Of a DNA stretch of 64,000 nt, positions 1 through 64,000 are shown one piece after another. This DNA comes from Pseudidiomarina aquimaris (GTDB lineage Bacteria > Pseudomonadota > Gammaproteobacteria > Enterobacterales > Alteromonadaceae): positions 1 to 64,000 of the forward strand of contig NZ_PIPT01000005.1 in NCBI RefSeq assembly GCF_003987395.1, read 5' to 3'. A model generated the notes under the pieces. That model was given only the letters and a program-made list of their open reading frames with translations. It was not told the origin of the DNA and made no database searches. A program made the translations under genes and the position numbers. Position 1 is the first letter of the stretch, and the number at the start of each line of letters is the position of its first letter.

Positions 1-110
1 TGCGCGGATTACATCAAGGCCCTACAATGAGCTAGAAGTGAATACATTGTGACTCGAGGCCGAATATACGAACGCAACTTCGCTTACGACCGGTTTTAAC
101 TTGCAAAGTT

Positions 111-117
111 GGAGGAG
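111..117 (+). promoter_or_regulatory. Displaced Shine-Dalgarno of crbR
   Basis: GGAGGAG is the strongest ribosome-binding sequence upstream of the response regulator, yet it lies about 97 nt from the ATG at 215. Everything between 120 and 208 is a REP-pair element. Removing the element would put GGAGGAG about 8 nt from the ATG, a normal distance. No other good Shine-Dalgarno precedes the ATG. Confidence 0.5.
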
Positions 118-119
118 AC

Positions 120-208
120 CATATACGCAGTTCTACTGCGGGGAATAGCTGAATTGAATCACTACCTTTGATGTGGGAGATTTGGCCCGTAGTAGAACTA
201 CGGGCTAC
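120..208. repeat. GTAG-REP inverted pair, copy 1 (family 2)
   Basis: Two inverted hairpin units face each other. The right one (186-208) is a stem CCCGTAGT/ACTACGGG with loop AGA, ending in CTAC (the complement of GTAG). The left one (about 120-142) keeps the hairpin CGCAG-TTCTA-CTGCG but its outer GTAG has decayed. Two more copies of the same design lie at 34088-34175 and 56240-56327, with a related spacer containing GAATT. Such hairpins with a 5' GTAG are the hallmark of REP sequences mobilised by RAYT (TnpA-REP) transposases. No RAYT gene is in this window. Confidence 0.8.
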
Positions 209-214
209 CCAGAT

Positions 215-862
215 ATGGCTAAATTTTTCATTGCTGATGACCATCCATTGTTTCGCGAGGCGCTGCAAGGCGCGCTCGCGAATCATTATGCTGATCTCGA
301 ACTCAGAGAAGCAGGTGATCTTGATGCAACCTTAGCTGCCCTCAACGATGACGATGATGTTGACTTGCTACTGCTCGATTTGCATATGCCGGGCAGTGGC
401 GATCTTTATGGCCTGATCCGTATTCGTGAAGATTTTCCGTTGTTACCCGTGGCGGTAATCTCCGGTTCTGAAGAAGCCAGCGTAGTAGCCAAATGTATTG
501 GTTTTGGCGCGCTTGGTTTTATTCCTAAGTCATTGTCTTCGGCAAAAATCGCCGAAGCCATCGATGCCATCATGCAAGGCGATACCTGGGTGCCGGAAGA
601 GGTGCGTGGGCGCTTGGACCGAGTCAGTGATGAAGACCAAGAGCTTGCCCGCAAAGTGGCCGACCTTACCCCGCAGCAGTATCGCGTTCTCTACCTATTG
701 CACGAAGGTTTGTTGAATAAACAAATTGCCTACCAACTGAATATAACCGAAGCCACCGTGAAAGCTCATATCACGGCAATTTTCCGCAAACTTGGTGTCT
801 ATAGTCGCACCCAAGCGGTGTTGCTGGCGGAACGTCTCCAACTCGAAGCGCCCGTAAGTTAA
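215..862 (+). CDS. crbR: LuxR/NarL-family response regulator, CrbR-like
   Basis: A 215-residue two-component regulator. The receiver domain (about 1-120) has the acidic pair in FIADDH, the phospho-acceptor Asp near 55 in LLLLDLHMPG and the conserved Lys near 105 in GFIPKS. A LuxR-type helix-turn-helix follows at about 150-205 (NKQIAYQLNITEATVKAHI). Its relatives CrbR/ErdR regulate acetyl-CoA synthetase and acetate or ethanol use, paired with CrbS kinases, and a CrbS-like kinase lies at 6286-9774. The ATG at 215 fits the usual start (MAKFFIADDHP). A longer reading from 173 would translate the REP element and is unlikely. The REP separates the start from its apparent Shine-Dalgarno at 111-117. 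The crbR assignment is inference from domain type and neighbourhood. Confidence 0.85.
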   Translation: MAKFFIADDHPLFREALQGALANHYADLELREAGDLDATLAALNDDDDVDLLLLDLHMPGSGDLYGLIRIREDFPLLPVAVISGSEEASVVAKCIGFGALGFIPKSLSSAKIAEAIDAIMQGDTWVPEEVRGRLDRVSDEDQELARKVADLTPQQYRVLYLLHEGLLNKQIAYQLNITEATVKAHITAIFRKLGVYSRTQAVLLAERLQLEAPVS

Positions 863-982
863 GCCGGCGTTAGTATTTGTAAATTTCTGTAACATTCTTT
901 ACACAAATATCGTGTCTGTACCTATTATTTCGTGGTAAGTTAGTCGAATAATAATGACGAGAAATACGTAGGAAGGATGATC

Positions 983-3900
983 ATGAGTAATAAACCCAAA
1001 GCAGTGCGTCCTGCAGCGCTTGCGGTTGCAGTGATGGCCTCGTTGAGTGCCACGGTGGCAATTGCGCAGCAGTTGCAAACTCAGCCGGAACGAACGCTGA
1101 CCCCCGTTCAAGATTATCAAGCCAAAGTAGCGAAAGGCGATGCCCAGCGCGTCGTACGCAGCAATGCGGTAACGCGCTTTATTGTTGAATTGAAAGATCC
1201 AGCTGTCGCCACCTATAAAGGCGGTATCGCTGGTTTTGAACCGACTTCTCCAGTGGTGACTAAGGTTGGCAAACTGCAACTTGGCAGTCAGCCGGTCGAA
1301 AACTACCAAGTACACTTGTTGCAAAAGCAAAATGAAGTGTTTGCGGCGTTAAAAGCCAAGCTGCCAGAGTTGAAAGTTCGTAAGCACATGAGCTTAGTCT
1401 TCAATGGCATGGTGGTTGAGGTCGCAGGTCCTGTAGCCGATCAAGATGCGTTGCTGAAGCGTCTAAATCAAACGCCAGGTGTGAAGCGGGTTTATGCTGA
1501 TGAAAAGTTTTACGCCAGTATGCCAACCACGGTCGACTTGGTTAACGCACCGGCGGTGTGGAATGAGCTAGGTGCGCGGGCCGACGCCGGTCGTGATATT
1601 CGGGTGGCGATTATCGACAGTGGTATCGACTCTGATCATCCGATGTTCGCAGATAATGGTCATCCGGCAGTCGCACGACCCACCAACCCTGACTATTGTT
1701 CTAGTGTTCCGACGTTTTGTAACGACAAGTTGATCGTCGCGCGTTGGTATCAGCCGACCGGTGAGATCAGCCCTGACGAAGTGTTAACCCCAGAAGATGT
1801 TGATGGACATGGCACACACGTTGCGGGTACTGCGGTAGGTAACCCAGTGACGGCAACGATTAACGGTATCGCTTATGATATGAGTGGTATTGCGCCAGGC
1901 GCACACTTGATGGTGTACAAAGCACTCTTTAATGACGCCGAAGGCAACGGCACAGGTAGCAGCTCGAACTTGATTCAAGCACTTGAAGACGCGGTTGCCG
2001 ATGGTGCGGATGTGATCAACAACTCTTGGGGTAGCAGCCCTGGCGGTGATCCGGCCAACAGCCCTTACCGTTCGGCCTTTGCCGCAGCCAAGAACGCTGG
2101 TGTACTGACCGTCACTGCAGCAGGTAACGATGGCCCCGGCGATCGCACGGTTGGCTGCCCAGGCTGTATTGAAGACGGCTTAACTATCGCCAGTAGCCAA
2201 CATGGCCGCGTGGTTTCAAGCAGTGTCGTGGTAGGCGGGCAGAGTTATACATCGACGCCAGGTAATGGTGACTTTGCAATTACCGCAGACATCAATGCTT
2301 CGCTCGATTTAGCTATCAACCACGCAGCGAATGCTGAGGCGTGTTCGGCGTTCCCAGCAGGCACCTTTAGTAACGAAATTGTGCTCGTAGCACGTGGCAA
2401 CTGTACCTTTGTTGAAAAAGCACAGAACGTGCAAGCCGCTGGTGCGGTTGGCATGATCGTTTATAACAACGAGAATTCGACGATTGTTATGGCGATGGAA
2501 GGTGCAACCTTACCGTCCGTGATGATTTCACAGTCAGCGGGACAAACCATTGCGAGCAATTGGAACAGCAGCTCTAGCGCATCGATTCGGGAGCCGGTCA
2601 AGTCAGTGAATACGGCGCTGCAAGACGTGATGTCGAACTTTAGCTCACGCGGCCCGAACGGCGACTCGAGCTTCTTAAAGCCTGACTTAACTGCACCAGG
2701 TTCAAATATCTTATCTGCAGTGCCAGGTGGTTACGGTTCGCTTTCGGGAACGTCAATGGCGTCACCGCATGTGGCGGGCGCAGCAGCGTTGTTATTAGAT
2801 AAGAGCGACGGTGCTTGGTCTGCGGAAGACTTGAAGTCGTTATTAATGACTTCTGCCAACGATCAGCTACGCGGCGACAACCAAGTTTCTGCCGCAACGC
2901 CATTTGAGGGCGGTGCAGGACGCCTTGATGTGGAGGCCGCAGCAGATAGCTTTGTGGTAGTGGACCAGCCGTCACTTGCCAACAACAGCTGTGCGGTGGG
3001 TTGTACATTTACCCGCACGCTAACCAATAAAGGTTCAAGCAGCGTAAGTTTCACCACGGACTTGACCTTTAATGATCCTGCTGTGTCAGCGAGCATCGAC
3101 GATGCAGCGTTTACTCTGGCCCCAGGTGCATCAAAAACCGTCAGCATTGAAATTGATACGCGTTACGGTGTGTCGGGTTGGCAGTTTGGTGAGTTGATGT
3201 TTGTTAGCTCCGGTTCTCATCCAATCATGCGCCTACCGATTGCGGTGTTAGCGGAAACGTCGGACAACGCACAAATCGTCAGTGTCGGCGAAACCACAGC
3301 TTCACCTAAAGCAGGTGAGCCGTTTGGTCTTGAAGTGTTAGGCGCTTTAGGCGATACCGGTCAAGCAGTGACCTTACAAATTGACGTTCCAGCGCAAGTG
3401 ACGCTCGACCGCGATAGCGTTGTTTTCAACAAGACGCTGTCTCAGGCGACGCAAGAAACTGTGAGCGCTGATGGCCGCACGATTGTTTGGCAAGGTACGC
3501 AAACCGATGCGGCAAACACCACGCAAATGAACTCGGCAAATAGCATGTTCTTTGCGGGGCTACCGCTCGCCGATATCGTTGAAAGCTTCAACAGTATCTG
3601 TAATGTCGACGACTGTGACGATGATATTTTCACGGTTCCGATCGGTGACGACGGCGGTATTTTCCTCGACGGCGTGCGTTACGACAACCTCGTCGCGACC
3701 ACTAACGGGATTATTGGTGCGGGCACAAATACCGGCGACTATGCTGGTGTTGCGTTGAACCAAGCGATTCCAAGTGATGCGCCACCGAATGCTTTTTGGG
3801 CACCGTACTGGACCGATCTTGAAGTCGGCCCGAATGTTGGCGGTGGTCAGCTCAACTATGTTTGGGTAGATGACGGCAGCAATAATTGGTTCGTACTGGA

Positions 3901-5824
3901 ATACGAAAACGCCCGTGAGTGGGATGATGAGACCAGTGGTCGCACCTATACCTTCTCGATTTGGTTCAAACTGGGCACCGATGAGGTGTATTACAACTAC
4001 ATCGACATCCCAACTACTGCGCCAGACCGTCTGACGGTAGGTGCTGAATCTGGTGTGGGAGCGCAGGGTGTGATTGGTATTCAGCGTTACTACGATGGCT
4101 TTGGTACGCACCCATCAAGCGATTCCGTACTTACCCCGGTTATCGAAACCGGCGAAAGTGCCAACGTGAAGGTGAACTTTGACGCTTCGGTAAGTCTCAA
4201 GGATGTACCAGCGTTGAGCGCTGAAGCAACCTCGGGTGAAGCCGTGACTATTTCGACCGACGGCGCTTACGACGGCGCTGGCAGTGCGTGGATCACTTAC
4301 GCACAAGTAAGCTCAGGCACCGAGAGCTATGATGCCTTCTTAGCGCAGAAAGTAGACGTGGTGGGCAGTATCGCTACGCAAATCGTCAGCAATCCGAGTA
4401 ATGGTACGGCGACGGTACTCGCCAACGGCGACCTTGAATATACCTCGAACACCAACTTTACAGGTACAGATAGCTTTACCTATCAAGGTGTTGATGCTGA
4501 TGGCCAAACCACATCAGTGGGTACGGTGACGGTAACTGTCGTTGCCGGCGCTGGAAACACCGCACCAACGGTCACTGCAAGCGCATCGGTTGCGCAGGTA
4601 GAAGAAGGTGGCACGGTTACGCTCTCAGCTGCAGCGAGTGACGCCGACGGTGATAGCCTCACTTACAGCTGGACGCAAGCGCCGAGCGCAGTGGTGACAC
4701 TGACCAATGCGAATAGCTCACAAGCTTCGTTTGTTGCGCCAGAAGTGAGCACTGACACCACGGTGACGTTCACTGTGACCGTCGACGATGGCACAGCACA
4801 AGCGTCTGACGAAGTGACGGTGACCATTTTGGCGCCAGATCCGGTCGATACCAATACGCCGCCAGAGGCCTCGGTCGCTGATGTGACGGGTGCACAGGCC
4901 GCAGGCACGACGGTAACTTTGGATGCGAGCTCAAGCTCGGATGCCGACGGTGATACCCTGGCCTTTACTTGGACACAAACAGGCGGAACTTCAGTGAGTA
5001 TCGCGAGTGCGAATACTGCGACTGCAAGCTTTGTGGTGCCGGAAGTAAGCGCGGACGAAACGCTAACATTTGAGGTCAGTGTTTCGGATGGCGAAGCTTC
5101 AGATACAGCGACGCTGCAGGTCGACATTTTGGCAACCGAGCCAGAAAACCAAGCGCCTGAAGCGGTGGTAGAGCCAGTGACAGGTCAGCAGCCGGTCGAT
5201 ACTACGGTTTACCTCGACGCACGTGAAAGTAGCGACCCTGACGGTGACACCTTGACCTTTAGTTGGACCAAGGTTTCTGGACCAACGTTAACCATTAATG
5301 ATGCCGATCAAGCACGCGCTAACTTTGTTGTACCTGAACTTGAAGTGTCGCAAACCGCGGTCTTCCAAGTCACGGTTTCTGATGGCGAATTGACTTCGAC
5401 GGCGCAGGTTGAGGTGCAGCTGCAAGGCGCGAACACAGCACCAAATGCAAGTGCTAACAGTGCATTACGCCGCGTGCCAAGTGGTCAAGCGGTGACGTTG
5501 AGCGCTTCAAGCAGCGGTGACCCGGATGGCGATACCTTGTCATACCTGTGGGAGCAGACAGCAGGTCCAACCGTTGAACTGTCGAGCCCAGAAGGTGAAC
5601 AAACCAGCTTTAACGCACCTACAGTGAGCACTGACACTGACTTAACGTTCAAGCTAACCGTCAGCGATGGCTCGTTGGAAGACACCGATGAAATTACCAT
5701 TAGTGTTTATCCACGTGAAACCGATGGCGGTAGCGACGAAGATGAGTCGTCAGGTAGCTTTGGTGTTTGGCTTGGCTTGCTTGCCTTACCATTGATTTGG
5801 CTGCGTCGTAAGGCGCAGCGTTAA
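983..5824 (+). CDS. Secreted S8 subtilisin-like protease with PA domain, PKD-type repeats and GlyGly-CTERM-like tail
   Basis: A very long (1613 aa) secreted serine protease. Order: signal peptide (about 1-28), inhibitor-I9-like propeptide, S8 catalytic domain with Asp212 (VAIIDSGID), His276 (DGHGTHVAGT) and Ser591 (SGTSMASPHVAG), a PA insert around 440-530, a Fn3-like region, then an Ig-like repeat (near 1120-1190) and four PKD-like repeats, each with a DxDGD motif followed by a Trp. The C-terminus has a Gly-Ser segment (SSGSFG), a hydrophobic helix and RRK, resembling the GlyGly-CTERM signal processed by rhombosortase after type II secretion. Likely role: extracellular or surface protein digestion. 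The ATG at 983 is preferred to the one at 977 because GGAAGG sits 7-8 nt before it. A lipoprotein gene follows after 17 bp. Confidence 0.92.
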   Translation: MSNKPKAVRPAALAVAVMASLSATVAIAQQLQTQPERTLTPVQDYQAKVAKGDAQRVVRSNAVTRFIVELKDPAVATYKGGIAGFEPTSPVVTKVGKLQLGSQPVENYQVHLLQKQNEVFAALKAKLPELKVRKHMSLVFNGMVVEVAGPVADQDALLKRLNQTPGVKRVYADEKFYASMPTTVDLVNAPAVWNELGARADAGRDIRVAIIDSGIDSDHPMFADNGHPAVARPTNPDYCSSVPTFCNDKLIVARWYQPTGEISPDEVLTPEDVDGHGTHVAGTAVGNPVTATINGIAYDMSGIAPGAHLMVYKALFNDAEGNGTGSSSNLIQALEDAVADGADVINNSWGSSPGGDPANSPYRSAFAAAKNAGVLTVTAAGNDGPGDRTVGCPGCIEDGLTIASSQHGRVVSSSVVVGGQSYTSTPGNGDFAITADINASLDLAINHAANAEACSAFPAGTFSNEIVLVARGNCTFVEKAQNVQAAGAVGMIVYNNENSTIVMAMEGATLPSVMISQSAGQTIASNWNSSSSASIREPVKSVNTALQDVMSNFSSRGPNGDSSFLKPDLTAPGSNILSAVPGGYGSLSGTSMASPHVAGAAALLLDKSDGAWSAEDLKSLLMTSANDQLRGDNQVSAATPFEGGAGRLDVEAAADSFVVVDQPSLANNSCAVGCTFTRTLTNKGSSSVSFTTDLTFNDPAVSASIDDAAFTLAPGASKTVSIEIDTRYGVSGWQFGELMFVSSGSHPIMRLPIAVLAETSDNAQIVSVGETTASPKAGEPFGLEVLGALGDTGQAVTLQIDVPAQVTLDRDSVVFNKTLSQATQETVSADGRTIVWQGTQTDAANTTQMNSANSMFFAGLPLADIVESFNSICNVDDCDDDIFTVPIGDDGGIFLDGVRYDNLVATTNGIIGAGTNTGDYAGVALNQAIPSDAPPNAFWAPYWTDLEVGPNVGGGQLNYVWVDDGSNNWFVLEYENAREWDDETSGRTYTFSIWFKLGTDEVYYNYIDIPTTAPDRLTVGAESGVGAQGVIGIQRYYDGFGTHPSSDSVLTPVIETGESANVKVNFDASVSLKDVPALSAEATSGEAVTISTDGAYDGAGSAWITYAQVSSGTESYDAFLAQKVDVVGSIATQIVSNPSNGTATVLANGDLEYTSNTNFTGTDSFTYQGVDADGQTTSVGTVTVTVVAGAGNTAPTVTASASVAQVEEGGTVTLSAAASDADGDSLTYSWTQAPSAVVTLTNANSSQASFVAPEVSTDTTVTFTVTVDDGTAQASDEVTVTILAPDPVDTNTPPEASVADVTGAQAAGTTVTLDASSSSDADGDTLAFTWTQTGGTSVSIASANTATASFVVPEVSADETLTFEVSVSDGEASDTATLQVDILATEPENQAPEAVVEPVTGQQPVDTTVYLDARESSDPDGDTLTFSWTKVSGPTLTINDADQARANFVVPELEVSQTAVFQVTVSDGELTSTAQVEVQLQGANTAPNASANSALRRVPSGQAVTLSASSSGDPDGDTLSYLWEQTAGPTVELSSPEGEQTSFNAPTVSTDTDLTFKLTVSDGSLEDTDEITISVYPRETDGGSDEDESSGSFGVWLGLLALPLIWLRRKAQR

Positions 5825-5841
5825 GCGAAAAGGAACACGCT

Positions 5842-6297
5842 ATGAAAACATCGTATTTGTCGCTTACGGCACTTGTATTTTTCTCGCTGGCCGCCTGTAG
5901 TGGGCCAGCAAATGAGGAGGTATCAGCGGAGCCTAAGGCTGAGCTTGAGCCGGTGGCTCAGGCACCCGGCAAAGTGACGGATACACGGGCCAAGATTGCT
6001 GAGCTTGATCAGCAAATTCGCTCGTTAGTAGGCATGGCGTATGCCGACACTGTGAAGCAATGCCGCTTGGCAGAAGTCGGTCATCGACCTTGCGGTGGGC
6101 CAGAGTATTACCTTGCGTATTCAATTACCACGGTCGACGAAAACGTGCTGCAAGAGCTCATCCGTGAGCATCGTGATTTGCAGATGAGCTATCAACGTGA
6201 GCACGATGTCGTGGGTACCTGTGAGGTGTTGCCGCGACCACAATTGAGCTTGTATGAAGGTCGTTGCGTCGCTCAACAAAGCGCCCTAGACCGCTAG
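5842..6297 (+). CDS. Small putative lipoprotein of unknown function
   Basis: 151 residues with a lipoprotein signal peptide ending in the lipobox LAAC (Cys19), then an acidic linker rich in Glu, Pro and Ala. A mature domain of about 100 residues has three cysteines. No family was recognised. It has a good Shine-Dalgarno (AAGGA) and starts 17 bp after the S8 protease, so the two are probably co-transcribed. Its 3' end overlaps the convergent crbS gene by 12 bp, with no terminator between them. Confidence 0.75.
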   Translation: MKTSYLSLTALVFFSLAACSGPANEEVSAEPKAELEPVAQAPGKVTDTRAKIAELDQQIRSLVGMAYADTVKQCRLAEVGHRPCGGPEYYLAYSITTVDENVLQELIREHRDLQMSYQREHDVVGTCEVLPRPQLSLYEGRCVAQQSALDR

Positions 6298-9200
6298 TTT
6301 TTGTAAGTGCCGCAGTAGGGCTTTGAGCTGCGCCGGTTTGACCGGTTTAGCAATAAACAACAACTGCTGTTGGCGCGCCTGCTGGCGCACTTGATCATCG
6401 CGCATCGCGGTGACCAGTGCGCCTTTTAATTGCTCGCCCCAAAGTTCTCGCAATGCTGTTACCAGTGTAAGCCCGTCGTGTTCGTCATCACCTAATTGAT
6501 AATCTAACAAAACACCATGTGGTGCTTGGTGGGTGCTTGCGTATTGCAGTGCCGTGGCGCTGCTGGTGAAGGTTTCGACGGTACAGCCCCACTTTTCCAA
6601 TAATGCACGTAGCGCACTCAGGTTTTCTGGGTCATCGTCAACGCACACCAAAGTTAACTGCTCGCTAGGGGTTCCCTCTTCTTGCGCTGCTTGGCGTTGC
6701 GATACTTGTGCTGCGGCGCCCATGGGGACGGTTACCATGAAGCAACTACCACGCCCTTCGATACTATTGAGTTTGAGTTCGCAGTGCAGTTGCTCGCTCA
6801 TACGCTTGGCAACACTCAAGCCCAAGCCGACCCCTTCGACGCGTGTATTTTGCCCACGGTAGAAAGCATCAAAGATACGGTGCCGTTGTTGACTCGTAAT
6901 ACCAGGGCCGGTGTCCCATACCGCGATTTGCAGGTGTTCGCCGCGTTGGCGCACGCTTAGCAAGACTTTGCCGTTATCACGATTGTATTTCACCGCATTG
7001 GAGAGAAAGTTTTGAATGATGCGACGTAGGTAGGTCGGGTCGGTATAAATAACGGCGTCGCGCCAATGGGTACGCAACTCGATACCGCGCTGTTGCGCTA
7101 AGACCGAGTATTCGTGGATCAGCGGTTGCAGCAGCGAACTCAATTGCACATGGCGGAAAGTGGGTTGTAACGCACCTTGGTCCATTTTAGCAATCTGCAA
7201 TAAGGTGCTCAGCAGGTGTTCGGTGGACGCTAAAGCGGTATCAAGCTTGCTGCTTAATTGCTGATTATGTGCGGTCAAGGTCGTTTCGTCCATGGCCGAA
7301 AGGTATAAGCGCGCGGCATTCAGCGGTTGCAGAATGTCGTGGCTGGCAAGCGCTAAAAAGCGGGTTTTCGAAGCGTTAGCTTCTTCGGCCTCTTGCTTGG
7401 CTTGCTTAAGTTCAACTTCGACTTTACGACGACGTTCGATCTCCTCGGTCAGCTCGTTATTTATCTCACGAATTTTGCGTTGCCGCGTGTTCATGCGCTG
7501 CTCAAGATCAATATTGGCTTCTTCGAGCGCTTGCGCGGTTTCGACGTGTTCGGTGATGTCGGTAAAGCTGGTAACAAAGCCGCCATTCGGCAGTGGGTTA
7601 CCGACCATTTCAATCACACGGCCATCGCCACGGCGACGGATGAAGCGGTGCGGCGAACCGATTTGCATATAGTGCAAACGTTTACTCACCAGTTCATCAA
7701 TTTCACCGGGGCCGCATTCGCCGCGCTCAGCGTTGTAGCGAATTAGCGTGGCAATCGGCTGCCCTGGCTTGACCATGCCTTCGGGGTAGTCGAACAGATC
7801 TAAGTAGCGCTTGTTCCACGCAACCAAACGTAATTCGGCGTCAATGACGCTGATCCCCTGCGCGAGGTTTTCCAGCGAGCTAAACAGAATTGATTGCTGA
7901 GTTTGCAGTGCTTGGGTGGTGTCGTCAAAAAAGTGCACCACTTCTTCGAGGTGCAGACGGCGGTCACGCAAGGCTGCTTCGATCAAGGAACGTGAGGTGG
8001 CGGCACCTAATACACCCGTAAGTGCGCGTTCGACATAGTCGATAAATTCTCGGCTGGCGACGTCCTCTTTCTTGCTTTCGTTAATGAACGCTTGCTGCGC
8101 ATCATTATAGTAGGCCAATAATTGCCGAGTGCGTTCTTCGCCAACAAAGGTTTTAAGCAATAACATCATATCGCCATTGGTGGCTTGATGATGGCGGCCG
8201 ATGGTATGTTCTTGCACGACATTGCGCGGCAACACGAACGCTGTCGCTTGGATGCGGTCGACCAACCTTGGTTGGGCAACAAATGAGAAGATGACGTACG
8301 CCGCAGTATTGAGCAAAAGGCTAATGACCGTGCCTTGGGTGATAATGCTGGTGTCGTTAATGTCGTGGGGTAGGTACATCGGCAGGGCAACGCTAAAGAG
8401 CCAGGCCATCAAGCCGACGCCTAAGCCAATATACACGCCACGGGCGTGCCCGCGACGCCAATAGAGTCCGCCGAGAATCGCGGGAAGCAGTTGCAACACC
8501 ACAGAGAAGGCAAGTAAGCCGATACTCACGAGCCCAGTATTTGCTGCCCAGAGGTAATAGCAGAGGTACGAGAACAACAAGATAAAGCCGATGGCGATGC
8601 GCCGTATGAGCAGGAGTTGTCCTTGGAACGAGCGTATTTCGGTGCTTTGTTTACTCGCTGGGCTGGCGAATGGGAAGCGTTGCTGACGTTGCAAAATAAG
8701 CGGCATGATCACATCGTTGGTGACCATGGTACTCAGGGTCACTGAGGCGATAATGACCATGGCGGTAGCTGCCGAAAAGCCACCAATGAAAATGACGATA
8801 GCGAGCCACGTTTGGTCTTGCATCAATGGCAGCTGCAGGGCGTAGGTGGAGCCATCAACGCCGGTGCCTAAGAACAGATCTCCGCTCAACGCAATAGGCA
8901 CGATTGCTGCGGCAATCAACGCGAGGTAAAGCGGGAAGCCCCAGCGTGCTGTTTTGAGATGTCGGACGTTGACGTTATCGACAACAGTCACATGAAATTG
9001 CCGTGGCAAACACAGAATAACCCCAGCAGCCATCAGGGTCTGCACGATAAAGTCGAACTCACTGAAGGCCTGCCATGACCATTCGACGCTGGTGGGGCGA
9101 CTAATTTGTTGCCACATGCTGACCGGAGAGACGTCGCTAAATAGTGACCAAGCGAACCATGCCGCAGCAAGCAACGCGACTAACTTGACGGCGGACTCAA

Positions 9201-9774
9201 AGGCAATCGCCAGTATCATGCCGTTACGATACTCGGTGACTTCAATGTGGCGGGTCCCGAATAGCATGGCGAACACCGCCATGATAGCGGCTGCCGCCAG
9301 TTCATTGATGGAAAACTCGGTCAGAGCAGTGGTGTTCTCGGTGAGCACCATAAAGGTCATGCCAACAGCTTTGAGTTGCAGCGCGATATAAGGAATCGTT
9401 GCGAGGGCGGCGATTAAGGTGACAAATAGCGCCAGACGCTGGCGCTTGCCATAACGACTCGCAATGAAATCAGCAATCGAGGTGATGTTCTGCTGTTTGC
9501 TGACACTGACGAGCTTTTCTAAGAGCGGTAGGCCGATAATAAATAAAAGAAAGGGGCCGAGCAGAATGGGCAAGTAGGCCCAGCCGAAACTCGCGGCATT
9601 GCCGACGGCGCCGTAATACGTCCAAGAGGTACAGTAAATGGCCAATGACATGCTGTAGACCGAAGGCCGATAGCTTAAACGGTTGGCCCAAGTGCCGGGT
9701 TTATCGCCGTAATGGGCAACGCCAAACAAGATAGCAATGTAGGCAAGCGCGGCGAAAATAAGCAGCAATGTCAT
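6286..9774 (-). CDS. crbS: SLC5-type transporter/hybrid sensor histidine kinase, CrbS-like
   Basis: A 1162-residue membrane sensor. Residues about 1-500 form a sodium:solute symporter (SSF) module with some 13 membrane helices. A PAS-like segment follows (VIDAELRLVAWNKRYLDLF) and then a coiled coil. The HisKA domain has the phospho-acceptor His near 812 (LASHDILQPLNAA), and the ATPase domain has the N box (NFLSNAVKYN) and G boxes (DTGPGI, GVGLGLSVAKRM). A C-terminal receiver has its Asp near 1091 (VLLDYQLGDD). This is the architecture of CrbS/CbrA kinases. CrbS works with CrbR to control acetate uptake and activation. It is divergent from the DUF4212/SSF operon (183 bp apart) and convergent with the lipoprotein gene. 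Confidence 0.9.
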   Translation of the reverse strand: MTLLLIFAALAYIAILFGVAHYGDKPGTWANRLSYRPSVYSMSLAIYCTSWTYYGAVGNAASFGWAYLPILLGPFLLFIIGLPLLEKLVSVSKQQNITSIADFIASRYGKRQRLALFVTLIAALATIPYIALQLKAVGMTFMVLTENTTALTEFSINELAAAAIMAVFAMLFGTRHIEVTEYRNGMILAIAFESAVKLVALLAAAWFAWSLFSDVSPVSMWQQISRPTSVEWSWQAFSEFDFIVQTLMAAGVILCLPRQFHVTVVDNVNVRHLKTARWGFPLYLALIAAAIVPIALSGDLFLGTGVDGSTYALQLPLMQDQTWLAIVIFIGGFSAATAMVIIASVTLSTMVTNDVIMPLILQRQQRFPFASPASKQSTEIRSFQGQLLLIRRIAIGFILLFSYLCYYLWAANTGLVSIGLLAFSVVLQLLPAILGGLYWRRGHARGVYIGLGVGLMAWLFSVALPMYLPHDINDTSIITQGTVISLLLNTAAYVIFSFVAQPRLVDRIQATAFVLPRNVVQEHTIGRHHQATNGDMMLLLKTFVGEERTRQLLAYYNDAQQAFINESKKEDVASREFIDYVERALTGVLGAATSRSLIEAALRDRRLHLEEVVHFFDDTTQALQTQQSILFSSLENLAQGISVIDAELRLVAWNKRYLDLFDYPEGMVKPGQPIATLIRYNAERGECGPGEIDELVSKRLHYMQIGSPHRFIRRRGDGRVIEMVGNPLPNGGFVTSFTDITEHVETAQALEEANIDLEQRMNTRQRKIREINNELTEEIERRRKVEVELKQAKQEAEEANASKTRFLALASHDILQPLNAARLYLSAMDETTLTAHNQQLSSKLDTALASTEHLLSTLLQIAKMDQGALQPTFRHVQLSSLLQPLIHEYSVLAQQRGIELRTHWRDAVIYTDPTYLRRIIQNFLSNAVKYNRDNGKVLLSVRQRGEHLQIAVWDTGPGITSQQRHRIFDAFYRGQNTRVEGVGLGLSVAKRMSEQLHCELKLNSIEGRGSCFMVTVPMGAAAQVSQRQAAQEEGTPSEQLTLVCVDDDPENLSALRALLEKWGCTVETFTSSATALQYASTHQAPHGVLLDYQLGDDEHDGLTLVTALRELWGEQLKGALVTAMRDDQVRQQARQQQLLFIAKPVKPAQLKALLRHLQKLAV

Positions 9775-9956
9775 GACGGATTCCTAAAGCATGTGATCAG
9801 TGCTGACAGTAGCTTGCAGGCTATAGTTGGGTCAAGCGCGACCTTGGTCGCAAGAGTTGTTCGACCAATGTCGTATTTGTGTTTGCGCAGGAGCCGACTA
9901 GATTGCTAAGTGCACATAGCAACAATAAAAAATAACAGAACAACTCGGAGGGCGTT

Positions 9957-10223
9957 ATGGCTTTCAAAAGCGAAGAACTCGCAAAAGCCTACTGGCGCGA
10001 GAATATTGGACTGGTACTCAAGCTACTAGCAGTCTGGTTTCTGGTGTCGTATGGGTTTGGCATTATCTTGGTGGACTGGCTCAATCAGTTTACCTTTTTC
10101 GGCTTTAAGTTGGGCTTTTGGTTTGCCCAGCAAGGCTCCATTATCACGTTCGTCATTCTGATCTTCATTTATGTGAAGCGCATGGCGGCACTTGATAATA
10201 AATACGAAGTTCACGAAGACTAA
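9957..10223 (+). CDS. DUF4212 protein, small subunit of sodium:solute symporter
   Basis: 88 residues with two membrane helices (about 20-43 and 57-80) separated by a short loop, and the family's conserved N-terminus with a YWREN segment. DUF4212 proteins are small partners of the SSF symporter encoded just downstream, here 11 bp away. A strong GGAGG lies 7 nt before the ATG. The pair is a known target class of CrbS/CrbR regulation, and crbS is divergent from it. Confidence 0.9.
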   Translation: MAFKSEELAKAYWRENIGLVLKLLAVWFLVSYGFGIILVDWLNQFTFFGFKLGFWFAQQGSIITFVILIFIYVKRMAALDNKYEVHED

Positions 10224-10234
10224 GGGGCCGCAGC

Positions 10235-11950
10235 ATGGATATTCAAACTCTCACGTTTATCATTGTTGGCCTCACTTTCGCCCTCTACATTGCTATCGCA
10301 ATCTGGTCACGGGCGGGTTCAACCAATGACTTCTATGTCGCCAGTGGCGGCGTGCACCCTGTTATGAATGGTATGGCGACGGCCGCTGACTGGATGTCTG
10401 CTGCATCGTTTATCTCAATGGCGGGGATTATCTCGTTTGCCGGCTACGACGGTAGTGTTTACTTGATGGGCTGGACCGGTGGTTATGTATTGCTGGCGCT
10501 CTGTTTGGCTCCTTATTTACGTAAGTTCGGTAAGTTTACCGTGCCAGACTTTATCGGTGACCGTTACTACTCACAAACCGCGCGTACCATTGCGGTGATT
10601 TGTGCCATCTTGATCTCGTTTACCTACATTGCCGGCCAAATGCGCGGTGTGGGCGTGGTATTCTCGCGCTTCTTAGAAGTCGAAATTGCCACCGGCGTAT
10701 TCATTGGTGCTGTTATCGTGTTCTTCTACACCGTATTAGGTGGTATGAAGGGGATTACTTACACCCAGGTGGCGCAGTACTGTGTGTTGGCGTTTGCCTA
10801 CTTGGTACCGGCAATCTTCATTTCGATTTACATGACCGGCCACATTCTGCCGCAAACTGGCTTTGGTGCGACCATTGCTGAAGGCGTTGCGGGCGAGGGT
10901 AACTACTTACTTGCACGACTTGATGGCTTGTCTGCCGAACTTGGTTTAGCGGCCTATACCGAAGGCGTGCGCAATAAGATTGACGTGTTTGCGATTACCT
11001 GTGCCTTGATGGTGGGTACCGCAGGTCTGCCGCACGTTATTGTTCGCTTCTTCACCGTACCTAAAGTACGTGATGCGCGTCGTTCAGCGGGTTGGGCGTT
11101 GGTGTTCATCTCAGTGGTTTACTTAACCGCACCGTCAATTGCCGCGTTCGCTAAAGTGAACCTGATCAATACTGTGAATGGTCCTGATTTGACCGGTGTT
11201 GAGTATTCAGAAGCTCCTGACTGGATCAAGAACTGGGAAAAAACCGGGCTGATCTCGTGGGAAGATGAAAATGGCGACGGCAAAATGTTCTACTCGGGTG
11301 ACGAGCGCAACGAAATGACCGTAGACCGCGACATCATGGTACTTGCCAACCCAGAAATTGCTGACCTGCCAGCTTGGGTGGTGGCCTTGGTTGCTGCTGG
11401 TGGTGTTGCCGCAGCGTTGTCGACCTCGGCAGGCTTGCTCTTAGTTATCTCGACCTCGGTATCGCATGACTTGTTGAAGCGAACCTTGGCACCGAACATC
11501 ACCGACCGCCAAGAGCTCATGTGGGCGCGCGTCGCGGCTGCAGTTGCTATCGCACTGTCAACTTGGTTCGGTATTAATCCGCCCGGCTTCGTGGCGCAGG
11601 TGGTGGCCTTTGCCTTCGGCTTAGCCGCAGCAAGCTTCTTCCCTGCGATCATTTTGGGCATTTTCTACAAACGTATGAACAGCACAGGCGCAATCGCTGG
11701 TATGGTTGTTGGTATTGTTTTCACCTTGTCGTACATTATTTACTTCAAGTTTGTGAATCCAGCAGCGAACGTCGAGGCGAACTGGTTGTTCGGTATTTCA
11801 CCAGAGGGTATTGGTACCTTGGGTATGTTGATTAACTTCATCGTGTCTTATGTGGTCCATAAACTCACCGGTGATGCACCGCAAGATACGCAAGATTTGG
11901 TGGAGTCGATTCGTTATCCGAAAGGAGCGGGCGGCGCGTCAAGTCATTAA
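10235..11950 (+). CDS. Sodium:solute symporter (VC_2705/ActP-like subfamily)
   Basis: A 571-residue SLC5/SSF transporter with about 13 membrane helices, related to acetate permease ActP and the VC_2705 subfamily that pairs with DUF4212 proteins. The ASGGVHPVMNGMATAADWMSA stretch near residues 33-53 and GKFTVPDFIGDRYYS near 97-111 are SSF signatures. An acidic loop of about 70 residues near 300-370 (DENGDGKMFYSGDE) separates two membrane segments. Likely substrate is acetate or another short carboxylate with Na+; this is inference from the family and the CrbS neighbour. A terminator follows directly. Confidence 0.92.
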   Translation: MDIQTLTFIIVGLTFALYIAIAIWSRAGSTNDFYVASGGVHPVMNGMATAADWMSAASFISMAGIISFAGYDGSVYLMGWTGGYVLLALCLAPYLRKFGKFTVPDFIGDRYYSQTARTIAVICAILISFTYIAGQMRGVGVVFSRFLEVEIATGVFIGAVIVFFYTVLGGMKGITYTQVAQYCVLAFAYLVPAIFISIYMTGHILPQTGFGATIAEGVAGEGNYLLARLDGLSAELGLAAYTEGVRNKIDVFAITCALMVGTAGLPHVIVRFFTVPKVRDARRSAGWALVFISVVYLTAPSIAAFAKVNLINTVNGPDLTGVEYSEAPDWIKNWEKTGLISWEDENGDGKMFYSGDERNEMTVDRDIMVLANPEIADLPAWVVALVAAGGVAAALSTSAGLLLVISTSVSHDLLKRTLAPNITDRQELMWARVAAAVAIALSTWFGINPPGFVAQVVAFAFGLAAASFFPAIILGIFYKRMNSTGAIAGMVVGIVFTLSYIIYFKFVNPAANVEANWLFGISPEGIGTLGMLINFIVSYVVHKLTGDAPQDTQDLVESIRYPKGAGGASSH

Positions 11951-11956
11951 TTGCAC

Positions 11957-11982
11957 AGCCCGGCCTCGCGCCGGGCTTTTTC
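11957..11982 (+). terminator. Rho-independent terminator after the symporter
   Basis: An 8-bp stem AGCCCGGC/GCCGGGCT with loop CTCGC is followed by TTTTC, 6 bp after the symporter stop codon. Confidence 0.85.
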
Positions 11983-11987
11983 GTTAA

Positions 11988-12074
11988 AGCGTTGTTCGCT
12001 ATTCGCTGTTCGCACGCTCACTGCGTTCGCTTTTTGTTTAGACAAACAACAAACAGCGAATAGCAAACAACGCT
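11988..12074. repeat. Heptamer-based palindromic element A (family 1)
   Basis: Inverted arms of 25 bp (11988-12012 and 12050-12074) match with two differences and are built from 7-bp units such as TTCGCTA and TTCGCTG. The centre holds the module CACGCTCACTGCGTTCGC followed by TTTTTGTTTAGACAAA. The same arms and centre recur at 26541, 38088 and 62648, in either orientation. The element stops 16 nt before the next ATG, and the Shine-Dalgarno AAGGGG lies in that gap. Confidence 0.85.
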
Positions 12075-12090
12075 CTTAAGGGGTTTAACC

Positions 12091-14019
12091 ATGCAGCCGG
12101 ATTTTGCGGAATTGAATCGCTTTTTACTTGATTGTCCGCCCTTTGACCAACTCAGTTCTGAACAACGGCAATGGGCCGCTGGACAAATCAAAGCCGCTTA
12201 CCTAAACGAACACAATGTTGATGAGCTATTTTCGGCGCACAGTCCAGCTCTCTATATTGTGCGTTCAGGCGGTTTTGATTTGCTCGCTCCCGATGGCACG
12301 CTGATTGAGCGCTTGGAGTCGCACGACTTGTTCGGCTTTCCCTCGCTACTGACCGGTCGCGACGTGGTGAACAAGCTCAAGGTAATTGAAGACGGTATCG
12401 TCTACATTTTGAGTGCTGCGACCTTTGACCAGTTACGTCAACACTCCCGTGCTTTTGAGCATTACTTCATCCGCGCGCACGAACAACGCCTGCTCTCACA
12501 ACAGGGGCAGAGGTCAGCCCCTTTTTCGCCCCAAAACGCCCCCTCATCACCCGCCACCCCAGATTTTTCGCGGGCAGAAGGGAGGGCTGCCCTCTCTAAT
12601 GCAAGTGGGGATTCGTTGCAGTGTTTGGTGGGGGAGGTAGTGACGCGGGCGCCGGTGGGGTTGCCGAGTACGGCGACGATTCAGGAGGCGGCGCAGCGGA
12701 TGCGCGACGAGAAAATCTCGTCGGTGCTGGTGGTCGATGAGGGCAAGTTGGTTGGGATTTTGACCGATCGTGATTTGCGGAATCGGGTGGTGGCGCAGGG
12801 ATTGGACTACAACATTCATGTGAATGCGGTGATGACGCAAGCGCCGGCAACGGTGCGCGGGGGGCAGACGTTACTCGATGCGCTGACGTTGATGACGCAA
12901 GAGAATATTCACCATATTCCGGTGCTAGATGATAACGAGCAGCCGCTGGGAATGTTGACGAATACCGATTTGATGCGGCAGCAGAAGAGCGAGCCGGTGA
13001 TGCTGATTAGTGCTTTGAACAAAGCGCCAACGCGTGCAGCATTGGTGCAGGAAGCGCAGCACATTCCAGAATATATGCATCGTTTTGGTTTGCGCTTGAA
13101 CGATGCTGCGGCAGTAGGGCGGCTTCTGGCTAGCTTAACGGATACGATGACACGCAAGCTTATCGATTTCTATGAACGCGAACATGGTGTGGCACCAGCA
13201 GCGTATGTCTGGCTAGCCTTTGGTTCGCAGGGCCGCGAAGACCAGACCTTGAGCTCCGATCAAGACAACGGTCTGCTGTTAGCGAACGAGCTTAACGAGC
13301 AGCAGTTGGCATGGTTTGCGGGGCTTGGTGACTATGTTTGTGAGGGGCTGGCGGAGTGTGGTGTGCCGAAATGTCCAGGCAATATCATGGCGTCAAATCC
13401 GGACTGTCGGCGCACTAAAGCGGGCTGGCTGGAACGCTTTACTTCTTGGACCGAATCGCCGACCCCGAAAGCCCTCATGTACTGCCAGATTTTTTTCGAC
13501 AGTCGCAATGTGCGTGGTAGCAAGCGTCTTTATCAAGCCTATCGCGAGGATGTTGCAAAGCTCGGTAAGTCGGAATTCTTTCTGGGTAATTTGGCGCGCT
13601 TGCAAGCAAACGTGCAGGTTCCTCTGGGACTATTTAATCGTTTTCGTGGCACGGAATCAGGCAAAGACAGTGACCTGATTGATATCAAGCGGCATGGGCT
13701 GGCGCTGATTAACGATATTGTGCGGCTCTACAGTTTGCATGCGGGTCTGACTGAGCCGCGCACGCTCACTCGCTTGCAACTGCTGCAAGACAGTAAGTTA
13801 CTGAACCGCAAAGACAATCAGGCGCTGGCGGAAGCGTGGCAATTTCTCACGCAATTACGCTTGCAGCATCAATTAGCCGTTTGGGGCACGGCGAAACCAA
13901 AGAATGCGCTCGATCCCGATGAGTTGAGCACGTTAACGCGGCGCCAGTTGAAGTCAGCCTTTCGTATTTTGAAAGACTGCCAGCAAGGGGTGAGTCTGAA
14001 GTTCGGGCGTTCCGGCTAA
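12091..14019 (+). CDS. cNMP-binding/CBS/DUF294 nucleotidyltransferase-like signal protein
   Basis: A 642-residue cytoplasmic protein. It has an N-terminal cyclic-nucleotide-binding fold (about 15-125), a CBS pair (about 185-310, with VVDEGKLVGILTDRDLRNR), a DUF294 nucleotidyltransferase-like domain (WLAFGSQGREDQTLSSDQD, near 371-389) and a DUF294 C-terminal helical domain. Members resemble GlnD-type nucleotidyltransferases, but the reaction is unknown. It lies downstream of an acetate-type symporter, beyond a terminator and element A, and overlaps the exonuclease start by one base. The linker at about 140-180 (SAPFSPQNAPSSPATPDF) is low in complexity and its DNA is unusually C-rich, then G-rich, unlike the rest of the gene. 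Confidence 0.88.
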   Translation: MQPDFAELNRFLLDCPPFDQLSSEQRQWAAGQIKAAYLNEHNVDELFSAHSPALYIVRSGGFDLLAPDGTLIERLESHDLFGFPSLLTGRDVVNKLKVIEDGIVYILSAATFDQLRQHSRAFEHYFIRAHEQRLLSQQGQRSAPFSPQNAPSSPATPDFSRAEGRAALSNASGDSLQCLVGEVVTRAPVGLPSTATIQEAAQRMRDEKISSVLVVDEGKLVGILTDRDLRNRVVAQGLDYNIHVNAVMTQAPATVRGGQTLLDALTLMTQENIHHIPVLDDNEQPLGMLTNTDLMRQQKSEPVMLISALNKAPTRAALVQEAQHIPEYMHRFGLRLNDAAAVGRLLASLTDTMTRKLIDFYEREHGVAPAAYVWLAFGSQGREDQTLSSDQDNGLLLANELNEQQLAWFAGLGDYVCEGLAECGVPKCPGNIMASNPDCRRTKAGWLERFTSWTESPTPKALMYCQIFFDSRNVRGSKRLYQAYREDVAKLGKSEFFLGNLARLQANVQVPLGLFNRFRGTESGKDSDLIDIKRHGLALINDIVRLYSLHAGLTEPRTLTRLQLLQDSKLLNRKDNQALAEAWQFLTQLRLQHQLAVWGTAKPKNALDPDELSTLTRRQLKSAFRILKDCQQGVSLKFGRSG

Positions 14020-14648
14020 TGGCGTTCTGGCAACGTTTGCAGACCTATTGGCGACGCCGACAACAGCTGCGGAAGAGTTGGCGCGCACAGCGTTATATTG
14101 CGCTCGACTTGGAAACCAGCGGGCTTGATCCGAAAAGCGACCAAGTGTTGGCCATCGGCTGGGTGACGATCCGTCCGCCTGTGCTTGATTACGCCAGTGG
14201 TCAGTATTTTGTCACGCAGGCACAGCCGGAACTGAAACAGTCGCCGGTGGTGCATGGCTTGGTGCAAAAAGACTTTGCCGCTGCAGAGGCCCCTGAAGAG
14301 GCGCTTAAGCAACTTGCGCATGAACTCGAGGGGGCGGTGCTGGTCTGCCATCACGTGCAATTTGATTGGCAGTTTTTGCAACGCTTTGCGAAAGCGCATG
14401 GGGTGCGACTGCAACCCTTAGCAAAGTATGACACCTTGACCTTTGAGGCGCATCGACTCAAGCAGCAACAGCACCATATTGCTCGCGGGTCATTAACTCT
14501 CAAAGCTTGCCGTGAACGTTTCCGTTTGCCTGAATACACCGCGCATCATGCGTTTTCGGATGCACTTGCCTGCGGTGAATTATTTTTGGCGCAAGCCTAT
14601 CAATATGCTGGCAACGCCGATGCGCCGCTAAAAGAGCTGTTGAAATAA
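14019..14648 (+). CDS. 3'-5' exonuclease, DnaQ/epsilon-like (DEDD family)
   Basis: 209 residues with the DEDD exonuclease motifs: ExoI in IALDLETSGLD (near 29-38), ExoII in CHHVQFDWQFL (near 110-120) and ExoIII in HHAFSDALACGELF (near 175-188). The His in HAFSDA makes it a DEDDh enzyme, like the polymerase III epsilon subunit. It lacks the epsilon C-terminal polymerase-binding tail, so it is probably a stand-alone nuclease. Its ATG overlaps the stop codon of the DUF294 gene (TAATG). This two-gene pairing next to the symporter recurs in related bacteria (family knowledge). Confidence 0.88.
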   Translation: MAFWQRLQTYWRRRQQLRKSWRAQRYIALDLETSGLDPKSDQVLAIGWVTIRPPVLDYASGQYFVTQAQPELKQSPVVHGLVQKDFAAAEAPEEALKQLAHELEGAVLVCHHVQFDWQFLQRFAKAHGVRLQPLAKYDTLTFEAHRLKQQQHHIARGSLTLKACRERFRLPEYTAHHAFSDALACGELFLAQAYQYAGNADAPLKELLK

Positions 14649-14675
14649 AAAACCGCTCCCCGAAATCGGAGAGCG
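14646..14675 (-). terminator. Minus-strand Rho-independent terminator
   Basis: A hairpin with outer stem CCGCTC/GAGCGG is followed on the minus strand by TTTTTT. It can end the lytTR transcript or the small RNA within it. There is no T-run on the plus strand. Confidence 0.75.
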
Positions 14676-14740
14676 GCCAAAACGGAAGGATGGTTTATGC
14701 AACAGTTATCGTGATCCAGGGAGAGTGGATAACTGCACTA
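14646..14740 (-). ncRNA. Small RNA or 3'UTR-derived RNA with an anti-Shine-Dalgarno loop (candidate 1)
   Basis: Read on the minus strand, an 8-bp perfect stem CAGTTATC/GATAACTG (14735-14728 with 14710-14703) displays a 17-nt loop containing TCTCCCTGGATCAC. An unpaired CATCCTTCC follows, then the terminator hairpin. The loop sequence is the exact complement, over 14 nt, of the TonB receptor leader at 23807-23820. CATCCTTCC is the complement of the S8 protease ribosome-binding site at 971-979. No convincing promoter was seen just upstream, so it may be processed from the lytTR mRNA. The 5' end is not known. Confidence 0.4.
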
Positions 14741-14822
14741 ACCGCCTTCAAGGTTACTTCGTCGTGCGCTGTGTAAAACGAATTTGTTACGAACGGAGCA
14801 GTGGTTTGTATAAATGCCGCAC

Positions 14823-15173
14823 TTAGCTGGCTGCATCTAACCCTAAGCTCTGAAAAAAGTCGCGACGGTAAGCATTACCAATGCGAATCTCTTGTCCGTT
14901 CTTCAATTCGACAAGTGAGTAGCGTCCAAGTTCACTGGTGATTTCGTGTAAGTGCTCGATATTTACAATCGCCGAGCGGTGTACGCGAACGAACTGCTCA
15001 GGGTCAAGCCGTTCTTCTAAAGATGAAAGTGTTTCGCGATGCAAAACCATGCCATCAGGTAAATGAATCTCAACGTAGTTGGCGGCGCCTTTGATCCAAA
15101 CAATATCTTCGACGGCGATAAAACGAATGCGGCCAATAGACTTCACAGGGATGTAATTTATTGGAGTTGTCAT
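14823..15173 (-). CDS. Stand-alone LytTR DNA-binding protein
   Basis: 116 residues that are almost entirely a LytTR DNA-binding domain: IRFIAVEDIVWIKGAANYVEIH near 16-37, the typical VRVHRSAIVNIEHL near 62-75 and a final GRYSLVELKNGQEIRIGNAYR. There is no receiver or membrane domain, unlike AlgR/LytR-type regulators, so it must be controlled by another protein, a ligand or its own level. It faces away from the S9 peptidase gene across a 351-bp region holding a heptamer array. The target is unknown. Confidence 0.88.
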   Translation of the reverse strand: MTTPINYIPVKSIGRIRFIAVEDIVWIKGAANYVEIHLPDGMVLHRETLSSLEERLDPEQFVRVHRSAIVNIEHLHEITSELGRYSLVELKNGQEIRIGNAYRRDFFQSLGLDAAS

Positions 15174-15513
<340 letters not shown>

Positions 15514-15524
15514 AGGAACTCACC

Positions 15525-17492
15525 ATGCTTAACCACCGAACCTGTGGCGCGTTGCTTTTCAGCTTAACTAGTTTATTGCTCATCGCACCAAGCCATGGAC
15601 TACAAGCAAATGACACCGAAAGCACTCGAACACTCAATAACGGCAACCTCGTACTGCAGGACATTCCGGAAATTCCCGCACGTATCGGCGAGCAACTGAA
15701 TCGTTTCCAGAACGTGCGCTCGGCAGCATTTCGAAACTTTACCAGTGACGGCGATGCTATTTATATCAGTACTAGGTTTGGTGATGTTGCACAAATCCAT
15801 AAAGTGAGCGAAGCAGGTGGTTATCGGCAGCAACTTACGTTTTTCGAAGAACCGGTGGGTGGCATTAGCCGACAGCCGAACAGCAACACCATGATTTTTG
15901 GTATGGATGCCGGCGGTAACGAGTTTACCCAGCTATTCCTTTTAGACCCTGACAGCGGTGACTATCATATGATCAGTGATGGTGAATCGCGCAATGGGGC
16001 GGTGGTTTGGAATCAGCAAGGCGACAAGATTGCCTATCAAAGCACCCGGCGCGATGGTCGCTCGAACGATATTTGGGTGATGAACCCAACAACACCTGAG
16101 CAGGCGGAATTAGCGCTGGCGGCACCCGACGGCAGTTGGTGGGGCCCGGTGGATTGGCATCCGAATGGTGAGAAGTTACTGGTGGTGCAATACCGCAGCA
16201 TTACCGATGTCAAAATTCACGAACTCGATCTCAACGAAGGTGAACTCAAGCTGCTTGAAGGTAGCGATATTGGCAGTAATGCAAACTTCCCACTGGCGTA
16301 TCGCAAAGATGGTGCGGGTTATTTCTTTACCACCGACCAGTTTTCTGATTTCACCCAATTGGCGTACCGCAATACCAGTACCAACGAAGTACGGGTGGTC
16401 ACGAAAGACATTAATTGGAATGTCGACAACTTTGCCATGAGTGATGACGGCACGAAAGCCGCATTTACCATCAATGAAGAAGGCATGAGTCAGCTGTATC
16501 GTTTCGATCCAATGACATTTGCCTTTGCGCGGGTGGAAGACATGCCGATTGGCGTGGTAGGCGGTTTGACCTTTAGCCCTAATGGCGAGCAGTTGGCGCT
16601 AAGCATCAATACGCCAAAGTCGCCGACCGATGTGTATTTGCTTGATACAAAAGACAAGTTGACTCGCTGGACCTTTAGCGAGGTAGGTGGCCTTAATACT
16701 GAAAATTTCGTAGAGCCAGAATTAGTAAGATTCGAGAGCTTTGATGGTTTGAACGTGCCTGCTTTCGTTTACAAACCCAACAAAGAAGGTCCGCACCCAG
16801 TCATCATTTCAATTCACGGCGGGCCTGAGTCGCAATACCGTCCGTATTTTAGTAGCACGGTGCAACTGTGGTTGCAGGAGCTCGGTGCCGCGGTGATTGC
16901 GCCGAACGTTCGCGGCTCTGCGGGTTACGGTAAAGACTACGTGAGCATGGATAATGGCTTCAAACGCGAAGATTCAGTTAAAGATATCGGCGCATTATTG
17001 GACTGGATTGCCACGCAACCTGATCTCGACCCAGACCGTGTCGCGGTGATAGGCGGCAGCTACGGTGGCTACATGGTACTGGCCAGTTCGGTGCATTTCA
17101 GTGACCGCCTCAAGGCTGCCGTGGACATTGTTGGCATCTCTAACTTTGTCACCTTCTTAACCAACACCGAAAGCTATCGACGTGATTTGCGTCGCGCCGA
17201 GTACGGTGATGAGCGCGACCCAGACATGCGCAAACATTTAGAGGCGATTAGCCCGAACAACCATGTGGACAAAATTAATGTGCCGATGTTTGTGGTACAG
17301 GGTGAGAACGATCCGCGTGTGCCGGTGACTGAAGCTGAGCAGATTGTTGCAGCTTTAAAAGACGCAGGTAAGACAGTTTGGTATATGAATGCACTTAATG
17401 AGGGCCATGGCTACAGCAAGAAAGAGAACCGCGATGTTTATGAACAGGCGACGGTGCTGTTCTTTGAACAGCACTTGTTACCTAAAGGTTAA
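15525..17492 (+). CDS. Secreted S9 family prolyl oligopeptidase-type peptidase
   Basis: 655 residues. A signal peptide (about 1-28) is followed by a beta-propeller of WD40/TolB-like blades (about 60-390), then an alpha/beta hydrolase domain. The triad is Ser512 (GGSYGGYM), Asp596 (GENDPRVP) and His628 (NEGHGY). It is close to acyl-aminoacyl peptidases and dipeptidyl peptidases of S9. Likely role: periplasmic trimming of short peptides. Start: ATG with GAGGA 8 nt upstream, directly after the 18-copy heptamer array. Two further S9 enzymes lie at 18556 and 27796. Confidence 0.93.
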   Translation: MLNHRTCGALLFSLTSLLLIAPSHGLQANDTESTRTLNNGNLVLQDIPEIPARIGEQLNRFQNVRSAAFRNFTSDGDAIYISTRFGDVAQIHKVSEAGGYRQQLTFFEEPVGGISRQPNSNTMIFGMDAGGNEFTQLFLLDPDSGDYHMISDGESRNGAVVWNQQGDKIAYQSTRRDGRSNDIWVMNPTTPEQAELALAAPDGSWWGPVDWHPNGEKLLVVQYRSITDVKIHELDLNEGELKLLEGSDIGSNANFPLAYRKDGAGYFFTTDQFSDFTQLAYRNTSTNEVRVVTKDINWNVDNFAMSDDGTKAAFTINEEGMSQLYRFDPMTFAFARVEDMPIGVVGGLTFSPNGEQLALSINTPKSPTDVYLLDTKDKLTRWTFSEVGGLNTENFVEPELVRFESFDGLNVPAFVYKPNKEGPHPVIISIHGGPESQYRPYFSSTVQLWLQELGAAVIAPNVRGSAGYGKDYVSMDNGFKREDSVKDIGALLDWIATQPDLDPDRVAVIGGSYGGYMVLASSVHFSDRLKAAVDIVGISNFVTFLTNTESYRRDLRRAEYGDERDPDMRKHLEAISPNNHVDKINVPMFVVQGENDPRVPVTEAEQIVAALKDAGKTVWYMNALNEGHGYSKKENRDVYEQATVLFFEQHLLPKG

Positions 17493-17510
17493 CTAGCGCT
17501 GTAACTAAAA

Positions 17511-17535
17511 AGCCCCGCAAAATGTGCGGTGCTTT
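17511..17535. terminator. Probable bidirectional terminator
   Basis: A stem AGC-CCGCA/TGCGG-GCT with one mismatch and a 5-nt loop lies between the S9 peptidase (plus) and the Sel1 gene (minus). It has TTTGA after it on the plus strand and TTTTTAG on the minus strand. The T-tracts are weak. Confidence 0.5.
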
Positions 17536-17608
17536 GATTGAGTGATAAATCGTACAGTTGGTGGGAAAAGCGCTCCACCCTTACGGATGGAGCATGCTGC
17601 TTGGTGTA

Positions 17609-18556
17609 TTAGTTGCCTGCATCCGCAGGAGTCGCCGCATCACCGGCAGCTGTTCCGGTTAGAATGCCCGGCGAGCTGGTTCGGCAAGGTGGATTACTCC
17701 ATTTGGTGCAGGCACGCCCAGGGAGGCGCGAGACGGTAGAGTTGCCATCATAAATACCTAAGGCATCGATGGAGTCGATGGCAACGTCGAGTAAAAAATC
17801 GAGACTTATTTTTTGTCCGGTAACGGAAATACGCTCAACATTTTGCGTATCGGCGGGCGACGGACGACGGGTCGTTTGGTTACTCGCCAGCTGACCATCT
17901 TCTTGTTGTGATTGCTGTAGTTGGGCGAGGTACTCGCCGGCATCACGGTAGTCACGTCGTGCTAAAAAGTCGAGCTGTTCGATGACTTCATCCGCCGGTA
18001 GGGCATGTGGAAATGCCTTATTCAGCGATAGCAAGCTGGCCAAATAGCGCGCCTCGTAATTATTCCGTTCGGCGGCTTCAGTGAGCAATTCCCAAATGAC
18101 GTCCGCTTTTGCCTCTGGAGCATCCACCAACATTTGTTTGGCCAAATCTACCATAGCGATAGGGAGTCCGTGATCGGCTGAACGTTCAAGTAATTCTTGG
18201 GCCTCTTGCAGATCTTGTTCGCCGTAGCGACCGTCGTACAAAATGGCCGACATTTGATACATCGCTTTGGCGTTTCGGTTTTTTATCGCCATCTGGTAAT
18301 AGCGCAGAGCGATGTCGGTATCCACTTCAACGCCTTCACCAAACTCGTACATTGTGCCCAGAATAAACTGCGCTTGTGGACTACCGTTCAGCGCGAGCTT
18401 TTTCAGCTTGGCTATCTTGGCTTGGCATTCTTCGCCTGCGCAGATATCACTCGAGGCTTGTGCGTGAGTAGTTGGCACGGCACTCAAGAGGAGTCCCGTG
18501 GCAAGCACGAGACTACTGCATAACTGCACAGCGCTTTTTACAGCAACGTAAGACAC
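17609..18556 (-). CDS. Secreted Sel1-like repeat protein
   Basis: 315 residues with a signal peptide (about 1-33), then Sel1/TPR-like repeats at about 45-200 (ILGTMYEFGEGVEVDTDIAL and AKAMYQMSAILYDGRYGEQD). The C-terminal third is less ordered and carries two closely spaced Cys (RACTKWSNPPC). It starts with GTG overlapping the TAG stop of the upstream S9 peptidase (TAGTG), so the two are translationally coupled. Sel1 proteins usually mediate protein-protein contacts in the envelope. Partner unknown. Confidence 0.78.
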   Translation of the reverse strand: MSYVAVKSAVQLCSSLVLATGLLLSAVPTTHAQASSDICAGEECQAKIAKLKKLALNGSPQAQFILGTMYEFGEGVEVDTDIALRYYQMAIKNRNAKAMYQMSAILYDGRYGEQDLQEAQELLERSADHGLPIAMVDLAKQMLVDAPEAKADVIWELLTEAAERNNYEARYLASLLSLNKAFPHALPADEVIEQLDFLARRDYRDAGEYLAQLQQSQQEDGQLASNQTTRRPSPADTQNVERISVTGQKISLDFLLDVAIDSIDALGIYDGNSTVSRLPGRACTKWSNPPCRTSSPGILTGTAAGDAATPADAGN

Positions 18557-20484
18557 TACTTTTCTCCGATATTTTCGTCGAGGAAGGCAATCATCTCACG
18601 CATTAAGTCCAGACGGTTTTCTGGCGCTGCGAAGCCGTGGCCTTCAGTGTTTTTCCACATCCACTTAAGTGGTTTGTTGTGGCGTTCAAATTCTTTGCGA
18701 ATATTCAGCGCATTGTCGTAATGTGCTTGCTCGTCGCGTCCACCATGTACGATGAAAACCGACGCTTTGATCTTATCGACATGATAATGCGGCGAGATTT
18801 CTTTGAGCTTGGCAGGGTCATCACCTAAAGCTTCGTCAAGGTAATCAAGGCCCCAGTCAAGGCGTTCAGCGACGTTACCAGTGTCCTTCATGAGCAACAG
18901 ATCGTAGACACCGACATAGCCAATAGCGCATTTATAGAGGTCAGGCTCTTTCACTACGCCCATAAGTGAAGCGTAACCACCGTAACTACCGCCGAAAATG
19001 CATAGACGATCTGGGTCGGCGATGCCTTCTTCTACCGCCCATAAGGTACCGTCGGTTAAGTCATCTTGCATTTCTTGGCCCCATTTACCGAAGCCCATCT
19101 GCTCGAATTCTTTCCCATAACCACCCGAACCGCGATAGTTGATTTGTAACAAAGCATATCCACGGCTGGCAATGGCTTGTGCGTAAGGGTCGTAGCCCCA
19201 CCAGTCGCGCGGGCCGTGAGGACCACCATGAACGTAAACTACCAGTGGTAAATCTTTGGCTTCTTTACCATTCGGGACCGTCAAATAGCCATGTATTTTC
19301 AGGCCGTCGCGGGCGGTAAACGAAATCGGCTCAACCGATGCCATGCGCTCGGGATCAAGGTTCTCATATTGTTTGGTAAGGTACTTCACTTCGAAGTTAT
19401 CGCGATTAAAAGCGAAGAACATGCCGGGATTGCGATCGGAGCGCACTTCTAAGATGACTTTGTTGGCGTCCTCGGTCTGGTTGACCGTCGCCACATAACT
19501 ACCGGGAAACGCACCACTGAGCGCTGCATACTCTTGCGCTGCGGCAGAATCAGGTTCAAGGTAGACCCGTTGGCGTACGCCGTCGTCAAACGTAACTGCC
19601 ACTAGACGTGCTTCTTCCCAGTTTGGTAGTTTTTCAAAAACGGGTGAGACATCAACGGTTTCGTTCTCGTAGACCAAGGTTTTTTCTTTCGTAGCCATGT
19701 TGTATAGCCACAGCGAGCGCGTTGCGGTTTCTTGGTCAGAAAGCAAGTACACCTTGTCACCGTCAGGGTGCATCGAGATAGGCACCATGCTGCCGGCATA
19801 ATTCTTTCCTTTGAAGGGCGGGAAGCGGTCGAAGATGGCCCAGTCTTTGCCTTCCTCACGACGCCAAACGCGCGTTTCGCCAGTATCTTCATCACTTTCG
19901 AGAGCGAAAACGGGCTCGTTTTCGGTGTTATACAACATACGGGCATACTTGAATGGGTTGTCGGCAATTTTTAACATTTTGCCCGTGTAAACATTCAGCT
20001 TGTATAAATTTGTAAATTGGCGCTTCTCGTGGTTCGAATTGATAAGAATATGTTGCTCGTCTTCAGGCAACATGTCGTGAATTGAGACATTGGCATATTC
20101 ATTGAAAACAACCTTAACCTTTCCACCAATGTCTGCTGCCCAAATGCGAGGGTCGATGAAACGTTGTGCGTACTGGCCGGTTTTAATGGCAGTGCGCATT
20201 AAAATCCTGTCATTGTTCGCCCACCAATACTGCGCCACCTGATCTTTGTCGCCAAAGTAATACTGATAGACCGGCTCAAAGGTATCGGCTTTAAGAATGG
20301 CGAGCCGAACTTGGTCCTCAATAGGGTAGGTAGCAGCAATATGTTTGCCGTCAGGTGAAATTTTCATGGAGCTGAAGCTAGGATTCTGTGCGAACACTTC
20401 TAGCGGCACATTTTCCTGCGCGTTGGCAACCAGCGACGCGGCGGCTAGCAGCAGCGAAGCGAGGTAGATTTTCATTTTCGACAT
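18556..20484 (-). CDS. Secreted S9 family peptidase (alpha/beta hydrolase with propeller)
   Basis: 642 residues with a signal peptide (about 1-22, ending ANA), an N-terminal propeller and a C-terminal prolyl oligopeptidase domain. The nucleophile motif is GGSYGGYAS, the acid lies in HGGRDEQ and the His in TEGHGF. The oxyanion region HGGPHGPRDWWGYDPYAQ is typical. It is divergent from the TonB receptor at 20677 across 192 bp and coupled to the Sel1 gene. Together they suggest peptide capture and cleavage. The S9 enzyme at 27796-29751 is a close paralogue, sharing HGGPHGPRD and QINFRGSGGYG/QINYRGSGGYG. Confidence 0.93.
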   Translation of the reverse strand: MSKMKIYLASLLLAAASLVANAQENVPLEVFAQNPSFSSMKISPDGKHIAATYPIEDQVRLAILKADTFEPVYQYYFGDKDQVAQYWWANNDRILMRTAIKTGQYAQRFIDPRIWAADIGGKVKVVFNEYANVSIHDMLPEDEQHILINSNHEKRQFTNLYKLNVYTGKMLKIADNPFKYARMLYNTENEPVFALESDEDTGETRVWRREEGKDWAIFDRFPPFKGKNYAGSMVPISMHPDGDKVYLLSDQETATRSLWLYNMATKEKTLVYENETVDVSPVFEKLPNWEEARLVAVTFDDGVRQRVYLEPDSAAAQEYAALSGAFPGSYVATVNQTEDANKVILEVRSDRNPGMFFAFNRDNFEVKYLTKQYENLDPERMASVEPISFTARDGLKIHGYLTVPNGKEAKDLPLVVYVHGGPHGPRDWWGYDPYAQAIASRGYALLQINYRGSGGYGKEFEQMGFGKWGQEMQDDLTDGTLWAVEEGIADPDRLCIFGGSYGGYASLMGVVKEPDLYKCAIGYVGVYDLLLMKDTGNVAERLDWGLDYLDEALGDDPAKLKEISPHYHVDKIKASVFIVHGGRDEQAHYDNALNIRKEFERHNKPLKWMWKNTEGHGFAAPENRLDLMREMIAFLDENIGEK

Positions 20485-20676
20485 GAGGCTCTTCCGTTCT
20501 GATAAAACTTTACAAAGCTGTAAATTTTATTGTTGTTGTAATGTTGGGACGAATTTATCAGAAATGTAGGTGAAATACGAAATTTTAGTGTTGTATAAGT
20601 TTTTCAAAATATGTAACGTTGACAGAACGTAAGTAATTTTTGCGTAACTATAATAATAAATTCTGAGGACATCCCC

Positions 20677-23490
20677 ATGAAGAAAAACAAACTCGCGAAT
20701 GCGGTTCTGTTTGCTCTTATGTCTTCGAGCTTAACGTTGAGCGCATCTGCAGTAGCGCAACAACAGCAAGACGAAGACGAGCAAGAAGAGCAAGAAGAAG
20801 AGCAGGTCGAGCGCCTGAAAGTTACCGGTTCACGCCTGAGCCAAACCGATATGGAGAACGCATCTCCAGTCGTTATTATCAGCGATGAAGACATCAAAAA
20901 CCGTGGTTTCACTACTGCCTTTGATGCACTGAAAAACCTCGCGCAAAACACCGGTCAAATCCAAGGTGATGAATTTGGTTCGCAGGGTGGCTTCACCCCG
21001 AACGCGCAAACCATCAGCTTACGTGGTTTAGCACCAGGTCAAGCACTGATCCTATTAAATGGACGTCGTTTGGCTGAAAACCCAACGCCTTACAACGGAC
21101 AAAGTAACTTTGTCAGCTTGTCATCTATCCCAACTGCAGCGATCGAGCGTATCGAGGTACTGACCAACGGTGCTTCTGCAATCTACGGTTCTGACGCAGT
21201 TGCCGGTGTAGTGAACATCATCCTTAAAGACGATGTTGATAGCACAACTGTGTCGGTCATGGGCGGTACGACCAAAGATGGCGGCGGCGACGAAGTGCGT
21301 TTGCAAGTTGCTTCGGGTATCACCACCAGCGACATGTCATGGACTTATGGTCTTGAATACCACGACATTGACCCGATTTTCGCAAGCGACCGTGATTGGT
21401 TAGATTCAAACTTTGACTCGCCAACAGGTGGTTCTTACAGCTACGGTATCGTCGTACAAGACGCTTACTCAGGCTTAAATGTTGACCCAGGTGATGGCTG
21501 TGAGCGTTCAGGCTCAGGTTACGAGCGCCGGATGCGCACCAGCACCGCGAGCGGCCGTGAACTTGGTTATTATTGTGCGACAGATACGGCGGGGGACTAC
21601 TCGATCCAAAACGGACGTGAGAAACTTTCTGGTTTCGTATCTGGCTCAATGGATATCTCAAACAATACCGAGTTCTTCCTTGATGCATTGGTTACTACTC
21701 AAGAAGCTCAAAACCGTGGCTTCCGCCACTTTATTTTCGAGCCAGTAATCGAGCCAACGCCTGATGGTTCAGGTAACTTGGGCTGGGGTAATTACCTGCT
21801 CAAACAACGGATGTTCTCGTTTGAGGAGTTGGGTCCTAAATCAAGCTCTTTTGATGAAAAGAACATCAACGTAACTGCCGGTATGCGCGGCATGTTGTCA
21901 AACTTCTACGAGTGGGAAGTTTCTTACAGCCACAGCGTTGCTGATTTCGAAAGTCGTCGCGCATGGTTAAAGAATGAAGTCGTAATGGACTACTTCTTCG
22001 GTAGTGATGAAGCGTTTTACCCTGGTTTCCTAGATGGCAACGGTCAATATGACTTCTACGCGCCGATCACGGACGAAATGCGTAACGAATTGTTGGGTGA
22101 ACAGGTCATCAATGGTGATTCTTATTCGCGCACCTTATTCGGAAGCATCTCTGGTGATTTATTCGAAATGCCGGCAGGCATGGCACAGTTCGCTGCTGTC
22201 GTCGAATACAATAAGCAAGGCTACGATCTCATGCAGGACGAGCGTACGCTGAGTGATACCGAAGTCAGCTGGTGGGGCCTCACCGGTACAGAAGGTGGTG
22301 GTGATCGTGACCGTTGGGCGCTCGGTATGGAATTTGGTATTCCATTGCTTGAAACCTTAGATCTGTCACTGGCGGCGCGCTACGATAAATATGATGATGA
22401 CACTACTGATGTGGGTGGTCGTTTATCACCGATGGTCGGTTTGGAGTATCGTCCAATTGACTCGTTGCTGCTTCGTGCGACCTACGGTAAGAGTTTCCGT
22501 GCACCAGATATGCACTACGTATTTGCTGGCGATAGCGGATTCTACACTACCGTGTATGACTGGACAGCTTGTCGTGAAGGCTTCGTAGCTGATGGCGGCA
22601 ACCCTGACGACTTCATCCCGAGTGGTGCGAACTGTCAACAGTATACGGCTAATATTGAAGGTACGCGTGCAGGTTCGACGACTCTTGAAGAAGAGAAAGG
22701 CACCAACATCGGTGTCGGTATCGTCTATGACCTTACTGACAACCTCAGCTTCACTTTGGATTGGTACGAAATTGAACTCGAAGATATCGTAACAGACGAG
22801 AGTGTGTCAGGTCTGATTGGTGACGAGTACGATTGTAACTATGGCCTTGATGGTCGTGACCCAGATAGCGCATTCTGCCAGAACGTCTACAGCAAAATCG
22901 AACGTGCTGGTGGCGATGATGTCAACGCGGGTGACTTAACGGGTGTGAACGTTTCGCCAACGAACGCGTCGCGTCAGTTGATCTCGGGTTATGACGCAAC
23001 TGTACGTTACAATTACCCAACTGAGTTTGGTGATTTCACGTTCCGTGCTGAATACACCAACACGCAAAGCTACAAGTATCAGGCGACTCCAGAAGACGAG
23101 TACACTGATTACCGTAACCTAGCGTCATTCTATGACCCGCGTACCAGCTTAACGGGTGTGGTTGGTTATCAGTACCAAGACTTCGCGGTTTATCTGACCG
23201 GTCGTCGCGTCGGTAGTACACCTTGGGATACTCAGCCAGCTGAGCACTCAAATCCAGACAGCGACCAGTTTGGTGATGTATCGCGTACCTCTCCGTACGT
23301 CTACTTCAACCTTACTGCTCAGTATCGGTTGACTGACAACTCGTCAATTACCTTCACAGGTAACAACATTACTGATCGTCGCCCACCAGAAGATGATACG
23401 TGGACTAGCTGGCCGTACTACAACATCTTCGCCTACGGCGGTGCGTCACGTGGAGCGAGCTACTACCTTGAGTATGTTCATCGCTTCTAA
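20677..23490 (+). CDS. TonB-dependent outer-membrane receptor
   Basis: 937 residues with a signal peptide (about 1-28), an acidic Gln/Glu-rich stretch (about 29-45), then VTGSRL, the N-terminal plug domain (NAQTISLRGLAPGQALILLNGRRL and ASAIYGSDAVAGVVNIILK) and a 22-strand barrel ending in Phe (EYVHRF). It has several Cys pairs in outer loops. There is no N-terminal signalling domain. The divergent S9 peptidase suggests a peptide or amino-acid-derived substrate; this is inference. A Shine-Dalgarno GAGGA precedes the ATG. Confidence 0.93.
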   Translation: MKKNKLANAVLFALMSSSLTLSASAVAQQQQDEDEQEEQEEEQVERLKVTGSRLSQTDMENASPVVIISDEDIKNRGFTTAFDALKNLAQNTGQIQGDEFGSQGGFTPNAQTISLRGLAPGQALILLNGRRLAENPTPYNGQSNFVSLSSIPTAAIERIEVLTNGASAIYGSDAVAGVVNIILKDDVDSTTVSVMGGTTKDGGGDEVRLQVASGITTSDMSWTYGLEYHDIDPIFASDRDWLDSNFDSPTGGSYSYGIVVQDAYSGLNVDPGDGCERSGSGYERRMRTSTASGRELGYYCATDTAGDYSIQNGREKLSGFVSGSMDISNNTEFFLDALVTTQEAQNRGFRHFIFEPVIEPTPDGSGNLGWGNYLLKQRMFSFEELGPKSSSFDEKNINVTAGMRGMLSNFYEWEVSYSHSVADFESRRAWLKNEVVMDYFFGSDEAFYPGFLDGNGQYDFYAPITDEMRNELLGEQVINGDSYSRTLFGSISGDLFEMPAGMAQFAAVVEYNKQGYDLMQDERTLSDTEVSWWGLTGTEGGGDRDRWALGMEFGIPLLETLDLSLAARYDKYDDDTTDVGGRLSPMVGLEYRPIDSLLLRATYGKSFRAPDMHYVFAGDSGFYTTVYDWTACREGFVADGGNPDDFIPSGANCQQYTANIEGTRAGSTTLEEEKGTNIGVGIVYDLTDNLSFTLDWYEIELEDIVTDESVSGLIGDEYDCNYGLDGRDPDSAFCQNVYSKIERAGGDDVNAGDLTGVNVSPTNASRQLISGYDATVRYNYPTEFGDFTFRAEYTNTQSYKYQATPEDEYTDYRNLASFYDPRTSLTGVVGYQYQDFAVYLTGRRVGSTPWDTQPAEHSNPDSDQFGDVSRTSPYVYFNLTAQYRLTDNSSITFTGNNITDRRPPEDDTWTSWPYYNIFAYGGASRGASYYLEYVHRF

Positions 23491-23531
23491 GTTGTTGATG
23501 TAAAGAGGTTTATGCAAATCGCATAAAATCC

Positions 23532-23562
23532 AAAAGCCGACTCGTAAAGGGTCGGCTTTTTT
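23532..23562 (+). terminator. Rho-independent terminator after TonB receptor 1
   Basis: A stem GCCGAC/GTCGGC, with A's upstream pairing to a T6 tract downstream, lies 42 bp after the stop. Confidence 0.85.
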
Positions 23563-23657
23563 GGTTGGTTGGGTCGGAAAGGCAGCTTGGGATGGGACGA
23601 AGGACAAAGATTTAACTGTTATTGATGAAAAAATCGCTATGAACGCTCATTTTTTGG

Positions 23658-23688
23658 CTGATTCTGTGTTGCCGAATCAGTTTTTTTT
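23658..23688 (+). terminator. Orphan terminator-like hairpin upstream of TonB receptor 2
   Basis: A 7-bp perfect stem CTGATTC/GAATCAG with a 9-nt loop is followed by T8. It lies about 96 bp after the previous terminator and about 137 bp before the next gene, with no convincing gene between them. It could end a short leader RNA or a small RNA starting near 23570-23640, or attenuate TonB receptor 2. The rest of the 334-bp gap (23491-23824) shows no gene; a 76-codon frame there has no recognisable features. Confidence 0.6.
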
Positions 23689-23793
23689 GATTAGTATCGG
23701 GCAAGGACAAGTCAGAAAGCGTAAAGTTCACCACGATTTTTGGCGTGTTCACAACTTGCATTTAGTCAAACTAATTGCCTGTTCAAACTAGTT

Positions 23794-23824
23794 ATCACTA
23801 TTAAAAGTGATCCAGGGAGAAGAT
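23794..23824 (+). promoter_or_regulatory. Leader hairpin and ribosome-binding site of TonB receptor 2
   Basis: A stem ATCACT/AGTGAT (23794-23799 with 23806-23811) runs into CCAGGGAGAAG, the Shine-Dalgarno of the gene starting at 23825. Positions 23807-23820 are identical to plus-strand 14711-14724, so minus-strand RNA from there could pair over 14 nt, open the hairpin and cover the ribosome-binding site. The second small RNA candidate matches ATCCAGGGA here. Confidence 0.5.
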
Positions 23825-26497
23825 ATGTATACTAATAACAAATTAGCTAAGTCGATCCGCTTAGCTCTTATGTTTGGTGGTGCCTCACTTGCGATGTCAG
23901 GTGCAGCAATGGCACAAGACCAAAACCAAGATCAAGAGCAAGCTGAAGAAGAAGCGCAAGAGCGCATTCAAGTAACAGGTTCACGTATCAAGCGTACCGA
24001 CATGGAAGGTGCTGTTCCTGTAACAGTAATCGACCGTGAAGCGATTGACCTATCTGGTGATATGTCAGTTTCTGACCTTATCCGTAACACAACTTTCAAC
24101 TCTGCTGGTTCGTTCCGTCCGCAGTCTGGTAGTTCAGCTCAGGGTATCGCAACCGTAGGTATGCGTGGTCTTGGCGCATCACGTACCTTGGTACTTGTCG
24201 ATGGCCGTCGTTTGACCATGTCACCTTCAACTGGTTCAAGCCAGGATTTGAACGCCATTCCAATCGGTGCTGTAGAGCGTATCGAAGTATTGTCTGATGG
24301 TGCATCAGCAATCTACGGTTCTGACGCAATCGGTGGTGTAATCAACGTTATCACTCGTAAAGACTACAACGGTGCACAAATCACTTTGGGCGCTGGTGAA
24401 GTTAGCGTACCTAGCGAAGGCGGTGACCGCGAGCAAGGTAGCGTATTGTTTGGTTCTTCTGATGCAAACACTTCAGTATTGGGTGGTGTTTCTTGGAACA
24501 CGCGTGAAATCGTATATGCACGTGCGTACCCTTGGACAGATCCAGGTTCATCAGTTTATGGTAACAACTTCCAATCATGGGCTACTGGCGTAATCCAGCA
24601 AATCCCAGGTGGTTGTTCTGAGCCAAACTTCTTTAACCTTGAAGTGAACGGTGCAACTCGCTGTCAGTTTGACTTTACCTCTACTAACGCGAACGAAGCA
24701 TCTTCTGCTAACGAATCGTTGTTCGTAAAAGTACAGCATCAAATCAACGCTGACTGGACTTTCTTCAGTAATGCTAGCATCGCTGAAACTGAGTCATTCG
24801 GTCGTTACGCTCCAGCCCCTGATTCAAACGGCTTCTACGGCGGTTTGTTACAGAATGCTGACAGCTACAACAACCCAACGAACCCAGATGCGTGGATCTA
24901 CGATCCAAACAACCCTAACGCAGTAGCGTATGACCCAGCCCTCGTTGGTCCTCAGTCAAACGTATACTTCTATCACCGTTTCGCAGCAATGGGTAACCGT
25001 GATACTACTGTAACTAACCGTAACAAAGACTTCTTAGTCGGTTTCACTGGTATGGTTGCAGATCAAGAAGTTGAATTCGGTTATCGTCGTGTTCGTAACA
25101 ACAGTGCTGAAATCGGCGACGGTTACTTGGCAGCAAACACTGCTTGGACCTTCGTAAACGAGTTCAACCCAGGCTACTGTTCAGACGGTTCTTTCGACCC
25201 ATCTGCATGTTACTACGGTTATGACTTGCAATTCCCAAGCCAAAACCCTGCTGACGTATTGGCTGGTGGTGTTGTAACAACTTCACGTATCTCTGACTTC
25301 GACATCGACGAGTACTTCGCAAACACTGCGTTTGACGTGATGGAAACTGAAGCTGGTTTCATCCAAGCATTCGTTGGTTTCGAGCACCGTAAAGAGCGTT
25401 ATCAAGATAAATACGATTCACAATCAGAAGCTGGCCTAGTCGGTGGTTCTGCAGGTAACTCTGCAGGTGGTGGTCGTACTGTAAACGCTGCGTTCTTCGA
25501 GTTGTTGGTTCCAGTAACTTATGACTTCGAATTGAACTTCGCAGGTCGTTATGACCGTTACTCTGACTTCGGTAGCAACTTCTCTCCGAAAGCAAGCTTC
25601 CGTTGGAACGTAACTGAAGACATCGTATGGCGTGCATCATGGGGCCAAGGTTTCCGTGCTCCTAGCTTGGACATCTTGACTCAAGCAACCTCGTTCTCTG
25701 CTGACTCAGTTATCGACCCAGATACTTGTGAAATCTTGACTGGTGATCCAGAAGAATCATGTCAGATCAACGCGTACTATCGTGCTAACCCAGACCTAGG
25801 TGCTGAGGAATCAACTCAGTTCACTACTGGTATCGCGATGAACGTAACTGAAGGTCTGAGCTTCACTTTGGACTACTATGATATCGAGATTGAGAACCTG
25901 ATCACTCAGTTCACTTCTCAAAGTATCCTTAACCTGATCGACTCTGGTGAAACATTGCCGCCGGGTATCGAAGTAATTCGTGACCCTAACACCAATGCAA
26001 TCACTCGTATTAACGCAGGTTACGGTAACCGTGGTATCATCCAGACTCAAGGTTTGGACTTGAACGCACGTATGAACTGGGACTTCGGTTCTGCTGGTGC
26101 ATTGACCAACCAGTTGTACATCAGCCACTTGCTGAACTACGAGTCTGATTCAGGCCGTAACCAAGTACGTGACTACGGTTTGCCACGTCACCGTGCAAAC
26201 TTCAACAACACGTATAACTTGGAAGACTGGACCTTTGCATACAACTTGAACTTCATCGGTTCACAGTACTTTGATTTCGATGAAGACATGAACCGCATCG
26301 GTCACATCGGTTCTTACACCACTCACGACGTACAAGTATCTTACGATACTCCGTGGGACAACAAGTTCACGTTCGGTGTACAAAACGTATTCGAGAAGCT
26401 GCCTAGCTTGCAGTCTCAAGATACTCGTGAGTACAACTACAACTTGTATGATGGTTGGGGCCGCGTCTACTACGTACGTTTCCAACAAAACTTCTAA
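23825..26497 (+). CDS. TonB-dependent outer-membrane receptor, probably highly expressed
   Basis: 890 residues with a signal peptide (about 1-31, ending AMA), a Gln/Glu-rich linker, VTGSRIKRTDMEG, the plug domain (IATVGMRGLGASRTLVLVDGRRL; ASAIYGSDAIGGVINVITRK) and a barrel ending VRFQQNF. The ATG at 23825 has AGGGAGAAG just upstream; a GTG at 23807 is in frame but lies inside the leader hairpin. Codons are strongly biased to CGT, GGT, AAC, GAC, TTC and GTA/GTT, more so than neighbours, which suggests very high expression. Substrate unknown; peptide-rich surroundings make oligopeptides plausible. Confidence 0.94.
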   Translation: MYTNNKLAKSIRLALMFGGASLAMSGAAMAQDQNQDQEQAEEEAQERIQVTGSRIKRTDMEGAVPVTVIDREAIDLSGDMSVSDLIRNTTFNSAGSFRPQSGSSAQGIATVGMRGLGASRTLVLVDGRRLTMSPSTGSSQDLNAIPIGAVERIEVLSDGASAIYGSDAIGGVINVITRKDYNGAQITLGAGEVSVPSEGGDREQGSVLFGSSDANTSVLGGVSWNTREIVYARAYPWTDPGSSVYGNNFQSWATGVIQQIPGGCSEPNFFNLEVNGATRCQFDFTSTNANEASSANESLFVKVQHQINADWTFFSNASIAETESFGRYAPAPDSNGFYGGLLQNADSYNNPTNPDAWIYDPNNPNAVAYDPALVGPQSNVYFYHRFAAMGNRDTTVTNRNKDFLVGFTGMVADQEVEFGYRRVRNNSAEIGDGYLAANTAWTFVNEFNPGYCSDGSFDPSACYYGYDLQFPSQNPADVLAGGVVTTSRISDFDIDEYFANTAFDVMETEAGFIQAFVGFEHRKERYQDKYDSQSEAGLVGGSAGNSAGGGRTVNAAFFELLVPVTYDFELNFAGRYDRYSDFGSNFSPKASFRWNVTEDIVWRASWGQGFRAPSLDILTQATSFSADSVIDPDTCEILTGDPEESCQINAYYRANPDLGAEESTQFTTGIAMNVTEGLSFTLDYYDIEIENLITQFTSQSILNLIDSGETLPPGIEVIRDPNTNAITRINAGYGNRGIIQTQGLDLNARMNWDFGSAGALTNQLYISHLLNYESDSGRNQVRDYGLPRHRANFNNTYNLEDWTFAYNLNFIGSQYFDFDEDMNRIGHIGSYTTHDVQVSYDTPWDNKFTFGVQNVFEKLPSLQSQDTREYNYNLYDGWGRVYYVRFQQNF

Positions 26498-26512
26498 TCT
26501 AGAAGTTACTAT

Positions 26513-26542
26513 AAAAAACGGGACCTTCGGGTCCCGTTTTTT
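26513..26542 (+). terminator. Strong Rho-independent terminator after TonB receptor 2
   Basis: A 7-bp GC-rich stem CGGGACC/GGTCCCG with a TTCG tetraloop, flanked by A6 and T6. Confidence 0.92.
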
Positions 26543-26625
26543 GTTGCTCGCTATTCGCTGTTTGTTGTTTGTTTAAACAAAAAGCGAACGCAGTGAGCGT
26601 GCAAACAGCGAACATCAAACATCGC
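26541..26625. repeat. Heptamer-based palindromic element B (family 1)
   Basis: The arms TGTTGCTCGCTATTCGCTG and the inverse of CAGCGAACATCAAACATCGC flank the module GTTTAAACAAAAAGCGAACG with CAGTGAGCG. The internal module is inverted relative to elements A and G. This copy lies between two convergent genes rather than before a start codon. Confidence 0.82.
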
Positions 26626-26633
26626 TTTCAGAT

Positions 26634-26662
26634 ATAAAAAAAGGCCGCGATATGCGACCTTT
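26634..26662 (-). terminator. Terminator of the methyltransferase gene
   Basis: A minus-strand stem AAAGG-CGC/GCG-CCTTT with one mismatch and a 5-nt loop is followed by a T-rich run. It lies 24 bp beyond the methyltransferase stop. Confidence 0.7.
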
Positions 26663-26685
26663 ATAATGAATCCTATAACAGCAGC

Positions 26686-27660
26686 TTACTTGGTGAGCTT
26701 TAGGGTCCAGCCGAAAGGGGAGCCGTCGATTTCGAGGATGTCCAGCTCGGCGCTTGCACCTTGCTTTTCTGCTGCTTTCACTAGCGCTGTCGCTTGCTTC
26801 TTGTTGAGCGCAGCTTCGAGCTGGTCTTGCAGGCGTAAGCGGTGATCATTAAGCACATGGTATTCATACGCCAGCTGACGTTTGCAGTCATCAAGGTTTT
26901 TAGCGTTCATCACCTCAAAGATACGAGCAATACGGCGAACCACGTCGTTGACGTAATTCAGCTCTTGTGGCTTCGAGAACTTCTCTTGTAGAGCTTTCAT
27001 CATCCATTGAATGCTGCGGGTCAGCACTTGATTGTGCGGATAGTTGGCCCAGCCGTCAGCGCCAATTTGTGGAATCGCCTGACTGGCGAGGTCTAATAGC
27101 ATGTCGCTTTGTTGGAAAAGCGGCGTGTTCTCAAGGATCTCAGTGAGTACGGTCACGCCAACTTTAGAGTCCTTAACTAACGCACTATCCGTATGGTGCA
27201 TCACAGCAACAAATTTACCTTGTGGTTTAAGTTGCTTGATGACAGCTTCTAATGCTTGTTTTTGTGGGGCATATTCAAAGGCGAACTGGGCAATCATGAC
27301 GTCGATAGCGTCGGCGTCAAATGGCATTTTTTCAATCGGTGTTTCGCTGTGAAACTCGATTTTCTTGAGTTTTCGCGCAATTGCCGGAGATTTCTCAAAC
27401 TGTTCAACAGGATTGATCTTTGCGGCATCGATGCCGTGCACAGCAAACTCTTTCTGATTGGTAATGCCAAAGTTCTGCGCTAATAGTGCGAGAGCCCCGT
27501 TACCAGTACCTAAGTCAATAACGGTTGCGCCGCGCGGCACATCCTTTAATTGTTGTTCCCAGAACTTTTGTAAATCACCGGTGTAGCCACTGTTAGCGTC
27601 ACCCTCAGCAAAACTATTGAGCACCCCTGAGGTATGCCAATATTTTGACCAATGTTCCAT
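26686..27660 (-). CDS. SAM-dependent class I methyltransferase
   Basis: 324 residues with a Rossmann methyltransferase core. Motif I is VIDLGTGNGALALLA near 48-62, an acidic HGID follows near 76, and DVMIAQFAFEYAP near 120-132 is the motif IV region. The C-terminal 140 residues are helical and not recognised. The ATG at 27660 has AGGAG upstream; an in-frame earlier start would run into the tRNA gene. Substrate unknown. The region between it and tRNA-Arg is only 32 bp. Confidence 0.8.
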   Translation of the reverse strand: MEHWSKYWHTSGVLNSFAEGDANSGYTGDLQKFWEQQLKDVPRGATVIDLGTGNGALALLAQNFGITNQKEFAVHGIDAAKINPVEQFEKSPAIARKLKKIEFHSETPIEKMPFDADAIDVMIAQFAFEYAPQKQALEAVIKQLKPQGKFVAVMHHTDSALVKDSKVGVTVLTEILENTPLFQQSDMLLDLASQAIPQIGADGWANYPHNQVLTRSIQWMMKALQEKFSKPQELNYVNDVVRRIARIFEVMNAKNLDDCKRQLAYEYHVLNDHRLRLQDQLEAALNKKQATALVKAAEKQGASAELDILEIDGSPFGWTLKLTK

Positions 27661-27692
27661 GTTTACTCCTCTGTGTCGTAACGACAATCTCA

Positions 27693-27769
27693 TGGCGTCC
27701 CCGGCAGGAGTCGAACCTGCGACCTGCCCCTTAGGAGGGGGCTGCTCTATCCAGCTGAGCTACGGGGAC
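27693..27769 (-). tRNA. tRNA-Arg (anticodon CCU)
   Basis: A complete cloverleaf of 77 nt with encoded CCA. The acceptor stem GTCCCCG pairs with CGGGGAC, discriminator G. The D arm contains AGCTCAGCTGGATAGAGC, the anticodon loop is CTCCTAA (anticodon CCU) on a stem CCCC/GGGG, and the T loop is TTCGACT. It reads AGG codons. Confidence 0.97.
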
Positions 27770-27795
27770 CAGTTGAATTCGCTAGGCGCTGAAAA

Positions 27796-29751
27796 TTACT
27801 CAGCGCCAATGTGTTTATCAAAAAACGCTTCTAGGCTTTCATATAACTCAAACCGGTTTTCTTCAATTTGATAGCCGTGGCCTTCGGCTTTGAGCATGGA
27901 TTGGTAGGGAATTCCTTCCTTCTCCAGCGCTTCGGTCAGCGCTTCGTACTGCTCCATAGGCACACGCACGTCTTCAGTACCATGCACAATGTAAAGTGGT
28001 ACTTTAATCTTATCAACATTGTGAGCAGGAGAATTTGCTTTCAAGACCTCCTCATCGGTGCCAAGCACATGGTCTAAGTATCGACGTCCACTTTCGCGCT
28101 TCGGAATATCCCCCCAGCGCTTCATGACAGGCAGACTATAAACCCCCACATATCCCACAGAGCACTGATAGAGATCCGGTTCACGAATAACGCCCATCAA
28201 CGAAGCGTAGCCGCCATAGCTACCTCCGTAGATACAGATACGGTCTTCTGCAGCATAACCTTCCTCAATCGCCCACAAAGTGGCGTCGGTGACGTCATCC
28301 TGCATTTCGCGGCCCCATTTGCCGTAACCCGCTTCCAAGAAGTCATCACCGTAGCCACCAGAGCCGCGGAAGTTAATTTGTAACACCGCATAACCGCGAT
28401 TGGCGAAGAACTGGTTTTCCGGTACAAAGCCCCAAGTATCCCGTGGACCGTGCGGGCCCCCATGGACATTGACGATGGTAGGCAGTGCACCATGTTTATT
28501 CTGGGTGTATCCGTTCGGTAGGGTGAGGTAACCTTGGAGTTCGAGACCATCACGCGCCGTAACTGTAATTGGCTGCACTGTTGCCATATCACTTGCGGCA
28601 ATCGTTGGGTAGGGTGAGGCAATAAATTTAGCCTCTAGTGTTTCCAAATCGAACAGGTAATATTGGCCCGGATTAACGTCAGATGTGACCTGAACCACCG
28701 CTAATTTGCCGTCAGCAGTGGTGCTGGTGATTTCAACTTGCTCTCCACCAAATGCATCGGTAAGCGCTTGCACTATCTCAACGTCCGAGCCATCGGTCAG
28801 ATAGTGACGTTCGATTTTGCCTGGCATTGACTCTACAGCAATTGGGTTACCGTCAGAGCCAAAAATCACTCCAGAAAGATCGGCTATCTCGTTATTGTAG
28901 AGCTGTTTAAACTCTTCCGTGGCGGTATCAAACTGGTATAGCGCGCGTGTTTTGGTGTCAAAGTCAGCGGTTACATAAGCATAGCGATTGTCTTTCGAAA
29001 AGCCGCTAAAGCCCAATGAGCCGCCTTCGTCAAATGCATCAATATGGAATTTTTTCCACTCATCGGACTCATGCGGTTTGTAATTGAGGTAAAAGGTGCC
29101 TTTGCCAAACTCGTCGTCGCTGGTTTCTTCATAGCTAAAACTCGCGCGGAGTTCACCGCTGTTGTCCGCAAGTAACTGGCCCGGTTTATCGGGTTGATCG
29201 TCATGATAGTAAGTGCGGCCATCGTCAACATTCAATTTATGAGCGAACATGCCGCGCTCACCGCCGTAAAGCTTACCAATCAAAATATGCTCTTTATCAT
29301 TTGGTAAGGAACTCAGCATTGTCCAGCCTGACTGTCCCCAACGAATGAGCTCGCGACGATTTGAACCATCGGCATTGGCTGCATATAGGCTTGGTGGTGA
29401 GCCGCGATCATCGAGGTAACCGACGAACTTACGTCCAGTGAAGATGATGCGCTCATCATTCACCCAACGAATATTAGAAAAACGTTGGTACTCTCCAAAC
29501 GAGAACTTACTCGCGAGCTTTTGTTCTTCACGATCAAAAATGAATATCGCGTCATTGATACCTTCGGTCGACTTAATTGCAAAATACTTGCCCGTTGGTG
29601 AAATGATCACGCCGTTATAGACCGGGTGGGTAAAGAAGTCCTGCACAGAGTACTGTTTGACTTCTGGTAGCTGCTCAGCATGTGCTTGTGGCACGGCGAT
29701 AAAAGAACTAGCGCTTAGCGCGAGCCCTAAAGAAAGGATGAAATGACGCAA
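27796..29751 (-). CDS. Secreted S9 family peptidase
   Basis: 651 residues from a TTG start at 29751, chosen because GGGAG lies 6 nt upstream and it gives a clean signal peptide (RHFILSLGLALSASSF, cleavage near AHA). A longer frame to 29868 would add an unconvincing basic tail. Propeller region about 40-390, then hydrolase domain with HGGPHGPRDTWGF, nucleophile GGSYGGYAS, acid HGTEDVRVP and His AEGHGY. It is a paralogue of the enzyme at 18556-20484. It follows rpsT on the minus strand but is separated from it by a terminator. Confidence 0.92.
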   Translation of the reverse strand: MRHFILSLGLALSASSFIAVPQAHAEQLPEVKQYSVQDFFTHPVYNGVIISPTGKYFAIKSTEGINDAIFIFDREEQKLASKFSFGEYQRFSNIRWVNDERIIFTGRKFVGYLDDRGSPPSLYAANADGSNRRELIRWGQSGWTMLSSLPNDKEHILIGKLYGGERGMFAHKLNVDDGRTYYHDDQPDKPGQLLADNSGELRASFSYEETSDDEFGKGTFYLNYKPHESDEWKKFHIDAFDEGGSLGFSGFSKDNRYAYVTADFDTKTRALYQFDTATEEFKQLYNNEIADLSGVIFGSDGNPIAVESMPGKIERHYLTDGSDVEIVQALTDAFGGEQVEITSTTADGKLAVVQVTSDVNPGQYYLFDLETLEAKFIASPYPTIAASDMATVQPITVTARDGLELQGYLTLPNGYTQNKHGALPTIVNVHGGPHGPRDTWGFVPENQFFANRGYAVLQINFRGSGGYGDDFLEAGYGKWGREMQDDVTDATLWAIEEGYAAEDRICIYGGSYGGYASLMGVIREPDLYQCSVGYVGVYSLPVMKRWGDIPKRESGRRYLDHVLGTDEEVLKANSPAHNVDKIKVPLYIVHGTEDVRVPMEQYEALTEALEKEGIPYQSMLKAEGHGYQIEENRFELYESLEAFFDKHIGAE

Positions 29752-29894
29752 AATAAACTCCCATTGACATGCAGCGGCGTCCAAGCCTACTGCATACTTC
29801 CGTTGCTTTAACTTTATTATCGTTTTTATAACAACCTTCAGTTTGCCAGAAAGCGCCGCCAAGGCCAATGCTCTCAGGGATAAAAAGCAGACAT

Positions 29895-29921
29895 AAAAAA
29901 ACCGGCCAAAAGGCCGGTTTT
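29895..29921 (-). terminator. Terminator of rpsT
   Basis: A stem CCGGCC/GGCCGG with loop AAAA, followed on the minus strand by T7. It lies 19 bp after rpsT. Confidence 0.9.
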
Positions 29922-29939
29922 CTCAGAAAGCTAAGAAGC

Positions 29940-30200
29940 TTATAGCGCGTTGATTTTCGCGCTTAGGCGGCTCTTATGACGAGCTGCTTTGTTTTTACCG
30001 ATAAGACCTTTAGTTGCGTAACGGTCAAGAATCGGTTGAAGGCCAGTAAATGCCTGCTGAGCAGCCGCTTTGTCGCCTGCATCGATAGCAGCAATTACTT
30101 TCTTCAATTGGGTACGCATCATTGAGCGACGGCTCGCGTTGTGGCGACGGTTCTTTTCCGCCTGTACCGCACGCTTTTTCGCAGACTTAATATTAGCCAA
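29940..30200 (-). CDS. rpsT: 30S ribosomal protein S20
   Basis: 86 residues, the usual length, starting [20 protein letters not shown] and ending in a basic helix. It binds 16S rRNA in early 30S assembly. The start codon is TTG, as is known for E. coli rpsT, with AGGAG 7 nt upstream. In many gammaproteobacteria rpsT is divergent from the murJ-ribF-ileS cluster, as here; the S23 element is wedged between them. Confidence 0.97.
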
Positions 30201-30281
30201 GGTGAACTCCTAAAATTCGTTAACTATGTGCATTGGTTTTATAGGGCGGGGAATATGCCTGTTTTCGAGGCCAAAGTCAAG

Positions 30282-30714
30282 AGCGTTGTTTGCTATTTGC
30301 TGTTCGTTGTTTGATAAAAGAGGTTATGCTGTTGTTTGCAAGGAGGCAACTATGTACAAGAATTTAAAAGTTTATCAAAGCGCTATGGATTTGTGTGTGG
30401 TAATTTATGAACTCACACGAAAACTGCCGTACGAAGAGCGATACGGGCTGGTTTCGCAGATGCGTCGCTGCGCAGTCTCAGTTCCCAGCAATATAGCTGA
30501 AGGTGCTGGGCGCCGCTCATTTCGGGAACAAGTTAGATTTTATTATATCGCTCGAGGTTCTCTGGCTGAGTTAGAAACACAGCTCGAATTATGTTTTCGG
30601 CTCGGATATATTTGTGAGCAATCGATGATTAACACGAAGCAGACCTACCAATTACTCAATGGACTGATTCGAAGCACTAACCGACGAACAACGAACAGCG
30701 AATAGCAAACAACG
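30282..30714 (+). mobile_element. S23-gene element C: heptamer inverted arms enclosing a four-helix-bundle gene (family 1)
   Basis: The left arm (30284-30312) and right arm (30686-30714) are inverted copies over 29 bp with two differences. They are the same sequence family as elements A, B, F and G. Between them lies one gene, the S23 protein, whose TAG stop is inside the right arm. S23 genes are known from intervening sequences of bacterial 23S rRNA, which are also bounded by inverted arms. This copy is intergenic, between rpsT and murJ. Mobility is inference; no transposase is encoded and no target duplication was identified. Confidence 0.6.
30352..30705 (+). CDS. Four-helix-bundle protein (23S rRNA intervening sequence S23 family)
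   Basis: 117 residues from the ATG at 30352, with AAGGAGG 6 nt upstream. Family signatures are LKVYQSAMDL at the start, RYGLVSQMRRCAVSVPSNIAEG in the middle and RGSLAELETQLEL after it. Members form pentameric helical bundles and are basic; the family includes relatives of the Avd accessory protein of diversity-generating retroelements. No reverse transcriptase is present here. The last residues (RRTTNSE) and the stop codon are encoded by the right repeat arm. Function unknown. Confidence 0.9.
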   Translation: MYKNLKVYQSAMDLCVVIYELTRKLPYEERYGLVSQMRRCAVSVPSNIAEGAGRRSFREQVRFYYIARGSLAELETQLELCFRLGYICEQSMINTKQTYQLLNGLIRSTNRRTTNSE

Positions 30715-30728
30715 AAGTTGAGGCTCTC

Positions 30729-32270
30729 TTGTCTAAATCTCTTATGAAATCTGGGATTATTGTCAGCGCGATGACGCTGATTTCGCGTGTGCTTGGTCTG
30801 GTGCGCGACGTTGTGATCGCGAATTTAATGGGTGCGGGGGCAGCCGCTGACGTTTTCTTCTTTGCCAATAAAATTCCAAATTTTTTGCGCCGATTGTTTG
30901 CTGAAGGTGCGTTCGCACAGGCGTTTGTGCCCGTTTTGACAGAGTACCGGCAGGGTAAGGAGCTCGATGCGCAGCGGCTGTTGATTGCGCGGGTGTCGGG
31001 TACCTTAGGTACACTGGTTACTATTGTGACGTTGGTGGGTGTGATTGCGTCGCCGATTGTCGCAGCGTTGTTTGGTATGGGCTGGTTTGTGGATTGGTAT
31101 ACCGATGGGCCGCAAGGGCATAAGTTTGTGCTCGCGTCTGATTTGCTGCGCATTACCTTTCCTTATTTATGGTTTATTACTTTTACGGCGCTTGCTGGGG
31201 CGGTGCTGAATACGCTTGGTAAGTTTGCGGTGGCGGCGTTCACGCCAGTCTTTCTGAACATTGCGATTATTGTGGCGGCGCTGTGGTTGGGGCCGCAGCT
31301 TGAGCAACCTGAATATGCCTTGGCATGGGGTGTGTTTTTTGGTGGGTTGGTGCAGTTTTTGTTCCAGATCCCGTTTATGAAGCGCGCTGGTTTATTAGTT
31401 CGCCCACAGTGGGGCTGGAGTGACCCTGGTGTCACCAAGATTCGAAAGTTAATGATTCCGGCGTTGTTTGGGGTGTCGGTGAGTCAAATCAATCTGCTTC
31501 TTGATACCTTTATTGCTTCGTTCTTGATGAGTGGTTCGATTAGTTGGTTGTACTATTCGGATCGGTTGTTGGAGTTTCCATTAGGCTTATTTGGGATTGC
31601 GATTGCGACGGTTATTTTGCCAGCGTTGTCTTCGCGTCATGTAGATAAATCAGCCGATGAGTTTAGCCGAACGTTAGATTGGGGCATTCGCAAGGTTGTC
31701 TTACTCGGTTTGCCCGCTATGGCGGGTCTGATTGTGCTGGCAGAGCCGATGTTGATGGTGCTGTTTATGCGCGGTGAGTTTACGCCTGAAGATGCGCGCT
31801 TTGCTTCCTACAGTCTGTTCGCCTACGGCTCTGGTTTGTTGAGTTTCATGTTAGTCAAAGTGCTTGCGACTGGCTTCTACTCGCGCCAAGACACCAAGCG
31901 TCCAGTGAAGTATGGCATCATTGCTATGGTCTCGAACATGGTGTTTAACGTCATTTTTGCGATTCCGTTTGGTTATGTGGGACTTGCCATCGCTACCTCT
32001 CTGTCGGCGGCAGTGAATGCAGGCTTGCTCGGCTACAATTTATGGCGTGATGGCGTGTTAAAACGTTATCCAGGCACGCTGACTTATTTGACCAAAGTCA
32101 CGTTAGCCGTTGTCGCAATGATTGCCTTGCTGCTTTATCTAGGACCGAACCGCGAGTGGTGGCTTGCCGCCGCGTTCATGGAGCGCGTCTGGCAGTTGGC
32201 CATGTTGGTTGGCGCCGGCGCCGGTGTTTTCTTGGTAACGCTGCTCCTGCTCCGCGTCAAAATTCGTTAA
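30729..32270 (+). CDS. murJ: Lipid II flippase MurJ
   Basis: 513 residues, the normal MurJ length, with about 14 membrane helices of the MOP exporter superfamily. The N-terminus has SGIIVSAMTLISRVLGLVRD and FFFANKIPNFLRRLFAEGAF, strongly conserved in MurJ with the essential Arg residues. It moves lipid II across the inner membrane for peptidoglycan synthesis. The TTG at 30729 is preferred, with GAGG 8 nt before it; an ATG at 30744 has no Shine-Dalgarno. The leader begins directly at the right arm of element C, and element D overlaps its last codons. Confidence 0.94.
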   Translation: MSKSLMKSGIIVSAMTLISRVLGLVRDVVIANLMGAGAAADVFFFANKIPNFLRRLFAEGAFAQAFVPVLTEYRQGKELDAQRLLIARVSGTLGTLVTIVTLVGVIASPIVAALFGMGWFVDWYTDGPQGHKFVLASDLLRITFPYLWFITFTALAGAVLNTLGKFAVAAFTPVFLNIAIIVAALWLGPQLEQPEYALAWGVFFGGLVQFLFQIPFMKRAGLLVRPQWGWSDPGVTKIRKLMIPALFGVSVSQINLLLDTFIASFLMSGSISWLYYSDRLLEFPLGLFGIAIATVILPALSSRHVDKSADEFSRTLDWGIRKVVLLGLPAMAGLIVLAEPMLMVLFMRGEFTPEDARFASYSLFAYGSGLLSFMLVKVLATGFYSRQDTKRPVKYGIIAMVSNMVFNVIFAIPFGYVGLAIATSLSAAVNAGLLGYNLWRDGVLKRYPGTLTYLTKVTLAVVAMIALLLYLGPNREWWLAAAFMERVWQLAMLVGAGAGVFLVTLLLLRVKIR

Positions 32271-32395
32271 TCGTTATTCGTGATTCGTCCGCTTTGCTGT
32301 TCGTCCGCTACGCTGTTCGAAAGTGCCCCCCGAACAGTGCAGAGCACGGACGAACAGTGAACGCAGTGAACGTACGAATAACGAACAACGCTTTT
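32265..32395. repeat. Heptamer-based palindromic element D (family 1, long form)
   Basis: The outer arms CGTTAATCGTTATTCGT and the inverse of ACGAATAACGAACAACG match with two differences. The interior has GCTGTTCGTCCGCTACGC and CGAACAGTGAACGCAGTG units shared with element E (61496). It overlaps the last two codons and the stop of murJ and ends about 86 bp before the antitoxin gene. Confidence 0.8.
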
Positions 32396-32405
32396 GATGG
32401 GACTG

Positions 32406-32449
32406 AATTTGGTCCAAATTTAGACCTTTCGCTGAATTAGGGCTATACT
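32406..32449 (+). promoter_or_regulatory. Operator and promoter of toxin-antitoxin pair 1
   Basis: A perfect 7-1-7 palindrome AATTTGGTCCAAATT (32406-32420) overlaps the 5' side of a -35-like TTAGAC (32420-32425). An 18-bp spacer and the -10 TATACT (32444-32449) follow. The placement fits autorepression by the antitoxin encoded 33 bp further on. Confidence 0.6.
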
Positions 32450-32481
32450 CCTAGTTCTTCAAACAGCCATGGAGCTTTGCC

Positions 32482-32760
32482 ATGTATACCGTTAAACGCC
32501 CCCGTGTGACCACCGTTTCTGGGTTTAAGAAAGAAATTGCAACGATGGATGTGAACGAACCTGTTTTGGTAACACAAAACGGGGAGCCGCTGTATGTGGT
32601 GCAAGATCCTACCCAATATGAAGCCATGCAAGAACAAATGGCGATGCTGAAAATGATTGCCCTAGCTGAAAAGGATGTTCGCGCGGGTCGTGTGGTGAGC
32701 CGTGAAGATCTGTTCAAAGGATTGGCAGAGGAGCTCGGGGAAGATGACGATCGCGATTGA
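32482..32760 (+). CDS. Phd/YefM-type antitoxin
   Basis: 92 residues with the Phd/YefM fold: KRPRVTTVSGFKKEIATMD, then EPVLVTQNGEPLYVVQDPTQYEAM, then an acidic C-terminal helix (AEELGEDDDRD) that would bind the toxin. It overlaps the toxin start by 17 bp. The N-terminal half should bind the palindrome at 32406-32420 and repress the operon. Confidence 0.85.
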   Translation: MYTVKRPRVTTVSGFKKEIATMDVNEPVLVTQNGEPLYVVQDPTQYEAMQEQMAMLKMIALAEKDVRAGRVVSREDLFKGLAEELGEDDDRD

Positions 32761-33091
32761 TTATACCAGCCGATTTAAATTACAAACGCGAGATTGGGTA
32801 AAATACCTTTCCCGAGATATTGGATACAGAGCCGCGCAACGCTATGTGGACGACATCCTCGACCGTTTTGAGCTGCGGGTAAGCACATTTCCAAAGGGGT
32901 GCAGCCAATGCGCCGAAAGCGAAGTTGTAGGCTTTGGGCACTATTACGAGTTCATCGATACCAAAGCGCAGGTTCGGATTATCTATCGACTCGTTGAGGG
33001 ACCTGATTTCCATATATCGGCATTATTGTTTCTTCGCACACGACAGAATTTGCGTGATCAGCTATTCAAACTAGTACTAATGACACCCTAG
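32744..33091 (+). CDS. RelE/ParE-superfamily toxin
   Basis: 115 residues, starting at the ATG inside the antitoxin 3' end; an upstream in-frame ATG at 32702 would add 14 antitoxin-overlapping residues. The ParE/RelE-like pattern includes RDIGYRAAQRYVDDILDRFELRV, FGHYYEFIDTKAQVRIIYRLVEG and HISALLFLRTRQNLRDQLF. Probably an mRNA interferase or gyrase inhibitor, neutralised by the upstream protein; which of the two cannot be told from sequence. Confidence 0.78.
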   Translation: MTIAIDYTSRFKLQTRDWVKYLSRDIGYRAAQRYVDDILDRFELRVSTFPKGCSQCAESEVVGFGHYYEFIDTKAQVRIIYRLVEGPDFHISALLFLRTRQNLRDQLFKLVLMTP

Positions 33092-33115
33092 TGTCTGGTG
33101 AGCGTTTAGCGAGCC

Positions 33116-33124
33116 TGTTATAAT
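33116..33124 (+). promoter_or_regulatory. Extended -10 promoter of ribF
   Basis: TGTTATAAT is an extended -10 (TGn plus TATAAT) 45 bp upstream of the ribF ATG and 25 bp after the toxin stop. The -35 (TGGTGA at 33096) is poor, as is usual with an extended -10. Confidence 0.6.
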
Positions 33125-33169
33125 CGCCGCTTTGTTAAACGATTCGCGCAAAGGACCCACAAGGCCCAC

Positions 33170-34138
33170 ATGCAATTCATCCGTGGAATTCACAATATTC
33201 GTGCGCAGCACCGTGGCTGTGTGCTCACTATCGGTAACTTTGATGGTGTCCATTTGGGCCATCAAGCCGTGCTTGCACAGGTGAAGTCGCAAGCGTTGGC
33301 ACGTGGAGTCCCGGCAACAGTGATGACCTTTGAGCCGCAACCGCAAGAGCTGTTTCAACCTGAACGAGCGCCGGCACGTTTAACCAATTTTCGTGAGAAA
33401 CATTTGGCCCTGCGCGCGCAAGGTATTGATCGCCACATCGTGATTGAATTTAATCGGAAGTTCGCAAATTTACCGGCGCGTACCTTTATTGATGAAGTGC
33501 TGGTGAAGCAGCTTGGCGTGCAGTTTTTGGTAGTGGGCGACGACTTTCGCTTTGGCCATGGGCGCGAGGGTGACTTCGCGATGCTGCAACGGGCCGGCGC
33601 CGAACTCGGCTTTGAGGTGGTGGACACGCATAGTTACCGGCAGCAACAACAGCGCGTTAGTAGCACGGCGATTCGTGAAGCATTGAAGCAAGGCGACTTT
33701 GACCAAGCCGCAGCAATGCTCGGTCGGCCTTATGCGTTTGCGGGGCGTGTGGTGCATGGCGAGAAAAAAGGCCGCACCATTGGCTTTCCCACCGCAAATA
33801 TTCAGTTAAAACGGCTGCATTCGCCATTGCAGGGCGTATTTGCGGTGCAGGTGCAAAGCAATGATGGCAAAATGCATGCAGGAGTTGCTAATATTGGCCG
33901 CAGACCAACGTTAAATGGCGAGCAAGTGCAGCTTGAAGTGCATTTGTTTGACTACGAAGGTGACTTGTACGGACAACAGCTGAAAGTGATACCGACGCAC
34001 TTTATTCGCGCCGAGAAAAAGTTCGCCGACTTCGCCGAGCTAAAGCAGCAAATTAGTGCCGACGCTGAAGAAGCGAAAAGGTTACTCGTAGCCCGCAGTT
34101 CTACTGCGGGGGATGCCGAATTGAATAGACATCGCTGA
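33170..34138 (+). CDS. ribF: Bifunctional riboflavin kinase/FMN adenylyltransferase
   Basis: 322 residues. It makes FMN and FAD from riboflavin. The N-terminal adenylyltransferase domain has the nucleotide-binding LTIGNFDGVHLGHQAVL near 19-35 and SSTAIREAL near 164-172. The C-terminal kinase domain has GRTIGFPTANIQL near 200-212 and VANIGRRPTLNGEQVQLEVHL. Family members end near residue 307 here; the last 15 or so residues (ARSSTAGDAELNRHR) are encoded by the REP pair at 34088, which appears to have replaced the native stop. It is in the conserved murJ-ribF-ileS order. Confidence 0.95.
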   Translation: MQFIRGIHNIRAQHRGCVLTIGNFDGVHLGHQAVLAQVKSQALARGVPATVMTFEPQPQELFQPERAPARLTNFREKHLALRAQGIDRHIVIEFNRKFANLPARTFIDEVLVKQLGVQFLVVGDDFRFGHGREGDFAMLQRAGAELGFEVVDTHSYRQQQQRVSSTAIREALKQGDFDQAAAMLGRPYAFAGRVVHGEKKGRTIGFPTANIQLKRLHSPLQGVFAVQVQSNDGKMHAGVANIGRRPTLNGEQVQLEVHLFDYEGDLYGQQLKVIPTHFIRAEKKFADFAELKQQISADAEEAKRLLVARSSTAGDAELNRHR

Positions 34139-34175
34139 AACGTAAAGCTTTACCCGTGGTAGAACCACGGGCTAC
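34088..34175. repeat. GTAG-REP inverted pair, copy 2 (family 2)
   Basis: An 88-bp element. The left unit (34088-34110) begins GTAG and folds as CCCGCAGT-TCT-ACTGCGGG. The right unit (34153-34175) folds as CCCGTGGT-AGA-ACCACGGG and ends CTAC. The 42-bp spacer contains CCGAATTGAATAGACATCGC, similar to the spacers of the other two copies. It overlaps the 3' end of ribF and abuts the half element H. Confidence 0.9.
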
Positions 34176-34176
34176 T

Positions 34177-34234
34177 GCGCTTTTTGTTTAAACAAACAGC
34201 AAACAGCAAATAGCAAACAACGCTTTTAGATCTT
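34177..34234. repeat. Truncated heptamer element H (family 1, half)
   Basis: Only the central GCTTTTTGTTTAAACAAAC and the right arm (CAGCAAATAGCAAACAACGC, then TTTTAG) are present. The left half is absent and a REP pair sits in its place. It ends 56 bp before ileS. Confidence 0.78.
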
Positions 34235-34289
34235 AAATATTGAGCTAGACAACGGGGCTAATAAGGGCCTCGAAAAAGGAACCCAAACA

Positions 34290-37142
34290 ATGACCGACTA
34301 TAAACACACGCTGAATTTACCGGAAACCGAGTTTCCGATGCGTGGCAACTTGGCTCAACGCGAGCCGCAAATGTTGCAGCAGTGGTATGCCGATGACGTG
34401 TACGGCAAGGTGCGCGTTGCGAAAGCGGGTAAGCCAGTGTTTATTTTGCACGACGGACCTCCGTATGCAAACGGTCAGATTCATATTGGGCACGCCGTTA
34501 ATAAGATTTTGAAAGACGTGATCGTAAAAGCGAAAACGCTAAGCGATTTCGATGCGCCTTATGTGCCGGGTTGGGACTGCCACGGCTTGCCGATTGAGCT
34601 GCAAGTTGAAAAGAAACATGGCAAGCCTGGCAAGAAATTGTCAGTCGCTGAATTTCGTGTGAAATGCCGCGAGTATGCGATGGGGCAGGTCGAGCAACAA
34701 CGCGAAGACTTCAAACGCTTAGGCGTGTTTGGCGATTGGGATAATCCTTATCTGACCATGAATCCAAAGCAAGAGGCGGACAGCATCCGTGCGCTAGGTA
34801 AAATCATTGCCAATGGTCATCTGCAGCAAGGCTTTAAGCCGGTGCATTGGTGTACGGACTGCGGTTCGGCGCTTGCTGAAGCGGAAGTTGAATATCAAGA
34901 CAAGCGCTCGCCAGCGATCGACGTTGATTTTGTTGCGGTTGATGAAGCGCAGTTAGTAGCGGCCTTTAATCATCCGCAAGGCCATGCCGGTGAAGGTGAA
35001 GTGAGCGTGGTGATTTGGACAACCACACCTTGGACCATTCCGGCAAACCGCGCAATTTCGTTGCATCCTTCATTGGAATACACCTTGGTGCAGGTTGAAG
35101 CGACCGACGAGCGTCCGGCACAACGGTTTGTGTTGGCGGACGAGTTAGTTGAGTCAGCGATGGCGCGTTGGAACATCGATGACTATCACAAGTTAGGTTT
35201 TGCCAAGGGTGCCGATCTGGAAAACATGAAAGTGCAGCATCCTTTGTTTGCCGACGTGCAAGTGCCGTTGATTCTTGGCGAGCACGTTACGACTGAATCA
35301 GGTACGGGCTGCGTTCACACCGCGCCTGGCCACGGTGTTGATGACTTCTTGGTTGGTCAGCGCTACGGCATTGAGGTTTATAACCCGGTAGGCGACAACG
35401 GTGTTTACAAAGAAGACACGCCGATGTTCGCTGGCCAGCACGTAATGAAGGCTAATGACAACATTGTTGAAGCGTTAAAAGACGCTGGGCGCCTAGTTCA
35501 CCACGAGGCCTACAATCACTCGTACCCGCATTGCTGGCGCCATAAAACACCGATTATTTTCCGTGCGACGCCACAGTGGTTTATCAGCATGGACAAGCAA
35601 GGTCTCCGCGCCAAGGCATTAGAGCAAATTAAGCAAGTGCGTTGGGTTCCAGAGTGGGGCCAAAGCCGCATCGAGAGCATGGTTGAAGGACGCCCTGATT
35701 GGTGTATCTCGCGTCAACGTACTTGGGGGAACCCAATTGCGGTGTTTGTGCGTCGTGACAATGACGAATTGCACCCGCGCACCCTTGAGTTGATGGAAGA
35801 AGTCGCCAAACGTGTCGAAAAAGATGGCATCCAAGCGTGGTTCGATCTGGACGCAAAAGAGTTGCTTGGTGATGAAGCTGACGACTATCGCAAAGTCACT
35901 GATACCTTGGATGTTTGGTTTGACTCGGGCGTGACCCATGAAGCGGTGTTGAACAAGACGCCTGGTTTGCAGTGGCCTGCCGATCTTTACCTCGAGGGCT
36001 CCGACCAGCACCGTGGCTGGTTCCAGTCGTCGTTGTTGACGGGCGTAGCGATGTATCAAGAAGCGCCTTATCACCAAGTGCTGACCCATGGTTTCACCGT
36101 TGATGGCCAGGGTCGTAAGATGTCCAAGTCGATTGGTAACGTGGTTGCGCCACAAGAAGTCATGAACAAGCTGGGTGGCGATATCTTACGTTTGTGGGTG
36201 GCAGCAACGGACTACTCAGGCGAGATGACGGTTTCTGACGAAATCTTAAAGCGCTCGGCCGATAGCTACCGTCGTATTCGCAATACCGCGCGTTTCTTAT
36301 TAGCAAATATCAATGCTTTCGATCCGGCGAAGCATGCAGTTGCTGCCGATGAGATGGTGGCGATGGACCGTTGGATCGTTGCACGAGCTGTGGCGCTGCA
36401 AGAGGAACTCTTGGAAGCTTACGATAACTACCAGTTCCATGTGGTAGTGCAAAAACTCATGCACTTCTGCTCGATTGAACTGGGTAGTTTCTATCTTGAC
36501 GTGATTAAAGACCGTCAGTACACCGCTAAGCGTGACAGTGTCGCACAGCGCTCATGTCAGACTGCGTTGTACCACATTGCAGAGCTGTTGGTGCGTTGGT
36601 TGGCACCGATTTGTAGCTTTACCGCACAAGAGATCTGGACCGCGTTGCCGCAGCATGATGCGAAAGGCCAGGCGCGCAGTGAGTATGTATTCACTGAAGC
36701 GTGGTACCGTGATGCAGCGCACATTGCGGTGAGCGATGCTGATAACGCCTTCTGGCAGCAACTGTTAGAAGTGCGCGATGCCGTTAACCGAGCTCTTGAA
36801 CAAGCGCGCCGCGATGACGTGATTGGTGGTTCGTTGCAGGCCGAGTTGAACTTGTATGCAAATACTGACCTCGCTGCGCAACTTGAACGGTTAGGTGATG
36901 AATTACGCTTTGTATTACTTACCTCAGCGACGCAAGTGCAAGCAGTTGAAACAGCCCCAGAGGGCGCTGTTGCAACAGATGTGAAAGGCTTGTGGGTCAA
37001 AGTAAGTAAGTCAGCCAACGAAAAATGTGAACGCTGTTGGCATCACCGCCCTGAAGTGGGCAGCATTGCTGAGCATCCAACCTTGTGTCAGCGCTGTGTG
37101 ACAAATGTCGATGGTGAAGGTGAGGAGCGCCGTTTTGCCTAA
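34290..37142 (+). CDS. ileS: Isoleucyl-tRNA synthetase
   Basis: 950 residues, class I synthetase charging tRNA-Ile. The HIGH motif is in [15 protein letters not shown] (near 58-72), the editing domain CP1 at about 190-390 has [16 protein letters not shown] is in [10 protein letters not shown] near 610, and a C-terminal zinc-binding domain has CERCWHH and LCQRC. Full length for the E. coli-type IleRS. The lspA start lies inside its last codons, so the two are coupled. Confidence 0.98.
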
Positions 37143-37650
37143 ACAACCCAAACCTGATTTCAACAAGCGTACCAGCGGGCTGCAGTTTCTGTGGCTCTCG
37201 CTGCTGCTCATTATTATTGACCAAGCAACCAAGCAATGGGTGCTCAGTGCGTTCGATCTCTACGAAAGTATTGAGATCATGCCGTACTTGAACTTTACCT
37301 ATGTGCAAAATTTCGGTGCTGCGTTTAGTTTTCTAAGCGATCAGAGCGGCTGGCAACGTTGGCTATTTACTGGCTTAGCGATTGCCGTGAGTGTTATTTT
37401 GCTGGTGTGGTTGCGACGTAATCCAGTCGGCATGTGGCGGCAAAACCTCGCGTTTTCACTGATCCTTGCCGGTGCTGTGGGCAACGTCATTGACCGCTTG
37501 GTTTACGGTTATGTCATCGACTTCATCGATGTCTACGTAAATAACTGGCATTGGCCGGCATTCAACGTCGCCGATATGGCCATCACCTGTGGCGCCGTTT
37601 TAATGTTACTCGAAGCTTTCTTTGAACAACGTCAGGAGCAACGCGCATGA
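37135..37650 (+). CDS. lspA: Lipoprotein signal peptidase II
   Basis: 171 residues with four membrane helices. The catalytic aspartates are in [15 protein letters not shown] and FNVADMAI. It removes signal peptides from prolipoproteins. The TTG at 37135 is chosen because GAGGAG lies 9 nt upstream; an ATG at 37105 has no Shine-Dalgarno and would add ten residues. The start overlaps the ileS stop, the usual ileS-lspA arrangement. Confidence 0.94.
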
Positions 37651-38084
37651 TCAGCCGTCTACCGATCGAACATGGTCGGGAAGTGATTCTGCATTTCACC
37701 ATCAAATTGACCGATGACTCAGTCGCCGACAGCACCAAAATGTCAGGCAAACCGGCGAAGTTTCGCATGGGCGATGGCTCATTGACGGAGAACTTTGAAA
37801 GTTGCTTAGTTGGCCTCAAGGCCGGTGACGAACGTGAGTTTGAACTCGCACCTGAAGACGCTTTTGGCGAACCGAACAAAGACAACTATTATCAAGTGGA
37901 AACGCAAAAGTTTGCCGAATTACCAGAAGTTGGCCAAATCTTTACCTTCCCACAACCGGATGGTACGGAACTTCCTGGTATAGTGCGGTCAATAAACGAA
38001 CAGTTTGTGACGATTGATTTTAATCATCCGTTAGCGGGCCAACGGGTCCGCTTCGCAGTCGAAATTATTGAGGTAAATCCCTAA
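37647..38084 (+). CDS. fkpB: FKBP-type peptidyl-prolyl isomerase, SlpA/FkpB type
   Basis: 145 residues of the small cytoplasmic FKBP family with an inserted chaperone flap. VILHFTIKLTDDSVADST, FRMGDGSLTENFESCLVGLKAGDE and PEDAFGEPN are characteristic. The start ATGA overlaps the lspA stop. The lspA-fkpB-ispH order is conserved in gammaproteobacteria. Confidence 0.94.
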   Translation: MISRLPIEHGREVILHFTIKLTDDSVADSTKMSGKPAKFRMGDGSLTENFESCLVGLKAGDEREFELAPEDAFGEPNKDNYYQVETQKFAELPEVGQIFTFPQPDGTELPGIVRSINEQFVTIDFNHPLAGQRVRFAVEIIEVNP

Positions 38085-38087
38085 AAA

Positions 38088-38176
38088 CAGTTGTTTGCTA
38101 TTCGCTGTTTGTTGTTTGTTTAAACAAAAAGCGAACGCAGTGAGCGAGCGAACAGCAAATAGCGAACATCGCTTTT
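38088..38176. repeat. Heptamer-based palindromic element F (family 1)
   Basis: Arms 38090-38111 and 38149-38170 match at 18 of 22 positions in inverted orientation. The centre GTTTAAACAAAAAGCGAACG with CAGTGAGCGAGCG is the same as in element B. It ends about 15-18 nt before the ispH ATG, with GGTTGGAG in the gap. Confidence 0.85.
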
Positions 38177-38191
38177 AGGGTTGGAGATTTT

Positions 38192-39133
38192 ATGGATATT
38201 GTGTTGGCGAATCCGCGGGGTTTTTGTGCCGGTGTTGACCGTGCAATTACCATCGTTGAGCGCGCGCTAGAAATTTTTGAACCGCCCATTTATGTGCGTC
38301 ATGAAGTGGTCCACAACAAATATGTGGTGGATTCATTGCGCCAGGCTGGCGCGGTATTCGTTGATGAGCTTGAGGAAGTGCCTGACGATAGCATCGTGAT
38401 TTTTTCAGCACATGGGGTATCTCAAGCAGTGCGGCAAGAAGCCAAAGACCGTGGCCTGAAAGTCTTTGATGCGACCTGTCCACTTGTAACGAAAGTGCAC
38501 ATGGAAGTAACGCGGGCGAGTCGCAAAGGGCACGAATGTGTGTTGATTGGTCACCAGGGGCACCCAGAGGTCGAGGGCACCATGGGGCAATACTCGAATG
38601 CGCAGGGTGGTATTTATCTGGTGGAGTCGGTCGCTGATGTGGCTAAGCTTGAGGTGAAGAACCCGCAACAACTTCATTATATGAGCCAAACCACGTTGTC
38701 GGTAGATGATACGGCCGATGTGATTGATGCGTTGCGCGCGAAGTTTCCCAAGGTGCAAGGGCCACGCAAAGACGATATTTGTTATGCCACGCAAAACCGA
38801 CAGGATGCAGTGCGTGACTTAGCTGCGGAAGTTGATTTGTTATTAGTCGTCGGCGCCCGTAATAGTTCTAACTCGAATCGACTGCGAGAGCTTGCCGAAA
38901 AAATGGGAACGCCGGCCTATTTGATTGATGACGCGACCTGTATTGACCGTGCCTGGCTCGACAATGTGGAGCGTGTGGGGGTTACGGCTGGCGCTTCAGC
39001 GCCTGAGATTTTGGTCAAAAATGTGATCAAGCAGCTGCAAGATTGGGGTGGGGCGACTGTGAACGAGCGCAGCGGTCGTGAAGAGAATATTACGTTCTCG
39101 ATTCCACCAGAGCTGCGCGTTGTCGAACTTTAA
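38192..39133 (+). CDS. ispH: 4-hydroxy-3-methylbut-2-enyl diphosphate reductase
   Basis: 313 residues, final step of the MEP isoprenoid pathway, making IPP and DMAPP. The three [4Fe-4S] cysteine ligands are in [11 protein letters not shown] (Cys12), [11 protein letters not shown] (near 96) and SSNSNRL-adjacent [10 protein letters not shown]-type context with the conserved Cys of [11 protein letters not shown] (near 196). His motifs [12 protein letters not shown] and [16 protein letters not shown] are present. Length is typical. The leader carries element F. Confidence 0.97.
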
Positions 39134-39148
39134 CTCGAGATTTTACTT

Positions 39149-39535
39149 TTAACGTTCCCAGCACTCCGCTGGGGACTTCTGGTCATTCTGATTAAGCGTA
39201 ATAGTCGTGCAGCCGGTGTCGTTGGTTTGGCCTCCGGTGGCGGTTGCGGTCAAAGTATAGGTTTCAGCGCCAACATTACTGACCGAAAACGTATAATAAT
39301 CACTGCTCAAAGTAATACCTAAGGTTGCGATATCTGCGTAGCTGGTATTCTTCAACCGATACTCTTCTTGTGCCATCTGCAAGGTTAACAGTTGTCCCAT
39401 GGCATCGGCGCGCCGTGCTTCGCGCACATAGTCAACGAAGTTCGGGTAGGCAATGCCCGCAATGATGCCGATGATGACCACGACAATCATGAGCTCGATG
39501 AGCGTCATCCCCGCCTGCTTTAATTTTACTTGCAT
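39149..39535 (-). CDS. pilE: Type IV pilin PilE-like
   Basis: 128 residues with a short basic leader (VKLKQAG) cleaved before MTLIELM, Glu5 of the mature pilin present, a hydrophobic N-terminal helix, then a small globular domain with two Cys (DTGCTTIT and AECWER) that would form the C-terminal disulphide loop. It would be processed by PilD and assembled as a minor or PilE-type pilin. It faces away from the fimT operon across 92 bp and converges with ispH (15 bp apart). Confidence 0.88.
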   Translation of the reverse strand: MQVKLKQAGMTLIELMIVVVIIGIIAGIAYPNFVDYVREARRADAMGQLLTLQMAQEEYRLKNTSYADIATLGITLSSDYYTFSVSNVGAETYTLTATATGGQTNDTGCTTITLNQNDQKSPAECWER

Positions 39536-39564
39536 TTGTTTGCCTTGTCGTAAAAGATGAATTT

Positions 39565-39595
39565 TTGCACTACACTGTAGTGAATAAACTATAAC
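39565..39595. promoter_or_regulatory. Palindrome and promoter between pilE and fimT
   Basis: A 6-3-6 palindrome CACTACACTGTAGTG (39568-39582) overlaps TTGCAC (39565-39570). A -10-like TATAAC (39590-39595) follows at 19 bp. It sits between divergent pilin genes, so it could be an operator for both. No regulator can be named. Confidence 0.45.
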
Positions 39596-39627
39596 TAAAT
39601 AGATACGCTATTTTTGGCAATTTCGCA

Positions 39628-40188
39628 ATGCGCAGAACATTTATAAAACCTTGGGCGGCGGTTAAACGCGGCTTCACACTTCTCGAGTTACTAGTCACGC
39701 TGGTTATCCTTTCTATTATTATCGGGGCTGGCGTGCCGATGATGCTCGGTATGGCGGAATCAATGCGCTTGCAAGGTGCTGCGCAAGATACCTATGCCTT
39801 GCTGCAGTATGCGCGGTCAGACGCTTTGCGTACCACCGAAGAGCGCTTTGTAGTGTGGGACACCGATGGCGGCGCTTGGTGTGCTGCGGTAGCGGCTGCT
39901 AACGATTGCGACTGCCTTACCGAAGATTGCAGTATTAACGGCGTATTGCGGCAAGTGAATGGTACTGAATACACTGGCGTGAGCGTTAACGCAAACTTCT
40001 CTGCGGGCGACTATACTCGTTTTGATGGTCTGCGTGGTCTTGCTGAAGGAAATGCGGGACATGTGGCTTATCGTTTGACAGACGATGGCGGCGCGGTTGA
40101 AGCTGAAGTCCGCGTAGTGGTGAGTTTGCTTGGCCGTGTGCGGTATTGTAAGCAGAGCGGACAAATTGGAGATTACCCAGCATGTTAG
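39628..40188 (+). CDS. fimT: Minor pilin, GspH/FimT family
   Basis: 186 residues with a prepilin leader cleaved in KRGFTLLELLVTLVIL (Glu5 kept), an amphipathic N-terminal helix and a GspH-type domain: MRLQGAAQDTYALLQYARSDALRTTEE is the family signature. A Cys-rich segment (CDCLTEDC) lies near 92-99. It is first of the fimT-pilW-pilX-pilV cluster and overlaps pilW by 7 bp. It should help initiate the type IV pilus. Confidence 0.86.
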   Translation: MRRTFIKPWAAVKRGFTLLELLVTLVILSIIIGAGVPMMLGMAESMRLQGAAQDTYALLQYARSDALRTTEERFVVWDTDGGAWCAAVAAANDCDCLTEDCSINGVLRQVNGTEYTGVSVNANFSAGDYTRFDGLRGLAEGNAGHVAYRLTDDGGAVEAEVRVVVSLLGRVRYCKQSGQIGDYPAC

Positions 40189-40799
40189 TGGTACGGCAAA
40201 AAGGCCTTTCGATTGTCGAGCTCATGATTACGATTACGCTGGGCTTATTGCTCATGGCGGCACTGACGGCGGTGTTCTCGAACACTATAGGTGTCAACTC
40301 GCGGAGCCTCAAATTAAGTCAGATGCATGAAGAGGCCACGGCAATAATGGATCTGATGGTCGGAGAATTGCGCCGCACTGGGTATCGCGGTGATGCCGCC
40401 GAGCTCGTTTATGATCCAGCCAACGCAAGTACGGATTTCAACAATACAATTGCTGTGAGCCAGTACACTGGCGAAGAGGCGAATAGTTGTATTACCTTTA
40501 GTTACGATGAAGATGCCGATGGTGTGCATGATGGTGCAGCGGAGAATTACGGCTTTCGTGTACGTGACAATAAAATCCAACGTCGGCAAGCCTCTTCCGG
40601 TTGCGATAGCGGTGGCTGGCAAGACGTGACGAGCACCGCGATGTTAGTGGTAAATGATTTAGAGTTCACATTAACTGAGCAAATGATCGAGTTAGTGAAT
40701 GAGCAACGTGTCACGATAGTGATGGAGGTGGCAATGCCATCGGACACCGAAATCACGCGTACAATGACGAGTGAAGTGGTAATACGCAATGCATTTTAA
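40182..40799 (+). CDS. pilW: Minor pilin, PilW-like
   Basis: 205 residues with prepilin cleavage in KGLSIVELMITITLGLLL (Glu5 kept). The domain following LSQMHEEATAIMDLMVGELRRTGYRG is typical of PilW. It is shorter than many PilW proteins. GGAG lies 9 nt before the ATG, within fimT. It overlaps pilX by 11 bp, so translation is coupled. Confidence 0.84.
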   Translation: MLVVRQKGLSIVELMITITLGLLLMAALTAVFSNTIGVNSRSLKLSQMHEEATAIMDLMVGELRRTGYRGDAAELVYDPANASTDFNNTIAVSQYTGEEANSCITFSYDEDADGVHDGAAENYGFRVRDNKIQRRQASSGCDSGGWQDVTSTAMLVVNDLEFTLTEQMIELVNEQRVTIVMEVAMPSDTEITRTMTSEVVIRNAF

Positions 40800-41904
40800 T
40801 CATACGTCGAAACAGCAAGTTGGCTTTGCGACAGTCACCCTAACGGTGCTGTTACTGGCGATTATTATTCTTGTGACTTTATACACTGCAAAGTTTAAAG
40901 CGCAGGAACAGCGTATTATGCGTAACCACATGGCGTTGCAAGAGGCGCGCATTGTGGCCGATGCTGCACTTGAGCAAACCATTCAAGAGATCGATGCGGA
41001 TCGCGACAACCTCGACCGAACGATTACCGGAACAATCGCTGGCGCGAACTACACTGCCACTATTACCAATGTGAACTACCCTAATACGCCGCGCGGCAAC
41101 GTGGACGTGGTTGAGGTCGATATCGTTGCAAATTCAGCGGATGGCTCGGCAACGCAAAGGGCGCATCAAGAGCTTATCGTCATGTCGTTAGTGCGTGGTG
41201 GTCCAAATGTACCTTTGGCAATTAAAGGCGGGGTGAATGTGTCGGGTAGCTTCCAAGTGGTCGCAAACCCTAATGGTGGTGGTGATGGTGTGCCATTATC
41301 GATTTGGACCCGCGATGACGTAGACGTGAACGGTGCAGGCACCACTTGCGGCCAATGGGAATTTGATAATGGTGTTTGTGACTCGCAAACACTGAGTGAG
41401 CGTGGCGATCACGGCGTTGATATTCTGGATAGCGATCCGAATTTCCCAGACGACCTGCTCGATTATTTGTTTGGCGTACCCGAGGATAATTGGCAAGATT
41501 TGCGAGATATGGCGAATCAAATACTCCCGAATTGTTCATCGCTAGGGCCGAATACAACAGGCTTGATCTGGATTGAGGGCGACTGTGACATGCCGAGTAA
41601 TGACGTTGGTACTCGCGCAGCACCGGCACTCATTGTCATTCAAGATGGCGACTTTAAAATGAACGGGAGTGTGATTCTTTATGGGATGGCATTCCAGTTC
41701 ACTACGCCAGGAAATACCGATCAATATGAAATTACCCTAAATGGTAATGCATTTGTTGAGGGTTCAATCATGGCGAGTCAAAACCCGAAACTATCGAACG
41801 GTAACTTAACTGTTCGCTATAGTTTAGATGTATTGCGTAACGTGGTGGTTAATGATGAGTTTCGTCGACTCTACCGCGTAGGAGGAAGTTGGCATGATTT
41901 CTAA
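40789..41904 (+). CDS. Minor pilin-like protein, PilX type
   Basis: 371 residues with a PilX-like N-terminus: GFATVTLTVLLLAIIILVTL, but without the canonical GFTLxE; the helix continues to ARIVADAALEQTIQEID, a PilX_N feature. The remaining 250 residues include GGVNVSGSFQVVANPNGGGDG and a hairpin-rich region, and are not typical of small PilX pilins. Position between pilW and pilV supports the role. It overlaps both neighbours by 11 bp. Confidence 0.72.
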   Translation: MHFNHTSKQQVGFATVTLTVLLLAIIILVTLYTAKFKAQEQRIMRNHMALQEARIVADAALEQTIQEIDADRDNLDRTITGTIAGANYTATITNVNYPNTPRGNVDVVEVDIVANSADGSATQRAHQELIVMSLVRGGPNVPLAIKGGVNVSGSFQVVANPNGGGDGVPLSIWTRDDVDVNGAGTTCGQWEFDNGVCDSQTLSERGDHGVDILDSDPNFPDDLLDYLFGVPEDNWQDLRDMANQILPNCSSLGPNTTGLIWIEGDCDMPSNDVGTRAAPALIVIQDGDFKMNGSVILYGMAFQFTTPGNTDQYEITLNGNAFVEGSIMASQNPKLSNGNLTVRYSLDVLRNVVVNDEFRRLYRVGGSWHDF

Positions 41905-43831
41905 GAAGCAAAACCAGCGTGGCTTCACTTTTGTTGAGGTGTTAGTTGCGTTAGTGATCATCGCCGTTGGTGTCGCCGGCCTCGTGAGCTTGCAACGGAT
42001 GTTTATTCAGTCATCGACGCGAGCCGCTGAGCGCACCGCTGCAATGGAACTGGCACAAGAAAAGCTCGAAGAGTTGCGCTTTGTTGAATATGCTGATTTG
42101 GCAGCAGGATCGGATACGGCAACCCGCGAGGGGAAAAGTTTTAGTATGGACTGGACCATCGCCGACCGCTATTGGAGTGCGGGTGGTTGGGTTCCAAGTA
42201 GTGATCCTGCGGCACCCGATCCGTTACCGCCAGAGCCAGATATTAAGTCGGTGACTGTCTCAGTAGCATGGACCGAGCGCGCTGGTGAGGCTGAGTCACT
42301 CGATATGCAAGCCTGGTTTAGCAAGATCGAATCGCGCGATGGCGGACTGGTGGTCACGCAACCGAATCCACGCCAACAACCAAGTGTGACCTATAACCCC
42401 GGTGCAGCACCGGAAGTTATTGCAGTGCGTCTCACTGAGGATGCTTCGGCAGCGGCCTATCAGGTTAAAGAAACAACCAAGCCGACGCCTGAAGTCATGC
42501 GAAGAGGCAATAAGCTGCAGGTTAACTTTAACACTGTGACTTATGACCAAGCGACGCAAACGCAGCGTATCGAAGATTTCGTCACGGTCAATTGTTCCTG
42601 CCAGTTTGTCGGGGTGGGGTCGACCGGTAAAACGCCCGCACGCTTAATTTTAGAAGGTGACTATTTAGTATTGGATCCGAACGGCTCGCAGACCACGGAA
42701 AAAATGGTGGGGATGCCAGCGGACACCAATCAACCGGAGCTCTGTGACCTGTGTTGTCGAGACCATCATGACAGCCAAGAAATGGTACAAAGCGGCAATG
42801 TTTATCGACAGGAAGGCGCTTTCGCTCGTCTGCCGAGCGGCGACCATCGTCACTTTACTAACGTGAACGGCTATTTGGTGCAGGCAGGACTCGACGATGT
42901 CTACGAAGAGTCCTGTCGGATGCGTCGTGTGGATGGTTATTACGTCACCTATCCGGATTGGAATATTGAAGCATTAACGGTCATGAGTTCGGATTACCTA
43001 GTAAACTCAGCGACCAGTAGTGCGTATGTCGATTACATTCGAAGCGTGGTCAAGGCTTTAATGTTAAATCAAACACTGCCGAGCCCACCGAGCGATCGTG
43101 ATGTCGAAGTGATTCCTGGGGCTTACCAGATGATAGCGCGGGCGATTTATCTAGATCCGATGACTAGTGCGCACCGCAATAGCATCATTGCCGCCATTGA
43201 GGCAGGAGAGTCCGACTGGATTGCAAAAGTACCGTTTTACGAGGTTAACTTAACCTTGTTGGGTGACTGGACCTCGTCGAATCCAACGGTTGCAACTGTC
43301 GATAACGAAGAAATTCAAACCATTGTTGATCCGGAAAACAACTATTACGGGGCCTATAGCCGCGGGCTGGTGATCACTGAAAACGGCGGGACCACAACGG
43401 TCAACGTTTCTGCCGGAACGGGTAACTCGAGCATACTCGACAGTGACCCGATCCATCCATTTGAAGAGAATCGCCGCTTAGAGAGTGAACTCGATGTCAC
43501 TGTCGTCGCCGAGGATTCCGATAATGTCGAGCTCTACGCAATAACCGGTACGATAAACTGTACCGCCTACTCGAAGAACAAAGGCTGGCAAGACTGTAAG
43601 AACCCAGACATTAACGGGATTTCGATCACGACTTCGAACAACAACGTAAGCTGCGAAATCAATAAGCTCGGTAATAACGCGACTTATTCATGTCCTGGTA
43701 TTCGTGCCGGCACAAGCTTGTCGGTTACCTTCTTGCATAGCAGTGGTAATGCTGTCTACACACCTACCAGCTTTAGTGTTTCGTCAATCAGTGAAGACGT
43801 GCGCCAGGACACGGTTCTCGAGATTAACTGA
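41894..43831 (+). CDS. PilV-like prepilin with a very long C-terminal extension
   Basis: 645 residues, against roughly 130-200 for ordinary PilV. The N-terminus is a standard prepilin (RGFTFVEVLVALVIIAVGVAG, then AAERTAAMELAQEKLEELR). After about residue 110 comes an extension of over 500 residues with a Cys/His-rich patch (NCSCQF near 234; LCDLCCRDHHDS near 283-294) and Ig-like, Ser/Thr-rich segments toward the end. The Cys/His patch could bind metal or haem or form disulphides. No PilY1 gene follows, and the extension may act as a tip adhesin instead. This is inference. Strong GGAGGAAG upstream. Confidence 0.8.
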   Translation: MISKKQNQRGFTFVEVLVALVIIAVGVAGLVSLQRMFIQSSTRAAERTAAMELAQEKLEELRFVEYADLAAGSDTATREGKSFSMDWTIADRYWSAGGWVPSSDPAAPDPLPPEPDIKSVTVSVAWTERAGEAESLDMQAWFSKIESRDGGLVVTQPNPRQQPSVTYNPGAAPEVIAVRLTEDASAAAYQVKETTKPTPEVMRRGNKLQVNFNTVTYDQATQTQRIEDFVTVNCSCQFVGVGSTGKTPARLILEGDYLVLDPNGSQTTEKMVGMPADTNQPELCDLCCRDHHDSQEMVQSGNVYRQEGAFARLPSGDHRHFTNVNGYLVQAGLDDVYEESCRMRRVDGYYVTYPDWNIEALTVMSSDYLVNSATSSAYVDYIRSVVKALMLNQTLPSPPSDRDVEVIPGAYQMIARAIYLDPMTSAHRNSIIAAIEAGESDWIAKVPFYEVNLTLLGDWTSSNPTVATVDNEEIQTIVDPENNYYGAYSRGLVITENGGTTTVNVSAGTGNSSILDSDPIHPFEENRRLESELDVTVVAEDSDNVELYAITGTINCTAYSKNKGWQDCKNPDINGISITTSNNNVSCEINKLGNNATYSCPGIRAGTSLSVTFLHSSGNAVYTPTSFSVSSISEDVRQDTVLEIN

Positions 43832-43855
43832 TTCGATTTCGTTTCATTTGTGATA

Positions 43856-43889
43856 CTATCGAGGCAATTTTTAACGATTGCCTCGGTAG
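43856..43889 (+). promoter_or_regulatory. 13-bp hairpin upstream of ccmA
   Basis: CTATCGAGGCAAT (43856-43868) pairs with ATTGCCTCGGTAG (43877-43889) over 13 bp with one wobble; the loop is TTTTAACG. No T-tract follows, so it is not a standard terminator of pilV. It overlaps a GATACT -10-like box (43852-43857) and ends 16 nt before the ccmA ATG. It is either an operator or an mRNA structure. Confidence 0.45.
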
Positions 43890-43905
43890 TTGAACGCCTA
43901 TCATC

Positions 43906-44532
43906 ATGTCGACACTGTTAGATGTTAAACAGCTCGCCTCGCAGCGTGCGGGTCGCACGCTTTTTGCCGATCTTAGCTTCAGCCTGCAAGCGGGGGCCGT
44001 GCTGCATATCGAAGGTGAGAACGGTGCGGGCAAATCGACATTGTTGCGTTCGCTTGTCGGCCTGGTTGAACTGCAAGCTGGAACCATTCAATTCTTCCCT
44101 TCTGAACACGGGCTGGCGCAAGAGTGGCGGCAACATACGCTGTTTATGGGACATAAGTCAGCAGTCAAAGCTGAGCTTACGGCGCTGGAAAACGTTGCGC
44201 TGCAAGCGCAGCTGTCAGGACTGACGCAAGTTGATGCCTGGCAGTTGCTGGAAACGGTAGGGCTGCTCGGACTGGAAGATTTGCCGGCTGGGCAATTATC
44301 CGCGGGACAGCAACGCCGAATCGCGTTGACACGTTTGTGGTATAGCCAAGCACCGCTGTGGATTCTGGATGAGCCTTTTACGGCACTGGATACGCGAGGT
44401 ATCGACCTGTTGCAGCAGCGCTTTGCGCAACATATCGAGGCGGGCGGGGCGATTATTCTTACTTCGCACCAAGCATTGACCTGGCAGCCTGAGCAATTGC
44501 AGCGCCTGCGCATTCAAGGCGGTGAGTTATGA
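43906..44532 (+). CDS. ccmA: Haem exporter ATP-binding protein CcmA
   Basis: 208 residues, ABC ATPase of the CcmABCD system, which releases haem-loaded CcmE. Walker A is GENGAGKST (near 38-46), the signature is LSAGQQRRIALTR (near 127-139) and Walker B is LWILDEPF. Its stop overlaps the ccmB start (ATGA). It is the first gene of a ccmA-I cluster with overlaps or gaps of 1-4 bp. Confidence 0.95.
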   Translation: MSTLLDVKQLASQRAGRTLFADLSFSLQAGAVLHIEGENGAGKSTLLRSLVGLVELQAGTIQFFPSEHGLAQEWRQHTLFMGHKSAVKAELTALENVALQAQLSGLTQVDAWQLLETVGLLGLEDLPAGQLSAGQQRRIALTRLWYSQAPLWILDEPFTALDTRGIDLLQQRFAQHIEAGGAIILTSHQALTWQPEQLQRLRIQGGEL

Positions 44533-45212
44533 GTCGCGCCTCAAGTTGGACTGCATTAACGGCGATAATGAAGCGTGACCTCATGGTGGTGATGCGCCGC
44601 CGCAGCGATATTTTAAACCCGCTGTTGTTCATTTTGGTCGTGGTCAGCCTGTTCCCTCTGGCCGTCGGGCCGGGTCCAGATATCCTCGGTCGTATCGCTG
44701 CGGGAGTGATTTGGGTTGCCGCATTGCTTTCGGCCTTGCTCGGCTCAGAACGCTTATTCCGCGAAGACTATCTCGATGGAACGCTCGAGCAGCTTACCCT
44801 ACAACCCCAAGCATTACCGCTGTTGTCATTCGGGAAGATCGCCGTGCATTGGTTATTAAGTGGTCTGCCCTTGGTGATCCTTGCGCCGCTGTGTGCGTTA
44901 TTATTGAAACTACCACTCGCTGGCTGGGGTACGTTGATGGCAACGTTGCTGGTGGGAACGCCAATACTCAGTGCGATTACCGCAATTGGCGCAGCATTGA
45001 CAGTTAGTTTAGGCCGTGGTGGCGCGTTGCTGAGTTTATTGCTTTTGCCACTTTTTATTCCCCTACTTATTTTTGCCAGTGGCGCTGTTGAGGCGGCGTT
45101 AGTGGGTACAGCTGCGTGGCCACAAGTGTTACTATTGGCGGGCTTAAGTTTATTAACTTTGCTGTTGGCGCCGTTTGCGGTAGCAGCCTCGATACGAGTG
45201 AGTGTGAATTAA
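44529..45212 (+). CDS. ccmB: Haem exporter membrane protein CcmB
   Basis: 227 residues with six membrane helices. The N-terminal AIMKRDLMVVMRRRSDILNPLLFILVV and GSERLFREDYLDGTLEQL are CcmB signatures. It forms the membrane part of the CcmA ABC complex. Confidence 0.95.
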   Translation: MSRASSWTALTAIMKRDLMVVMRRRSDILNPLLFILVVVSLFPLAVGPGPDILGRIAAGVIWVAALLSALLGSERLFREDYLDGTLEQLTLQPQALPLLSFGKIAVHWLLSGLPLVILAPLCALLLKLPLAGWGTLMATLLVGTPILSAITAIGAALTVSLGRGGALLSLLLLPLFIPLLIFASGAVEAALVGTAAWPQVLLLAGLSLLTLLLAPFAVAASIRVSVN

Positions 45213-45213
45213 C

Positions 45214-45972
45214 ATGTGGCGTTGGTTACATCCTTACGCAAAACCTGAGACGGTCTACCATTTACTGGGGCGTTGGCTGCCGTGGGCAACCGCTGGTGCG
45301 GTATTAATATTAGGTATTGGTTTGGTGTGGGGACTGTTGTTCGCACCTGCGGATTACCAGCAAGGCGATAGCTACCGCATTATCTTCATTCATGTGCCGT
45401 CGGCTATGTTTTCGATGAGTATCTATGTCAGCTTGGCGATTGCCGCTTTCATTGGTCGGGTCTGGCAGCTCAAAATGGCCGACTGGGCGTTGGCAGCGAT
45501 AGCTCCGGTAGGCGCGGTCTTCACCTTTATTGCGCTGTTCACCGGCGCAGTTTGGGGCAAGCCGATGTGGGGCACGTGGTGGGAGTGGGATGCACGCCTC
45601 ACGTCACAACTCATTTTACTGTTCTTGTATATCGGCGTGTTAGCGCTTTATTACGCCTTCAGCGATAACCGCACTGGCGCGAAAGCTGCGGGCATCCTCG
45701 CGATGGTCGGCGTGATCAATATTCCGATTATCCGTTACTCAGTCGAGTGGTGGAACACTCTCCACCAGGGCGCTACGCTAACGGTTTTTGAACGGCCACC
45801 GATGGCGAATAGCATGTTGTTCCCGCTGTTAACTTGTATTCTTGGCTTCGCCTTTTTAGCGGCCGCGCTCATCATGCAACGTATGCGCACTGAAATATTA
45901 CGACAAGAACTGCGCCGGCCGTGGGTCAAGCAGGTCTTCGGTCGCCCGGCAGCAACAGGGGAGCGCAGCTAA
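45214..45972 (+). CDS. ccmC: Haem transporter CcmC
   Basis: 252 residues with six membrane helices and the tryptophan-rich WGTWWEWDARLTSQ motif (near 121-134). Conserved His residues are in IIFIHVPSA and WWNTLHQGATL. It attaches haem to CcmE in the periplasm. The stop TAA shares its last A with the ccmD start. Confidence 0.95.
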   Translation: MWRWLHPYAKPETVYHLLGRWLPWATAGAVLILGIGLVWGLLFAPADYQQGDSYRIIFIHVPSAMFSMSIYVSLAIAAFIGRVWQLKMADWALAAIAPVGAVFTFIALFTGAVWGKPMWGTWWEWDARLTSQLILLFLYIGVLALYYAFSDNRTGAKAAGILAMVGVINIPIIRYSVEWWNTLHQGATLTVFERPPMANSMLFPLLTCILGFAFLAAALIMQRMRTEILRQELRRPWVKQVFGRPAATGERS

Positions 45973-46172
45973 TGCAGTTTGACAGTTGGCAAGCCTTTAT
46001 TGAAATGGGCGGTTATGGTTTTTATGTTTGGCTAGCGTTTGGCGTTAGCTTTTTGGCAATGGGTGTGTTGGTGGTGCAAGGATTGCGCGCGCGCAGTAGG
46101 CTGCAACGTGAGTTCACGCAGGAGCAACAGCGGCAACAACGACTGGCGCGACGGAAGCAAGAGGTATCCTGA
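45972..46172 (+). CDS. ccmD: Haem exporter protein CcmD
   Basis: 66 residues, one membrane helix ([23 protein letters not shown]) and a basic Gln/Arg-rich cytoplasmic tail, as expected for CcmD, which holds CcmC and CcmE together. The start at 45972 is right after the ccmC stop; a longer in-frame reading from 45921 is only overlap with ccmC. Confidence 0.9.
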
Positions 46173-46672
46173 TGGCAATGAATCCCCGACGAAAAAAGCG
46201 TTTAACTTGGACCTTAGGTCTGATTGCCGGTGTGGCGGTAGCATTCAGCGTTATTTTGTATGCTTTGTCGCAAAACATCGATTTATTCTATACACCGAGC
46301 GAAGTGATTGAAGGTAAGGGCAAAGATGCCGTCAAACCTGAAGTCGGTCAGCGCTTGCGTATCGGTGGGATGGTGGTCGAGGACTCCGTTCGCCGTAATC
46401 CGGAAACCCTAGAGGTTGAGTTCCGTGTAACGGATATTGGCCCAGAAGTGAAAATTCTTTACACCGGCATACTGCCGGACTTGTTCCGCGAAGGGCAAGG
46501 TATCGTGGCGCAAGGTGTCATGATTGAACCGACGGTAATGCAAGCAACGGAAGTGTTGGCGAAGCATGATGAAGAATACATGCCGCCGGAACTTGCTGAG
46601 CAAATGAAAGGTATCAAGCACGTCAATCCGAATACCTCAGGTGCTTATGACGAGCAGGGTGGTGACCAATGA
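46172..46672 (+). CDS. ccmE: Cytochrome c maturation protein CcmE
   Basis: 166 residues, one N-terminal membrane anchor and a periplasmic OB fold. The haem-binding His is in [13 protein letters not shown] (HxxxY), and QRLRIGGMV is conserved. It is a haem chaperone carrying covalently bound haem to CcmF. Starts inside the ccmD stop codon (TGATG). Confidence 0.96.
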
Positions 46673-48624
46673 TTGCCGAAATAGGTCAATTTGCGCTGGC
46701 GTTAGCGCTGGCATTTTCGGTTCTGCTTGCGATCTACCCGTTGTGGGGCGCATACAAGGGACATAGTGGTGCCATGTTGTTGGCGCGTCCGCTGGCGTAT
46801 GGACAGTTTCTGTTCACTGCGATTGCCTACGCGGCTCTGACATGGGGCTTTGTGGTCAATGATTTTAGTATCGCCTACGTTGCCGCAAACTCGAATACAC
46901 AACTGCCGCTGGCCTACCGTATCACTGCGGTTTGGGGAGCGCACGAAGGTTCATTCTTGTTGTGGATGTTGATGCAGGCGGGCTGGATTGCGGCGGTAGC
47001 GATGTTCTCGCGGCGCATGCCCGTGACCATGATGGCCCGTGTGTTGGCTATCCTTGGTTTGATCAGTATCGGCTTTTATCTGTTTATGCTCTCGGTCTCG
47101 AATCCGTTCGACCGTGCGTTACCGTGGATCCCCGTCGATGGACAGGACTTGAATCCACTGTTGCAAGACCCTGGCATGATTATTCACCCACCGTTACTTT
47201 ACATGGGCTATGTCGGCTTTTCGGTTGCTTTCGCTTTCGCTATCGCTGCGCTGATGGCGGGCAAGTTGGATGCAGCTTGGGCCCGTTGGTCGCGCCCTTG
47301 GGCGACCACTGCTTGGTCGTTTTTAACGCTCGGCATTGCCATTGGCAGTTGGTGGGCATATTACGAGCTCGGCTGGGGCGGCTGGTGGTTCTGGGACCCT
47401 GTTGAGAACGCGAGTTTTATGCCGTGGTTGGTGGGGACCGCATTGATTCATAGCTTGGCGGTAACCGAAAAGCGCGGGGCGTTTAAGTCTTGGACCGTAT
47501 TGTTGGCCATTTCGGCTTTCAGTTTAAGCTTATTGGGAACGTTTTTAGTACGCTCTGGCGTGATTGTTTCGGTCCACGCTTTTGCCACTGACCCGGCGCG
47601 TGGCTTGTTTATTCTGGGCTTGTTGGCTGTGGTGATTGGTGGTTCGCTGGTGCTGTTTGCCTTGCGTGCCGGTGCAGTACAAAGCCATACCAAATATGAA
47701 GCTGTTTCCCGAGAAGTGATGCTGTTGGGCAATAACATTTTGCTCATTGCTGCTACGTTGGTTGTGCTGCTGGGCACGTTGTTGCCATTGGTGCACAAAG
47801 AACTCGGTATGGGCTCGATTTCAATCGGCGTACCGTTCTTCAACCAAATGTTCACCTGGCTGATTGTGCCGTTCGTACTGTTGATGGGCCTCGGCCCGTT
47901 GTTCCGTTGGCGACGGCAAGAACTGCAGCCATTGCGTAACAGTTTGGCGTTGGCACTGATATTAGCCTTGGGGCTAGGCTATGCCTTACCTGCTATCCTT
48001 GCGGAGCAAGTGAAAGCGATGGCGGTGCTGGGGCTGGTGATGAGTTTGTGGATCACTATGACCTTGATCACCGAGTTGCGTCTGCGCGTGCAACAACGCA
48101 AACAAGGGCTTGCCGGCCTTACAAAACTCGGGCGCAGTCACTGGGGCATGGTCTTGGGTCACCTCGGTTTTGCGATTAGCTTGATTGGTATTGCGGCGGT
48201 GAGTCAGTACGAGCTCGAGCGTGACGTACGCTTAGCACCAGGCGACAGTGTTGAGGTGCAAGGCTACCGCTTCCAGTTTGATGTATTGAGCCAGCAGCAG
48301 GGCCCGAATTATATTACCGATCATGCTGAGTTCTCCGTCTATTCCGGTAACCGAAAAATTACCGATCTGGTAACAGAGAAGCGCTTCTATACTGTGCAGC
48401 GCATGAGCATGACGGAAGTCGGTTTAGATGCCGGATTCACTCGTGACTTGTATGTGGCGCTAGGCGAGCCGCTCGAAAATAGCGATGCATGGGCCGTTCG
48501 TATCTACATCAAGCCGTTTATCCGGTGGATTTGGGGTGGTGCGATTCTAATGGCTCTTGGCGGTGCCTTGGCTATTAGCGATAAGCGCTACCGCGCACTG
48601 AAGAAAGCCGGAGGTGCAGCATGA
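46669..48624 (+). CDS. ccmF: Cytochrome c haem lyase subunit CcmF
   Basis: 651 residues with about 15 membrane helices. The WWD domain is [19 protein letters not shown] (near 238-256), with flanking conserved His in [11 protein letters not shown] and [11 protein letters not shown]. It ligates haem to apocytochrome c with CcmH/CcmI. It overlaps both neighbours by 4 bp. Confidence 0.96.
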
Positions 48625-49196
48625 GTAAGGGATGGCGTTGGGCCGTTTTATTGCTGCCGCTGCTAGCCTTCATCGTGTTGGTGGGCTTCTTGTTACGAGG
48701 CTTGTTTTCCGACCCTACCGAGCTAAGTTCAGCCTTGGTCGGTAAACCGGTGCCACAGTTTAGTGTGCCCGATCTTTATCAACCGGAGCAGCAGCATACG
48801 CAGGCGATTTTACAAGGCCAGCCCATGCTACTTAACGTGTGGGCAACTTGGTGTCCGACCTGTCGCGCAGAGCACGCGTATCTCAATAAGCTCGCGGCTG
48901 AAGGTGTCGCCATTGTCGGGCTCAACTATAAAGACGACTCCCGCGACAAAGCCGTCAACTGGCTGAATACTTTGGGTGACCCTTACACCGTTAACTTGTT
49001 CGACGCCAACGGCAGTGTGGCGCTCGAGTTTGGTGTCTATGGTGCGCCGGAAACCTTTTTGATAGATGCCCAAGGGCAGATCCGTTATCGCCACGTGGGT
49101 GATGTAAATGAGCGGGTTTGGCGTGGTGAACTTGGCGAGCGTTATCGCTCGTTAATGCAGGAGTTTAATGCTACTGCTGAGGGGACTGATTCATGA
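48621..49196 (+). CDS. ccmG: Thiol:disulphide interchange protein CcmG/DsbE
   Basis: 191 residues. An N-terminal membrane anchor and a thioredoxin fold with active site WATWCPTCRAEH (near 74-85) and the GVYGAPETFLID cis-Pro region. It reduces apocytochrome haem-binding cysteines. Confidence 0.95.
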   Translation: MSKGWRWAVLLLPLLAFIVLVGFLLRGLFSDPTELSSALVGKPVPQFSVPDLYQPEQQHTQAILQGQPMLLNVWATWCPTCRAEHAYLNKLAAEGVAIVGLNYKDDSRDKAVNWLNTLGDPYTVNLFDANGSVALEFGVYGAPETFLIDAQGQIRYRHVGDVNERVWRGELGERYRSLMQEFNATAEGTDS

Positions 49197-49702
49197 TGGG
49201 ATTATTTCGCGCACTGTTAAGTTTTGCGCTGGTCCTTACAGCACTCGTTCTGGTGGCGCCGAGTCATGGTCAGAATCTCGAGGCTTATCAGTTTGATGAG
49301 CCAGCGCAGGAAGCGTTATTTAAAGAGCTGATTGACGAGTTACGTTGTCCGAAATGTCAAAACCAGAGTATTGCCGACTCCAATGCCGAGCTGGCCCGTG
49401 ATTTACGCGATCGCACCTACTTTATGGTGAAAGAAGGCGCAACCAAGCAGGAAGTTATTGATTTTATGGTCGCGCGTTATGGTGACTTTGTGCACTACCA
49501 ACCACCTTTAACCTTTGTCACCAGTATTCTGTGGTGGGGACCGATTGCTGTGCTGGCGATTGGTGGCTTAGTTATTTTATTCCGCGTGCGTCAACAACGC
49601 AGCACGGAAGTAGAACTCAGTGACGACGAGCGAGTGCAGCTTGCCACGTTGCGCAGCGAAGCGACCGCTCGCGACGAAGAAAAAGAGGGTAAAGAATCAT
49701 GA
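49193..49702 (+). CDS. ccmH: Cytochrome c maturation protein CcmH
   Basis: 169 residues. Signal peptide, then the redox motif LRCPKCQNQSI (near 51-61), a three-helix domain and a C-terminal membrane helix. It acts with CcmI in presenting apocytochrome c. ATG at 49193 overlaps the ccmG stop; another ATG lies one codon later. Confidence 0.94.
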   Translation: MMGLFRALLSFALVLTALVLVAPSHGQNLEAYQFDEPAQEALFKELIDELRCPKCQNQSIADSNAELARDLRDRTYFMVKEGATKQEVIDFMVARYGDFVHYQPPLTFVTSILWWGPIAVLAIGGLVILFRVRQQRSTEVELSDDERVQLATLRSEATARDEEKEGKES

Positions 49703-50922
49703 ACCTGATGTTGATTCTAAGCATGGCAGCACTGGCGCTACTTGCCCTCGCGCTGATTCTCTTTTTTGGCGTGCGGCAAAAAGCCCAACGCCGCACACGC
49801 CTCGATGTGAACCGGGAGCTCTATGAGCAGCGCAAACAGGAGTTAGCGCAAGAACACGCTGATGGCTTGTTGACGGATAAAGCGCTGCAGGCCGCTGAGC
49901 GTGAACTCGATAAGCGTTTTGTTAGTGAAAATGCCGAGCTCGAGCAGCTCGAAGAGCATGCGATTGGCCGCGGTATTGCCTTACCTGCTGTCATTATCGT
50001 CGTCCTCGCGGTGGTGGGTTATGTATTGTTTGGCAGTTGGCAGCAGCAACAGCACGCTGATGAGGCGCGCCGGGCCCTACCAGAATTAGCTCAGCAGGTG
50101 TTAAACAACCAACAAAGTGCACCAACATCGGAAGAGTTAGAGCTTTTTGCGTTAGGTTTACGTCAACGCTTACAACAAGACGGCGGTGATGGTTTAACAT
50201 GGATGCTTTACGCACGCGCAGCAACGGCGTTACAGCGCTATGAACAAGCACTCGAAGCCTATGCTCATGCTTATAAATTGGAACCTACACGCCCCGGGAT
50301 TTTATTGGGCTATGCGCAACTGCTAATTAATATCGGTGACGAAGCGCAGCTGCAAACCGCCGCACGCTTGTTGTCAGAGCTGCTGCAAGTTGAGCCGCAG
50401 AACATCGATGGACTCTCGCTAACGGGTGCGGTTGCGTATCAGCGCGGCGACTACCCGCAAGCAGTGCAAGCGTGGCAACTGTTACTGCAGCTCATGCCCG
50501 AGGATGATGCGCGGCGAAGTGCCGTACAAGAGGCCTTAAGCGACGCTCAACAACAGCTGACGGCGAGCGCACAACAGTTACGTGTAACGGTCGAAATAAG
50601 CGATGCATTACGTGCGCAAGTGCCGGCAGACGCAACGTTATTTGTCTTCGTTAAAGCCGTTGACGGCGCACCGATGCCGGCAGCAGTGGTGCGGCAAGCG
50701 GTTACTGAGTTCCCGGTAGAAGTGGTGTTGTCAGATGCGCAGGCGATGTTACCTGATTACAAGATGAGCCAATTGAACCAATGGTTGGTTGAGGCGCGTA
50801 TCTCTACCGATGACCGTATTGAAATCGCCAGTGGTGACTTGGGTGCCGAAGCGCAAATTGTTGATGCGGCAACTGACGCCGAAGTGACATTGGTTATCGC
50901 TGAGAAGCTGACGAACGAATAA
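49699..50922 (+). CDS. ccmI: Cytochrome c biogenesis TPR protein CcmI
   Basis: 407 residues with two N-terminal membrane helices separated by a coiled segment (LYEQRKQELAQEHADGLL), TPR repeats at about 160-290 (ALEAYAHAYKLEPTRPGILLGYAQLL) and a C-terminal beta domain (VSISD-type, LRVTVEISDALRAQVPADATLFVFV). It holds apocytochrome c for haem attachment. Last gene of the ccm cluster; 14 bp to mlaA. Confidence 0.92.
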   Translation: MNLMLILSMAALALLALALILFFGVRQKAQRRTRLDVNRELYEQRKQELAQEHADGLLTDKALQAAERELDKRFVSENAELEQLEEHAIGRGIALPAVIIVVLAVVGYVLFGSWQQQQHADEARRALPELAQQVLNNQQSAPTSEELELFALGLRQRLQQDGGDGLTWMLYARAATALQRYEQALEAYAHAYKLEPTRPGILLGYAQLLINIGDEAQLQTAARLLSELLQVEPQNIDGLSLTGAVAYQRGDYPQAVQAWQLLLQLMPEDDARRSAVQEALSDAQQQLTASAQQLRVTVEISDALRAQVPADATLFVFVKAVDGAPMPAAVVRQAVTEFPVEVVLSDAQAMLPDYKMSQLNQWLVEARISTDDRIEIASGDLGAEAQIVDAATDAEVTLVIAEKLTNE

Positions 50923-50936
50923 GCAAGGAGATTCGC

Positions 50937-51683
50937 TTGAAACATTATTTACTTGCCGGGATGATTGCTGTGTTGGGTTTGAGTGGCTGCGCGACAGCGC
51001 CGGATGACCCTTATGCTGATCCCCGCGACCCTTTCGAAGAAGTCAATCGTGATGTTTGGGACTTCAACGAAGCGCTTGACGAGAATGTACTTTGGCCGGT
51101 AGCGCGTACCTACGGCAAGATTCCGCAACCGGTGCGCACTGGCTTGTTGAATGCCGCCGAAAACTTGGGTGAACCTTCGTATTTGGTTAACAATACTCTG
51201 CAAGGTAAATTTAAAGATGCAGGGATATCGTTTTGGCGATTCCTCATCAATAGTACCGTCGGTGTTGTAGGTATTTTTGATGTTGCTGGCGAGATGGGCC
51301 TTACCCGTCGTGAAGAGGGCTTCGGTGAAACTCTGGCAAGCTGGGGCGTCGGCGATGGACCCTACCTCATGCTGCCAGCGATGGGACCCACGGTACCGGT
51401 TGATCGCGGCGGTGATGTAGTTGACGGCATGTACTTTCCCATCGACGACCTCAACACGCCTGTGAGTGTCGCGCGGCTGTTCATTAAAGCGCTTGAATTG
51501 CGTTTGCGCCTGCAGGAGCAACAGGCATTGATGGAAAACTCCCTTGACCCCTACAGTTTCGTGCGTGAGGCCTACTATCAGAGTTGGCGCAACAAGGTGT
51601 ATGATGGCAATCCTCCAGCCGAAGAAACGGACCCAAGTGAGCCTGAAGATTTAGGCGATGATTTTTACGATCAGTTTGATTAA
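50937..51683 (+). CDS. mlaA: Outer-membrane lipoprotein MlaA (VacJ)
   Basis: 248 residues with a lipoprotein signal (lipobox LSGC, Cys18). DPFEEVNRDVWDFNEALDENVLWPVARTY, the PSYLVNNTLQGKF segment and GLTRREEGFGETLASWGVGDGPYLMLP are MlaA signatures. It removes misplaced phospholipids from the outer leaflet and passes them to MlaC. TTG start with AAGGAG 8 nt upstream. An acidic C-terminal tail. Confidence 0.94.
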   Translation: MKHYLLAGMIAVLGLSGCATAPDDPYADPRDPFEEVNRDVWDFNEALDENVLWPVARTYGKIPQPVRTGLLNAAENLGEPSYLVNNTLQGKFKDAGISFWRFLINSTVGVVGIFDVAGEMGLTRREEGFGETLASWGVGDGPYLMLPAMGPTVPVDRGGDVVDGMYFPIDDLNTPVSVARLFIKALELRLRLQEQQALMENSLDPYSFVREAYYQSWRNKVYDGNPPAEETDPSEPEDLGDDFYDQFD

Positions 51684-51728
51684 CGATTAAACCAAGAAAG
51701 ACGTTTTGCAAAACAAGGACCCGATGAC

Positions 51729-52613
51729 ATGGTAAAGAAAGTCGTCATTCCCGTTGCCGGACTCGGTACACGGATGTTACCCGCTACCAAAGCCATTCCA
51801 AAAGAAATGCTGCCACTGGTAGATCGCCCGCTCATCCAATTTATTGTTGAAGAGTGTGCCGCGGCAGGCTTGACTGACATCATTCTGGTGACGCATTCGA
51901 GTAAGAACTCGATTGAAAACCATTTTGACACGAGTTTTGAGCTCGAAACGACCTTAGAAACGCGTGTTAAGCGTCAGTTGTTGGCCGAAGTGCAGGCGAT
52001 TACACCACCGGGTGTCACCATCATGCATGTGCGCCAAGGTGTCGCCAAAGGTCTTGGTCATGCCGTCTTGTGCGCACGCCCGCTCATTGATGATCAGCCT
52101 TTTGCCGTGGTGTTACCTGACGTACTGGTCGACGAATCGACCTGCGATATGAAGCGTGACAACTTGGCTGAGATGGTGCGTAATTTCAACGCAACCGGTG
52201 CTGCACAGGTCATGGTTGAGAAAGTTCCCGAAGACAAAGTCGATCAATACGGTATTGCCGACATTGACGGCAGCGATTTAGCGCCAGGTGAACAAGCGCC
52301 AATTAAACAATTGGTGGAGAAGCCTCCGGTGGGGCAGGCGCCTTCAGACCTTGCGGTAGTGGGTCGTTATGTTTTCCCAGCGGACTTATGGGCACTGCTT
52401 GAGCGCACCCCCGTGGGCGCAGGTAATGAAATTCAATTGACTGACGCGATGGCGATGTTGCTCGAGCGCCAAACGGTCAACGCCTATTACATGAAAGGTC
52501 GCAGCAACGACTGTGGCAATAAGCTAGGGTACGCCCAAGCCTTTGTGGAACATGCACTGCGCCATCCTGACCTTGGGCCGGCGATGAAAGAGTGGCTTGC
52601 TTCAATCAAATAA
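51729..52613 (+). CDS. galU: UTP-glucose-1-phosphate uridylyltransferase
   Basis: 294 residues, makes UDP-glucose for envelope polysaccharides. The nucleotidyltransferase motif is [20 protein letters not shown] (near 8-27), with EECAAAG and later VEKPP and [10 protein letters not shown]. Length typical. A terminator follows 22 bp after the stop. Confidence 0.96.
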
Positions 52614-52635
52614 AGCGTCTGCTTAAACATTCATC

Positions 52636-52664
52636 AAGGAGGGTTCATCCCTCCTTTTCTTTTT
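52636..52664 (+). terminator. Terminator after galU
   Basis: An 8-bp stem AAGGAGGG/CCCTCCTT with loop TTCAT, followed by TTCTTTTT. Confidence 0.9.
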
Positions 52665-52760
52665 GCGATTGGTCGCTTTCTATTTCCTTTTTCGCCCGAA
52701 ATAGGTAGGGTATTACGGTTTTACACCACTATAACGATAAACTAGTGAAGGCGAATAGGT

Positions 52761-54311
52761 ATGGAACCTAAGAATAACTTACAACAGGACAACGGATTTT
52801 TCGGTCAACCGGCCGGTCTGCAAACCTTGTTCTTTACTGAAATGTGGGAGCGCATGAGTTACTACGGTATGCGCGCGCTACTCGTTTTATTTATGACTGC
52901 CGCGTTACAAGATGGTGGTTTGGCCATGAACGTTGCAACAGCAACGGCTATCTACGGCCTCTACACCGGTGCGGTTTACTTCATGGGCTTGCCAGGTGGT
53001 TGGATTGCTGACCGTCTGATTGGTGGCCAACGTGCGACCTGGTACGGCGGTATTGTGATCATGTGTGGTCACATTGTTCTCGCCATCCCATCAGAATCCT
53101 CTTTCTTCCTTGGTTTGATTCTTGTGGTACTCGGTACCGGTATGTTGAAGCCAAACATCAGCGCCTTGGTTGGTCAGCTGTATGATGATGGCGATGACCG
53201 TCGTGATGCGGGCTACACCTTGTACTACATGGGTATCAACATTGGTTCATTGATCGGTTACCTCGTAACGGGTTACTTGATGGAAAATGTTGGTTGGCAC
53301 TGGGCATTCGGTGCTGCAGCAGTAGGTATGTTCTTTGGTCTTGTGCAATATCGGATGACGTTGCCAAAACTGGGTTCAGTCGGCCAAGAAGCGCCTAAGC
53401 CACTTTCAGACAATGGTCGTCGCTTAAGCTGGATGGTCATCATTGCTTTCTTGGTAGGTCTTGGTGTCGTTTTTGTTGCGACTTCAACGGGTGCAATGAC
53501 CATTGACCCAGTCGCGATTGCACAATACGTTGCTGCGGCTGCAACCATTGTATTCTTTGTTTATTACCTGAGCATTTTCTTGTTCGGTAAGTTAACCAAG
53601 AACGAAGCCAAGCGTCTCGGTGCGCTGTTTTTAGTGTGTATCGCTTCTATCTGTTTCTGGGCTGGTTTTGAGCAAGCAGGCTCGTCATTGAACTTGTTTG
53701 CCCGCGACCTGACGGACCGCATGGTGGGAAGCTTTGAAATTCCGACCACATGGTTCCAGATGCTCAACTCTGGTTTCTTGATTGCCTTATCGCCGTTCTT
53801 TGCAGCGCTTTGGGTGAACTTGACCAAGCGTATGATCAACCCATCGTACGGTTTCAAGAGTGCGTTAGGCCTCATCATTATGGCGAGTGGCTTCATCTTG
53901 ATGTTCTTTGCTTCACAAGCAGCGGCATCAGGTATGAAAGTATCGCCAAACTGGTTGGTAGCGGTGTACTTCTTGCACACGGTGGGTGAGCTGTGCTTAA
54001 GCCCAGTTGCTTTGAGTGCGGTAAGTAAACTAGCGCCGAAGCGTATGGCCGGTCAGATGATGGGTATCTTCGTATTGACCTATTCAATCGGTAGCCTCTT
54101 GGCAGGACTGATTGCCGGTAACCTCGACCCAGAAAACACTTCAACCATGCCTGACATGTACATGCAGATCACCTTGTTCGGTGTCGGGGTGGGTGTCGTC
54201 GTGTTCTTGTTGGCGTTGAAAACGCGTAAATGGGAAGCGCTTGCCGGTCAACCAGATCCTGAGCATGTAGCGATTAACGCTAACGAGCCAGTCAAGCAAG
54301 ATAAAGCTTAA
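52761..54311 (+). CDS. POT/PTR-family proton:oligopeptide symporter
   Basis: 516 residues with about 14 membrane helices. The PTR2 signature ExxERxxYYG is in TEMWERMSYYGMRALLVLF (near 27-45), and FYxxINxGS is in YYMGINIGSLIGYL (near 155-168). It imports di- and tripeptides with protons, fitting the proteolytic outfit encoded earlier in the window. DtpA-like; the exact paralogue cannot be named. The 147-bp upstream gap after the galU terminator is AT-rich. Confidence 0.93.
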   Translation: MEPKNNLQQDNGFFGQPAGLQTLFFTEMWERMSYYGMRALLVLFMTAALQDGGLAMNVATATAIYGLYTGAVYFMGLPGGWIADRLIGGQRATWYGGIVIMCGHIVLAIPSESSFFLGLILVVLGTGMLKPNISALVGQLYDDGDDRRDAGYTLYYMGINIGSLIGYLVTGYLMENVGWHWAFGAAAVGMFFGLVQYRMTLPKLGSVGQEAPKPLSDNGRRLSWMVIIAFLVGLGVVFVATSTGAMTIDPVAIAQYVAAAATIVFFVYYLSIFLFGKLTKNEAKRLGALFLVCIASICFWAGFEQAGSSLNLFARDLTDRMVGSFEIPTTWFQMLNSGFLIALSPFFAALWVNLTKRMINPSYGFKSALGLIIMASGFILMFFASQAAASGMKVSPNWLVAVYFLHTVGELCLSPVALSAVSKLAPKRMAGQMMGIFVLTYSIGSLLAGLIAGNLDPENTSTMPDMYMQITLFGVGVGVVVFLLALKTRKWEALAGQPDPEHVAINANEPVKQDKA

Positions 54312-54314
54312 GGC

Positions 54315-55205
54315 TTATGTGTTGGTGAGTTCGCTCACCAACATATCGTACAACAACCGGGCGCAAGGCCCGGTTTTGTCGTTTTTGGGCAGGACTAAAT
54401 AGGTCGATCCAGTACGATGGGAGCCGCCTGCCAACTTTAGCTCTACGAGCTGCTCGGACTGTGCGGTAATAAACGGCGGTAACCAGCAAAAGCCGATTCC
54501 TGCTTCGACCAATTGCAGCGCTTCATTGAAATTATTTACTGTCCAGCGTTGTTCTGCTTTCAGCCAACCTTGTTGCTCTAGCGGCTTTTGTGCAGTGTCT
54601 CGAATCACAATTTGCAGATACTGACTGAGTTGATCTGGGTTCAACGGTGCAGGCATGGTGGCAAGCGGATGGTCTTTGTTGACGACAAGGTGCAGGTGAA
54701 ACGGCGCCAAGGGTTCACCCACAAAGCCTTTCGGCACTTGATGCGTGATGACCAAGTCAGCGCGCTGTTCGGTAATCGCCTCGACTGAGCCAGTAAGCAC
54801 GGTATCTTCAATAACCAGACGACTGCCGCGACTGTGTAACTGAAATTCACGCAACACGGGCAGCAACTGGTTACGGTCAAATACCATTTCGACCGCAAGC
54901 TTTATTTCCGGCTCCCAGCCTTGTTTCAAGTTTAGCGCTAATTGCTCAAGTTCGGTAACGAGCACCGTCAACTGCCGTGAGCGGCGCAGCATCACCGCAC
55001 CAATCTCGGTTAGCTCAGCTTTGCGTCCGATAACTTGCAGCAGCTTAACGCCCAAGGTGTCCTGTAGCTTTGCGACGGCATGGTTCATCGAGCTTTGACT
55101 CTTATTCAGCGCCTGTGCTGCTTGCGCGTAGCCACCATAGTCAACCACCGCCTGCAGAATGCGCCATTGCTCGATGGTAGTTTTTGGGCGGTAGTTATTA
55201 GCCAT
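54315..55205 (-). CDS. LysR-family transcriptional regulator
   Basis: 296 residues. Winged helix-turn-helix at about 10-70 (ILQAVVDYGGYAQAAQALNKSQSSMNHAVAKLQ), then a LysR substrate-binding domain (about 95-290). Target unknown; it is convergent with the peptide transporter and separated from cmoB by only 10 bp, so it probably shares a transcript with cmoB. A hairpin (GTTGGTGAG/CTCACCAAC) falls within its last codons and may also end the transporter transcript. Confidence 0.9.
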   Translation of the reverse strand: MANNYRPKTTIEQWRILQAVVDYGGYAQAAQALNKSQSSMNHAVAKLQDTLGVKLLQVIGRKAELTEIGAVMLRRSRQLTVLVTELEQLALNLKQGWEPEIKLAVEMVFDRNQLLPVLREFQLHSRGSRLVIEDTVLTGSVEAITEQRADLVITHQVPKGFVGEPLAPFHLHLVVNKDHPLATMPAPLNPDQLSQYLQIVIRDTAQKPLEQQGWLKAEQRWTVNNFNEALQLVEAGIGFCWLPPFITAQSEQLVELKLAGGSHRTGSTYLVLPKNDKTGPCARLLYDMLVSELTNT

Positions 55206-55215
55206 GGTAAGTCTC

Positions 55216-56181
55216 TTAGTTATTGGCGATGATCACGGCGCGTCGTGGCGCAGGGTAACCTTCGATGCTTTTGCTGTGATCATTTGGGTCAAGAAAGTCG
55301 ACCAGCGACTGCCCCGTCATCCATTCGGTTGCGCGCTGTTCGCTAAGTTCGGTGACATTTTCGTCGACCACGCGAGCATTCTTGAAGCCGCAACGCTCAA
55401 GCCAATGCAGCAGTGCCGCAGTACTTGGAATAAACCAGACGTTGCGCATCTTGGCGTAGGTTTGCCCTGGTACCAGTACAGTATTGACATCGCCCTCGAC
55501 CACCAGCGTTTCGAGAACCAGCTGACCGCCTTGCCGCAACTGTGCTTTTAGCTGCGTTAAAAAGTCGATAGGCGAGCGACGGTGGTACAGCACGCCCATG
55601 CTGAATACGGTGTCGAATGCTTTCAGTTCGGGCAGGTCCTCAACGCCGAGGGGAAACCAATGTGCTCGTTGTTGCAGGGCTTTGGGCATAAACTGCCGTA
55701 CCGCCATAAATTGCGCCATAAACAGCTGTCCTGGGTCGACGCCCCAAGCCTGTTCCGCACCGCTTTCGAGCATGCGCCAGAGGTGGTAACCACTGCCACA
55801 GCCGACATCTAAGACTTGCTGGCCGGTTAAATCGCCAATGTGCGGCGCCACGCGCTGCCATTTGAAGTCCGAGCGCCACTCGGTATCGATGTCGACGCCA
55901 TGCAAATGAAACGGTCCTTTGCGCCAAGGGGTAAGCTGTTGCAGTAGCCCGCGAATACGGTTCTGCTCACCTTCGCTCACGCCTTGGTTGGTGACGGTCA
56001 CGGTGTCACTCAGTTCGACATGTTCGGGCTCAAGTTTCGGCAACTGCGCAACGCAGCGTAGCCATTTATGCAGTTCGCCGTGTTGTTGTTGCTGTTCCCA
56101 ATGCGCAAGTTGTTGCGGCAGGTGGGTGAGCCAATGGCTAAGCGGCGATTGCGCCACAGCTATGAGATCGTTTTTGAACAT
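55216..56181 (-). CDS. cmoB: tRNA 5-carboxymethoxyuridine synthase CmoB
   Basis: 321 residues, transfers a carboxymethyl group from Cx-SAM to ho5U34 of tRNA. The SAM fold has [20 protein letters not shown] (near 124-143); [20 protein letters not shown] near 92-111 and [14 protein letters not shown] are CmoB signatures. ATG at 56181 with AAGGA upstream; the frame continues into the heptamer array, which would add repeat-coded residues (NNEQRTT) and is not the start. It is downstream of cmoA, separated by 142 bp of repeats. Confidence 0.95.
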
Positions 56182-56197
56182 AAAATCCTTAAGAGCC

Positions 56198-56239
56198 GTT
56201 ATTCGTTGTTCGTTGTTCGTTGTTCGTTGTTCGTTATTC
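56198..56239. repeat. Heptamer tandem array I (six units, family 1)
   Basis: Six 7-bp units: GTTATTC, four GTTGTTC, GTTATTC. On the minus strand (GAAYAAC units) the array ends 16 nt before the cmoB ATG, with CTCTTAAGGA, the Shine-Dalgarno, in the gap. The other side abuts REP copy 3 without a base between. Confidence 0.9.
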
Positions 56240-56327
56240 GTAGCCCGTGGTTCTACCACGGGGCAGGCCTGACGTTTTGACCATGTTCGTTGAATTCGAG
56301 ATACCCCGTAGTAAAACTACGGGCTAC
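56240..56327. repeat. GTAG-REP inverted pair, copy 3 (family 2)
   Basis: Exactly 88 bp, as copy 2. Left unit 56240-56262 (GTAG, then CCCGTGGT-TCT-ACCACGGG) and right unit 56305-56327 (CCCGTAGT-AAA-ACTACGGG, then CTAC). The spacer matches copies 1 and 2 only when reversed, so this copy lies in the opposite orientation. The stop codon of cmoA (TAG) is the TAG of this element's GTAG. Confidence 0.9.
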
Positions 56328-57070
56328 CACTTCACTGCGATTAAGGCGGCGAAGTTGTAGCACTGAAACCATACTTGTACCGCGCTAAAACCCACTTCAC
56401 GTAAGCGCTTTTCATGCGTCTCTAAACTATCGATACGCATGACGTTTTCGATGGCAGCACGTTTTTGGCTTATTTCTAATTCACTGTAGCCGTTGGCGCG
56501 TTTGAATTCATGGTGTAAATCTACCAACACGTCGTCCATTGCGGCATTTTCGCTTTTAAATTTTTCGGAGAGCAGCAGGACGCCCCCTGGCTTGAGGCCG
56601 TCATAGATGGTCTGTAAGACGCCTTGGCGCTGTTCCGGTGGTACAAACTGTAAGGTGAAGTTCATGGTCACCACAGATGCGTCAGTGATCTGTGTGTCGC
56701 GAATGTCTTCACACTTTACTTCGGCCGGAATCTCGCTGCGGTAGCCTTCGAGGTGTAGGCGGCAGCGTTCGACCATGGCCTCAGAGTTATCGACTGCGAC
56801 CATGTTGATGCCGCTAGCCCCTTGCGCGCCTTGGCGCATGGCGAGAGTGGCAGCACCAAGTGAGCAGCCTAGATCATACAATCTGCTGTCGGGCTGAGCG
56901 AAGCGCCGCGTTAACTGATGAATGCCTTGTAAGATGCTTTGGTAGCCGGGCACGGAGCGATTAATCATGTCAGGAAAAACCTCAACCACGCGTTGGTCAA
57001 AGGCAAAGTCGCTGACTTGCGTGAGTGGCTCGGCAAAAATAGCATCAGGTTTGCTGTCAAATTGGCTCAT
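56324..57070 (-). CDS. cmoA: Carboxy-S-adenosyl-L-methionine synthase CmoA
   Basis: 248 residues, makes carboxy-SAM from SAM and prephenate for CmoB. FAFDQRVVEVFPDMINRSVPGYQ and LYDLGCSLGAATLAMRQG (motif I) with SEKFKSENAAMDDVLVDLHHEFKRANGYSELEISQKR are CmoA hallmarks. The C-terminus NFAALIAVKW runs to a TAG supplied by the REP element, so the native stop appears to have been replaced. Confidence 0.95.
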   Translation of the reverse strand: MSQFDSKPDAIFAEPLTQVSDFAFDQRVVEVFPDMINRSVPGYQSILQGIHQLTRRFAQPDSRLYDLGCSLGAATLAMRQGAQGASGINMVAVDNSEAMVERCRLHLEGYRSEIPAEVKCEDIRDTQITDASVVTMNFTLQFVPPEQRQGVLQTIYDGLKPGGVLLLSEKFKSENAAMDDVLVDLHHEFKRANGYSELEISQKRAAIENVMRIDSLETHEKRLREVGFSAVQVWFQCYNFAALIAVKW

Positions 57071-57160
57071 ATTTCAACACTATGAATTAAATCGAATGGT
57101 CATAGTTTAACGCACTGTGAGAGAAAACTTGATGATTTTCGCAAATCGAGCCTCACCAAT

Positions 57161-57180
57161 CAAAAGAAGTGATACTTTTG
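57161..57180 (+). promoter_or_regulatory. Possible operator of toxin-antitoxin pair 2
   Basis: Inverted CAAAAG/CTTTTG with an 8-bp spacer overlaps a -10-like GATACT (57171-57176), 22 bp before the antitoxin ATG. Position fits autorepression. The -35 is unclear. Confidence 0.4.
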
Positions 57181-57202
57181 GCGGCTAAATGGGCAAGTAA
57201 GT

Positions 57203-57460
57203 ATGAAAGTAGAGCTGGTGACCCAATTAAAAAGGCAGGCGACGGCGATTATTGCCGAATTACAGCGTTCGAAAGAGCCAGTATTGATTACCGAACACGG
57301 TAAGCCTGCAGCTTATCTTGTCGATGTGGAAGAATATCAAGCGATACAGCGTCGACTCGATTTGTTAGATGCGTTGGCACAAGGAGAGCGTGCCATTGCT
57401 GACGATCGGGTGGTGAATCAAGAAAAAGCCAAGGAGCGGCTGCAAAGATGGTTGAAATAA
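57203..57460 (+). CDS. Phd/YefM-type antitoxin
   Basis: 85 residues: LVTQLKRQATAIIAELQRSKEPVLITEHGKPAAYLVDVEEYQ is a textbook Phd/YefM DNA-binding domain, and the C-terminal helix (ADDRVVNQEKAKERLQRW) would bind the toxin. It overlaps the toxin start by 13 bp. Confidence 0.88.
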   Translation: MKVELVTQLKRQATAIIAELQRSKEPVLITEHGKPAAYLVDVEEYQAIQRRLDLLDALAQGERAIADDRVVNQEKAKERLQRWLK

Positions 57461-57741
57461 TTTGGACCGCGCCGGCACTGGATGAGCTCGATGCGATTGC
57501 GGCTTATGTTGCTATGGATAATCCAGTCGCCGCTCAGATACCCGTGGAAAAGGTGTTTAACGCAACCGAGGGGCTCAGTCGTTATCCAGATTCGGGGCGC
57601 AGACCACCAGAGCTCCCGCAAGGTCGCTACCGAGAAATTGTTGCCCCGCCTTGTCGTATTTTCTATCGCATCGAAAATGACAAGCTTTATCTTGTTCACG
57701 TACAACGCGATGCCCAGCAGCTCCGTGAAATCCGCTACTGA
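57448..57741 (+). CDS. ParE/RelE-family toxin
   Basis: 97 residues: VEIIWTAPALDELDAIAAYVAMDNPVAA, VEKVFNATEGLSRYPDSGRRPPELPQGRYREIVAPPCRIFYRIEND and YLVHVQRDAQQLRE are typical of the ParE-like group. ParE toxins poison gyrase while RelE toxins cleave mRNA; the sequence pattern favours ParE/RelE-like without resolving which. The aspS promoter overlaps its 3' end. Confidence 0.87.
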   Translation: MVEIIWTAPALDELDAIAAYVAMDNPVAAQIPVEKVFNATEGLSRYPDSGRRPPELPQGRYREIVAPPCRIFYRIENDKLYLVHVQRDAQQLREIRY

Positions 57742-57765
57742 CAATTGCTGTCAGTCCGTTATAAT
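57738..57765 (+). promoter_or_regulatory. Sigma-70 promoter of aspS
   Basis: CTGACA (57738-57743), a 16-bp spacer and a perfect TATAAT (57760-57765), about 40 bp before the aspS ATG. The -35 overlaps the stop codon of the toxin gene. Confidence 0.75.
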
Positions 57766-57806
57766 GTGGCGCTTTGTAAATTCTAACTTGTGGTAGGGAA
57801 GCTCCC

Positions 57807-59585
57807 ATGCGTAGCCATTATTGCGGACAGCTCGAAAAGAGTCTTGTTGATCAACAGGTAACCCTGTGTGGATGGGTTAATAAACGTCGTGACCTCGGTG
57901 GTCTGATTTTCATCGATATGCGTGACCGTACCGGTTTGGTGCAGGTGGTATTCGATCCGGATCAAGCGGCGCTGTTTGAAACCGCGAATAAGTTACGCCA
58001 AGAGTTCTGTGTACGCCTGAAAGGCACAGTACGTGCGCGCCCAGAGAGCCAAGTGAATGCCAATATGGCGACCGGTGCAGTTGAAGTCATGGCCGACGAG
58101 CTTGAGATTTTGAGCCGTTCAGAGCCATTGCCAATCGACTTTAACCAGCACGTGAGCGAAGAAGCGCGTCTGCGTTTCCGCTATCTCGACTTGCGTCGTC
58201 CGAATATGAACCACAATTTGCAGTTCCGTGCGCGGGTTACCAGTGCGGTTCGCCGTTTTATGGATGATGCTGGCTTTTTAGATATCGAAACGCCAATGTT
58301 GACCCGTGCAACGCCAGAAGGCGCACGTGACTATTTGGTCCCAAGCCGCACGCACAAAGGCAAGTTCTTTGCCTTGCCACAGTCACCGCAGCTGTTTAAG
58401 CAGTTGTTGATGATGTCGGGCTTCGATCGCTACTACCAAATTGTTAAGTGCTTCCGTGACGAAGACTTGCGCGCTGACCGTCAGCCAGAATTTACCCAAA
58501 TCGATATTGAAACCTCGTTCATGACTGCCGACCAAGTGATGGCGGTGACCGAGCAGATGGTTCGCAAGCTGTTCAATGAGCTGCTTGAAGTTGACCTTGG
58601 CGACTTCCCGCAAATGAGCTGGCATGAAGCCATGCGTCGCTTCGGTAGTGACAAGCCAGATCTGCGTAACCCGCTCGAGCTAGTTGATGTCGCTGACTTA
58701 CTCAAAGATGTTGAGTTTAAGGTCTTTGCTGGCCCAGCAAACGATCCGAAAGGCCGTGTTGCCGCGCTAAAAGTGCCAGGCAAAGCGGGCGATATTTCGC
58801 GTAAGAATATTGACGAATACACTAACTTCGTTGGTATCTACGGTGCCAAAGGTCTGGCATGGTTGAAAGTGAATGACCTTGCTGCTGGTCGCGACGGGAT
58901 TCAGTCTCCAGTATTGAAATTTATTCCAGATGACGCGCTACAAGGGATTCTTGAGCGTACTGAAGCCGCTGACGGCGATATTATTTTCTTCGGCGCTGAC
59001 AATGCGACTGTCGTGGCAGAAGCCATGGGCGCATTACGTTTGAAAGTGGGCGAAGAGCACGGCTTTGTGAGTGATGAGTGGCGTCCGCTTTGGGTCGTTG
59101 ACTTCCCAATGTTTGAAGAGCATGACGGTGAGCTTCACGCAATCCATCACCCATTCACCGCGCCGGTGGGGGTCACGCCAGAGGAGCTGAAAGCTAACCC
59201 GGCGGAGACCTTATCGAATGCTTACGACATGGTTTTGAATGGTGTTGAAGTCGGCGGCGGTTCGGTCCGTATCCACGACAATGCCATGCAGCAAGCTGTA
59301 TTTGAAATTTTGGGTATCGAAAAAGAAGAAGCGCAAGAGAAATTTGGCTTCTTGCTTGAGGCTCTGAAGTACGGTACGCCACCGCACGCAGGCTTAGCAT
59401 TTGGTTTGGATCGTTTGGTGATGTTGATGGTGGGCGCAAGCTCGATTCGTGAAGTGATTGCCTTCCCGAAAACGACCACTGCCGCATGTGTGTTAACCGA
59501 TGCGCCAGGCCTCGCCAACCCAGATGCATTGCAGGAGTTGGGCGTAGCCGTTAAGGTAGCTGAGGAAGCTAACGACAACGACTAA
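57807..59585 (+). CDS. aspS: Aspartyl-tRNA synthetase
   Basis: 592 residues, bacterial-type class II enzyme. N-terminal OB anticodon-binding domain ([26 protein letters not shown]), motif 2 [18 protein letters not shown] (near 218-235), the GAD insertion and motif 3 [12 protein letters not shown] (near 529-540). First of an aspS-yebC-ruvC-ruvA-ruvB run. Confidence 0.98.
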
Positions 59586-59599
59586 CGAGGAGCGACACA

Positions 59600-60346
59600 A
59601 TGGCAGGTCATTCGAAATGGGCCAACATTAAACATCGCAAAGCCGCGCAAGATGCGAAGCGCGGCAAAATCTTTACTCGTCTTATCCGGGAAATTGTGGT
59701 CGCTGCCCGCCAAGGTGGCGGCGACCCAGAGACCAACCCACGCTTACGCGCTGCCATCGACAAAGCGCTGTCGAACAACATGAAAAAAGACACCATTGAT
59801 ACCGCGGTCAAGCGCGGTAGTGGTGATCTTGAAGGCGACAACGTTGAAGAATTGAGTTATGAGGGCTATGGCCCAGGCGGCGTTGCCATCTTTGTCGAAA
59901 CTATGACCGACAATCGTAACCGTACGGTATCTGAAGTGCGTTATGCGTTTAGTAAGTTCAACGGTAATCTCGGCACCGATGGCTCGGTCGCGTACTTGTT
60001 TAACAAGCGCGGCGTGCTAAGTTTTACCGCCGAAACCGACGAAGACGGCCTGATGGAAGCCGCTTTAGAAGCGGGTGCCGAAGACGTTGTAACCAACGAA
60101 GATGGTAGCTTCGATGTGTTCACCACGCCTGAAACTTTTGGCCAGGTAAAAGATGGCCTCGTGCAAGCAGGCTATGAACCTGAGCATGCTGAAGTGAGCT
60201 TTATTCCAGATACCCGCTCTCAGCTCGATGAAGGCGACGCCGAAACATTCTTAAAGCTGATTGATGCGCTCGAAGAGCTCGACGATGTACAAGAGGTCTA
60301 TCACAACGCCGATATTGCTGATGATGTCTTGGAGCGCATTGGCTAA
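59600..60346 (+). CDS. yebC: YebC/TACO1-family protein
   Basis: 248 residues beginning [22 protein letters not shown], the family's most conserved segment. YebC proteins act as transcriptional regulators or help ribosomes through proline-rich stretches. It shares a base with ruvC (TAATG), the conserved yebC-ruvCAB order. Confidence 0.96.
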
Positions 60347-60873
60347 TGGCCATTATTCTGGGCATTGACCCAGGCTCGCGGATGACCGGGTATGGCGTCA
60401 TTCGGCAACAAGGTAATCAGCTAACCTATGTCGCTAGCGGTTGTATTAATGCCGCTGGCACCCCGCGCAAACCATTGTCACTTGCCGAAAAGCTGAAGGT
60501 CATTCATGATGGCGTAAGCGAACTGATTGCGCAGTTTCAACCTGATGAGTTTGCGATTGAGCAGGTGTTTATGGCACGCAACCCCGACTCGGCGTTGAAA
60601 CTTGGGCAGGCGCGCGGGGCGGCCATTGTCGCAGCGGCTTGCGCTGGGCTTCCGGTCGCTGAGTACGCTGCGCGCTTAGTGAAGCAAGCGGTGGTGGGGA
60701 CGGGTGCGGCTGACAAAGCGCAAGTGCAGCATATGGTCATGGCGATGCTCAAATTGGGCCACCGCCCGCAAGCCGATGCTGCGGATGCCCTTGCCGTGGC
60801 GATGTGCCATGCGCACAATCGAAATCAAGCCATTCTGATGGCAACCAATAAAACTACAAGGAGAGCTCGGTGA
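60346..60873 (+). CDS. ruvC: Holliday junction endonuclease RuvC
   Basis: 175 residues. Catalytic acids: Asp7 ([14 protein letters not shown]), Glu in [23 protein letters not shown] (near 68) and the pair in [14 protein letters not shown] (near 141-144). It resolves Holliday junctions with RuvAB. Confidence 0.97.
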
Positions 60874-61490
60874 TTGGCCGCTTGACCGGAACCTTAATTA
60901 GTAAACAACCACCGGAAATCATGATTGATGTGCACGGTGTTGGTTACGAAGTGCAAATGCCGATGACGTGCTTGTTTGAGTTGCCTGACATCGGTGAACC
61001 CGTAACAGTCATCACGCACTTTGTGGTACGTGAAGATGCGCAGTTGCTCTACGGCTTTAATACCTTTGCCGAGCGCTCGCTGTTCCGCCAACTAATTAAA
61101 GCGCAAGGGGTAGGGCCGAAGTTGGCACTTACCATTATGTCAGGTATGACCGCCCATCAGTTCGTGCAGGCCGTGACGCATGACGATGTTTCGAGCCTGA
61201 TTAAGTTGCCGGGCGTCGGCCGTAAAACAGCAGAGCGCCTTGTCGTTGAAATGCGAGACCGTTTGCAGCAGTGGAGTAGCTCAACGCCAGCTACCGACGC
61301 CGCTCCGGTTGATTTCGGTGATGGCCAAACAACATTGGTCGCAAGCTCGCCACGCGATGACGCTGTCGGCGCGCTATTGGCGCTTGGCTATAAGCCGGCG
61401 CAAGCAGAAAAAGCTGTTGCGCAAGCATTGAAGGCAAATGAAGGTGCGTCAAGCGAAGAGCTCATCCGCACCGCGTTGAAAAACATGTAA
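60870..61490 (+). CDS. ruvA: Holliday junction branch-migration protein RuvA
   Basis: 206 residues from a GTG start ([21 protein letters not shown]), overlapping the ruvC stop by 4 bp with AAGGAGAG upstream. Two helix-hairpin-helix segments ([12 protein letters not shown] and [19 protein letters not shown]), then a domain III that contacts RuvB ([20 protein letters not shown]). Confidence 0.97.
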
Positions 61491-61495
61491 GAAAA

Positions 61496-61627
61496 ACCGT
61501 TATTCGTTATTCGTACGCTACGCTGTTCGTCCGTGCTTCGCACTGTTCGTAGAACATCGAACAGCGAACGCAGTGAGTGGACGAACAGTGAGGCGAAGCC
61601 GAACGCACGAATAACGAATAACGTCTT
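61496..61627. repeat. Heptamer-based palindromic element E (family 1, long form)
   Basis: Outer arms of 17 bp are perfect: CGTTATTCGTTATTCGT (61498-61514) and its inverse (61607-61623). The interior shares GCTACGCTGTTCGTCCGTGC and CAGCGAACGCAGTGAG units with element D. It splits ruvA from ruvB and ends 12-16 nt before the ruvB ATG, with GGGG in the gap. Confidence 0.88.
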
Positions 61628-61639
61628 TTGGGGTTTTTG

Positions 61640-62644
61640 ATGATTGAACCGGACCGAATAAATCAGCCGCAGACACAGGGCGATGACGAACTCATCGACC
61701 GTGCGATTCGGCCGAAAAAACTTGCCGACTATACCGGGCAAGAGCATGTGGTTGAGCAAATGGAAATCTTTATCCAGGCGGCTCGCCAGCGCGAAGAAGC
61801 GCTGGATCATTTGCTTATTTTTGGTCCGCCAGGACTTGGTAAAACCACGTTGGCGAATATTGTTGCCAATGAATTGAACGTGAATATCCGTCAGACTTCG
61901 GGACCGGTACTAGAAAAAGCCGGTGACTTGGCTGCGTTGTTGACCAATCTTGAAGAGCACGACGTGTTGTTCATCGACGAAATTCATCGCTTGAGTCCGG
62001 TGGTGGAAGAGATTTTGTACCCAGCGATGGAAGACTATCAACTGGATATCATGATCGGCGAAGGCCCTGCGGCGCGCTCAATAAAATTAGATCTGCCGCC
62101 TTTCACGCTGATTGGTGCGACGACGCGGGCGGGGGCGTTAACTTCACCGTTGCGTGATCGTTTTGGTATTGTGCAACGTCTTGAGTTTTACAACGTCACT
62201 GAATTGACGACCATTATTCAGCGCTCAGCAAACTATTTGAACCTCGACCTAAATGACGATGGCGCTCGCGAAATTGCACGCCGTTCGCGCGGCACACCGC
62301 GTATTGCGAATCGCCTGTTGCGCCGCGTGCGCGATTTCGCTGAGGTTCGGAACAACGGTAAAATCGACTTACCAATTGCCTCTGCGGCATTAAAAATGGT
62401 GGACGTCGACGAAGCAGGTTTCGACTATATGGACCGTAAGTTGTTATTGGCCATTATAGAAAAATTTATGGGTGGTCCGGTGGGACTGGATAATATTGCC
62501 GCGGCCATTGGTGAAGAGAAAGACACGATTGAAGATGTGTTGGAGCCGTATTTGATTCAGCAGGGATTTTTGCAGCGTACGCCGCGGGGCAGAATTGCGA
62601 CGCCGCACGCCTACGCGCATTTCGGTTTGGATAGAAAAGACTAA
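61640..62644 (+). CDS. ruvB: Holliday junction helicase RuvB
   Basis: 334 residues, AAA+ motor. Walker [13 protein letters not shown] (near 60-71), Walker [10 protein letters not shown], sensor 1 IGATTRAG and the arginine finger region [11 protein letters not shown]-terminal winged helix ends the protein ([18 protein letters not shown]). The ATG at 61640 gives the usual MIEPDR start; four extra codons upstream lie in the repeat margin. Confidence 0.97.
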
Positions 62645-62647
62645 AAG

Positions 62648-62745
62648 GGTTGTTTGCTATTCGCTGTTCGCACGCTCACTGCGTTCGCTTTTTGTTTAAG
62701 GCTTTCAACAAACATCGAACAGCAAACAGCGAACATCGCTCTTAA
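62648..62745. repeat. Heptamer-based palindromic element G (family 1)
   Basis: Left arm 62649-62670 is identical to the family consensus; right arm 62717-62741 has diverged units (CGAACAGCAAACAGCGAAC). The centre CACGCTCACTGCGTTCGC with TTTTTGTTTAA is as in element A and in the same orientation. It starts right after the ruvB stop and ends beside the terminator of the small RNA candidate 2. Confidence 0.82.
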
Positions 62746-62754
62746 ATTTGAGGC

Positions 62755-62781
62755 AAAAAAAAGCCCGCGGGGAAGCGGGCT
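62755..62781 (-). terminator. Terminator of small RNA candidate 2
   Basis: A 7-bp stem AGCCCGC/GCGGGCT, 6-nt loop, then T8 on the minus strand. On the plus strand the same hairpin is followed only by TAAAAAC, so it points leftwards. Confidence 0.88.
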
Positions 62782-62865
62782 AAAAACTACAGAACAACAA
62801 GGAAGTTAAATCCAGGGAACAATAACAGGGAAGAAGTGACAACCGGTCTCTTCGTAACTGATATG
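62755..62865 (-). ncRNA. Small RNA with C-rich anti-Shine-Dalgarno motifs (candidate 2)
   Basis: The minus strand has a strong promoter: TTGAAC (62899-62894), 16-bp spacer, TATAAT (62877-62872), predicting a start near 62865. About 110 nt downstream is an intrinsic terminator, stem AGCCCGC/GCGGGCT and T8. No reading frame of note lies between. The RNA carries CTTCTTCCCTG, TTCCCTGGAT and ACTTCCTTG, all complementary to ribosome-binding sequences. TCCCTGGAT matches the TonB receptor leader at 23810-23818 and is shared with candidate 1. Not recognised as a known family. Confidence 0.6.
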
Positions 62866-62871
62866 CTGCGC

Positions 62872-62899
62872 ATTATACGGAGGTCGGACATCTGTTCAA
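62872..62899 (-). promoter_or_regulatory. Sigma-70 promoter of small RNA candidate 2
   Basis: On the minus strand TTGAAC and a perfect TATAAT are separated by 16 bp. It is one of the best consensus promoters in the window, yet no minus-strand gene lies downstream before the terminator at 62755. Confidence 0.7.
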
Positions 62900-63141
62900 A
62901 CGAGAAAAATTGCGCTTCGGATTAGTAAAAGTAATAGCAAGATGTAACACCTGAATAAATAATGAGCTGGCAAAAATTGGTAAGACCAAAAATAGTATTT
63001 TAGAACAGCAGCTTAGTGTTTTGTGGTCAATTTATTTAAATAAATAAATGTCTGGCTACTTTTTAATCATGCAAAAAATTTACATAAACTTTGAGTAGGG
63101 CTTGCTTGAAGATTCGTTAAATTAAAGGAAAGCTTGCAAGT
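62900..63141. other. AT-rich region upstream of ybgC
   Basis: This is the right half of the 497-bp ruvB-ybgC gap; the left half holds element G and small RNA candidate 2. It is very AT-rich (for example TTATTTAAATAAATAAATG near 63030-63049) with no reading frame of note. It should hold the ybgC-tol promoter, but no single clear site was picked. Confidence 0.4.
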
Positions 63142-63567
63142 ATGGCGGAAGCAAATGCATTTTCATGGCCGATTCGGGTCTACTATGAAGACACGGATGC
63201 TGGCGGTATCGTATATTATGCCAACTATCTCAAATTCCTTGAGCGGGCGCGGACCGAGTGGTTACGCTCGCTAGGAATAGAGCAAGATACATGGCTTGCG
63301 CATCGGCTTGGTTTTGTCGTGCGGCAGGTAACGATGGATTTAATACGACCGGCGCGATTTAATGATGAACTGCGCGTGACGGTTGTGGTCGAACGGTTAA
63401 AGCGCGCATCAGTCGTGTTTACACAACAAGTGCTGGATCAAAACGGCACGGTTTTATGTCAGGCACAGGTCAAAGCGGCCTGTGTTAATTTAGGGGAAGC
63501 TGGTGACGCCGTTCGGGCGGTGCCAATGCCAACGGAAATAATAGAGGTACTTAAGCGTGCAAGCTGA
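63142..63567 (+). CDS. ybgC: Acyl-CoA thioesterase YbgC (tol-pal associated)
   Basis: 141 residues, hotdog-fold thioesterase. The active-site segment YYEDTDAGGIVYYANYLKFLERARTEWL (near 14-41) is diagnostic, with the catalytic Asp in EDTDAGG. It is the first gene of the tol-pal cluster and overlaps tolQ by 11 bp. Confidence 0.95.
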   Translation: MAEANAFSWPIRVYYEDTDAGGIVYYANYLKFLERARTEWLRSLGIEQDTWLAHRLGFVVRQVTMDLIRPARFNDELRVTVVVERLKRASVVFTQQVLDQNGTVLCQAQVKAACVNLGEAGDAVRAVPMPTEIIEVLKRAS

Positions 63568-64000
63568 AATGTCGATCACTGCGTTGATTCTTGAAGCAAG
63601 TTTTGTAGTTCAGCTGGTGATGCTGATGTTACTTGCGTTTTCGGTGTTCGGTTGGATGATGATTTTCCAACGCAAGAAAATCATTCAGACGGCAAGTCAG
63701 CAGGCAACGGCTTTTGAAGACCGCTTTTGGTCGGGCGTCGACTTAGCGCGCTTGTATCAAGAAATTGGCGCACGAGCGCAGAATGCCAACGGCATGGAAA
63801 AGCTGTTTTATGCGGGTTTCAAAGAGTTCGCTCGGTTGCGCAGCAACGCCGCTCTTAGTCAGCAGCAAGTTTTAGAAGCCTCTTATCGTGCGATGCGCGT
63901 GGTACATTCGCGTGAAGTCGATCGTCTTGAGCACAATCTAAGTTTACTAGCCACGATTGGTTCGATTAGCCCGTATGTGGGTCTTTTCGGTACCGTTTGG
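63557..64000 (+). CDS. tolQ: Tol-Pal system protein TolQ (partial, 3' end beyond window)
   Basis: 148 codons are present and the frame is open to the window edge. From GTG at 63557 (GAGG upstream, inside ybgC): SITALILEASFVVQLVMLML, a first membrane helix, then a cytoplasmic domain and SLLATIGSISPYVGLFGTVW, which begins the second helix and matches TolQ/ExbB. It energises the outer membrane with TolR and TolA. An ATG at 63569 is a possible but less supported start. Confidence 0.93.
   Translation, partial: MQAEMSITALILEASFVVQLVMLMLLAFSVFGWMMIFQRKKIIQTASQQATAFEDRFWSGVDLARLYQEIGARAQNANGMEKLFYAGFKEFARLRSNAALSQQQVLEASYRAMRVVHSREVDRLEHNLSLLATIGSISPYVGLFGTVW

Follow-up and report, generated by a model that had tools for sequence, protein, structure and literature searches.

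A gene for an S23 (four-helix-bundle) protein, enclosed by inverted arms of seven-nucleotide units, probably belongs to a family of stem-bounded S23 elements as the copy that bears the gene; the S23 protein would keep or spread the gene-less derivatives in trans. The gene lies in the window, which here means the whole stretch of DNA analyzed, 64,000 nucleotides from Pseudidiomarina aquimaris. The anatomy of the element is established computationally, as are the match between its two arms, the association between the gene and dispersed heptamer repeats, the match in heptamer flavor between the two, and the recurrence of the same design in many phyla, together with one 23S insertion. The heptamer sequence itself is free. 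What is usually kept is the period of 7 (sometimes 8), the complementarity of left and right arms, and an excess of G over C in the left arm.

The original prediction, made from the sequence alone, had described 29-bp inverted arms with two differences around a single S23 gene whose TAG stop lies inside the right arm. Both points are borne out. Re-reading of 30284-30312 and 30686-30714 gives inverted copies with 2 mismatches over 29 positions, and the TAG occupies 30703-30705. Repeat finding lengthens the arms to 30277-30311 and 30687-30721 (35 nucleotides, 89% complementary, 31 of 35 matching). The parts of the element are these:

30277 to 30311, plus strand: left arm, four degenerate heptamers CGTTGTT TGCTATT TGCTGTT CGTTGTT.
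30340 to 30346, plus strand: Shine-Dalgarno sequence AAGGAGG of the S23 gene, found by reading the sequence.
30352 to 30705, plus strand: S23 (four-helix-bundle) gene, 117 amino acids, net charge +6.
30687 to 30721, minus strand: right arm, which pairs with the left arm and contains the S23 stop.

The encoded protein matches Pfam PF05635 with E = 1.5e-37 (128.5 bits against a curated cut-off of 33.8), TIGR02436 with E = 1.5e-34 (118.5 bits against a cut-off of 24), and the solved structure PDB 2gsc with E = 3.2e-25. Between the arms, S23 is the sole gene and PF05635 the sole family match; no transposase family, and no Y1 (HUH) transposase, was matched there. The genome (G000) holds one PF05635 gene. 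As RNA, 30277-30721 folds with a z of -5.8 and is closed by a stem of 4 + 30 pairs, so that the terminal inverted repeats form a long stem, as in a 23S rRNA intervening sequence. The element sits between rpsT and murJ, not within an rRNA gene; Rfam, run over 25000-40000, found no rRNA, a tRNA being the sole match.

The same units recur across the window. Runs of at least three degenerate heptamer units number 8 in the window and 0 in 10 Markov-shuffled windows, one of which held two two-unit runs. Gene-less arm copies had been predicted near 11988, 26541, 38088 and 62648; all are there, with further ones at 32260, 34195, 56197 and 61492. The copies and arrays are as follows, with a strand where one was assigned:

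11988 to 12074: gene-less hairpin of about 90 nucleotides, its loop common with those at 26535, 38085 and 62648.
15377 to 15510, minus strand: long single tandem array (CGAACAT)n, from repeat search.
26535 to 26625: gene-less heptamer hairpin, from repeat search and alignment.
32260 to 32395: heptamer hairpin of the CGTTATT/CGTCCGCT type; G007 and G021 have an apparent remnant at the corresponding position.
34176 to 34254: one-armed heptamer element, absent from the aligned place in G007 and G021.
38085 to 38191: gene-less heptamer hairpin between an fkpB-like open reading frame (37647-38084) and ispH (38192-39133).
56197 to 56238, plus strand: six-unit single array CGTTRTT, from a search for degenerate-unit runs.
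61492 to 61629: heptamer hairpin of the CGTTATT type, from repeat search.
62648 to 62735: gene-less heptamer hairpin, from run search and alignment.

The name ispH is assigned from a LYTB match; the reading frame upstream of it we take to be fkpB. In an alignment of five gene-less copies, four have two arms around one and the same loop, AAACAAAAAGCGAACGCAGTGAGCG, and two of these four are reversed. The remaining copy is missing an arm and some of the loop. Arms and a non-repeat loop are common to the copies, which are therefore copies of one element and not separate slippage products. These dispersed hairpins of about 90 nucleotides appear to be gene-less derivatives with arms like those of the S23 element, and with arms and loop in common the predicted pairing of a gene-bearing form with gene-less relatives stands.

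A second system of dispersed repeats adjoins the first. An 88-nucleotide pair of palindromes ending in GTAG lies at 34088-34175, and again at 56240-56327 and 126-208, with many copies in G007 and G021; it looks like the classical REP/BIME of a RAYT system, and G000, G007 and G021 have one Y1_Tnp gene each. These palindromes abut heptamer repeats at 34175 and 56240. An attC/integron reading of the repeat at 34088 was dropped, because the paired palindromes end in GTAG. At 32482-33091, adjoining a heptamer hairpin, a gene for a Phd/YefM-type antitoxin (PF02604, 3e-9) is followed by an overlapping small reading frame that has no Pfam match. Longer inserts of the type CGTGCGCTTCGCTGTT are found in the heptamer arms of several genomes with S23 of clade II (L002-L006, L017), and in the window at 32260 and 61492.

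Within the genus, 17 of 26 genomes carry the S23 gene, exactly one each; that of G003 is truncated (model positions 51-103) and is counted as a carrier. Three of the genomes are incomplete: G017 (88%), G018 (77%) and G020 (86%). Every one of the 17 genes adjoins rpsT, just past a native sequence, AAAGTCAAG, that is present in gene-lacking genomes too. Comparison of empty and filled sites, which had been proposed along with the original prediction, was made here. Among the genomes that lack S23, seven have an rpsT locus that can be read (G007, G008, G011, G014, G015, G021 and G024), and none of these has a two-unit heptamer run in the 280 nucleotides beside rpsT; in G007, G021 and G014 the rpsT neighborhood is also different. 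At the filled sites, 16 of 17 loci reach an arm score of 13. The arm sequence varies among species, left and right arms match within each element, and the order of units is identical in the two.

The S23 proteins fall into two clades that conflict with the species tree. In the tree of S20 plus MurJ (24 of 26 genomes, with G018 and G020 left out), G006 groups with G024 and G013 on a starred branch. In the S23 tree, which left out G003, the proteins of G006 and G013 belong to different clades (supported at 98/95 and 93/86). The simplest reading of this conflict is that S23 alleles at rpsT have been replaced in place. The tree implies six gains or losses of the gene, four of them forced by starred branches. 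One fixed locus thus holds different S23 alleles, so the gene is not visibly jumping now; the comparisons made revealed no transposition event, target duplication or intermediate.

Repeats were then counted over whole genomes with a degenerate three-unit heptamer pattern, the counts being of overlapping matches rather than sites. All 17 carriers have between 40 and 561 matches, whereas seven of the nine non-carriers have 1, 1, 1, 1, 1, 2 and 3 (Mann-Whitney p = 1e-4, kinship ignored). The exceptions are G007, with 106, and G021, with 53. These two are the nearest kin of G000 (273 matches) on the tree; around rpsT they are rearranged, and at the place of the 32260 hairpin they have what seems to be a remnant. 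Both probably lost the S23 gene recently, with hairpins that would be eroding slowly. Were the truncated S23 of G003 not counted, that genome (140 matches) would be a third exception. The expectation that arms are not equally common where S23 is absent thus holds in seven of the nine gene-lacking genomes and fails in the two that keep repeats. In this genus, neither of the two outcomes named beforehand as refuting the prediction was observed.

Reading the pattern backward, as a control, gives 0-49 matches in the genus, the high values being in carriers: 49 against 133 forward in G016, 34 against 117 in G023, 16 against 40 in G009, with 38 in G001 and 22 in G002. Independent pairs on starred branches number only four; three go the same way and one shows no difference (p 0.25). 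In samples of 37-164 kb from 24 genomes, period-7 arrays reach 11 per 100 kb in carriers, against 0-1 arrays for periods 5, 8, 10 and 11; the 100-kb samples of the carriers G004, G009 and G023 held no period-7 arrays. Neighboring arrays are of opposite polarity in a preferred sense, 46 "+-" pairs against 4 "-+" pairs as computed from array rates.

In a second genus of 99 genomes, the median is 15 matches in 82 carriers and 4 in 17 non-carriers (p = 3e-4). Genomes with zero matches make up 7 of the 17 non-carriers and 6 of the 82 carriers, ten of the 17 non-carriers retaining some repeats; the backward pattern gives 0 in all 99. The link between gene and repeat is thus well supported in one genus and weaker in the second. 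The direction of cause is something we infer; association alone gives none.

A more specific connection is one of flavor. In G012, G017 and G022, dispersed hairpins of about 89 nucleotides have as their consensus the four heptamers of the genome's own S23 arms, and copies from separate sites have 83-96% identity, compared with 82-86% between most of the orthologous stretches. The junction of fkpB and ispH allows a comparison at one place. Of 17 carriers 14 have heptamer repeats there, and of 7 non-carriers none does (Fisher p = 3e-4, kinship ignored), the carriers that lack them being G009, G016 and G023. The repeat at the junction scores 25.4 against the arms of its own S23 and 15.3 otherwise, a difference equalled in 0 of 10,000 permutations and holding when G012, G017 and G022 are collapsed into one. 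By eye, 11 of the 14 hairpins are of own flavor; by score, the own arm is best or within 2 of best in 9 of 14. In G005, G006 and G019 the junction has another flavor, nearest to the arms of other species, which may be a fossil of an earlier S23 allele.

A clean insertion at this junction, with the TAATG overlap of G007 as the ancestral state, was considered and rejected. G008, G009 and G024 have a short spacer there whose ribosome site resembles the one in genomes that bear the hairpin, which leaves gain and loss indistinguishable. By eye, the junction has no obvious target-site duplication.

Across named S23 loci from many phyla, flanks of up to 10 kb hold 85 clusters of own-arm copies, against 10.9 when permuted (maximum 54 in 5000). 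This count used 42 of 80 loci; L290 and L247 supply 43 of the 85 clusters, and 16 of the 42 loci have no own-arm copy. Own arms are strictly best at only 4 of the 42, owing to ties, and the permutation was relied on instead. Below 60% identity, with GC removed, S23 similarity correlates weakly with heptamer profile (partial Mantel r = 0.136, a value reached in 3 of 2000 permutations; 88 of 152 rows used).

The design of the element is itself widespread. Inverted arms scoring at least 14 occur at 58 of the 80 named loci, as against a single one of 334 geometry-matched controls. Of these 58 loci, 56 are periodic at 7 or 8, and 54 have a left arm richer in G than in C. The loci with no arms above the cut-offs number 22 of the 80 named, 14 of 26 at order level and 7 of 29 at phylum level. 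Left arms score far better with their own right arms than when crossed: 30.4 against 13.6 at the 17 loci of the genus, 16.2 against 8.2 at 55 order and phylum loci, and 16.8 against 7.9 at 79 of the 80 named loci. Autocorrelation in the flanks of Pseudomonadota S23 loci (72 of 75 fetched) is in greatest excess at lags 7 (z 10.9) and 14 (8.6), then 28 and 21, lag 17 (z 4.1) being the sole other above 3. The 80 named loci give lags 7, 14, 21 and 28, with a small excess at lag 8 (z 2.9) that comes from octamers in some Bacteroidota and Cloacimonadota. By eye, octamer arms replace heptamer arms at L240, L250, L282, L284, L285 and L299, in these two phyla; a few named loci have a second S23 gene.

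Plasmids carry the design as well. An S23 relative is present in 22 plasmid records, 21 of them cyanobacterial by name; 12 of the 22 were surveyed, without a control set, and of these 12, 11 have arms scoring at least 14 and nine are periodic at 7. In the cyanobacterial plasmids L360, L364 and L366, S23 genes lie inside rows of cas genes, either between cas6 and cas4 (type I-D) or between cas10 and a cmr3-like gene (type III-B). A phage collection gave no S23 match at E 1e-5.

In G374, two identical S23 genes with heptamer arms lie inside 23S rRNA genes, while two others are intergenic. This heptamer-armed rRNA form, beside intergenic S23 genes in one genome, supports the kinship with 23S rRNA intervening sequences that had been claimed, and it is what would favor an intervening sequence that escaped to an intergenic site. 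The two copies in G374 are, however, the only ones in 23S among 184 S23 locus sequences searched, and armed intergenic forms are common; rRNA is therefore more likely to be one of the places where the element has landed. The claim of an rRNA insertion that has moved is, as worded, not supported; the reverse direction is simpler, and an escape from rRNA is very improbable.

How does the element compare with known systems? In REP/RAYT systems (the REPtron), a palindromic repeat is dispersed in the genome and also stands, as inverted copies, on either side of a single-copy gene. Here too, dispersed palindromic copies match the flanks of the S23 gene, but S23 matches no transposase family, and the repeat sequence is free, with only period and pairing kept. 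The gene-less copies are like MITEs in being non-autonomous, with terminal inverted repeats resembling those of a coding parent; unlike the parent of a MITE, this one encodes S23 and no transposase.

The published systems are compared from excerpts of the papers cited. The 23S rRNA intervening sequences of Leptospira and Coxiella (PMC4990558) have an S23 reading frame and a long terminal stem, as does the window element, and in Coxiella tandem heptamers GACAGAT are reported before the reading frame. Unlike them, the window element has protein genes on both sides, and gene-less relatives of it are scattered through the genome. Bacterial heptameric simple repeats resemble it in their tandem 7-nucleotide units. 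The heptamers of Xanthomonas and Nostoc, GGGAATC and GGGGA(C/T)T, are described as mostly intergenic and, in Xanthomonas, often as convergent inverted pairs (PMC4692102, Rehm et al.). These appear to be the same kind of repeat: the S23 arms of Xanthomonas vasicola are of GGGAATC type, with one exact GGGAATC unit per arm and variants. The arms of Nostoc plasmid S23 genes (GGGAGTA, GGGAACA) differ from the published Nostoc heptamer. That paper interprets its heptamers as G-quadruplexes, whereas most flavors in the genus of the window have no G-tracts, and the G-quadruplex was rejected as a general principle on that ground. The TAACTGA heptamers of Beggiatoaceae (PMC4679880), intergenic and present in several unrelated bacteria, are reported as direct repeats, which sets them, by description, against the inverted arms here. 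The terms "S23" and "four helix" occur in neither PMC4692102 nor PMC4679880, and in the open-licence literature, outside which most subscription journals lie, no link between S23 and dispersed heptamers is found among the matches listed.

What, then, might the protein do? Net charge is positive for 57 of 72 S23 proteins in one set and 63 of 80 in another, and in three close species the gene is under purifying selection (pN 0.015-0.018, pS 0.075-0.21). S23 is related to Avd (PHROG 3206, E = 7.8e-10), at 24 bits against the NCBIfam Avd model, below its cut-off of 80; 2gsc, the solved S23 relative, is a homopentamer (PMC4990558, excerpts). Given charge, purifying selection, and kinship to Avd and 2gsc, recognition of the arms by the S23 protein is plausible. 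To our knowledge S23 contains no recognized catalytic domain, and any copying must therefore fall to a different enzyme. Neither a Y1 transposase nor a reverse transcriptase can be a required partner, judged by distribution: searches found no Y1_Tnp in 6 of the 17 carriers, among them G001 and G012, which have the most heptamer matches, and no RVT_1 in 13 of the 17, G000 among them.

The preferred reading, an S23 element family acting in trans, would work as follows. The S23 protein would recognize its own stem, as RNA or as DNA, in heptad register. This recognition would let hairpins be copied, conserved or re-templated in trans by host enzymes, possibly by template switching of the host polymerase at the stem or by an RNA-mediated route. 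Where S23 is lost, hairpins would erode; where its allele is replaced, their flavor would shift slowly.

Those who prefer regulation to mobility might see instead a domesticated network, in which hairpins are sites of mRNA processing, termination or stability, S23 is an RNA-binding regulator with autoregulatory arms of its own, and selection keeps the flavor match. A single S23 copy per carrier at a fixed site fits this, as do purifying selection on the protein, a hairpin inside the lspA-fkpB-ispH gene row, and hairpins at orthologous places in G012, G022 and G017 (where covered), in stretches 82-86% identical. Against it stand the at least four gains or losses of S23 on the tree and a fkpB/ispH junction that has no hairpin in non-carriers; S23 elements in 23S rRNA genes and in cas rows are also better fitted by insertion than by one regulon. 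Such a network is rather unlikely.

It is quite improbable that S23 is a passenger on hairpins moved by a RAYT/Y1 transposase or a reverse transcriptase. Dispersed palindromes with one gene-bearing copy are, of course, typical of REP/RAYT, and G000 does have one Y1_Tnp gene. Avd, the S23 relative of diversity-generating retroelements, acts with a reverse transcriptase (PMC10053308, excerpts). The same absences of Y1_Tnp and RVT_1 from carriers tell against this, and they also separate the element from a diversity-generating retroelement. Polymerase slippage that makes heptamers, into whose arrays S23 genes merely insert, would suit arrays that are single and perfectly tandem, as at 15377-15510. 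It does not suit a non-repeat loop common to copies, the inverted polarity (46 against 4), the identical unit order of left and right arms, or background heptamer counts in 7 of 9 genomes without S23, and it is the least credible of these accounts.

A wider proposal is more tentative, and we give it somewhat less than even credence: that bacterial heptamer repeats are largely a footprint of the S23 family. Here, allele-specific reading of 7-nucleotide stems would drive the copying and re-templating of hairpins genome-wide, with no dedicated transposase or reverse transcriptase, and 23S intervening sequences would be the form that landed in rRNA.

Excerpts of the literature show what this touches. 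One account gives S23 proteins no known function and, 25 years after the S23-bearing rRNA insertions were discovered, still calls it unclear what these do and where they come from (PMC4990558). Among longer simple repeats, heptanucleotides are reported to be the commonest class in many bacterial genomes, and slippage, G-quadruplexes and translational control have been offered as explanations (PMC4679880, PMC4692102). Two unexplained things, S23 genes and the 7-base repeats of bacteria, are tied together here, and a genus in which gene, repeats and flavor covary is a ready test of both puzzles. If S23 acts in trans, a protein that is not a nuclease would be shaping many intergenic hairpins in each genome.
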